From: Antedon mediterranea
Taxonomy: Eukaryota; Echinodermata; Crinoidea; Comatulida; Antedonidae
Direction: 5' to 3'
Length of the DNA stretch: 64,000 nucleotides
Assembly: GCF_964355755.1 (NCBI RefSeq)
Contig: NC_092670.1
Location: 21,823,201 to 21,887,200, forward strand
Shown here piece by piece: positions 1-64,000 of this stretch. A program made the translations under genes and the position numbers. Positions within the stretch are counted from its first letter, which is position 1, and each line of letters starts with the position of its first letter. The notes under the pieces were generated by a model, which had not been told where the DNA came from, made no database searches, and worked only from the letters and a program-made list of their open reading frames with translations.

Positions 1-678
1 ATAAATATGATGTGTGTACACTAACTTTGACAAATTGGTATTAACTCAAAATGTACTTTGCCATTAATGTGGCAGGTGAGGGTTTTTTCAACAGTGTTTT
101 ACAGCATCAACAACATTTCTATGAAAATGATTTTGATAGTGTCATTGGTTGAACCAGGATTTAACCAGGAAGGTATACTGATCTACCTACCATACCTGAA
201 TAACCTTTAAAAGGGAATACATCAGCCACCTTGTCTGACTTTGAAAGGTGGTTGTGGCAAATGTAGAAACAATAAACAAAGCCTTTTGGCAGTGTATCTT
301 ATATAAACAACATTACCAGTGGGGATAAACAGTAAACAGGTCAAACTTGGCAGAGAGGTAATAGTCATAGCAACAACATGCTACATCAACTCACAGGAGG
401 TAAAATGTTTGGACATTAAAACATTTAAAACAAGAATAAACGTCAGAATTGAAGAAAACAAATTTAGATGAAAAAATATTTTATTTAGTTGTCTGTCATA
501 TGTTGGAAGAATGAATGTTACCAGAAGGGATAAAACAATTAATATAACAGTGTTGATGTATTATGTGTGTATTATTCCCTCAATTGTCAAGATACTTTTT
601 GACATCAGTATAAGATTAAAATACATTAATTAATATAAATGAGGTTGTTAATTCAAACTATTTTTAATTTTTTTGTAG

Positions 679-760
679 ATTATTGGAACAACTAGAGGTG
701 GAGATTATTAAAGACGTTTTACCAGAGGGGAGAGAACTACAATTAAGATATCAATGTTGA
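679..760 (+). CDS. possible last coding exon of an unknown gene
   Basis: A good acceptor (TTTTTTTGTAG at 668-678) is followed by one open frame of 26 codons ending in TGA: LLEQLEVEIIKDVLPEGREL, then LQLRYQC after sharing the last L. The charged, helical composition looks protein-like and the other two frames close at once. No upstream exon was found in the first 678 bases and I do not recognise the family. It could be chance. Confidence 0.35.
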
Positions 761-1211
761 GCAGGCACCCATCTCCATGGCAACTACAGGAACATCATCT
801 TAGAGGAGGTAAAACTATGGTCATTGAGAACATGCATATATTCATGTTGGTTAGATAGAGCAAAACGCTTTATGAGTGGTGGTTGAAATAACAGCAATTA
901 AAAACTTATAACTTAAACAAATTCTTGTTTTTGTAAAATATCAATCACGGTTTAACAAAATATAAAAGTCATGGATGACCATGATGATCTAGTGTTAATG
1001 ATTCCTTGCCTGATTATTATTACGACCAATGATGCCCTACAGTGTGAAAACACACTTAAATAAACCATTATCATTATCCTAGCGGGCAACGAAGTGCATT
1101 CTGATTTATTTCAAGATAAAGGAATCGTTTTGAAACTAAACAATAATTGAGTTAATTGTTGCTGAATGTTGATAATATCTTTTTAAAAACTGGTAGAGTA
1201 ATATTATTCTA

Positions 1212-1318
1212 AAGCTCTGTCTACACTATCAAACTTTATGTGCCAAAAAAATGTGATGTGGCCATACATGGACATGATGATTTTTTGTCAAACTAGTGTG
1301 ATAGTGTAGACAGAGCTT
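1212..1318. mobile_element. MITE, TA-flanked, family M1
   Basis: Inverted termini AAGCTCTGTCTACACTATC / GATAGTGTAGACAGAGCTT flanked by TA, a Tc1/mariner-type signature. Relatives with the same termini lie at 3421, 43016 and 49756. Confidence 0.8.
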
Positions 1319-3420
1319 TACCATTAAGCTCTATAATACTATGGAGAGCCATTGGGGTCTTTATGCCAATTTCTTATGGCACAAGTGGCTGTTCATAGAA
1401 TAAAAACATTGCAACATTTTTAAACCTTTGGGGTAAATTTTACCGCCAAATGAAATGGAATGCATCGCTCTCTTTCGTTTCTATCTATGTGCTCAGTAAA
1501 TCATCTTAAATCATGTGTGGTTATAGAACTTACAACTTGCAGCATGCATTGTACGCTTAACTGAAGGGATGGCACTCTGTTTTTAATTGGTTTTTGATTG
1601 GATGTAAAGTGTTTGTATGGGTCGCCCTGTTGTGCGTCAAAGTATTTGTTAAGTTTGCAATTTAGTGCTAAGTAGGATTCACAGTGATATGCTAGATAGT
1701 CTAGCTAAAAACAACCCATTGAGGGGATTAACTTTTCATCAGCAATGGGCTTACTTACACTTACTTACTTACAAAATAATATTCACTTAATAGAGTGCGT
1801 TGTGGCTAACTCTCCAATCAGATGAAATCAATTTAAAGTAAATAATTAGTAATGATGGAACTTGCTTGTTCTTATAATAAGTACTGTAATTTTTAGGTAA
1901 ATCCAACCTTGCTTGTATTCGCATTCATATTTGCCATTTATCTATCTGCAGGAAACTTTGTCAGAAATGATGCCATAACGAAAATTTTTAATGCAAATGT
2001 AAGTAAGAATTTACCTTTAAAATTAAATCTTCTTACTATAGCATATTTTGGTGTATATCGTGTGATATTAATTATTGCAAAACCTTTAACAGAAATAGAG
2101 TATAGAAAGAATCATATTTTATATTGAAAACGTGTTTTTGATTCATTGAAATCATATGATACTTTTCTAACCCATTAATTTATTTCTGTGTGAATTAAAT
2201 TATAAGCCCGATTGAACCTTACCGAAATGCCATTGTCTACACACTTTATTCGTGCCCTGCACACCTCGCGATGTGTGTTTTGATGATGGAAATGTATAGT
2301 TTTGGCGGCTGGTTAGCTAAACTAAGTAAACAAACAAAGCTATTGAAAAGAAGGTATTCTCTTAACTTGTGTGTTGAAAGACTGGATTGTATAGCGTTCA
2401 AGGAACAGGCTCTGTTTTGTATATATGAAAATAAACAATTATTGGTAATAGAAAAACAATGACAATTCCACAGTATGTAGGTAGTTTATATACCTCCGTG
2501 TCAGAGGATTTAAAAATCATTGCTAAAATATGTTATTATTTTAATTGAACAACAACATTTATTTCATTAATTTATAAGTATTATTTTTTTTTATTTATCA
2601 CTATTCCAATTATTTATTTTTTAATTTATAGAAACGTAGAGTTCTACATAGATAGATGATACCATGGCCATGAAGGCTAGACAATTTAAAAACATGCTGT
2701 AAATTGAAAATTGAAATACTAGGGCAATTTTACAGTGTGACCACCAACAAAAAACATTATGCAATAGGCTCTAGAAAATGAATGCTTTGATGCAAAAGGT
2801 GGTGTGAGTGCTGTACAATGACAGTTGAAACCAAATAAGATAAAACAAACCAACAAAATGAAATTATTTGTCTTTTTTCTTCTAATTAAAAATTCAACAT
2901 ACACCAGTGCAGAAAAAAACACATTTGATCTGATTGCTGTTAATTCCCCATTATTAACATTATGCCTGAATTTTGTCAAATTATCTATCTGATGTCGGAT
3001 GTTAAATGAGACCAAGCTACAGTATGTCAGAAAGCATAAATGCCAGATTTGGTCACTATGGCTATGTGTGTCTGTGTTTATGCATCTTGCAACATTACCA
3101 GCCTTGAACAAGTATCTGGCGCCAACGCTGTTTTTGTACTAATCAAGAAAAGTTTGTATTAATAGCATACAGCTAAGAACTGAAGCCAATCAGTTACTGA
3201 TACCATGTCGGGGGTCAAGCAGACCCCCTTAGGGGACTTGTACGCTAATTGTTCTAATCTTGTTTTCATTGGTTTAGGGGCATGGATCACCCCTATGCTT
3301 GTTATCAAATGTTTATTTTGACAGTCAAAGAGAAATAAGCTGGTCAATTATAATTATCTGACCATATCTTTCCTATGTTTAATAATGCAAATACTATTAT
3401 TGTTCAAATTTTATTTTATA

Positions 3421-3578
3421 AAGCTCTGTCTATATGAAACTAGTTTGACAAAAAAAGTGTAATGTGCCCAAATATGGTAGTGATATGCCCAAATATGTTA
3501 GTGATATGATATCATCATGTCCATATATGGGCACCTTACATTTTGTGTCACATAAAATTTGATAGTGTAGACAAAGCT
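3421..3578. mobile_element. MITE, TA-flanked, family M1
   Basis: Termini AAGCTCTGTCTA and TAGACAAAGCT with TA outside. The interior repeats GATATGCCCAAATATG(G/T)TAG and differs from the copy at 1212. Confidence 0.75.
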
Positions 3579-6499
3579 TAAGAAAAAAGAAAGGAAATAA
3601 ATTTGAATATATATATATATAAATCATACCCGCCAGAGACATTTTTTCATACAACTAAAAAACGGAACTTTCGCCAATGAGCTATTCTCGACGCGATTAT
3701 GAGATCATGTTCCGAATATGAGCACTGTTTCTATAATTTACAGTATGATTTATATATAATTTACACAGTGCTACACAACATCATTGATTTATATATATAT
3801 ATATATATATCATACTAATTTTATTTCTCTCTTTACTTTTTTTTTCAATGGAAATATAATTTTTAATATTTAGCATTTGTTTGGTTTGTATTCAACCAAT
3901 CAAATTGCTGTATAATAATTCAAAATGGTGTACAAATGTGTCGGTAGGAGGTTTGGAGAAGTCATCTTTAAAATATTGAACACATAAACATATAAATCCA
4001 AGTTTACACAGTATTACAATCTGGTAAGCGAAATACAACTAGTATTTTTATCGTAATATGCACATTAAAAATATGAGCAGACGTAAGAAATGACTGCTTT
4101 GGCTTGAAATTGGGTGGATATCAGGAAACAGATTATGATAGCCAAAAATAAATAAATAAAGTTGTCGACTTAACGTAGGATATGACACTTAAATATTTCC
4201 TTCAATCCAAATCAATATAGTATTTCATTTACAAGTGACATTTATTTTAATGTTTAAGAAATGCAATAGCACTGCTATTTAATTCAATGCAAAATACTAA
4301 TCTTTGACGTCTGTTATTCACCTTAAAACGTTGTGATAATTAAAACAAAACTTTCAGTTATAATTTCATAGAAAACTCAAACAAATCTTTTACCTCAGCC
4401 TGGTTTAAAAGCACGTTTTAAACAAACATTTTAATTAAAACAAACTTTTTTTGAGTTAAAATTGACATCCAAACATAAACCGAACCTCCCCCAGGCTATT
4501 TATATTACAACTTGAGTTGACCAGGAGAACAGCCAATCACCTTCTGACCAATGGTCAAGCATGGGCCCACTAGGAGTCAAAATGTGACCCACTAGGTGTC
4601 AACATTTGACCCAGAAATAATTTTAAAAGGTTTTCTCTCACAGAGAGTGATATTCTAAAGATCATGGTATAAACAATTAATAATTTTCTGGTTTGTTTTT
4701 AAATTCGTGATTTTCATTCCATTTCCCTATCCCATACTCACCCATTCAATACATCTTGAAAATTTCAAATAATGGGATAGGAAATTTTAAAGATAACGCG
4801 TACAAGATAATATACTTTTTCCTTAAAAAATAGATGTGGGTCACATTTTTGGTTAAGATTTTTTATGTTAAAAAAAAAAGAGATGCAGTGTAAAAACCAC
4901 GACCACCTTCAATTACAGCTTATATTTGTTCCTGGGTCAACATTTTTCTATAATTTCTAACATGACGATTAAATTAAACGAAAATTTCAATCAATAAAAC
5001 GAGTTGGATTGTTGCCCTCGGGCAAAATACTTGTCAATTTCAAGCAGATAATGTTAAAATTAGCCAAATATTCTGTTACTGTCACGAAATTCCGTGAATC
5101 TTTTGCAAACTTCTCAACACAAAATAATTTTTTCGTGCCTTGCCCGCGGGTGAATTTAAGATTCAATTGGATAGTGCGGATCAAGTGGCAAGATACTTTA
5201 CGCATTCGACCAATGGACGCGCAATGAGGTAACCATACACCGTGGTTTTGTTTGTATTAGGAATATGTCAAGTAAACAGAGTCCAACTCATAAGCTGTGA
5301 AAACATTACGATTATACAGAATGAAGTACTGTATTATGATTTTTTTGTTTATATCATAACAAGTGTTTGATAAGAATGTATTGTCCATTGTTTTTATTTC
5401 AAACAGTAGGCCTAATGTTATTGATAATACAGAGTACAGTAATACTGTACTATCATCAAAATGATACAATTGCTAAATTCGATTGGTACTGTATGTCTTT
5501 AACATGACTATAGTTTTTTCATTGAGTACTTTTTAATTGAATGGTAAATGTAGAATCGTTCTGTTCAGTACTTTTTTCATTTGTTGAGTACTAAATCAAT
5601 CAACTTCAGCAAATTTTATCAGTACGGTATACATTTCAAAATATGAAATATAGAGGGCAGCATAGTAGTTTTCTAATTGTTCACACATAAAATGAAAATA
5701 AGACTTGCTTTTGTTTATAATTTTATTTTGAACAACATTTTACATTACAGAATTTAATTGAGTAAATTTATCAAATAATTAAAAGAAATTATGTTTCTGA
5801 GTATGAAGCACACTTAGTGGTTTTATGATAATTACCCCTGCAAAAAAAATAAATTATTAACATCCAGATTTTCAAAATTTTAAATAGCACCCTATATGTT
5901 TGGTTGCGTTTTTCTAAAAATCTAGCGGCCTCTATGGTTTGGCCATGCTTTTATAAAATCTCCCAATACTTAATTTTTCCAAATTAGGACCAGATTATTT
6001 ATTCCTCTTACGGCTATATTTATGCATCCAAAAATGCTTACAAATTATGTGATTAGGAATAAACCAATGCTTTTGATATTAATGTTGAGCATTAGCTGTA
6101 ATGCCATTTGCCGAGAGAGTACCTTAAACTCAGTGTGTATGTTTGGTTAATATGTAACAGCGATTTACAACACATAATTATACAATATACCTACATATAT
6201 GGAAACAGTATTATTCTAAAATATATGGATAATTTGAGAATTATATACAATATAAGGACATTTTTTAACATTTTTCTAAAGGAGACAGTTGATAATGACA
6301 TTGTGTTTCAAATTTCTCTTAAAATAAAATTTAAATAAGCTCCATAATATCAGTATTAAAATTGGAATGAATATTTTTACAATCCCTGAACATTAAATCA
6401 CTAATAAATATATTTTACAAAGGGCCCAAGGGAGACAACTGTCAAAAAAACAAAAAAAAACAAACATATGTGGAAATCATTCTATAAAACTTTGTTCGA

Positions 6500-6607
6500 A
6501 GATATATCATCCCCCAAAACATTTAATATAAAAGTGATTATTTTTCGATCCAATTTTTAAAATGTGAATAGTCAATATGTGACATTTTTCATGGGGAAAA
6601 TATATCT
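6500..6607. mobile_element. MITE, TTAA type, family M2 (short)
   Basis: Begins AGATATATCATCCCCC and ends GGGGAAAATATATCT followed by TTAA. It resembles the longer copies at 42631 and 49090. The left TTAA is degraded. Confidence 0.6.
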
Positions 6608-7480
6608 TTAAATCTTCTATTTTGTTTGTATTTTTGTGTTATATAAAATACTGTTCATTTAGTACCACAAAACCAATGGCGTCACTGTATAATATTAAAA
6701 CAAATGTCCTTATTAAAATTTCAGTTGTCTTCAATTTATAATAAATATAATTAATTATAATAATAACATTTCAAAGTATTTTGTTGCTATTTCTTGTTTC
6801 CCCATTACTACTGTCTCTTAATTTTTTGATATTTGATTAGTGTGGACATGATTTAATGGAATGATTAATTATTAAAGGCAATCTTAAGCCCTATTCACAT
6901 TAGATTAATTTTACCAAATCATACTCTGGTATATTTTGCAAGGTTATAAAGCATTGTACAAATTTATAAAATGATTACAAAATCTGTTGTACCAAAATTA
7001 TGAATAAAAGAATATTACCTTCTTTATGTATAAATGTAACAAAAACATAACATTAGCGTGATAAATTCTACTTAACATAAATATCAAATTTGCATGATAC
7101 ATTTAGAACCATAAAAATATAAAGTCTTTACCAGCATTCAATTTCTTATATTATCTTTAGGTATAACCAAAGAATACCCATTGATTACAAGAATTGCAAA
7201 GAGTTACTTCACCGCTACTAGTTGCATTGGCTTAGAGGGGTGAGGCTGCATATGTTATGCATACATTTGAGTTATATCAACCCTCTATTAAGGGTGAGTA
7301 TTTTCATGTTCAATATGGCAACTTGAAAATAGCCACTACATATTTTAGTTTTTGGCCTGCAACAACCACATAAACTACTAAATTCAGTAGGCTTATAAAA
7401 ACCGATAAATAATAAGGATAGGGAACGTTGATATACCTACAACCATTCATATCAATGGTGCTGTGTAACTGCAGTACACA

Positions 7481-7603
7481 TTAATATTCACTTCTTTTAA
7501 GCATCAATGCTTGGTTGCTATGATTAATAGTGATTGTTGATGCCCCTTGTTTCCATGGTTCTCCGTCTACTTGTACAGGAACTGGGAATTTCTTTATTGT
7601 TAT
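7481..7603 (-). CDS. DGKE: DGKE exon 8 (last coding exon)
   Basis: 40 codons plus TAA, acceptor TTTTTCAG|ATAAC. It encodes the conserved C-terminal motif [11 protein letters not shown] and ends LMLKRSEY. It is shorter than the human tail, which continues with an acidic stretch. Confidence 0.95.
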   Translation of the reverse strand: MTIKKFPVPVQVDGEPWKQGASTITINHSNQALMLKRSEY

Positions 7604-10600
7604 CTGAAAAATAATTAGTTATACTGTAATATAATAAAAAATAATTTTTTTTTTTTTTTAAACTTCTGTGATTAAAAATGGTATTTCTACTTGGGTAGTT
7701 TGGACTGATTTACACAAAATCTGATCCATCTAGTGACAGGATGCACACACAACACTGGAGGGCCTCGGGTTGTACATACTTTTTCTCGTCTTATTTAGAT
7801 ATTCTTAGTTATTGAAAGAAATAGTTGTTGTACAGCAGGCTTACTGTCTTCTTATCTGTGAGAAGGCATGTTTGTAGTTTGAGTTTTAACCATTCATCTT
7901 AAGTTTAGCTACTGAGAGCAGGTTAGTGCTTGTTCTTAAAGATGTATGACTACGTAAGTAAGTAAGTACTGGCCAGATATTTGTTAATGGAAATATAATT
8001 TTAGTTTTACCTTTACTGTCTTAGCTTGTCCAAGTCTGACCGGGTCTGCGAGTCCACCCTGAATTCTGGCCATGTGGAATGAAGAGTAGAAACCAGCAAT
8101 TTCTACCAGATTGTCACTATGACTACATACAAACAAAGAAATCATATTGAATGTTGTACCTTAATAGTATACAAGAATAGGTCAACTCTCACGCTACCTG
8201 GCCTAATTTGATCATATTGAATGTTGTACCTTAATAGTATACAAGAATCGGTCAACTCTCACGCTACCTGGCCTAATTTGATCATATTGAATGTTGTACC
8301 TTAATAGTATACAAGAATCGGTCAACTCTCACGCTACCTGGCCTAATTTGATCATATTGAATGTTGTACCTTAATAGTATACAAGAATCGGTCAACTCTT
8401 ACGCTACCTGGCCTAATTTGATCATATTGAATGTTGTACCTTAATAGTATACAAGAATCGGTCAACTCTCACGCTACCTGGCCTAATTTGATCATATTGA
8501 ATGTTGTACCTTAATAGTATACAAGAATCGGTCAACTCTCACGCTACCTGGCCTAATTTGATCATATTGAATGTTGTACCTTAATAGTATACAAGAATCG
8601 GTCAACTCTCACGCTACCTGGCCTAATTTGATCATATTGAATGTTGTACCTTAATAGTATACAAGAATCGGTCAACTCTCACGTTACCTGGCCTAATTTG
8701 ATCATATTGAATGTTGTACCTTAATGATATACAAGAATCGGTCAACTCTCACGCTACCTGGCCTAATTTGATCATATTGAATGTTGTACCTTAATAGTAT
8801 ACAAGAATCGGTCAACTCTCACGCTACCTGGCCTAATTTGATCATATTGAATGTTGTACCTTAATAGTATACAAGAATCGGTCAACTCTCACGCTACCTG
8901 GCCTAATTTGATCATATTGAATGTTGTACCTTAATAGTATACAAGAATCGGTCAACTCTCACGTTACCTGGCCTAATTTGATCATATTGAATGTTGTACC
9001 TTAATGATATACAAGAATCGGTCAACTCTCACGCTACCTGGCCTAATTTGATCATATTGAATGTTGTACCTTAATAGTATACAAGAATTGGTCAACTCTC
9101 ACGCTACCTGGCCTAATTTGATCATATTGAATGTTGTACCTTAATAGTATACAAGAATCGGTCAACTCTCACGCTACCTGGCCTAATTTGATCATATTGA
9201 ATGTTGTACCTTAATAGTATACAAGAATCGGTCAACTCTCACGCTACCTGGCCTAATTTGATCATATTGAATGTTGTACCTTAATAGTATTCAAGAATCG
9301 GTCAACTCTCACGCTACCTGGCCTAATTTGATCATATTGAATGTTGTACCTTAATAGTATACAAGAATCGGTCAACTCTCACGCTACCTGGCCTAATTTG
9401 AACATATTGAATGTTGTACCTTAATAGTATACAAGAATCGGTCAACTGTCACGCTACCTGGCCTAATTTGTCCGGTTTTGGGAGAGTTTATTTTATTGTA
9501 GGCTTACTACGAATGTTCAAGTAATACATACCTAGCTGGCGCATACTTCTGTTGACCTGTTCCTTTCCAGAGTTCTACACCAGCACCCCAACTAGAAATG
9601 TTTAAAACTACAATACCCTCCAAGTCTGGTAAATCAATCTTCTGTCCATCCAACTCCAACTAAATTCACAACAAAATTAAATTACTACATACACTTTATA
9701 TTAGGAGCTTTTGTTATTGAAGATTTGTTTGCTTATAGCCCTCATTCAAGAAGAGTGACATTTCTTAAGTCTACAGCTCAAACCAAAACGGATCTATGGC
9801 CACTACTACTACTAGGTAAGAAAAAGAAAATATTGGTATTCTAGTATTTCTAATAAGGACTGAATATAATCCTGTACAAATAACAAGTATTTTCTGAAAA
9901 TATATATCTAACCTCAATTTTTTTCTGTAGGTTCTTGCATCCTTGCTCCAATACATCCTTAGCACCAAAGATCAAATACCAAGCCTTATTAATGACTCGG
10001 TTTGTGAACCAATGAGGTTTACTTTCTCGCTGTCGATGAAAATTCAAAGCAAGAAGCGCATCACAACCAACAGAGAAGTAGTTATTCATTGTAACCACCT
10101 GCAAAAGAAAATATTCAAATTTCATGTCTGCATATTTGATTATGCAAAATGGATTTAGTTTGAGGTATAGAATTTTGTTTTAAAGTAACCTACCTTATCA
10201 GGTCGTCTAATTTTGAACTTTGGTTGATATCTGATTGTTGTTGTCCACCTGATAACAATAAAAAATAGAAATGTAAGTTGCTTGACTATCAAATTAATAC
10301 GCATAATTTATTTAACTAGTAATTTATATATTAGTACAGTAATGCCAATCATTTACGTCCCCTTAATATGGTTTTCCTTAAACAGGTTTCTGAGAAAATT
10401 ACCCCTTTATAGGGGTGTCCCGAAAGAGGTGTTCTACTTTATTGAGCTACTACTAACTCTTTTATACTTCTTAACGTTCTCCGTCTTCCGACATTACGCT
10501 TCCAGAAAGTGTTTCCATTTTTTTCTGTTTAGGCCAGTATTCCTTTATCCACTTATTTTTCCCCTTTTATACACCATTACTATTAACATTATTGTTCTTA

Positions 10601-13600
10601 CCTGTCCAGATATGATACTGTTGCTTTTTCTACATCATTCATCCATTGCAGAATATTTTCACCATCGTAGCATTTTCCCCATCCAAGCACACGGGCAAGG
10701 TCATTTCCTGTACCAAGTGGTAGAATGGCTACCTTTGGTCGTGTCTGTAAAATTAAGATAGGTAAGTGAGTATACAGTCATAGGTTCTCACATGGGCAAT
10801 ATGGCTACCTTTGGTCATGTCTGTCAAATTAAGATAGGTAAGCGAGTATGCAGTCATAGGTTCTCACATGGGCATTATGGCTACCTTTGGTCATGTCTGT
10901 AAAATTAAGATAGGTATTAGTGAGTATGCAGTCATAGGTTCTCACATGGGCAATATGGCTACCTTTGGTCATGTCTGTCAAATTAAGATAGGTAAGTGAG
11001 TATGCAGTCATAGGTTCTCACATGGGCAATATGGCTACCTTTGGTCATGTCTGTCAAATTAAGATAGGTAAGTGAGTATGCAGTCATAGGTTCTCACATG
11101 GGCATTATGGCTACCTTTGGTCATGTCTGTCAAATTAAGATAGGTAAGTGAGTATGCAGTCATAGGTTCTCACATGGGCATTATGGCTACCTTTGGTCAT
11201 GTCTGTAAAATTAAGATAGGTATTAGTGAGTATGCAGTCATAGGTTCTCACATGGGCAATATGGCTACCTTTGGTCATGTCTGTAAAATTAAGATAGGTA
11301 TTAGTGAGTATGCAGTCATAGGTTCTCACATGGGCAATATGGCTTGAGGGTGATCCATCCAGCAATTGCTGATCATTAGGGACCCTCAGAGGTTCACAAG
11401 ACAAACATATACACAAGATGCTCTACTTAAACAAAGTCTTATTACAAGTCTTTGGGAGTGGAGTTGTAATTTTGACATGTGACAGGACTTAAACCCAGGA
11501 CCCTTGGAGTGGTAGCCAAGCATCATAACCACCAAGCCACAATTCCACTCCATGGCTACCTTTGGCCATGCCTTTAAGACTAATTATACCTCTATATATT
11601 TGTAATGATGCTACTGGTTCGCATACAATTATTTTAATAATCAAGCAGGGGATGTGGGTGATAGGTAGATAAATTAATACATTTTGTACAGTACCTGTAG
11701 TTGTAGCTTGTCTATAGCATTTAAAACCCAACCAATTGTACCATCTCCACCACATGCAAGAATACGAAATGTCCTCTCGGGTAGTAAATGGCAAATTTGA
11801 AGTGCCCTCTCTGGTGGAAGCTCACTCAAATCAATCACCTGAAACAAACAAAACAGAAAATAAATATTCATTAATATTTACCAGTTTGAAAGTTACTGAG
11901 TAAAGGTTTTTTTTTATGGTTGACTTTAAGCATTGTAAATCAATAACAAAGCAATTTCATCTTAAAGGGGGGTTCCGGGTTTAAAATGAATAGTAAAAAA
12001 TGGAAAATATATTTGTTTGTCTCTTGAACGGTAAAAGTTTCAATTTATATAAGCGCCCAGTGAAGCAGAACGAAGGCTGTGAAATCAGGCCAGATTACAA
12101 GTGCAGCTACGGCAAAATCACACTGTGGTTACAAAATAGGAAATTCGTGAAATGGTCCATCTTCCGACGACTCGTTATCATTAACCATATCAATTACTTT
12201 TGTAAAATTATACTTATCTGATGTAATTTTAGTCGGTCTTCCCATTTATAAAGTCAATTTTTTATGAAAATTCATCAAAACAGTGAAAAATTAGATATGT
12301 TTGCACTTTACGTTTGCCGATTTTCGCACCGACTTAGGGAAAAATCAAAATCAATGAAGCGTAACGTATACTGTACATTCCTGCTGAGGATCGAGCGAGA
12401 CGACGATACACGTGCTCTCTCTGCTGCCCATGCCTGGCATCATCACGTGATAAGCAGATACAACAATACCAAACTGGTCGGGTCGAGTATACCCCGTCTA
12501 TAATCACAACATGAACGATGTACAGTATTTGATTGAAGGTCGACTCGACCTACCGGAATGGTATAGATAATATAGCTCGAATGAGAGAGTTGGAATATTT
12601 GTGTAGTGCAGCCTATAGTAAAAGGCCTGGTAGTATCAATTCGCATAGGGTCTACTACACTAGCTAGCTCAATTTTTAACTGGGCCGGATCGGCTAGGTC
12701 TCCTTCCTACTACCTGGTCTACTTGCTTGATGCATGAGTATCCGCTTTTTTGGAGAGTAAACTAAGCCTATTTTATTTTAGGCCTACTTAGACGATCGGG
12801 ACACCATACGTGTGGACGGCGATCGGACCTTGTTTTGCTTCAATATTTACAGCCGATTTTGTAGAACGTTTTAGGTTTAGATTGTTTAGGAGTTTGGTTG
12901 ATAGGATGGGTTTGTTATTTATGGGCCAAACGTCTAGTAGTAGGCTAGCTCTAGGCCCATGGGCCCCATTGTTTTAACGTAGCCATCGTGGCATGGAATC
13001 CCTAGTCAGAATGGCTCTCGCCCATTAGGCTAGGCCTAGAGTAGTATTGTACGTGAAGCCGATAATACGATCTGTACTATAGAGGTATAAAAATAGTATA
13101 ATTTATGACTCCGTAATCTGTACTAAATTTTGTATTTCATTAAATGTCAAATAAATATATGCTACTAGTACTACTGTTATTATTACACTTTAGGCCTAGC
13201 TTAGAAAATCTAAAAAAAATGTATTTCACAATGATCGGGTGGTCGTCGTTTGACAGGGGAGAGAGATGTAAATTAGTTGACAAACACAACGTACATGACG
13301 TCGCGAGTTTGGAATACGTGATTTTGTGAATATCTCATGAATATTAATGAGCTTCCCTAAGCTGCTGAAAAACAGATTTTCCATGAAATTTAATTTTTTT
13401 AATTTCTCGTTATTACTTCTTCATTCTGACATGTCTATATTGTTATAATATTTTTTATTTAATAAATAAACGATATTTAAAAGCAATTTTAAACCCAGAA
13501 TCCCCCTTTAAATATGACTATATAAAGAAAGAGCCGTGGCTAAAGATACGGTACTGTAACCTAACTTCCGTTTGCTAAATGTACGGTAAAATTGCCTTCC

Positions 13601-15122
13601 TATATAAAACTTGTTTCTAAATATAAAACTCGCCCTAAATATTAAAACTCGTCCTAAATATTAAAAACAGATGGCTTGCAGAAACCATTTCCATAACCTA
13701 TTAAATTAACATCTATGCCTACATAGCGCCCGCTATAATTCCCGTACCTTTAGTGTTTAGAAGTATGGATACGGTACCGTAACTTTAGAAAAATACTCTG
13801 ATAAAAAAAATAATCTTTACAAACAGATTAACTCTGAAGGTCAAAGGGTCACAAACAATGGATTAGAAATCATGCCAAGTTAAAGTACTGTATTAGTAAA
13901 CATATTTTTATGTATTGTAAAAAAATCACAATACATTATACTGCACAGGTCACCCATACTGGAGAAGAATGCTTGCACCAGTATGTGTATTATTTTAAAG
14001 AGTAAATTAAAAAATATTTAATACAACTGAAACTTTACTGATTACTGGTATGAACAATGGGTAAGAGGTTAAAGGTTTAAATTAACACTTAAACAGGATA
14101 CATGTTTATAAGGTTTTATTAATTTAATTAAGTAGATTGAAAATATGTTATTGTTCATGTTACTATATTAATGACAACAACATGAAAGGTATGGTGACAA
14201 AAAAGCTTGGCAATTGATTTGGAGGAAAATGAAGCAATGCAAAATGTACCTGTACAGGATTGAGAAGAGAACGAAATGTTCGTAAGATCAGTTCCCCTTC
14301 CTGGTTTCCACTTTTCCTGTTTGCTAATATTACAAGTGGATTCCACTCACGAAATAACGGTGGGTCAACTATTTCACTCGCACTCCAATGGCGCCGACCT
14401 CTCCAGCCAACCAAATCAAGGCGCAAACAGTTTGGTGGTATTACACTATTACTAAACTTTCCAAAATCGCAATTGTCATACTTTATTTTTTCGCATTCAT
14501 CATGTATAGTCCGTTGACACCACGTACAACGAAGGCCACACAGACGTGGCTCCGCTCCACAGAGTTTTTTACAAACCTCACAGTAACTACTAGCAGGAAG
14601 ATTACCACGAACCCATTGGTGTTTAAACATTGCGTTATTCCCACGATGTTGAATTCCATAATGCTTGCTTCTATTTGGTAAACAAGAATGTAATTTACAA
14701 GGAAAGACTCGGTTCGCGACTTGTACACAAGTATCATCCGCACAAATCCCGCAGGAATCACAATACCCACCATGCATGATGCTGCTTTCACATACCGTAC
14801 AATAAGTCGTCCGCGTAAATGCTTCTAGCATCACCCATCTGTGACCTCTTGTTACGTCAAACACAGGCAGGTCTACTTTCTTTCGTAAAACAAAACGATA
14901 CCGTTTTGAAAATTTCGACCACAGGTAAATTAATATGAGGAATATAATAACAATAATTATTATTTGAAAAGCGTCTCCTCGCCATTGTAATATACTACTA
15001 CTCATGCTTGAGGATCGTTTAGTTGATGTGCCAGTACCAGTCGGGTTTTGAGATGTATCCAGCCCTGATAACCTGGGCAATGCGCTGTTATTCATCACTG
15101 AAAAAAAAGACTCAAATGACAT
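7481..15122 (-). CDS. DGKE: diacylglycerol kinase epsilon, complete eight-exon gene
   Basis: Phosphorylates diacylglycerol to phosphatidic acid at membranes; the epsilon isozyme prefers arachidonoyl substrates and serves phosphatidylinositol recycling (family knowledge). Exons on the minus strand: 15122-14250, 11838-11695, 10744-10602, 10248-10194, 10098-9913, 9659-9532, 8122-8011, 7603-7481. Together they give 1764 nt, 587 aa plus stop; human DGKE is 567 aa. Visible parts are a hydrophobic helix at residues 53-69, an atypical C1 at 94-142, a second C1 at 168-218, the catalytic domain from about 261 with GGDGT at 321-325 and LPLGTGNDL at 347-355, and the accessory domain from MNNYFSVG at 409. 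All junctions are GT-AG and phases agree throughout. There is no EF-hand or PH domain, as expected for type III DGK. The start could instead be the second Met (residue 10). The gene diverges from FOXK. Confidence 0.97.
8011..8122 (-). CDS. DGKE: DGKE exon 7
   Basis: 112 nt, acceptor TATGTAG|TCAT and donor AAAG|GTAAAA. It encodes [18 protein letters not shown] and continues to RLGQAKTVK. The acceptor lies only 18 nt from the first copy of the 70-bp array, so its branch point and pyrimidine tract must lie largely within repeat sequence. Confidence 0.95.
8141..9470. repeat. 70-bp minisatellite, 19 copies, in DGKE intron 6
   Basis: Nineteen copies of exactly 70 bp with no indels and only scattered substitutions, each beginning ATCATATTGAATGTTGTACC. 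The copies starting at 8631/8701 and at 8911/8981 share the same two linked variants, acgTtacc followed by ttaatGAtat. That implies a 280-bp (four-unit) duplication inside the array. Confidence 0.98.
9532..9659 (-). CDS. DGKE: DGKE exon 6
   Basis: 128 nt, acceptor AATTTAG|TTGG and donor GCTAG|GTATG. It encodes the accessory-domain core [19 protein letters not shown]. The 70-bp minisatellite follows in the next intron. Confidence 0.95.
9913..10098 (-). CDS. DGKE: DGKE exon 5
   Basis: 62 codons, phase 0 at both ends. It begins [20 protein letters not shown], the conserved start of the DGK accessory domain, and includes [12 protein letters not shown]. Confidence 0.96.
10194..10248 (-). CDS. DGKE: DGKE exon 4
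   Basis: 55 nt, acceptor TATCAG|GTGG and donor AAG|GTAGG. It completes the split Arg codon and encodes [18 protein letters not shown], which links the catalytic and accessory subdomains. It is too short to show as a long open frame but fits both neighbouring phases. Confidence 0.93.
10602..10744 (-). CDS. DGKE: DGKE exon 3
   Basis: 143 nt, acceptor TTTTACAG|ACACG and donor GACAG|GTAAG. It encodes [19 protein letters not shown] and the following helix, a signature of the DAGK catalytic domain. The first 18 nt or so and the acceptor recur in the tandem array just upstream in the intron (10803-11344). Confidence 0.96.
10727..11344. repeat. 76-78-bp tandem array containing DGKE exon 3 start
   Basis: Seven full copies (starts 10803, 10879, 10957, 11033, 11109, 11185, 11263) plus a truncated one at 11341 repeat the block GGCTACCTTTGGTCATGTCT and its flank. 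The copy at 10727 is the real exon 3 start with its acceptor. On the minus strand each repeat reads TTAATTT(G/T)ACAG|ACATGACCAAAGG, so each carries a copied acceptor AG and the first exon bases. Confidence 0.96.
11345..11560 (-). mobile_element. tRNA-derived SINE-like element
   Basis: On the minus strand 11551-11480 carries an A-box-like TGGCTTGGTGG and, about 35 nt on, a B-box-like GGGTTTAAGTCC, the layout of a tRNA-derived SINE head. A GGAGTGGA(A/G)TTGT motif lies at both sides. The outer limits are uncertain. A related GGGAGTGGAGTTG fragment is seen near 58960. Confidence 0.6.
11695..11838 (-). CDS. DGKE: DGKE exon 2
   Basis: 48 codons, phase 0 at both ends, acceptor TTTCAG|GTG and donor CAG|GTACTG. 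It carries the ATP-binding glycine motif [12 protein letters not shown] of the DAGKc domain. Confidence 0.96.
11966..13508. mobile_element. 1.54-kb TTAA-flanked DNA transposon, non-autonomous
   Basis: Terminal inverted repeats AGGGGGGTTCCGGGTTTAAA and (inverted) AGGGGGATTCTGGGTTTAAA bound the element. TTAA is present on both sides (11962-11965 and 13509-13512), as for piggyBac or Kolobok elements. No convincing transposase frame is present. It lies in DGKE intron 1, and its middle is more GC-rich than the surroundings. Confidence 0.8.
13513..14249. other. remainder of DGKE intron 1, no feature seen
   Basis: AT-rich intron sequence between the TTAA element and the exon 1 donor. No coding frame or structured repeat was recognised. 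Confidence 0.6.
14250..15122 (-). CDS. DGKE: DGKE exon 1 (first coding exon)
   Basis: 291 codons, ending in phase 0 at CAG|GTACAT. It encodes a Ser/Thr-rich N-terminus, one hydrophobic membrane helix (residues 53-69) followed by basic residues, both C1 zinc domains, and the start of the kinase domain ([12 protein letters not shown]). In the first C1 the usual final zinc-ligand pattern is altered (CADDTC), as in other DGKE proteins. The second C1 ends HDEC...CDFG. Confidence 0.96.
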
Positions 15123-25770
<10,648 letters not shown>

Positions 25771-28227
25771 GCAACGAAAGAAGCATGTGATTGAATAGGG
25801 AAGAAAGAGGAAAACCTCTACAGCAACGTGCGTGTTGTAGTGTATAGTTCCCGCGTCTTGCTTTATGTCATCTACCACCCTTAAATTAATCTAGGCCGGC
25901 GGCACGTTAACTCGCTACTGACTAAAATTTGGCTGAAATACAAGGTTACAAGGCGTGTACGAACAAAAACGTCTTGTGATGTGATTTAATTTAATCTTGT
26001 GGTAATCAATACACATTGTACAATTTGTCCATTGAAATACAAACTTCAAGATTTTATGGTGATCTTGATTTAAAACGTTTGAATTTAATTTTCTTTTCGT
26101 TTATGAAGTGGTTTATGCGTTATAGCTGTTGAAAATTCAAAATATACACTGGGAGGTACATCAAATTAAAGTCATGTAAGCTCAAATAGTAATCCATCGG
26201 AAAAAAAGTCATCGCTCATTGCTTGCTATAATATTGATTTCAAATGCAAACCTATGTAAATTTATTAAAGTACCGTATCTATTATAAATATTGCCCTCTT
26301 TAGTATTAAACTCTGTAGTTGCCTCTTTGGTATTACACTCTCTAGTTCCCTTTGTGGTATAACTCTTGCGCTTTTTGTAGTACGACTTTCTCTAGCAGCT
26401 GGTAATTTGCTGACAATTGTAACCAAATTTTGATGAATTTTGAAGTAATTAAGGTGAAATATATACTAATTTAAATAGTATATTTATGTAAATGTATGAT
26501 GGTGGTCTAAATTATCCCGTTTTAAATGTTTTGTTTAGGTGATTTTGTTGAAACATCAGCTTGGGTATTTATATACTGTTACATTAGTTGCGACAATTTT
26601 TATTTCTGATTATCATAAAGATTGGATAGTCTACAAAACGCTTGTGTTCTACATTCCGAGCAATACAAAGAATTTAATTTGATACTGATTTCTATTCTAA
26701 AAGAAACAAGGTCAGGATGTTTTTATAAGGGAAAATACAATTTACAAAGCATAGCTTTGGGATGAGTGAAATGATTTTGGATGGCAAGTCTTTCTTTTTT
26801 TTAAATAAACTTGCATACTATATAAAAAAAATATGAATATCCAGTATATTAGGGGTGTTTTTTTTTAAAGAAGCTAGTTAGCTATAGTAAGCACATTGCA
26901 GAATATTTTGTTCCCAGTCAACTGTGTTATGGTGCATGTTGGATTGATGTAACTAGGTCATAATGAAAGTAAATATTGTATGCCTAACAAGTGACATACA
27001 AATCATGTTGGTATCATACTGTAAACACGTGTTCTACTGCAGGTAACTGCAGTAACTAGATTTTGTTTACTCTTTTAATCATCACACTGTTTATTGCAGT
27101 GACTGACCAGTATAATTCTACATTGAAACAACATCATAAAGTTGCAGTAATAAAATGCAATTACTGCAGTAAATGTAGTAAAATAATTTGACATGAACCC
27201 ATAGTTAAATGTATAAATTATTTAAAGAGGTGTTAAATTTGTTTACGACTTCTGTGGTTTTTTTTTATATTGGTTGTTTTATATTGTTTTGCTAGGGAGG
27301 TGAGTTTATAGTATTACTAACACATATTATATAAAATATACATTAGACCCAGATGAATAATTTGTCTGGAATAAATCCAAATGTAAACAATAAGAAAGCA
27401 AGTAATCTTTACAAATCAATCCGACTGAAATCCTTTCAAAATATTTATTAATAATACTTTACTTTTTGTAACTTAATTGAATCCTGATTTAAAAATCAAT
27501 ATATAATCTTGTTTTGGTACCTGAAAATGAAATAAACGATCTTCAACAGTTTTTTTTTCTCATCGTAATGGTGAATCAGATGATTTAATTTACAAATATT
27601 TTACTGCCACTATGTGGCTGCATTGTAATTTTAAAATTAGTTTAAAAAACAATTTTAAAAAAATTGTGGAATCAAATGAGTTTGAAAATTATAATTTTTT
27701 ATATAATATTAAAATTCTATTGGATGGATTTGTTTTTCTTTTTTAAAGAATGTGCTATGGTACTTTTTGTCTGGGATGTTTGAAAATTGTTAAATATGAT
27801 TTTAGAAAAGGAAAATGTTAATAATGTATAGAGTATTAATACCCTTTGTACCATTTGCCTCCCAATTTAATAGTAAACTGGTCTCTGTTTTGATTTATTT
27901 TGTTCCCTTCCTGTTTTCTATATATTTTTTAAAGAAACGAAAGAAAATAATTACTTGTGATTTTCATACCTAATGCCAGGTTTCTGTAAGGTAACAAATG
28001 TTCACCTCAAACAACAATTGATTCGAAAATAGTACATATTAATGATGTATGTATTTTAAACAATGAATGTAAATTTGAAAATGGTAATGTTGCAATTTGG
28101 GTTGTGCAGCCGCCGTTAAATTGGGGTACTTCTTCAATGACTTACTGTTAATCCTTACTGATATAGGAATATTAACTAGTGTGATTATGGACCTATTAAA
28201 TTTACTCTTATGACCTTAACTATGTTT
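25771..28227 (+). other. FOXK 3' flank and probable 3' UTR
   Basis: AT-rich sequence without coding frames. An AATAAA at 26804-26809 is one plausible poly(A) signal about 1.03 kb after the stop; others occur later. The cleavage site is not determinable here. Confidence 0.5.
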
Positions 28228-28357
28228 GTTTCCCACAAGGACACAACGCAATGACTTGTGACGTACCGCAAGTAACGGTTTGAATAATCCATTGCTTGTG
28301 ATTTGTCAAGTCACTTGCATTGCGCGACGTTTTTTCGTTGCGTCCTAGTGGGAACCA
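28228..28357. mobile_element. MITE with imperfect inverted ends
   Basis: The left end TTTCCCACAAGGACACAACG pairs with the right end, whose inverse reads GGTTCCCACTAGGACGCAACG without its first base. The interior also folds (CAATGACTTGTGACG against CAAGTCACTTGCATTG). It has no frame. The superfamily is not assigned. Confidence 0.6.
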
Positions 28358-31300
28358 ATCTTCGTACGCCATTCTTTTATTACCGTAGGAGGCATCTCGT
28401 TATAAAAGTGTTACACAACAAATGTAAACGATTAGAGAGTGTAATACAATAATACAAAGTGTAGTATTGTAATATGAATTAAAGTGAATTAAATCGAAAA
28501 GGGACAATTTTGAAATATTTACACCCTTGTAGGCCTAAAGTCAGTGGACAATATTTTATTAAAAAATTAAAATATAATTTTTAAAATTTTATGTTAAAGG
28601 TAACTAATTGTTATTACAATTGTAAAGTTCAATCCCCAGTTGTTGCCATTTATCCTCGCATTCAATTGTACAAAGTGTACTAAATGCATGGATGTTTCTT
28701 CTGTGGTTTTGACCCAGCCACCGCCCGCACCTTATTAATGGTTTACAATAGAAGGTTGTCTATTTTAAATGGAGGGAAACTATAAATATAGTTGTAGAAC
28801 TATGCTATTGAGGCTTATTGGTTTAAATTTATTTGTGTTTATAAATTTATTTTGGTATTATTCTTCTTAATCCAGTGTTTTGTATACTAATGCAACTTTG
28901 AGATGATTTATTGTTGTATAAAGATAAAAATAATGAAACAACCAAATCTTGCAGTCACCATTATTAATATTAAATGGACATTATAACCTTGTATAGTTGT
29001 TGTATACATTCCTTTCGTTAAAGATTGAGGGATTTAAAGATGTTTTAGCAAAATATAGACTTTAAACTTTTTATGTCATAATATTGCTATATATCCATAT
29101 ATATTGCGTTATCATGTTATAGTGCCATAGTAATCAGTTATCAATAATGAACTTGTTTAAAAAGAAAAGTAATTGCACAAGGATTTTTAAAATCGATATT
29201 TTGGCGATTTTTTAGGAAAAAAATCCATGTACTGTATATAGTACAGAAAATTGGCAAAATTTGGACTCTTTAATTAGTTATTATGCATGCGCGTAATAAA
29301 AAAATGGGCAAATTTCGACCCTTTAATTTTTTAACATAACTAGTTCCTATGGCTCTATAAGATGATGATAACACAATATATACGCATATATGGCAATATT
29401 ATCACATAATTATTGAATTTTAAAAAGTGGATATTTTGGCCATTTTTCGAAAAAATTCCTGCCCTGTCATGAAAGAACGACTCAACTGACACATTTTTCA
29501 AAAATCACTTTTTTAGCATTTTGGACTATTTAGGGAATGATGCACCTTGTGATATTAAAAATTTTAACTAGAAATATGAAATTCAAAAATCAAAATACCA
29601 CTCAATTATAAGTGTGTGTTACCAGGGAGTTGTACAACTCCCTGGTGTTACTATTGTCACCAAAGACTAACTCAACTACAAATGCCATGAAAGACTCACT
29701 CAATTGACATATTAACACCTATTATGTCATAGGAAACCCATTCAAGTGCACAACAATGGTGTTAATTGCACAGCAAGCTGTGTAATGTTGTTGTTTTAAA
29801 CATAAAATAATTTGGTACTGCCCTACGAATAATTGTCAATAATTATTTTATTCAATACTCACATAAACTTGTTTAGTTATTAATTTTATTTCTGGAATAT
29901 TTAGAGAGAGACTATGTGAACACCGTAATGATATTATTATTGAATATTCTCCCTCTTAAATTAATACTTAAAACTTAAGTAAAAATACAAGAACCAATTT
30001 TATCGAAAAATAAAAAGGTCGAAAATTGGTCAAATATGGTTATGATAACTGACATGCGCAGAACCCATTATTCAACTCTGCGCATGTTTATTATGCAATA
30101 GTAACCATTTATGTCAAAAAATAAAAGGGTCGAAAATCGGCCATTTTACGAAAATTTCCCTGCGCAAAGGGTACAGCTCAATCTTCTCACTCGAAACGGT
30201 AAAGAACGCAAAAATAAATGGACAAGAAATGGACAGAGCCATGTGGGGTCATTAAAACTGAATTGGACTGGGTCATTAGATAATGAGGAAACTAGACAAT
30301 TGGCCAATGGGACCCAAGAATCTAGGAGGTTGTTTTGAATACCGGCATACTAAAAACTGTCAATTTTAGGGGTTTATCACATGATCGATGTATTAAATGA
30401 ATAAAAATATTAAATAATAGAATAATAAGACTTAAATTTTTTGTTAAAAGTTGAGAAAGTCGACATTTTTTTTATCCAATTTTCGAAAAATCCTTGTACT
30501 ACAGTACATGAATTTTGTTTTTTAAAACACGGTAAATTCGACTACAATATGTATGTTGTATTAATTGTTAGTTCTTTTAATATGACGAGACGTTTTTTGT
30601 TGTGTTTTTAGGGTGTGAACAATTGTCAATCAAAATTGTATATATATGTTAAATACTATGTAACTATTTAAAAAACCCACCCTGACTTCTGATTGGCCAA
30701 CCATATTCCAAGTAGTTTGATAAGTTAGCCTTTTTCAAAAATTTAGACAAAATTACCGTTAACTTTGTCTGGGGCTTTTTTTCTAGGCCACATGGTATCA
30801 TAGGATATGTGTAACTGTAAGAGGAGTAACTGAAGGTTACTGGATAATAACCTCTATAGTATGAGTTATTATCAAAATATATTATTAGAATTGGTGGAAT
30901 GAATTATTTGATTCACATCAAAATGAATTGTAGTGGAATTGCTCTTGAAATAAATATAAAATAGTTGAGAATTTACACTACTAAGGAAATAGTCTTGACA
31001 AGAATATAGAATTCACCATTTAATGTACACTCAACTGCAAAAGTTTCCCCTCTGCTTTTTTTGTAAGGGCTTGGGACCTTCAAATACAAAGTGCAATGAA
31101 TGGTATAATGTAAATTATAATGTAATAATTAAAACTGAATGTAATTTATAAAAATTACAAAATAATTTACAACATTAATCATTGCTCTTTGGATTTGGCA
31201 GCATTAAAAACTTTTTTTTTTTTATTATTATTATTAACTTTACTGCACATTCAGAATACCATTAGATATGGTGGCCCAATGGCCAAATTGCATAAAATAC

Positions 31301-31402
31301 AAATATTTTGTAAAAAGTGAATATAAAATCACAGAACAAATAAAAATTGAAGATATACGAAACAGTATAAAAACTATCCATGGCTACAACAATCATTTGG
31401 AA
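28358..31402. other. intergenic region with decayed satellite relatives
   Basis: It holds diverged copies of the hairpin satellite (about 29160-29480 and 29990-30175), a perfect 26-bp palindrome at 29621-29646, and AT-rich unique sequence. The open frame at 30111-30338 is repeat-derived and not counted as a gene. Confidence 0.6.
29621..29646. repeat. perfect 26-bp palindrome
   Basis: ACCAGGGAGTTGT followed directly by its exact reverse complement, centred on GTAC. A related GAGTTGTACAACTC core is present near 38915. Confidence 0.9.
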
Positions 31403-31913
31403 TCATTCTTTTTGCTGCTTTTTTTTCCTCTCTTGACGAAGGCGACGGATGGCAACCATAGCCGATTTCCATTCTTTAAAAGTCACATCAGATGTTGCAG
31501 CACAATACCAATTTCCATAGTACTGAGTGTGGTTCTTATTTAATCTTGGTTGCTTACACTTTGAGCACACAATCGCAGACGTTCTTGGTTTGTATATTTT
31601 GATCGGTTTCCCTTCCGATATGTCTTTAGCCACTCGTTTTCTGTACAAGAGGGTAGTTCTAGGAATACGAGTACTGCTAGCCTCAGGGACTGATGGTGGT
31701 GGTTTTGCTATCTCGCCAGGAACTGGGATCGACGGTCTGTTTCCTAGAGTCGCTAGGCCGGAAGTGTTTTTCGGTAGGACAAATGTGAAAGATGGAGCGC
31801 TTGTATGAACGTTTAGCACCGCTGGCTTGGTTAAAGGTTCAAGTTTGGGTATTGTTGCTGAGATGCCAGATTCCAACACTTGCCGCTCTTGCTTCTTTGA
31901 CGTTCTGTTGTAC
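31403..31913 (-). CDS. unknown gene, last exon
   Basis: 511 nt, acceptor TTTCAACAG|GTAC, with a stop codon at the left end. Carries the CCHC-type motif and a basic C-terminal tail (RRLRQERKKKQQKE). Confidence 0.75.
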
Positions 31914-32517
31914 CTGTTGAAAATAAATCAAACACAGTATTTATAAACTTTAATGTATTTACTGTAGCGTAAAATAACAATCAATAACAAGTAAAAACTC
32001 ACCACTGGATGAGTGTCGTACGATTTATCTCCATCAACTGAAGCTTAGCAAACAACATCAGGTGTCCATTCGATAGCACTTTCCGACGAATGTTCTTGTA
32101 GCCTTTGGTAATGAGCGGCCAGCGCTGGAAACGTTTACCTTCGATAGATACGGTAGATGGATACGCTTCACATAGTTTTGTAATAATGCACTCCATATAT
32201 CGATTGCAGTCCGGCCACTGAGCTGGCCCGGTGTTCTGACCTAAGAAGCATCTTTTTAAAAAAAAACAAAGAAACAAGTTAGATTTAAGACACATCATGC
32301 AACAAAGTAAAAAACGCTGGAAACTGCCTTACCGTCGAGTGCTTTCGACACCAGGTATTACGGAAGTAGTTTTACTTTTCTTGAACCTGCCTTTCGTCAG
32401 GTAATCTTGATGCCGTGCTTTGCGCTTAATGGTTTTGTCATAAGCATCCAGGTTGTTCCACAACTTTGCGACATGTTCAGCATGACTTTGACTTATCACT
32501 CCACTGTCTTCCTTAAA
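31403..32517 (-). CDS. incomplete three-exon gene of unrecognised family with CCHC-type C-terminus
   Basis: Exons 32517-32333, 32251-32003 and 31913-31403 join in frame, and the last ends in a stop codon. Upstream exons were not found, so the start is missing. The visible 314 or so residues include WNNLDAYDKTIKRKARH, CFLGQNTGPAQWPDCNRY, a Ser/Pro-rich linker and near the end C-x2-C-x8-H-x8-C (CSKCKQPRLNKNH...YC), followed by a basic Lys/Arg tail. I recall similar uncharacterised proteins from several marine invertebrates, but no function is known to me. It could be a host gene or a transposon-derived one. A stop lies just upstream of the first exon in frame, and the hairpin satellite begins exactly there. 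Confidence 0.7.
32003..32251 (-). CDS. unknown gene, middle exon
   Basis: 249 nt, acceptor TTTAAAAAG|ATGC and donor CCAGTG|GTGAGT. The split codons on both sides are consistent (CG|A Arg, TG|G Trp). It encodes FLGQNTGPAQWPDC through MEINRTTLIQW. Confidence 0.7.
32333..32517 (-). CDS. unknown gene, outermost visible exon
   Basis: 185 nt, donor CGACG|GTAAGG. The acceptor TTTTTTGACAG straddles the edge of the satellite, whose unit contributes the pyrimidine tract. Encodes FKEDSGVISQSHAEHV and the basic segment IKRKARHQDYLTKGRFKK. Confidence 0.65.
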
Positions 32518-32518
32518 C

Positions 32519-35500
32519 TGTCAAAAAATAAAAGGGTCGGAAATCGGCCATGTTTCGAAAATTTCCCTGTACTATAGTACAGTACAGGGATTTTTCAAAA
32601 AATGGCAAATTTTCGACCTTTTTATTTTTCGATAAAACTGGTTACTATAGCACAATTGACATGCGCAGAATCCATTATTCGACTCTGCGCATGTTTATTA
32701 TGCAATAGTAACCATTTACGTCAAAAAATAAAAGGGTCGAAAATCGGCCATGTTTCGAAAATTTCCCTGTACTATATATAGTACAGGGATTTTTCAAAAA
32801 AATTGCCAATTTTCGACCTTTTTATTTTTCGATAAAACTGGTTACTATAGCACAATTGACATGCGCAGAACTCATTATTCGCCTCTGCGCATGTTTATTA
32901 TGCTATAGTAACCATTTATATCAAATATCGTCATGATAGCACAACTGACATGCGCAGAACACATTATTCGACTCTGCGAATGTTTATTATGCTATAGTAA
33001 CCATTTATGTCAAATATGGTTATGATAGCACAACTGACATGCGCAGAACCCATTATTCGCCTCTGCGCATGTTTATTATGCTATAGTAACCATTTATGTC
33101 AAATATGGTTATGATAGCACAACTGACATGCGCAGAACCCATTATTCAACTCTGCGCATGTTTATTATGCAATAGTTACCATTTATGTCAAAAAATAAAA
33201 GGGTCGAAAATCGGCCATTTACGAAAATTTCCCTGTACTATAGTACAGGGATTTTTAAAAAAATTGCAAATTTTCGACCTTTTTATTTTTTGATAAAACT
33301 GGTTACTATAGCACAATTGACATGCGCAGAATCCATTATTCGACTCTGCGCATGTTTATTATGCAATAGTAACCACTTATGTCAAATATGGTTATGATAG
33401 CACAACTGACATGCGCAGAACCCATTATTCAACTCTGCGCATGTTTATTATGCAATAGTAACCATTTATGTCAAAAAATAAAACGGTCGAAAATCGGCCA
33501 TTTTACGAAAATTTCCCTGTACTATAGTACAGGGATTTTTCAAAAAATGGCAAATTTTCGATCTTTTTATTTTTCGATAAAACTGGTTACTATAGCACAA
33601 TTGACATGCGCAGAATCCATTATTCGACTCTGCGCATGTTTATTATGCAATAGTAACCATTTACGTCAAAAAATAAAAGGGTCGAAAATCGGCCATGTTT
33701 CGAAAATTTCCCTGTACTATATATAGTACAGGGATTTTTAAAAAAAATTGCCAATTTTCGACCTTTTTATTTTTCGATAAAACTGGTTACTATAGCACAA
33801 TTGACATGCGCAGAACCCATTATTCGCCTCTGCGCATGTTTATTAGGCTATAATAACCATTTATGTCAAATATGGTTATGATAGCACAACTGACATGCGC
33901 AGAACACATTATTCGACTCTGCGCATGTTTATTATGCTATAGTAACCATTTATGTCAAATATGGTTATGATAGCACAACTGACATGCGCAGAACCCATTA
34001 TTCAACTCTGCGCATGTTTATTATGCAATAGTTACCATTTATGTCAAAAAATAAAAGGGTCGAAAATCGGCCATGTTTCGAAAATTTCCCTGTACTATAT
34101 ATAGTACAGGGATTTTTCAAAAAAATTGCCAATTTTCGACCTTTTTATTTTTCGATAAAACTGGTTACTATAGCACAATTGACATGCGCAGAACCCATTA
34201 TTCGCCTCTGCGCATGTTTATTATGCTATAGTAACCATTTATGTCAAATATCGTCATGATAGCACAACTGACATGCGCAGAACACATTATTCGACTCTGC
34301 GAATGTTTATTATGCTATAGTAACCATTTATGTCAAATATGGTTATGATAGCACAACTGACATGCGCAGAACCCATTATTCGCCTCTGCGCATGTTTATT
34401 ATGCTATAGTAACCATTTATGTCAAATATGGTTATGATAGCACAACTGACATGCGCAGAACCCATTATTCAACTCTGCGCATGTTTATTATGCAATAGTT
34501 ACCATTTATGTCAAAAAATAAAAGGGTCGAAAATCGGCCATTTACGAAAATTTCCCTGTACTATAGTACAGGGATTTTTAAAAAAATTGCAAATTTTCGA
34601 CCTTTTTATTTTTTGATAAAACTGGTTACTATAGCACAATTGAAATGCGCAGAACCCATTATTCGGATCTGCATATGTTTATTATGCTATAGTAACCATT
34701 TATGTCAAATATGGTTATGATAGCACAACTGACATGCGCATGAGAACCCATTATTCAACTCTGTGCATATTTATTATGCAATAGTAACCATTTATGTCAA
34801 AAAATAAAAGGGTCGAAAATCGGCCATTTTTCTAAAATTTCCCTGTACTTTAGTACAGGGATTTTTCAAAAAATGGCAAATTTTCGACCTTTTTATTTTT
34901 CGATAAAACTGGTTACTCATAGCACAATTGACATGCGCAGAATCCATTATTCGACTCTGCGCATGTTTATTATGCAATAGTTACCATTTACGTCAAAAAA
35001 TAAAAGGGTTGAAAATCGGCCATGTTTCGAAAATTTCCCTGTACTATATATAGTACAGGGATTTTTCAAAAAAATTGCCAATTTTCGACCTTTTTATTTT
35101 TCGATAAAACTGGTTACTATAGCACAATTGACATGCGCAGAACCCATTATTCGCCTCTGCGAATGTTTATTATGCTATAGTAACCATTTATGTCAAATAT
35201 GGTTATGATAGCACAACTGACATGCGCAGAACCCATTATTCGCCTCTGCGCATGTTTATTATGCTATAGTAACCATTTATGTCAAATATGGTTATGATAG
35301 CACAACTGACATGCGCATGTTTATTATGCAATAGTAACCATTTATGTCAAAAAATAAAAGGGTCGAAAATCGGCCATTTTTCGAAAATTTCCCTGTACTA
35401 TAGTACTGTACAGGGATTTTTCGAAAAATGGCAAATTTTCGACCTTTTTATTTTTCGATAAAACTGGTTACTATAGCAGAATTGAAATGCGCAGAACCCA

Positions 35501-36815
35501 TTATTCGCCTCTGCATATGTTTATTATGCTATAGTAACCATTTATGTCAAATATGGTTATGATAGCACAACTGACATGCGCATGAGAACCCATTATTCAA
35601 CTCTGTGCATGTTTATTATGCAATAGTAACCATTTACGTCAAAAAATAAAACGGTTGAAAATTGGCCATGTTTCGAAAATTTCCCTAGTACAGGGATTTT
35701 TTTTTTAAATGGCCAATTTTCGACCTTTTTATTTTTCGATAAAACTGGTTACTATAGCACAATTGACATGCGCAGAACCCATTATTCGCCTCTGCATATG
35801 TTTATTATGCTATAGTAACCATTTATGTCAAAAAAAAGGGTCGAAAATCGGCCATTTTTCGAAAATGTTCATGTACCGGTACTGTAGTACAGGGATTTGT
35901 CCAAAAATGGCAAATTTTCGACCTTTTTATTTTTCGATAAAACTGGTTACTATAGCACAATTGACATGCGCAGAACCCATTATTCGCCTCTGCGCATGTT
36001 TATTATGCTATAGTAACCATTTCTGTCAAATATGGTTATGATAGCACAACTGACATGCGCAGAACCCATTATTCAACTCTACGCATGTTTATTATGCAAT
36101 AGTTACCATTTATGTCAAAAAATAAAAGGGTCGAAAATCGGCCATTTTACGAAAATTTCCCTGTACTATAGTACAGGGATTTTTCAAAAAATGGCCAATT
36201 TTCGACCTTTTTATTTTTTGATAAAACTGGTTACTATAGCACAATTGACATGCGCAGAATCCATTATTCGACTCTGCGCATGTTTATTATGCAATAGTAA
36301 CCATTTCTGTCAAATATGGTTATGATAGCACAACTGACATGCGCAGAACCCATTATTCAACTCTGCGCATGTTTATTATGCAATAGCAACCATTTTACGA
36401 AAATTTCCCTGTACTATAGTACTGTCAGGGATTTTTCAAAAAATGGCAAATTTTCGACCTTTTTATTTTTCGATAAAACTGGTTACTATAGCACAATTGA
36501 CATGCGCAGAACCCATTATTCGCCTCTGCGCTTGTTTATTATGCTATAGTAACCATTTATGTCAAATATGGTTATGATAGCACAACTGAAATGCGCATAA
36601 CCCATTATTCAACTCTGTGCATATTTATTATGCAATAGTAACCATTTATATCAAAAAATAAAAGGGTCGAAAATCGGCCATTTTTCGAAAATTTCCCTTT
36701 ACAGGGATTTTTCAAAAAATGGCAAATTTCGACCTTTTTATTTTTCGATAAAACTGGTTACTATAGCACAATTGACATGCGCAGAATCCATTATTCGACT
36801 CTGCGCATGTTTATT
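32519..36815. repeat. hairpin satellite, two alternating palindromic modules
   Basis: About 15 copies of an A/T-rich palindromic module (AAAATAAAAGGGTCGAAAAT ... CCCTGTACTATAGTACAGGG ... and its inverse) alternate with ~72-bp hairpins built on GTTACTATAGCA...TGACATGCGCAGA / TCTGCGCATG...TGCTATAGTAAC. The order and number of hairpins vary between modules. Short open frames here merely reflect repetition. Confidence 0.93.
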
Positions 36816-36934
36816 ATGCTAATCAAAATAATATTATCTACACACGTGAAGAGCTAAAACAAGAACACGTTTTGTTGATTATCTCAAAACTTTTCTTTAT
36901 GCAGTTTAGTCGTTCTTTCATGGGCAAATTTCTT

Positions 36935-37050
36935 GCCATAACTAGTTACTATGGCTCTATAAAATGATAACACAATGCGCATATATGACAATATTATCAC
37001 ATAATTATTGAATTTTAAAAAGTGGATATTTTGGCAATTTCTGTAAAATA
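36935..37050. repeat. direct copy of a segment at 29330-29455
   Basis: ATTATTGAATTTTAAAAAGT and its surroundings (about 100 bp, from ATAACTAGTT(A/C)CTATGGCTC onward) match 29330-29455 in the same orientation. The two copies bracket the unknown gene and the satellite, 7.6 kb apart. Confidence 0.75.
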
Positions 37051-38333
37051 ATTTGCAAATTTCCAAAAAATGTACTATATAGTGCCATAGTAACAATTAT
37101 GTCAACGATAAAATGATAGATGAAGACTTAAAATTAAATAATTATACTATATATGCATGTACACATAGCAAATAATTATTTTTATTTACTATAACATTTA
37201 TTTAATACAATAACAAGGCTACATTTGGTCACATTATTCTAAAATAAATGAAGCCAACATAATAGGTTATACATATAATGCACTACATAATTAAGTGCTC
37301 CAAATTCAATGCATTATAAATAAAATACAAATTAATATATTACAGAAAAAATATAAACAAAAATAACATATGTTCATGACTACAATAAAATAATATTACT
37401 AAACTATATGTAAGATTCCATAAAGGAAATTCCTAGTGGGAAATCCCAAAGTTATGGTGATTCTTTACATACGTTAGTAATACTAACTGCCTGGGTATAA
37501 CACTTAAATAAATAATGTTTACACAACCTACAATAGAAATGTTAATGTTAATTATGAGGTTTACAGAGACGCGTTATCGAATTAAGAAAGTAATGAAAGA
37601 TATTTCTTAACCATTAATCTGGTAGAATCCATACTTTGAAATGCAAAACAACCGCATACAGAATATGTTCTCTTATATGTTTGTAGTCATGGCAATAAAC
37701 AGTTATTATATCTCTTTTATTATATAGTTGCAAATAAAATAGCAGCAAAATAATATATTCTACATTCTATTGGATACAAAATATTAATAGAGTACTATAT
37801 ATAATATGTATTAAGTAAAAAAATGGCAAAACAAACAATGAAAAATAAATAAAAAGAATTGACACAGATGAAGTAGACTCCTCCAATACAATACTATCTC
37901 CCAAAACTTTGCTTGAGGTCTAAAACTCCACAAATTCTTATTCACATTTTGAATACAGTACCAGATGCATGTCAGAATATCTGACATATTAGGCAAGCAT
38001 CTTATAATAACCTTAAATTAATTGATTTTAACTTAACTATGTTGATGCCTTGAATTTATTATAAAGGAGATTTAAATAATTTTTAAGAATTCAAATTTTT
38101 AGATTATTCACAATTTCATCTTTAAACCCTAAAAACTCAATCAGAATTTTAGCAATATAATAAATTTTCTTATCATTATTGTATGGTCATTCATTTTCCC
38201 CATCTTAGGATATATAAATATCACCTAAACAGATGGATAGTTTATAAACAATTTTACTAGAAAAAAGTACAAATATATTTATTTATCTTGCAAAAATTCA
38301 CTTATTATTTACTAAATCTACTCAATATTGAAT
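37051..38333 (-). other. septin 3' flank and probable 3' UTR
   Basis: AT-rich, no coding frame. On the minus strand AATAAA occurs at 38283-38278 (about 50 nt after the stop) and 38060-38055; either could be a poly(A) signal. Confidence 0.5.
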
Positions 38334-38503
38334 TTAGCAAGCGCTTTCATCAATATCTTTCTTTACTGTTTTACGCGCTTGTAGTCGTTCAAAACGGAAG
38401 TTCTCGTAGTGTATGCTATGTGTAACTTCCTTTAAGTCTTGCAGGTGAGTGCGGATTAACATGTCACGAAGGTCGGGAAACTCGCAGTGATGCCGATTTT
38501 CAA
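38334..38503 (-). CDS. SEPTIN3/9/12: septin gene exon 10 (last coding exon)
   Basis: 170 nt, acceptor CTTTTTAG|TTGAA, stop TAA at 38336-38334. It encodes [20 protein letters not shown] and [16 protein letters not shown], then a short Lys-rich tail without the coiled coil of SEPTIN2/6/7 classes. Confidence 0.96.
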
Positions 38504-41500
38504 CTAAAAAGAAATGGAAAAGACATTAAATGATAAGTACATATTATGATAGTGATGATGACAATGATAATATGGTGATAAACACAACGATAATGATAAT
38601 GATGATGATAATGATAACAATGGTGATGCAGACAATGATAATAGGTATCCCAACGAAAAAATTCAGATTAATTTTTTTACTTTTTCTTTCAGTTAACCAT
38701 AAAGAACTTAATGTAATTAGCATTTTGCAATTTAAATGATTGAAATCCGATTACCCGTTCTAAAGTTATGGTTATTTAGAGTGGTAAAAAATATACGATT
38801 TTTTGCCTAAAAATTGTGTTTTTTGCAGTTAAAATTGGAAGCATTTTTAAAAGGTTATAACTTTTACAATAATTAGTTAAAAGTTTTGAATTTTGTTAAA
38901 CCTATAGATATCACAGAGTTGTACAACTCTATTTTTTTTGGAGCCTCAACGAAACCTATTTTTAAAATTATTGGTCCGCAAAGTGGTAGGAAAGCATTTA
39001 GCGCCCATTTTTGCTGGAATTCCCTAAAAAAATGTGAAAACTGCAATTTTTCAATGATCTGTAACTTTTGAACTACTGTACTAATTCATTTAATTTTTTT
39101 TGTACTTGTTAGAATGTAGTGTATATTTCATTAATAAATATATTTTAGATGTGTATATAAAAAAAAATATTTTTTAATGGTGAAATTTAAAATTAACAAA
39201 AAAAAAATTAAAAAGTATGTTAAAAACTGTGTGTACTGTTTCCTTTCTTTTACACAAATTTTCGGTAAGTATAATTATTAGAATATTTTAATATACTTTA
39301 TATTTATAATTTCAATCATAAATACTATTATATATAACTTTTGAATACGTAAAACAAGATTTTAGGCCCGTATGATTATGACACCAAATCTAAGCTGGGC
39401 TAACTGCTAAGATATGCTCTTTTAAGGCAAACACATAATGGGTCAAAATAAACTCATTTAAAATAATCAATGTTAATTTAAACAATTAATTGTTTACCTG
39501 AATAGTATATATAACATTATAAAAATTGTTTTCTTTTGTATTTCTAACCGTAAGTACGTTATTAAATTGAAATACGGAGCTAAAGTTTAGGCCAAGTCAC
39601 GGCTTACTCGCGATCAGCAGTCGCTCCCGTTAAAGTATTTCGGTCGCAGTTAATGACTTTCGACCGCCGTATACAGAGTCAAATGTAACGTTGGTAAATT
39701 AGCTTAATAAATTTCTTCGGTACATTTTAACCTAACGCATTTGCATTGTATACTTGCATAATAAATCTTCCGCACATTACATCAATTTTAAGTTGTTAAA
39801 TTAATGTGTAAAACCAGATATTCTACGACGGAATATGTCAATCTCCAACATCCCTGCTGTCACACATCTCGCGTCGAGCCGGCCGAAGTCGAGCGAGGAA
39901 AACTAAACAACGTGTTCAAAATATGGAACGTACCATTCGCTGATAGGGTGCATTGATGTATTAAACGGAAAACGTCACAACAAACTAGCGCGTACTTTAC
40001 AGTACAATATTTTACTCACTACAATATTCACCGGATTATAATGGTTCAATCTTCAAAATTGTGAACGGGATTTACGCCTCATGCACCATTTTAAAATGTA
40101 GTTCGCACAATTACCATGAACAATACGTTTGTAATCTATGTTTTATCAATTTCAATGTAGATTTAGCTATAATTTAATACCAAAATCCATAAAATTTTTC
40201 CATAAACGGTGATTCAAAATTGGGTTTTTGTTACCAAAATTGATCTTTCGTTACGAAAAACCTATTTATAGAAGACGATTTTCACATCAAATTAAAGCTC
40301 ATTTAAAGCCTGATAACATACAACAAAAATTAATCCGCTAGCTTCAATGGTAATCGTGCGATCGTGTTTTGAAAATTGATGGGGATTTTCCGATGAGGTT
40401 TTCAACGCGCGGAAATCGGCTCGACGGGATTTCCGAACAGTTTTAAAATTGCATTTTCTCGGCAACTACTTCATTAATTTTAATTGTAAACACACTTATA
40501 CATAGATTAAAACAAGTACTTTCAAACAATATAAATTTTTTAAGTATTAATTAAGAGTCAAAGTCATACTACTTATTCGAATTTTTTTAATATTTCAAAA
40601 GTGATACCCCTCTGTACGCTTTCATTGGGATACCTAATGATAATGATAACAATGGTGGTGATGATGACAATGATAATGATGACAATGATAATGATGACAA
40701 TGATAATGATGACAATGATAATGATGACAATGATAATGATGACAATGATAATGATGACAATGATAATGATGACAATGATAATGAGAATTGTGATATCACA
40801 ATGGTAATGACAATAGTGATGACATTGATAATGATGAGGGGTGATGATCACAATGATGATGACGATAATAGTGATGATGACAATGATAATGACGAAAATA
40901 GCGATGATCACAATAATGATGATGTAATTACGGTTTCTGTTTATATATTTTTGTTCTCTAATTTGTTATTTTTAAAATTTATTTTAAAATTTGTATTGTA
41001 TTACTGTTAGTTGATCACGGCCTTGTAGAAGAACACCTTTATGGTGAAACAAGCTTTTCCGTGTTAAAATATAGTATTTATTATTATTATTATGATCACT
41101 TTATGTCAATGGTAACCATGGTGATGACAATGATAATGATGACAATGGTGATAATGGTGATAATAATAATGATGACAATGATAATGTTATAATGACAATG
41201 ATAATGCTATAATGACAATGACGATGATCACAATGATAATGAAAATGGTTATAATAATGATGACAATGATAATGACAATGGTGATGTTCACAATAATAAT
41301 GACAATGGTGAGGATCACAATGATGATGATGACAATTGATAATGATGACAATGATAATGATGACAATAGTGATGACAATAATGACAATGGTGATGATAAT
41401 GATGACAATGGTGATTATAATGATGACAATGATAATGACAACAAATATTGACAATGGTAATGGTCACAATGATTATGAAAACAGTGATGACAATGGTGAT

Positions 41501-44500
41501 GATCACAATTGATAATGATGACAATGATAATGATGACGACAAGTGATGATCACAATGATAATGACAATGGGGATGATCACAATGATAATGACAATGGGGA
41601 TGATCCCAATGATAGTGAAAACAGTGATAACAATGATGATGACAATGGTGATGATCACAATTGATAATGATGACAATGCTGATGATGACAATGATAATGA
41701 CAAGTGATGATCACAATGATAATGACAATGGTGATATCACAATGATAATGACAATAGTGATGACAATGGTGATGAAAATGATGACAATGGTGATTAAAAT
41801 GGCAATGGTGATGATCACAATAATAATGATCACAATGGTATGATCACAATGATGATAACAATGGTGGTGATAACAATGGTGGTGATCACAATGATGATAA
41901 CAATGACTTGGCTGTTAAGCATTATATTTTACTATTTTGAGCATGGAGTTACTACTAACAACCAAGCTTCCATTAGTTAATGTTAATTAATGTTTACTAT
42001 ACTTAAAGAATGAAAAAAGATTTTCTGTTAAGCACAAAGGTTTCCGAATGAAATACACTAAATAGTAAGTACATGTTGGACTATATTTATACAATAACTC
42101 ACCTTCAATTAGTCCCCAGTTTGTTTTTCTACCAAGCACTTCCTTGCCTTCAACTTTATGTGCCTTGTCACTGCCAACTACAGCAAACGGCATTTTTTCC
42201 TAAAAATTACAAACAGAATATAAAATATTTTATACAGCAGGTAAAGTATACAAAAACAATATAAATAGGGGTTACAGTAATCATTTAATATGTTTAGCTA
42301 TTCATATATTGCCACTGGTACGTTTCATGAGAAAGAGTCCTCTTAATAGGGGTTCTTCTATACCCAAATACTTGCATACTATTACAGGTAGTGATTGTTG
42401 TTCTTACTCTGAGGGCAGCATTAATGGCCGAGTCTTCTGCATCTACATCCAGGTCCTTCATTGGGTAAGTGCTTACTTTCTCAGAATTCAATTCATCTCT
42501 TATCTATATAAAAAAAATTCATTTTTATTATCTTCAAAGAATCAATCTTGCGTAATGTCATGCACACAAAACATGTCATCCAACATCCAACGGAGGAGGA
42601 AATGCATCTTTGTACAGAGAGGTCTTTAAAGATGTATTGTCCCCAAAAATCATGAAAAATAAAGATTTTTAAAATCGGACTTTGAATAGGCCATTTTGCA
42701 GTTTTAATGAAGTTGTTCACTTCCATAAGAAAAAAAACGGGGGGAAAAAATTATTTCACCTATAAAAAGACTAAATAAACAGTTAAATTATCCAAAAACT
42801 AATTATTTTTTGCTTTAAATTACATTTTTCTCAGGTAAATAAAATTTTTTCAGACCCAATTTTTTGTGAGAGTGAATAACTATTATGTGACATTAAAATA
42901 ACATATTCAACAAAAAAATTTTTTAAAATATTTTTTTTAGGGGGACAATATATCTTTAATTAGTAATGTATGTTTTATGATGTATGTATTGTGTTTCCAA
43001 AAAGAAAATACAGTAAACCTCTGTCTACACTATCAAACTTTATGTGCCAAAAAACATGTGATGTGCCCATATATGGACTAGTTTGATACTGTGGACAGAG
43101 CTTTAAGTTCAGTATGACTTTGGTTGTTGCTAGAAAGAGGAGTAATGTAGAAACAGAAACATACAAATATAGGTGTAATATTTTGCAACCTAAAGGCCAA
43201 TTTACACAGAAGAGCAGTAATGGTAAAAAAATATAGAATCTATGTTATTCTTTATGACCATTTACACACAACGTGGAGCGGACAGGCGGGTGGGTTCTTT
43301 CCGCCCAGGACAGATACAGATTTTATGTGGGAGAAGCTATGCGGTTTTCCGCTTACCGTTAAAGTTCGTCTGTGTAAACTTGCCTTTACTCTATATTACA
43401 TTAAATATTAAGGTTTAATTTGTTGTATTTATTGATGTGTTTTATCTATTTACCCTTTTCTTAAACGCATCCCTTTCCTCAACAGTGAGTGTGTCTGACT
43501 TTGCTATCACTGGTACAATGTTTACTATCTTGTCAAGTCGTTTCATAAACTCTACGTCCAATGGTTTCAAACTGAAATGATAAAGTAAACAAGTCACATA
43601 AAAGGTGAAAAACAAATGGACAACATTTAAAATTTTAATTAAGATGCTAAGAGATTAAAAAATGTTTAATTACTTTGTTAATCTTCAGTGTGTAGGCCTA
43701 AGCTGAGTCGGGCCTACAGCTTTGTGCCTTTCAATTGATTTTGAATTTATTAGGAAAATCATCATAAACAATATACAAAGCTTATAACATAAATAGCTGA
43801 CATCACAAATAAATACATTTATAAAAGATTTTCCAGGATAGCCCAAAAAGCTTATTATTTATTTCCATTGGGATCCTATAGTTATACTTTTCTTGTATCC
43901 TTTATTTAAACATTATGTAAACATTTATTGGAACATATTTCATTATTTATCATCTTCTTTATTAACAATATTATTAACTAACATAATTTAATTCATTCTG
44001 CACACATTCTGCAGTAACTGCAGTAATTATTCACCTGTGACCTGTGGGTGCAATGAAGTAGAGACAACAATGTACTCTGGTGTCTGGAATGTGTTTCTTT
44101 CGACTTGTGTTAATTTCTTCTGACAAATATTTCTCATATTGATCGTTAATGTATTCTATTATGGGCAACCAACTATAGAAAAAAAAGTGATTTCATTATT
44201 AAAACATCATAATTAAATTAAATAAAATATTATGCATATGTTCTTTCAAGAGGGAAGTATAGACAAAGGATTAGGTTCAGGAACAAAAAAGTCTTACTTA
44301 CTCTTTATACGATAATAATCTATGAATATTCATTAATGGCCATAATGACACCTATCTACTATGAATAGGGTGTCTCTGTATATAGGCATATCCATTTAAT
44401 TTAGATTCTCTTCACCTTTGTTTATTGATACAGATACAGATTCATTTATTGTCCAAAATAATAATGGAAATTACAGTGCTCATAAACCTTGGCTTGCCTA

Positions 44501-47500
44501 AAATAAATATAACGGGGACTATCTAACAAATGTTTTGTTATAATGCCTTATCCCAGCTGGGTAGTACTTGTAACGGTCCGTCTGCGCATTCACCGTCCTC
44601 ATCCTACCACTTCTAACGATAACGGAGCCGATAATGTCCTTATGAAGAGGATGGTTGGTGTCTTCCAATATAGTATGGAACACATCGGCAAGACGTCGCT
44701 GTAGAAAGAGTCGAGCGTTTGCACAGACGAACCAATTACTTTCCCCGCTCTACCCAGCACCTTTTCAATTCGGTCTTTATCCCCTTTACTGATATTCCCA
44801 GCCCAGCCCAACATACAATAACCCCAAATAGATAACATCACTGCTGATGAGTAAAACATTTTACAAATATCCAGCTTTACTCCAAACGAACCGAGTTTCC
44901 TCAGGCAGTACAGCCTTGTATTTAACTTGGTCAACATGATCCCCCCATTTAAGCTTACAGTCAAATACTACTCCCAGGTACTTATAATTATTAACAATCT
45001 CTATTTCCTTTCCTTTAATGTATACCGGGTCCATACTGTCAGACCTATTGTGTTTTCGAAAATCAATCCGCATTTCTTTCGTTTTATTTATGTTTAGTTC
45101 AAGAAAATTATTGCCACAGTAATCGGTGAATCGAATAACCTCAGTAGAAAGGTATAGAGAAGAATTGTTATTATTAATAAGTCCTACTATAGCCGAGTCG
45201 TCCGCAAATGTTATCATTGGACAACTCGGAGATACCGACCTAAAGTCTGAAGTGTACAGAGAAAATACCAATACGGTACCTTGTGGTGCCCCAGTACTAG
45301 TACGCACAGTATCGGAAAAAATATTATTCTGTAACTTAACAAACTGGCTACGTTCGACTAAAAAATTAAACACAAACGAAATTAAAACACTTGGAACATT
45401 CATATCAAATAATTTATGAACTAATATGTGTGGCTGAATTGTGTTAAATGCAGAACTATTGGCTACAATAATAGCTACTACAATAATGTATTGGTAACCA
45501 AATAGTCCTCAGATTTATTTATTACTTTTAAGAGAAATTTTTCTTGCTTAGGGACACCTAAATAGGTCTAATGTACAGATATTTCTATTTTAAAATATAT
45601 ATATATATATAATTTATTCACAAAATAATAACTCAAAGATTTCAACTACAGTCAGAAATATAACACACAAATTCAAAGCTTTAGTAGGATATTAATATGA
45701 AAGTTCATTAAAATAATTATGACTTCCCTGAGGTGGTAGGCATCTGTGGCTGCTAAAGGAAGCATGTAGTGGGCCTGACATACTGCCTCATGCCACATCC
45801 TGCCTAGGATAACACCCTATTTCCTACTGGGTCAGCGTAATGGCTTTCATGCTAATGTTTAGCATATCAAACTATGAAATATAGTTGTACAGTAGTTTTC
45901 ATATATTTATGAAGCTTGAAACTACAAAAAAATATTTGGTTTCAATCGGTTTTTTATGAGAATGAAAAAAATGAATAAATAAGACAATTTTCTGGTGATG
46001 AAACGTAACCATGAAAGTGTTAATTACCATTGATAAAAACAGTAATGATAATAATAATGATGTGAGGGAGAGATGATGTGGATGAAAACAAATGACTACA
46101 AAACCTATTGACAAATTATCTACCGAAAAAACTATTTTAAATAAATTGTTAAAAAGTTTATTGAACTAGTATAAATCTCCAACATCAAGTGGATTGTAGT
46201 AGAAGCTTCATATAGTCATCTTAAGTTACTTGTAGTAAGAGGGTCAGAAGGGTAAGCAATGCTCCTGGCATCCTCTGCCACTTGATACCAAGTGCTCACT
46301 TAACTCAGTACTTAAGTACTGTAGTTACCAGGTGTCAAAAATCTAGGCCTAGAAAATTATACATGGCTACATACATTGAACTAGAGTAAGTTAACCCTTT
46401 CAAGCGGAAGAGATTAAACTAGGTATTTCAAATTAGCTAGGGAAATTAGGAAGTAAAACATGTGCTTATCTAGTGCTCTTATCTGTGCTAATCTTACTAG
46501 ATTATAGACAAAGATAAATATACATGTATATAGATAAAGTGGGAGATTCATAAGAAAAGGCCTATTAATGAGATGGGCATTTTCGACTGGGTTCTTTTAA
46601 GCAGATATCAGCAGATGTAGCTCCTCAAAATCATAGCTGTTATGTGAGCACTGCAAGTAGATTACTGCAAAGTATTTGCGAGTGACCAGTCTAATACGTC
46701 TATTGTTAACCCAAGTTACTCAAAAGATGTCTTAAACCCAGGGTGGGCTTAAAACTGCATGAGTATGTTATACTTACCAGTTTTCATTATTAATATGATC
46801 ACCAAATCCTGGGGTATCCGTGACTGTTAACTTCAACCTCACACCTTTCTCTTCAATTACTATAAAAAAGATTAAAAGAAAAAAATATATACTTAAATAG
46901 TAGTATCAATAGTATATTGAAACCACAAGATTGATTAAAAAGACACTTTTAATACAAACATTACATTTCACTTTAGCTGTGCATAAATATGTACCAACTT
47001 GTATGGATGAGTGTGCAATGAACAGAGGGTTTGTTATACTGTGTATTCTGACCAAGTGGTAACACATTTATTGTTATTTACCTATACATAGAAGAAATCT
47101 GCTTGCATATTTTTACCCATTACTAACAAAACCCCTGCTATGCCCTTGACTTAATGCTAAACAAAAGAAACCAAGTGAAAGACGACAGTAAATATAATAC
47201 AAGTTTTAAACCACTTCCTTTTGCTGTAACATTTACTTTTAACGAAATACAGGTGTTTTTTAATTCTTCTCCTAGATAAATATTCCCAGGTATACTAATA
47301 CAAGTACAACAGTGTTCTTACATCCTGCTACTGTAGATCACACCCTTTCCTTTTATTTTATTCATTTTTTGTTTTTTTCACTACCTTACATTACAAACAG
47401 TACTTTTTCTTACCATGACTTATAGCTTTAACCTCTACAGTTTTTGGAATGATAGGTTCTTTATTGGTTTCTGGTAAACATGAACGTCTAGCGATTTTGG

Positions 47501-50500
47501 CTTTAAAAAGTGTGTTCACTAATGTAGATTTACCAAGACCACTGGCACCTGCGAATAAAACAAAAACATTTTTAATTTGTAAGAGTTTCCTAATAACCAT
47601 TTTCAACAAGACCCAAATCCCAGTGCATCTTTTTTACTATGGTAGTCTCACCGCAATGTATGTATACCTACCAAAGCAGTTTGAACTGATTTTTTAGATA
47701 ACCCGGTTTGAATCTATATCTAATCTTTCTTTTGTGAATTTTTTACCCAATTACTCATACTTTGATAACGTTTTTTTATATGAAACAACGCCAGAGGTCT
47801 GTGACCTGGAACAGTCAAACGTGAAGATCAGGGAAGCGTGCGTACAGTAATAAAACTACAGTTGTTATTGTATGAAAAAGAAGGTTAATAATACACCCTA
47901 AAATTAAATGTACAATATTCATAACCGAAAGAAAGTGCAATGGTTGGGAAACTTTTCATTGTATTTATAAACAGATAAATTGCTTGAAATACAATCAAAA
48001 TGATAGAAACTAATCTATTCAAAAGTTGTTGAGGTTCAATCGTGTTCAGGTTGTCAGGATTAGTTAATAGAAAATAAAAAAAGTCATGTCAGTATTTGGG
48101 ATGCAGTATTAGGACTTGCCGACGCCTACATTGTAATTGTTCTTACAATCTATTATTAGATTAGATAGAAGGAAAATCTTTGATTAATTAAAGTTGGTGA
48201 AACTTTAGGTTTCTTTAAGCTTCTATTGGCCACTAGGGTTTTACTGGAGCTTTTCTTGGAATAAGGCTGAATCAAACGAATTAATTCCATGAAAATTTTA
48301 ATTTAGTTGAATGATACAGCACATTTGGTAAATCTGATGTAGCCTTTGTGACCCAATTTGAGTATGACTCTGTGTCTAATATTGACTTCCAACCGTATAG
48401 TAGCACAACTACAACTAGCATGATGCTTGTAGCTTCTGATATCCTCAAGAACCAACAAATTGTCCCTTTAAGAGGGGTTGGATGTAGTGTTAAAATACAT
48501 CGTCATCTCACGGAAAGGTGTCCCCTTAATAGAGGCGTCTAAAAAGGGGCTCTCAGTAAATAGGTTTTAATTGGGTTTCAAGCGTTTGTTTAACACTGCA
48601 AATTAGGGTATAATAACCGTAACATCTTCAACATACTACAAACTATTATTACTTACCAACCATCATAATATTAAACTCAAATCCTCGTTTCAGTGCCTTG
48701 CGTCTGATCTGTTCTTGAATTGTATCGATTCCTACGTAGCCAGTTACTTCTGTCTTGAGGGCGCCCCATTCTGTTGTCTGAGCCATCGTCTCTGACATGA
48801 TTGTTACAAAATCAACAAATTTCAAATCCCCTGCAAATATATAAATAATATCATAATTTATAATGGGCTGTACAGTAGGTACAGAAGGCAAGAAGATTGT
48901 GGTAAGGAAAAAGAGATGAAACCTCAACCACAGCATCTTGGGGCAAAGGGCAACACTTCAACACTTTATTCACGATTTCTGAAAGGTTTAATAGTGTACA
49001 GTTGCTTTAATAACAGGATACATATTAATGGTGCATCCATATTTACAGTAAAAAAATATTATGATTTAATATAAAAAAAAAATTATTAAAGATGTATTGT
49101 CTCCCAAAAACATGAAAAATGAAAATTAATAAAAAAAAAAAGTTGTTGGCCTAGGAGTAGGCCATTTTGAAGTTTTAATAAAAAGGTTATTATTTCTGTA
49201 GCAAAAAAGAAAAAGACCCTAAAATAGTTGAATTCAGTTTTTTCAGTAAAATAATTTTTTTCTTTGATCCCATATTTGGTCAAAGTGAATAACTATTATA
49301 AAAATATTTTTTCAGGGGACAATATATCTTTAAAAAGGGAATGTTTTCATTTACCTTTACACAATAAATACAGTAGGGAATATTATTTATTATCTATACC
49401 TATGTTTCCTGTGACATAATATTTTTGTTTTTTTCAAGGCAAAATTTCAATTGGTGGAAATTTCAAAGGTACAAATGGAAATGGAAAGTCATTATGGAAA
49501 GCAATACAGTGTCATGTGATAATATAAACTTTTGAGAACAATAGGAATACTTGGAAATGATGATGTTCAACAACGCATGAATTATACATATGGACAAATA
49601 TTTACAATTTGTAGGTCACTTCGATCCCACTTAGGCTTAAAAAGTGTAATGCTTTGTTTTAACATAGAGGAAATAAATCTATCTATAAACCTTACCAGGA
49701 CCAACATTAGTTGTTTTGCTCAGTAGGCAAAAGCTAAACAATATTTTTCAAGCTAAAGCTCTATCTACACTATCAAACTATGCGACAAAACACATGTGAT
49801 GTGCCCTATGCGACAGATGTCATATCACTACCAAATTTGGGTGCATTGCTACCATATTTGGGCACATCACACTTTTTGTGACATATACTTTAATAGTGTA
49901 AATAAAGTAATTTTGTGATATGATGAACATTGCTAAATGAAAGAAAGCTGCACTTAACAAAAAAACATTTTTCTGCACTTTAAACTCACCCGCCTTTAAA
50001 AATATTTTAAGGTTTAAAAAAATTTGAACACCACACAAAATGAAAGTATAATAAAGTTAGAATGTTTATGTTATGTGCCGAAAAAGGGGTGAAGTTACTC
50101 TTTGCTGAACTATTAACCCTAATATTGCCTTAAGTCACAATATACTCATCCCTGGATAACATGACTTGTAAGAACCTGTACTAATTATGTGAGATTTAGC
50201 AGCAAATTCCATGTAACATAATATGCTAATCATAAAATGTGTTGCTAGCCGCTCATTGCCACAGGCAACTAGAAATTGAGAAATTCTACAAATTCATATT
50301 TGCAACTATGATGACCAGAAAATTAAAATACCATTAGAATTACCTATTGATCATTATAAAATGTAATCTTAAAAGCAAACTCTCCAGACTGGACATCAAT
50401 GACCAGTCCAAGGGTGTCCAGTTTATAAAGTTCACTGTACTATGATCAAATGGCATTCTGTAATTTCATAATATTATTTTAGCATACAGGTGTTTGTAGA

Positions 50501-53500
50501 AAAATCCAAGTGTGGGTGGCAGTTTGAAAATACTGTAGAATTTGGATTTATGTATGGAGCGGCAAACATGACAAACTGTAATGTAACTTCTATTAGTAGG
50601 CATGTTAAGGAGCATATTTTAGGCAAATCCTTCAAATTGTGATAACATTTTGAAACTTTGCACAGTTATTCATTAGGGTGTCAAAAATATGAAATGGAAG
50701 GGTTGCACAAAATTTGGTCAGGGGAAAGCCGCCATTTTGGATTTCAAAATGGCGCACCTCAAATTTTCACTTGTCAGGTATATCTCTGCTAAAGAGGCAC
50801 CTTGAGTTCTGATTTTACCTGCAAAATATATGGTAGCGGGGTCACCAAACATATTGGTATAATTAACATTTGATTGCATGGCGGCCATGTTGGATTTCAA
50901 AATGGCGGATTTCAAATTTTCACTTTTCAGGTATATCTCTGCTAAAAAGGCACCTAGAATTCTGATTTTAGGTGCAAATTATAATTATGGTAATGGGGTC
51001 ACCAAACATATTGGTATAACTAACATTTTGATTGCATGGCGGCCATGTTGGATTTTAAAATGGCGGACTCCAATAACTTTTCAGGTATATCTCTGCTAAA
51101 AAGGTACACAGTGCTCTGATTTTAGGTGCAAATTATGTGGTAATGGGTCACCAAATATATTGCTATTTAACTAACATTTTGATTGCATGGCCAAAATGTT
51201 TCAGTACGGTGCCTACAGTTATAATTTTAGGTACAAAGTATAATATGGTATTGAGGTCAACAAACATATTGGTATAACGTCTTTGATTGCATGGCGGCCA
51301 TTTTGAATGTAGCTCAAACCTGGTAACCACACAGCTCTGTACATCATAAATCACTCTTTCTGCATTTACAGCGTCCAAGATCACAGTCGGTGTGTCACAG
51401 CGATTTGTGACATCTGAAAGTTCCGGCAATAAACTCCAAACTGGACTAAATTTGTTGCCGTCCTTCCTTCATCCCCAGTTTGCTGGTTCCTGTTCAACCC
51501 TGAATGCATCTAGACAGTTGTACCACTTTCTGGCTTGTAGAAAAGACTGTTTCACATGTTCTCTTAATGCCGCAGATGTTGGGGGGATATTTTCAATAGT
51601 CTGTAGTAAAAAGATATCGTCTTGCATCATTTACCTTCTTTCTACATAGTTACAACAAACTGTTCTAGATAATCTGTGTCACTAACATCCCCTACAGACA
51701 ATGACATCGTCTCAAATTCCTTTCCTTGAACAGATGAAGTTGTATCACAACTGCTAAAGGAATGAAAGAACAAGTAAGCGGCTGATGCTTGTGATCCAAG
51801 AGAAGTAATCTTGTGTATTGAGATATACTTCAAGTGCTTCCCCACTCCAAACTCGATCCAAAGCTCGTGGATGCCAGGTATTCTGTGGAAAGTTGACAAT
51901 GAAATAACAACAACATCACTGTCTACAGTCTTGACAAGAATGCACGGACAAATTTTAGCGGCATGTTTAACATGAACAAACATACGTTCATCTGCCTCTT
52001 CTATGTTACATGGCATCAGCGGTTTTATATTTACAGACTGGTTTGTTACAGCTCTGTCTCTCAGAGACCCTACAAACATTCCGTGATTTGTGTCAATGTT
52101 CTCTACTACTTCAGTTACAATTAATGAAACAACTCTGATTTGTTGTCATCATATCTCGAATATGTGGTCCAATTGTTGGGCATGCTCCCACTGGCTTTGA
52201 CGCCCTCCTTACACCAGAGCCGCGATTTGAACGCGTACTAGACTTTAAACCGTCGTTAGAGTATTTATCGAAAACCAAATCTGGTCACGTCACTGATCGA
52301 AGTTGATGGTCTATATATGGTTGTACGACAAAATGAAGCACCATTAGTTGCTGCCAAGGTGTTAGATGGACCAGCAATAATCAATATGCTCAGGCCCAAT
52401 GATTCGAAGACATTCATTGAGTATATATCAAGTAGCATACAACCATCAACTTCGATCAGTGACACGACTAGATTTGTTTTTCGATAGATACTTTAACGAC
52501 AGTTTAAAGTCTGGTACGCGTTCAAACCGCGTCTCTGGTGTAAGGAGGGTCGTTAAAGCCAGCGGGAGCTTGCCCAACAATTGGACCACATTTTTTAGAT
52601 TTGATGACAACAAATCAGAGTTGTTTTCATAACTGAAGTAGTAGAGAACATTGGCACAAATCACGGAATGTTTGTAGGGTCTTTGGGAGACAGAGCTGTA
52701 ACAAACCAGTAAATATACAATCGCTGATGCCATGTAACATAGAAGAGGCAGATGAACGTATGTTTGTTCACGTTAAACTTGCCGCTGAAATTTTCCACGC
52801 ATTGTCAAGACTGTACACAGTGATGTTGTTGTCAGCTTTCCACAGAATACCTGGCATCCACGAGCTTCGGATCGAGTTTGGAGTGGGGAAGCACTTGAAG
52901 TACATCCCAATACACGAGATTGCTTCTTCTCTTGGATCACAAGCATCAGCCGCTTACTTGTTCTTTCATACCATTAGCGGTTGTGATAGAACTTCATCTG
53001 TTTAAGGAAAAGGTAAAGCTACATTTAACGAGACTTTGAAAAAGATGCCATGTATGAATCCAGTTTTTGAGAGGATGTCATTGTCTGTAGGGCATGTTAG
53101 TGAAACAGACACAGATTATCTAGAACAGTTTGTTGTAACTATGTCTACTGCAGAACATTTAATGATGCAAGACGATATCTTTTTACAACAAGAGAAAGAC
53201 TATTGAAAATATCCCCCAACATCTGCGGCATTAAGAGAACATGTGAAACGGAAGCCAGGAAGTGGTACGACTGTCTAGATGCATTCAGGGTTGAACAGGA
53301 CCCAGCGAACTGGGGATAGAGGAAGGACGGCAACAAATTTTGTCTAGCTTGGAGTTCATTGCCGGAACTTTCAGATGTCACAAAGGTTTTAATTCGCTGT
53401 GGACACACCGACTGTGATCTTGGATGCTGTAAATGCAGAAAGAGTGATTTACGATTCACAGAGCTGTGTGGTTGCCAGGGAAAATGTGACCTGCAATAAG

Positions 53501-56500
53501 TGTCCGTGTTAAATGCATGTAATTATGAACATAAACAAATAGTGTAAAGCCAGTACGGGTTGAGCTACATTCAAAATGGCCGCCATGCAATCAAAGACGT
53601 TATACCAATATGTTTGTTGACCTCAATACTATATTATACTTTGTACCTAAAATTATAACTGTAGGTACCGTACTGAAACATTTTGAGTTCGCCATTTTGA
53701 AATTCAAAATGGCCGCCATGCAATAAAAATGTCAGTTAAATACCAATATGTTTGGTTACCCATTACCATATAATTGGCACCTAAAATCAGAACTCTGTGT
53801 ACCTTTTTAGCAGAGATACCTGAAAAGTGAAAATTTGAAGTCCGCCATTTTGAAATCCAAAATGGCCACCATGCAATCAAAATGTTAGTTATACCAATAT
53901 GTTTGGTGACCCCATTAACATATAATTTGCACCTAAAATCAGAACTCTAGGTGCCTTTTTAGCAGAGATATGCCTGAAAAATGAAAATTTGAAATCCGCC
54001 ATTTTAAAATCCAACATGGCCGCCACGAAATCAAAATGTTAGTTATACCAGTATGTTTGGTGACCCCGCTACCATATAATTTGCACCTAAAATCAGAACT
54101 CTAGGTGCCTCTTTAGCAGAGATATACCTAAAAAGTGAAAATTTGAAGTCCGCCATTTTGAAATCCAAAATGGCCGCCATGCAATTAAAATGTTAGTTAT
54201 ACCAATATCTTTGGTGACCCCATTACCATATAATTTGCACCTAAATTCAGAACTCTAGGTGCCTATTTAGCAGAGATATACCTGAAAAGTGAACAATTTG
54301 GGTCCGCCATTTTGAAATCCAAAATGGCGGCTTTCCCCTGACCAAATTTTGTGCAACCCTTCCATTTCATATTTTTGACACCCTAATGAATAACTGTGCA
54401 AAGTTTCAGAATGTTATCACAATTTGAAGGATTGGGTCACTTAACAGGCCTACTATATTAGGTAAGGTAAAATAAGTTAAAATATACTGTACATTCATGA
54501 ATACTGGCCAGAGTTTCTTATATCCACATGATACTACTATGCATCAATCCTGAACTTCAAGTATGGCTTAATATATCCACATCATTAAAGCAATACTGCC
54601 CTGTCAAATTCACAGATTTTGTTCAGACTTCTTATTTTTATGATAATGATATGTAATCTGTGAAATTCTTGCGAGTATTGAATCAATTATCCGAGCCTTC
54701 ATGAGTCATAATGAATCCCTTTGGTTTGATCTAGCTTGACAAGTTAAACGAGGGGTATTTGCTACACTTAGTATTCACTTTCATATTTCATTGCCCATGG
54801 CACTAACTTCTTTAGTTGCATTTCAATTATTCTGTACTTGGGTATCACATTTGTAAGTAGTTAAAATAGCAATATGCCAACTGTTAGGTACTGTAGGCGT
54901 GTATGTGCATTTATATATGAAGATACAGTACGGTAGATCCTATATTAAGGAGACAGATTTGGAAACCAACGAAATCGTCCCATTAATAAATAGGGGTGTC
55001 CTTTGAACAGGGGTGGGCAGTAGTGTTAAAGAATATATTGTCTCTCATTCACGTCACACAAAAGGGTTCCCTTGATAGCCATGTCCTAAATGGTTTAATG
55101 TGATATTTTATTGTAAAACATAAGCTCAAATCAAATGCAGGTGTAGTTCTCAAATATAAGCCCATGCTGACACAAGTCTCCAGATCTACTACTCTGCCAA
55201 CAACAAATCACTGACAATTGATAACTGAACAAAAGAAAGTCAGGCATGAACGGTTTGCCGTGTAATTGATTCTGAACACTGGGAAAATGGGAAGAGCTTC
55301 ATATGGGATAATATGGATGAGAAAGGGTAAACAGAAATAGTTAGGCAGCTGACATAACATTAAATACAATGTTGCAAAATTATTGATTTATTAATTAATC
55401 CGCATCAATAAACATTATGATTTAATTAACTGATTATCATCATAATAATAATAAAGAAACCTATACTATGATTTGAGATAGGCTTCTTTTCAAGATTACT
55501 TTTGTAAAACACAGGCTAATTTTATACCTCCATGTACAGAGGGCTTCTTTTCAAGGTGGGCTTCTTTTCGAGGTTGGCTTCTTTTCGAGGTTGGCTTCTT
55601 TTCGAGGTGGGTTTCTTTTCGAGGTGGGCTTCTTTTCAAGGTAGGCTTCTTTTCGAGTTTGTATAGAGTTGATGTGAAAAACAACATTGTAATAATCCAA
55701 AATAGTAATAGTAGTACTAAAAAGTACAAACACAGCTTCGTTAATTGTCATTGTCCTCATCTGTGACAATCATCACACAAGTGACTCACTTAACACACAC
55801 ATGTGCTCAACTCACGCAACAAATTTCCACATCCTTGTCTCTCAATAAGTACTGTACACACAGTCATGATATGAGTAAACTTGTATCAATGCTTGTATCA
55901 ATGGCTATCTGTTATGTAGCTTCACAAACACTTCTAATAGTAAATCTTAGAAAACCCTAATTTTTTATGAAACAAAGTGGTTTTATTACCGACTACCTCC
56001 AATTAAGGACCACTATAATTATAGTATTATTACTATAATTAATATAATCAATTCTGTTCTGGACCATCTAATTGAGGTACCGGTATTCTAAATCACTGGA
56101 AAACAATTAATACCAGCTTCAACTATTGGCCAGGAAGGCGTTTTTACCACCACAAAGTGATAATTCACAACTCTGTTTTATCTTAACCAGTCTGACAACA
56201 CATGATCATCAACAACACCACTAAACATTAGTTTAGCTTCCCTGCCTGCCATTTCAGAAGCCCAGTCTAAAAATGTCTTGCTTTACCTGTACAGTAATTC
56301 CGCTATGTCTAAACTCAATATGAACATCTGTTTCAGGCGAGTTAATAATAAATACTCATATTCAATTCTCACTAAATCCTTTTACAAGTAAATCTCAAGA
56401 TGTACTTGTGTTTGCAATGACAGATTCCTCAATTAAAATATGTGGATTAAGTCAGTCGGCAAATAAACTGTAAATAAGTATAAATATTTTAGGATATATT

Positions 56501-59500
56501 GAAAGTCATATGCCTGGTATTCCTATAAAACTATATTTGACATTCTCTCTTAGCTTTGGTTATAGTCGGCTCTCCCAACTTCAAATTCTTGAAAAAACTG
56601 GAAACTTTCCCTAAACAAGACTTCTTGATGTTCAAAAGGTCCAAATTATTTTTTTACACATTTGAAATACCAGAATTTCTGGAAAATGAAACCAATTAGA
56701 CTAGCCCTGGGTGTATTGGGAATTGACTATATTCTGCTGAAGTTAAACGATGAGGGATGCAAATACTATAGAAAAATCAGGATGAAGGGAAAGTTGAAAA
56801 AGAAAGAAAAAAAAAAAAGTATTTAAAACATTCAATATAATTTGGCCGTCTTTCTTCTCAACTACATCAAGTATGTTTATGCTCGAATACACTAAAAAAA
56901 AATGTTTTTTCCCATAGATAATTACAAAACATATCAAGAAACATTAGTTTCATTATTAGCTGAGTCACTTAAGGTTCTAAGGTTACAACCTTGTAATAAA
57001 CACAGTGTCATCAGTAGATAAATGAGATTCTTTGAAATGTCACCATAAGTGACATCTATTTAGCCATGACAATACTAATTGAATTACTGTATATACACTA
57101 GTAGTACTTTATCTCATCTTGAAGATTGACTTGGATTTTACAATCTAATCTATTTTTATAGATCTCTATATCCACGCTGATAATAATGCTGGTATTAGTT
57201 TTAAAGCACACAATGTAAAACCAGTGTTTGTTGGTGTTTTTCTTGACATTGGAACTTTGAGTAAACAACAGTTGGAAAACACAAAGTGGCTTAATAAATA
57301 CAGTACAATATGAAGTAACCAAGTTTTCTGCTGTTATTTTATTTGTTTATGCTCTACCTTGGTATTGAGCACTCTATCCTAACGGTCTGATAATTTCAAC
57401 CTAAATAAATATATATATATATATAAATAATGAAAAAAATATGGATGTAAATAATGTCAGACTAACTAGAGAATAAAACCACTTTTTTTGGTTTCTCACA
57501 CAAACATTTTGAATACAAAAGAATTACATACATAAATGAATGAATTAAAGTTAAACAATTTTTTAAATATCCCGTTCCAGTAGAAGTCGCTAACGTGACA
57601 TCACACAAACCATAAAGTAAACAAAATGTTCAACTTTAAAACAAAGGATGTGGTTATTTGTTAAAAGTTCAACACCATCAAACTTTCAATTAATTAAATA
57701 TTTAATATTAAAATATTCAAATTATGAAAATTAATATACAACTAAGACATTATTCACTGATGTGACACATTCAGTTTTTACTTTATACCTCAATGCACCT
57801 ACAGACCTACAAAATGATTCACATAATAATATTATATAAATCAATGACAAAATTATGTAGATATTGCTGTACATACATCACACATCTTCCCTATATTATA
57901 GCATTTTTTTTATTTATTTATTTTTTGCATACTGTATTTCAACATAAAATGACTTAATTATAAAGATACAAAATTGAAAGACTCACCAGTTAAGAGGATA
58001 CTGTAAAAACTATTCTCAGAAATCAGTCAGGGGTGTTGGCTTTAGAAACTGTATGGTAAAAAGTAGTACAACTTATACACAGCAGATGGAAACAGTCTGG
58101 CTAGCCAAGCCTTCTGGTGAATCACAAATCCACAGATATGACTGAATGCTTGAGTGAGCAGAGTCATGCATGATCGACTAATCATGGGCTAGTTCATTTA
58201 AAGAGTTATTACAAAGTGTGTCAAGAGAAATAAAAAAACTCCAGGTTCACATGGATCGTTAAAAAAAACACGATAAAAAACAAGAGAGAATTATAGTAAA
58301 AATCTTTTTAATGAAAAATTTATTTTAAATCGTGATTTTCAATTTTATGTGGCATGATTGAAGAGTTGCTGACACTTTACATAAATAATTTAGGACATTT
58401 AGCATCACAGGATTGGAATCTAGGACCATGGGAATGTATCGTACCGACCAAGCACTCCATGGATAGAAATGTACTTATTTGTACAAATAATCAATGTATA
58501 CGCACTGTAACAATACTATATTCAAATGACATGGTTTAGATCTTGGTTATACTAATATTACAGTAAAATAAGTGTCATTGTTAACTCTCTATTGACATTT
58601 AAAAAGATCCATTGGGAATGTTTTACTATGGCAACTTCATCACCCTGCATGACACAAGAGAGTAGATTTTTGCAAGTAGATTTATATTCATACATATTTC
58701 TATACTGTCAATTTAATATGTTTATGAAAGAAAAAAAAATCTGCTTTCTAGCTCAAATGTATTGTTATTTTATTTTCTCCCTATACATTTAGCTAAGCTT
58801 ACAGCATCAGCAATGTGTAGATTAATTTTTTATTTTTTTTTATTTATTTATTTTTTTTATTCACACTCATCCAACAGCGAGTAACTCGCCAATTACAGGA
58901 TGGATAAACTATTTAATAATTTATCGTGCTTATAAACTAAGTCTCATTTGAGGCTTAGGGAGTGGAGTTGAAAGAGTCATGAGTTACAATTAACAACAAA
59001 ATTACATACAACAAAATTCATACATTTCTAAGTCTATAGTAGAGTCAATTTGATATTATACAGTAACTGTTTATAGAAGAAAAAAGAATCTGTTTTCTAG
59101 CTCAAATGTACTGTTATTTTATTTTCTCTCGCTATACATTTAGCTAAGCCTACAGCGCATCAGTAATGTGTTTATACAAGCTTACAACTCAATCATTCAT
59201 CAATAAGACATGACTGCCTAGATGGTGTTGTTTCTACCCCCACAAACCACATCCCATCAGGCAAGGTTACAGGTGTTCTCATCTGGCTCAAGGGTCTTAC
59301 CACCAACAATATTGTTTATAATCACAATTTTAAAATGCTTCCTTATGGCCATCTCATCACCTAATCATAAATTTTAAACAACAACAACAAAATCGCAATC
59401 ACGATTCATAAAATCTTCCTTCTAGGAAATTCACACTGGATGGCAAAATGAAAGAAAAAAAAAATTCAATAATAAAGATTTTCCTTGTGTTTTGAGCAAG

Positions 59501-62500
59501 CTAATGGTTTTGGTATATTTTCCATCCCCACCATAATCCTCATGCAGTGATCTAAATGTTTACAAATCTTATATAGTTTACTTGAAATCAAATACCATTT
59601 CTAACTAAGGGACTTTGAAAGAATTATTGTACTGTACTTTTTCCCAAGGACATTGCTATAAATGTATACATATTTCAATGTGTAAATTTCACTTGTGATA
59701 AAAAAAAAGGTTGGCATTTAAACCAAAATATTGATTTAATAGACAAGAAACCAAGTGTTTCGATGCTGTATAAAAATGTATGTCAACTATATGTTCAGTA
59801 AAATAGACTCCTCCGGAACAGCTTCAAAATCCATTGACCTTTTTAAATTGTGCAAATTATCAATATTTAATGGAGCATTTGTAGTTGATTACATTTTAAT
59901 TCTTTAAGTGTTTCAATTGGTTTCCATTGAATGTCTCATTCTTTGAGGTTTTTATATTTCATTTCAACACATAACCTTTGAGGTTTTAAGATTTCCGGTT
60001 CATTCCTTAAATACCTTTTTAAAATTATTTTTTAATTATTTTAATTTAGCAACGGTAAATCAAAAAATTTAAATAATTTGTGTAAAGTGTCACCCTAACA
60101 GGGTGTCCTCCTGAATAAGGGTATTTAAAGAAGGAGTTCTGTAGAATTATAGTACAGTGGTAGTGTGTCTTCTCATACATGTATCTTGGGTGAACACATA
60201 GTAACTTGAGACGGTACTGCATTGTATTCAGGGGGAGTTTATATGATTCTGTTTCACACTTAAATATAGGGGATAACTCCAGTTCTAAGACCCATATGGT
60301 TTGAACAAGATTTTGAATTATACCTCTAGGAGTAGGAATTAGAAAATCCAGGAAGAGCCAGGCCAGCTAATATTAAGCAAAGTAGACAAGGAAGTGGTTG
60401 TTCCTGTTTTTAATTCATTTTAGGAAATATTAAATACTGCAGTAAATATATTGTAATCTTTAAGGAAAAGTGAGCATGTTGTTTTTAAATGAAATGCTCA
60501 GTAAAGAACATTCTTGTGATATCACCAGAGACCTGTAAAAAGCAGCATAGAGATTTGATGAAGATTATAGACTTTGTCTCGGCTTATAATAAATAGTTCC
60601 TTGGGTTTATTACATGACTGATAGGGACATTAATGTTACTGTACTTTGCTAAATAAAGCTCAATAAAAATGTACTTACCGTTCTTTCCGTTACGGTGTAC
60701 GTGAAAAGTGATATTATTATTGTCAAACGGAACCGGTTGAATACCGAGTAACTTGCGGACAAGCTGCGGTACAAGATTAACGTCAATAACACCTTTTTTT
60801 TCCTCGTCTGCCTCAAGAAACGATGCTTTCAGAACTGTTGGAGAAAACAAATATTACATCATTACCAAAAATTTAATCTTGAAAATTGTTAGTATTATCA
60901 GTTTTGTGCAAATGACATCTTTCTTTTCCAACTCGATCTAAATACCACAACGGCACCCTAAAAAATCACAGTACTATACCACAATGACATGTGGTTCACT
61001 ATTAGAGTAAGAAGATGTGAACACAGTACAGATAATACGATGAGCTGTTAAAAGAAATTAAATGAAGAATATAACTCATTGAAACTGACCATCTCTATGG
61101 ATTGATGCCTTTGTAAAACTCAAGTATGGTACAACAATACACAAGATACAAATGATACCAGCACAATGAAAGCAACTTGGTTATGATATCTAAAGTATTA
61201 ATAAATATGATTCATGCAGATAAACCACCTCCACACATAACCTTCTAATGTTATTCATCATTTGTGGTTTTCCAGAAACATGGTTTACTCAGCGAGAAGA
61301 AAACACAGTTATTATCATGTAATTCATATTTTATGAGTTTAATTTTGTTTGCCTCCAAGGACCTGGTTTTAAGTCTTGTGGTCTACCGATACAGATTTTG
61401 TGAACTTTGTTGTATCATTTTGACATTGAAATAATTGAATATAAATACACACTGGGGTAAATATCACAGGAATGATTTGTAAGCAATCATTTTAACAAAG
61501 AAAACGCATTTTAAACCAAGAGGTAAAATATCAATTAAGCCTACTAATATACTATGCCGCACAACATCAACATGGAGTAAGTCAGCCACTGTAGGCACGT
61601 AACTGCTGCACAACATCAACATGGAGTAAGTCAGCCACTGTAGGCACGTAATTGTTGCCGCACAACATCAACATGGAGGAAGTCAGCCACTGTAGGCATG
61701 TAACTGTTGCGTCAAAAAGTCGAGGAGCGTTTTTTGTAAGAAATATTTCTTGTTTTACTATGGATACTCCATAATAATTCTGAACTAAAAATTAAATGTA
61801 AAAAGTACTGTACATACAGTTAGTTATTAAACTAACCAATTTAGTATTGTCAATTAATAGTAACACACAGCTCAATAAGGAATATGGGTGATTCTAAATT
61901 ATCATTTAATTTTCATTCTACAATTAAGTGATACTTGTGATCAACTTTTAGTTTCAGAAATTTTATATATGGTGAAGTCAAGTAATAAGGGATAATGTTT
62001 TACTTCCTCAAAAAAAACGGAAATAAATAGTTTTACTTTATTGAGTTGAGAAGTTGAAGTGAGTCAGATTATGCATAGTAGGAAACTGAAATTAAGCACA
62101 AAAAAAAAATTATATTGAAAGTGGGTAAAAAGGCAACGCTGTCAATAATTTGATGTTTTGCCCAAGAATGCTGTAAGAATTAGGACTAACACACGACTTA
62201 GAGATCAGGTTTAAGTCTAACATTGCATAAATTAAAGCCTCGGTGCCTGCAAAGTTGAAATTGTGCTTCATTTATTGGGTTAAACATGAATAATGTTTAA
62301 TGCAAGTGTGGTATACAACATGAATTTAGCTGCAGAGCTTGAAGAAAAAACGAAATGCATCTTTAGTCTTCTATGGACAAGACAACCTTCCTCGTATGCA
62401 TAGATGTTCTCTTTGGACCTGTCAACCTCAAAAATCAAAACACTGCAGCAAGGATGCTGCTTATGAAGTGTAAGCATTGGCGCATTAATTTAAATCATGT

Positions 62501-63251
62501 ATTCTGGTACAAAAAAATATATATTTTCAAAATAATGCATAGAAGAGATGTTTAAAATGGAAATTGGGTTTTTAATATTTGATTGTAACCTATTTACTAC
62601 ACTCAAACTATTTTTAATTTCAAAGGTACTAGGACTTGAAGTTTTGCCCAAAATTCTTTTGGAATTAAGGCGAACACACGACTTGGGGATCAAATTAAAT
62701 CTAACATGGTTTACGGAAAAAGGATAGGAATATTATTTCATTATGTTTTGAATCACGTTCTTCACAGAATCAGTTTTACTTCAACATGAACCTACATGTA
62801 TATTTTTTTTAATTCATGATTTATAATCAGTTGAATGTTGCACTAATGGAGTCAAAATCGCTTTTAAATACCAAATTTAACATCTATACAATACATCAAT
62901 CAATTTAGATAGCAAATCCATTAATTTATATAATGTATGACAGCTTTTACACAACTTGATTTGCTAATAATAAGTAAATTGTGTAAATGTAAAATATTTA
63001 AACAACTTTATTAAAACTTACAGTGGTGTACTATACTATAGGTAGTAAAATAAGTGACTACTAGGTAACTCCCAACAAATTCTTATTCTAATTGTAAAAG
63101 AGATACAACCGAGGTTGAGGGGAACACCTTAGGGGATCATTGGGGAAGTGGAGGGAAAGAAACACTACACCACCTTTGTTTTTTAAACACATCATCTTGA
63201 CATACCCTGATCACTGTGGTGTGTTGGGATGCTGCCGCCAGTTGATGGCAT
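38334..63251 (-). CDS. SEPTIN3/9/12: septin of the SEPTIN3/9/12 class with N-terminal EF-hand pair, ten exons
   Basis: GTP-binding filament protein of the cortical cytoskeleton. Minus-strand exons: 63251-63206, 60834-60679, 48830-48657, 47548-47414, 46859-46778, 44172-44035, 43571-43454, 42503-42408, 42199-42103, 38503-38334; 1212 nt, 403 aa plus stop, all phases consistent. Septin motifs: GYVGIDTI (about 98), P-loop GASGLGKS at 126-133, DTPGFG at 185-190, [16 protein letters not shown] at 267-270 (usually AKAD), [15 protein letters not shown] and [16 protein letters not shown] short basic C-terminus without coiled coil, and MPFAVVGSD, place it in the SEPTIN3 group. Unusual: residues 17-80 form two EF-hand-like helix-loop-helix units (loops about 25-36 and 63-74), the second split by the intron before the septin-bearing exon. 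The septin part is certain. The EF-hand junction is strongly supported by phase and motif, the first exon less so. Confidence 0.93.
38541..38643. repeat. GATAATGATGACAATG-type microsatellite, left part
   Basis: Degenerate trinucleotide-rich repeat. It continues on the other side of the 2-kb element at 38644-40634. Confidence 0.8.
38644..40634. mobile_element. 2.0-kb TA-flanked element inserted in a microsatellite
   Basis: Inverted ends GGTATCCCAACGAAA and (inverted) GGTATCCCAATGAAA are flanked by TA on both sides (38642-38643, 40635-40636). Both flanks are the same GATAATGACAATG microsatellite, so the element split a pre-existing array. No transposase frame was recognised; it is likely non-autonomous Tc1/mariner-type. 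Confidence 0.75.
40637..41908. repeat. GACAATGATAATGAT microsatellite field
   Basis: A near-perfect tract of the 15-bp period GATAATGATGACAAT (about 40660-40790) is followed, after a unique patch at 40920-41105, by a degenerate field to about 41908. Lies in septin intron 9. All open frames here are products of the repeat. Confidence 0.93.
42103..42199 (-). CDS. SEPTIN3/9/12: septin gene exon 9
   Basis: 97 nt, acceptor ATTTTTAG|GAAAA and donor TTGAAG|GTGAGT. It encodes [20 protein letters not shown] and [10 protein letters not shown]. Confidence 0.95.
42408..42503 (-). CDS. SEPTIN3/9/12: septin gene exon 8
   Basis: 32 codons, phase 0 at both ends, acceptor TATATAG|ATAAG and donor CTCAGA|GTAAGA. 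It encodes [20 protein letters not shown] and an acidic segment, the variable region before PFAVVGSD. Confidence 0.92.
42631..42955. mobile_element. MITE, TTAA type, family M2
   Basis: Begins AGATGTATTGTCCCC and ends GGGGACAATATATCT, with TTAA on both sides (42627-42630, 42956-42959). A sister copy lies at 49090-49329. TTAA targets suggest mobilisation by a piggyBac or Kolobok transposase (inference). Confidence 0.82.
43016..43103. mobile_element. MITE, TA-flanked, family M1
   Basis: Termini AACCTCTGTCTACACTATC and GATACTGTGGACAGAGCTT with TA outside. At 88 bp it is the shortest copy in the window. Confidence 0.78.
43191..43388. mobile_element. 198-bp MITE
   Basis: The left end TAAAGGCCAATTTACACAGA pairs with the right end, whose inverse reads TAAAGGCAAGTTTACACAGA. 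The interior is GC-richer than its flanks. Lies in septin intron 7. Confidence 0.7.
43454..43571 (-). CDS. SEPTIN3/9/12: septin gene exon 7, G4 motif
   Basis: 118 nt, acceptor CATTTCAG|TTTG and donor AAAGG|GTAAAT. It encodes [12 protein letters not shown] and [18 protein letters not shown] with the guanine-specificity motif AKSD. Confidence 0.95.
44035..44172 (-). CDS. SEPTIN3/9/12: septin gene exon 6
   Basis: 138 nt, acceptor TTCTATAG|TTGG and donor CACAG|GTGAAT. It encodes [16 protein letters not shown] and [17 protein letters not shown], conserved septin core. Confidence 0.94.
44425..45470 (-). pseudogene. 5'-truncated CR1/L2/Rex1-like LINE reverse transcriptase
   Basis: Minus-strand frames carry reverse transcriptase blocks: [36 protein letters not shown] (catalytic FADD) and [11 protein letters not shown], then the C-terminal region [20 protein letters not shown]. 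The frame shifts near 44930, and the segment after PQGTVL looks damaged, so it is a dead copy. The 3' end has TGAATCTGTATCTGTATC-type repeats, as in CR1/L2-like elements. It lies in septin intron 5 in the same orientation. Confidence 0.85.
45471..46777. other. septin intron 5, remainder
   Basis: AT-rich intron with an (AT)n run near 45595. No gene or clear element was recognised. Confidence 0.6.
46778..46859 (-). CDS. SEPTIN3/9/12: septin gene exon 5, G3 motif
   Basis: 82 nt, acceptor TTTTATAG|TAATT and donor AACTG|GTAAGT. It encodes [20 protein letters not shown] followed by HINNEN. The usual Ile before DTPG is Thr here. Confidence 0.94.
47414..47548 (-). CDS. SEPTIN3/9/12: septin gene exon 4, P-loop
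   Basis: 135 nt, acceptor TTCGCAG|GTGCC and donor CATG|GTAAGA. It contains the Walker A motif (G)[17 protein letters not shown] and [11 protein letters not shown]. Confidence 0.96.
48657..48830 (-). CDS. SEPTIN3/9/12: septin gene exon 3, EF-hand to septin junction
   Basis: 174 nt, acceptor ATTTGCAG|GGGAT and donor GGTTG|GTAAGT. It starts inside the second EF-hand loop ([12 protein letters not shown]), continues with [18 protein letters not shown] and enters the septin domain at [20 protein letters not shown]. Internal Met residues could serve a short septin-only isoform. Confidence 0.95.
49090..49329. mobile_element. MITE, TTAA type, family M2
   Basis: Begins AGATGTATTGTCTCCC and ends GGGGACAATATATCT, with TTAA at 49086-49089 and 49330-49333. 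Shares the GGCCATTTTG(A/C)AGTTTTAAT block with the copy at 42631. Confidence 0.82.
49756..49906. mobile_element. MITE, TA-flanked, family M1
   Basis: Left end AAGCTCTATCTACACTATC, right end decayed (AATAGTGTAAATAAAG). The interior has the CCAAATTTGGG / ACCATATTTGGGC motifs of the copy at 3421. Confidence 0.65.
51330..52079 (-). pseudogene. degraded PIN/XPG-like element ORF, left arm
   Basis: Encodes [46 protein letters not shown] and [17 protein letters not shown]. The pattern EEADxR...TVDxDVVV...GxGKH...FHxxxGCDT belongs to a widespread invertebrate and fish repeat protein that I recall as PIN/XPG-nuclease-like; its function is not established. This copy lacks a segment present in the right arm ([20 protein letters not shown]). 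Confidence 0.7.
52308..53500 (+). pseudogene. degraded PIN/XPG-like element ORF, spacer and right arm
   Basis: The plus-strand spacer encodes [20 protein letters not shown] and [15 protein letters not shown]. After frame breaks come [64 protein letters not shown], and a Cys-rich end ([16 protein letters not shown]). The stops and shifts mark it as non-functional. Confidence 0.7.
54457..60678. other. septin intron 2, right part
   Basis: AT-rich intron with a 17-bp minisatellite at 55541-55659, a duplicated ~95-bp block (58725-58820 and 59080-59170), an (AT)n run near 57413 and a poly-T/A stretch near 58830. No additional exon was recognised on either strand. Confidence 0.6.
55541..55659. repeat. 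17-bp minisatellite, seven copies
   Basis: Seven units of GGGCTTCTTTTC(A/G)AGGT without indels, with an isolated partial copy near 55480. Because 17 is not a multiple of three, the minus-strand frame reads a cycling [17 protein letters not shown] pattern. This is not a gene. Confidence 0.92.
60679..60834 (-). CDS. SEPTIN3/9/12: septin gene exon 2, EF-hand exon
   Basis: 156 nt, acceptor CTCCAACAG|TTCTG and donor AACG|GTAAGT. It encodes [18 protein letters not shown]...LVRKLLGI, an EF-hand helix-loop-helix with loop [12 protein letters not shown] (Gly6, Ile8 and Asp9 conserved, position 12 Leu). The second unit begins [10 protein letters not shown] and is completed by the next exon ([12 protein letters not shown]). 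Confidence 0.82.
61560..61710. repeat. three tandem ~49-52-bp repeats
   Basis: CACAACATCAACATGGAG(T/G)A starts at 61560, 61609 and 61661, each followed by AAGTCAGCCACTGTAGGCA. Lies in septin intron 1. Confidence 0.9.
63206..63251 (-). CDS. SEPTIN3/9/12: septin gene exon 1, start codon
   Basis: ACCATGC start context, 15 codons ([15 protein letters not shown]) plus one base, donor CAGG|GTATGT. Its last G joins TT of the next exon to give Val in frame. Short and low-complexity, so the call rests on the start codon, donor and phase only. The true start may lie outside the window. Confidence 0.5.
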
Positions 63252-64000
63252 GGTTCAATTCACAAAATGTAATAAGTACTGTAATACCTCTAAAGAACTC
63301 AAACTTTACAGTATTGTATATCTTTAATATTAGCATTTAATATATTTTATTTTATAAATATTAAAACTTGATGTTTAATATAAGGTCATACACTTCATAT
63401 ACTTCCTCTTATTATTAAACCTAAAGCTTGACTGTACGGTCATAAATCTTTGCAAAGTGAAACAAAATGGATAATACAGCTCTTTGATGATCTCTTCATA
63501 AAGATCACTAGGGACTAAGCACAACTCAGCACCACTTATGTCTTGATCAGCTTGAAAAGAAAGACTTCTAACAAAGCGCTTAATAAATCATTTTATTATC
63601 AACATAAGAGATGTAAAGAGCATTTATCAAGGCCTTTGTTTGCTTCATGGTAACATTTTAATGTTCAGTATCAACATAATACATCATAGAACATTATGTA
63701 CATTCAGGCATTTGATTGATTTGTATTTAACATTTTAAAGAAGTTTGTTTATATCAAAATAGAATATAAAACATACTGTAAGTAAGCATTAAGACACATA
63801 CAGTAGACACATTAATATATCAACATTTTAAATCCACCAATGAGGATAGGTATCTTTGACTGGAATTTTATCAAATCTTTTTAGAAATATTAATAAATGT
63901 TTCATGCTTAACATGTTAAAAGCTATAAAATTTTGCTAAAAATAATTTAGTGGTGTAAGCCTTTAAACAGTGGACTATCAATCATTCACTTTATAGTTTT
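63252..64000. other. upstream of the predicted septin start
   Basis: This should hold the septin 5' UTR and promoter if exon 1 is right. AT-rich; no TATA-plus-initiator arrangement stands out. A minus-strand frame free of stops at about 63375-63587 has no recognisable motif. Confidence 0.4.

Follow-up and report, generated by a model that had tools for sequence, protein, structure and literature searches.

The window, by which we mean the whole 64-kb stretch of DNA analysed, carries on its minus strand a septin gene of 10 exons (Table 1). When that strand was read and the exons were joined by script, all borders were GT-AG and a single open frame of 403 amino acids resulted, running from the start codon at 63251 to a stop codon that ends at 38334. 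Residues 16-83 make up an EF-hand pair, interrupted by an 11.8-kb intron, and are followed by a septin of the SEPT3/9/12 type (residues 101-388). The initial annotation had placed exons at 63251-63206, 60834-60679 and 48830-48657; these places are borne out by consensus splice sites, by seven further exons and by the open frame, and the spliced translation gives the joined exon 2/exon 3 sequence just as it was first described. Exon 2 is bordered by cag/TT and AACG/gtaagt and exon 3 by gcag/GGGATTTG and GTTG/gtaagt, in both cases consensus splice sites.

Table 1. Exons of the septin gene and the near-tandem repeat at the exon 2 donor (window positions).
Feature	Position	Strand	Description
Exon 1	63206..63251	-	46 nt; start codon and short linker; phase 1 end; donor G/gtatgt
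Exon 2	60679..60834	-	156 nt; phase 1 at both ends; residues 16-68; EF-hand 1 and first half of EF-hand 2
9-nt near-tandem at exon 2 donor	60674..60691	-	AACGGAAAG AACGGTAAG, 8/9 alike
Exon 3	48657..48830	-	174 nt; end of EF-hand 2, linker, septin alpha0, first strand
Exon 4	47414..47548	-	septin P-loop GASGLGKST
Exon 5	46778..46859	-	septin DTPGFGD
Exon 6	44035..44172	-	septin G domain
Exon 7	43454..43571	-	septin AKSD motif
Exon 8	42408..42503	-	septin G domain
Exon 9	42103..42199	-	start of the region that we take to be the septin unique element
Exon 10	38334..38503	-	end of septin domain, short tail, stop TAA

The three N-terminal exons were scored for codon usage with a measure trained on 1,161 codons, septin codons only. 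Exon 2 scored +16.3 in its own frame versus -10.7 and -33.9 in the other two, and open 153-nt stretches taken from the introns reach this value in 2.7% of cases. The 36 nt of exon 3 that belong to the EF-hand part carry no coding signal themselves (score 0.0, equalled or exceeded in 24% of intron placements of this length that stay open). Of all the exons in the model, exon 1 is the one of which we are least sure: it is the closest to exon 2 of three ATG-to-phase-1-donor candidates in about 12 kb, and 8.3% of intron placements score as high, which at such a length is no clear signal. An in-frame stop lies two codons upstream of its start.

Several introns of the gene contain repeats or traces of mobile elements. 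The EF-hand/septin intron includes, at 50731-54328, two arrays of 153-154-base repeats, apparently mutual reverse complements, which flank similar ORFs on opposite strands (51642-52145, minus; 52637-53005, plus). This region is probably an inverted mobile-element pair; Pfam gave no match for the one ORF of the two that was scanned. Another septin intron holds a reverse-transcriptase fragment at 44861-45508 on the minus strand (Pfam RVT_1, 35.5 bits), a mobile-element remnant, and the last one a ATGATGACAATGATAATGATC-like minisatellite at 40636-41905, in several arrays with units of 12-39 bases.

Elsewhere in the window, exons that encode an FHA domain (16589-17068) and the beginning of a forkhead domain (23494-23910) lie on the same strand within 16589-25770 (plus), presumably parts of a FOXK-type gene. 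An ORF at 14163-15155 (minus) encodes a membrane segment and two C1 domains and resembles the beginning of a diacylglycerol kinase epsilon. A further ORF (31403-31927, minus; 174 aa) has a CxxC pair (CSKCKQPRLNKNHTQYYGNWYC) and a basic tail, with no Pfam match. There are also about 4 kb of nested tandem repeats at 32520-36655 (unit lengths 89, 178-200 and up to 479 bases) and a 36-base tandem array of about 10 copies at 20799-21168 that has one open frame on each strand.

The septin core

The Pfam Septin model matched residues 116-394 with 376.2 bits (cut-off 26.2), and the P-loop, DTPGFGD and AKSD motifs are all present in the model. The top PDB match was SEPT3 (E 4.5e-131). Chains of SEPT3, SEPT9 and SEPT12 scored 391.6 to 440.5 bits versus 327.5 for SEPT7, the next human septin, and were ahead of SEPT7, SEPT2 and SEPT6 by at least 64 bits. 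By best similarity, the septin is a member of the SEPT3/9/12 group. Two marks of this group, as given in PMC8640212, are the replacement of the hook-loop phenylalanine by isoleucine and the absence of a C-terminal coiled coil. Both are found here: the hook loop reads GYVGI, and only about 15 residues follow the domain, the coiled coil being judged from this tail length only.

A search of the genome (354 Mb, 18 contigs) found four other septin loci, which by best PDB match are one SEPT6-type, one SEPT7-type and two SEPT2-type, one locus being assigned through a single exon. The gene linked to the EF-hand pair is the sole SEPT3/9/12-type gene among the five septin genes found.

EF-hand likeness of the N-terminus

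With phmmer, residues 14-83 matched 23 PDB sequences at E <=10, of which 20 are EF-hand proteins by title or by what is known of the protein; the remaining three are YIII_M5_AII, YIII_M4_AII and a multicystatin (ranks 4, 13 and 21). The top E-value (3.5e-5, CaBP1) sums two lobes on one query stretch and so overstates the case, and the best single-stretch match was centrin-2, with E 0.019. None of Pfam's EF-hand models was reported for the N-terminus; the segment alone gave one match, AIF-1, with E 0.16. We therefore used three profiles of our own: a general one of 25 EF-hand lobes from the same genome, a calmodulin/CaBP one of five spliced genome lobes and four CaBP lobes taken from the PDB matches, and a genome-calmodulin-only one of the same five spliced lobes.

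The joined segment scored 24.5 bits with the calmodulin/CaBP profile, a figure somewhat favoured by the choice of the CaBP lobes as top matches, and none of 20,000 shuffles scored as high (maximum 12.9). The other two profiles, which are free of such bias, gave 10.3 bits (general; 8/20,000 shuffles as high) and 11.5 bits (genome-calmodulin-only; 1/20,000). The calmodulin/CaBP profile matched across both hands, and the other two did so more weakly. Judged by these scores, the joined EF-hand pair is beyond chance. Each exon was also ranked by its ORF among the 2,074 ORFs of the window. Exons 2 and 3 came first and second with the calmodulin/CaBP profile, second and 80th with the general profile, where an unrelated ORF at 30521-30447 outscores the exon 2 ORF (8.4 vs 6.5 bits), and 322nd and first with the genome-calmodulin-only profile.

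We also joined exon 2 to each AG between 60678 and 45000 that kept the frame open. Among these 322 open joins the acceptor at 48830 came first under all three profiles, with a small lead over the runner-up for the general profile (10.4 vs 9.8 bits) and larger ones for the calmodulin/CaBP (24.6 vs 16.0) and genome-calmodulin-only (11.6 vs 1.9) profiles; none of the 322 offered a better EF-hand completion of exon 2. The initial annotation had proposed that an EF-hand pair is fused in frame to a SEPT3/9/12-type septin, and these profile scores bear it out, as do, independently, the calmodulin-type intron places described below. In the profile search of the 403-aa model that had been suggested there, Pfam finds the septin and no EF-hand model; our calmodulin/CaBP profile does match the joined segment.

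A separate EF-hand gene directly upstream was discarded, as no septin-strand ORF in the 10-kb locus there exceeded 2.3 bits with the general profile. The lobe matched only its own exons 2 and 3 when a paralogue was looked for in the genome. At the eight loci around the four other septin genes, whose true first exons were not located, the top septin-strand ORF (L038, 8856-8653) reached 6.8 bits with the general profile, about the score of the exon 2 ORF alone; it reads like an RNA-binding domain, which speaks weakly against the same lobe in other septins. The predicted structure of exon 2 alone, without the exon 3 part, has one helix and a mean pLDDT of 61.9 and is uninformative.

Intron positions

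A genome scan with Pfam EF-hand_7 listed 68 exon matches, from which we took 12 regions, mostly because the match stopped within the second loop, together with 20 lobes that are mostly single-exon. Six calmodulin-type exons were found in this set (L006, L007, L008, L010, L012 and L013), and the next exon was located for five of them; since L006, L012 and L013 are near-identical calmodulins, the six are not independent. All six open, directly after an AG and in phase 1, on the final two bases of the codon ahead of the F/L/M-x-x-x-F helix, and end with G/GT within the glycine of loop 2, again in phase 1.

The start of septin exon 2 (acag/TT CTG AAA GCA TCG TTT) is identical in codon and phase to that of all six. 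An AG at this place occurs in 7 of 31 EF-hand exons tested, namely the six and the centrin-like L009, where it sits inside coding sequence. It was found in none of the 15 usable single-exon lobes (L028, L029, L031, L036 and L037, the unusable ones of the 20, were left out) and is absent also from L011, L014 and L015; L017 was not placed. The 3' border of exon 2 likewise lies in phase 1 in a glycine codon of loop 2, as in the calmodulin-type exons, and is displaced: by alignment it falls in the glycine at loop position 6, not 4, about two codons on, with one inserted residue before it. The exon 2 donor lies in a near-tandem (Table 1), and a duplicated donor would, we infer, go far toward explaining both the loop insertion and the displaced intron. 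The profile support and the intron correspondence make it most likely that exon 2 is a calmodulin-type exon that became fused upstream of a SEPT3/9/12-type septin.

Loop residues

In loop 1 (D25-L36), positions 5 and 12 are occupied by K and L; in loop 2 (R63-D74 or H62-D74), R63 or H62 takes position 1 and D74 position 12. Both loops are thus without several of the usual ligands, just as the initial annotation had it. No calcium binding is expected for this reason, and we class the pair, as far as its residues indicate, as EF-hand-like by descent and not as a calcium-binding EF-hand. The same residues do not support the link between this septin and calcium sensing that had been suggested earlier, and we dropped calcium sensing as the lead reading. 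A lobe that binds a partner, also allowed for in the earlier account, would be the better reading.

Discussion

We think it probable that the product of this gene is a septin of the SEPT3/9/12 group in which a single lobe of two EF-hands, descended from calmodulin or a CaBP, forms the variable N-terminus, the lobe being likely calcium-independent and perhaps gripping a helix at the octamer centre. The main exon of the lobe would still be flanked by the phase-1 introns that calmodulin-type genes have, and the end of EF-hand 2 would have become joined onto the first core exon of the septin, the exon 2-exon 3 join presumably being present in its transcripts. The loss of the usual ligands from both loops would most likely have left the lobe indifferent to calcium. 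EF-hand lobes of myosin light chains and of apo-calmodulin bind amphipathic helices. From the end of the lobe's exit helix it is about 20 residues to alpha0, which bears the polybasic membrane-binding stretch. In canonical octamers, a SEPT3-group pair forms the central NC interface, according to PMC8640212. Because of this central pair and of the way light-chain and apo-calmodulin lobes bind, the lobe may grip an amphipathic helix at the octamer centre; this helix could belong to a partner protein or lie in the N-terminal region of the septin itself, some 20 residues off. The two lobes at the centre could recruit a partner or control the NC interface and the contact that it makes with the membrane. 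If the fusion is expressed, we hold a calcium-independent, helix-binding lobe at this position to be about an even prospect.

An alternative that we consider unlikely is that the EF-hand part is optional. A promoter inside the 11.8-kb intron would then drive most of the septin, translated from M79 or M83 (exon 3), and the fused form would be minor or tissue-specific. Exon 3 does have in-frame ATGs ahead of the septin core, and human SEPT9 has long first introns and many N-terminal isoforms (PMC8640212, for the isoform number). However, the 5' part of exon 3 encodes the missing half of an EF-hand, and there would be no reason for such a half to exist as untranslated sequence.

It is quite improbable that exon 2 is the relic of a decaying calmodulin-type gene that is gone from the mature septin mRNA. 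The degeneracy of both loops would fit this notion; against it, the frame of the exon is open, its splice sites are clean and its codon score is positive. Still less credible is a lobe that senses calcium and so renders septin assembly calcium-responsive; EF-hand ancestry and the residues N64, N67, D69 and D25, left as possible ligands, speak for it, whereas K and L at positions 5 and 12 of loop 1 and R or H at position 1 of loop 2 speak against it. That the EF-hand likeness is due to chance and the N-terminus an ordinary, disordered one would agree with the weak match of the general EF-hand profiles and with the lack of a Pfam report, but the shuffle controls, the join ranking and the shared intron place and phase leave this barely conceivable.

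The lobe derived from calmodulin or a CaBP, which we prefer to these alternatives, would be a folded EF-hand lobe at a septin N-terminus, that is, a new septin architecture, and a clear example of a cytoskeletal GTPase that has taken up a calmodulin-type exon. Septin N-termini are the least studied and mostly unstructured part of these proteins, and the long N-terminus of mammalian SEPT9 carries actin and microtubule motifs (PMC8640212); a helix-binding lobe would here occupy the place of those motifs and give a handle on what the central SEPT3-SEPT3 interface does. More tentatively, and in a version that we rather doubt, every SEPT3/9/12-type subunit would carry a calcium-blind, calmodulin-derived lobe, and the pair at the octamer centre would clamp a helix, be it from a motor, a membrane protein or the septin itself, and thereby set the site of filament assembly, making this a septin with a built-in light chain.

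A calmodulin-like half fused to a SEPT3/9/12-type septin appears, from its sequence, to be an unusual joining of a calcium-sensor fold to a filament protein. In the open-licence literature, protein databases being outside the scope of the search, no septin with EF-hands was named among the matches listed, and a term search found neither EF-hand nor calcium in two papers on septin evolution (PMC11238149 and PMC6323724). The architecture may already sit unremarked in annotation. The chain named septin-3 in PDB 9bhw, an entry that also holds a Ciona septin, begins at about the start of the septin core and may be a trimmed construct.

Other proteins also have a calmodulin-like domain fused to another domain, such as alpha-actinin and the trematode EF-hand/DLC calcium-binding proteins; among the matches listed, none has a septin as the partner. 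In its G domain, in the isoleucine of GYVGI and in a tail too short for a long coiled coil, the protein is like the septins of the SEPT3/SEPT9/SEPT12 group, whereas its N-domain, ahead of alpha0, encodes an EF-hand pair, unlike the largely unstructured N-domains described for septins (for both comparisons, PMC8640212). Compared with calmodulin and CaBP lobes (CaBP1, CaBP4 and the calmodulins of the same genome), the septin lobe is without the usual calcium ligands, has an insertion in loop 2, is single and is attached to a septin, yet it shares with them the pattern of a full-length helix-loop-helix pair and the phase-1 exon borders.
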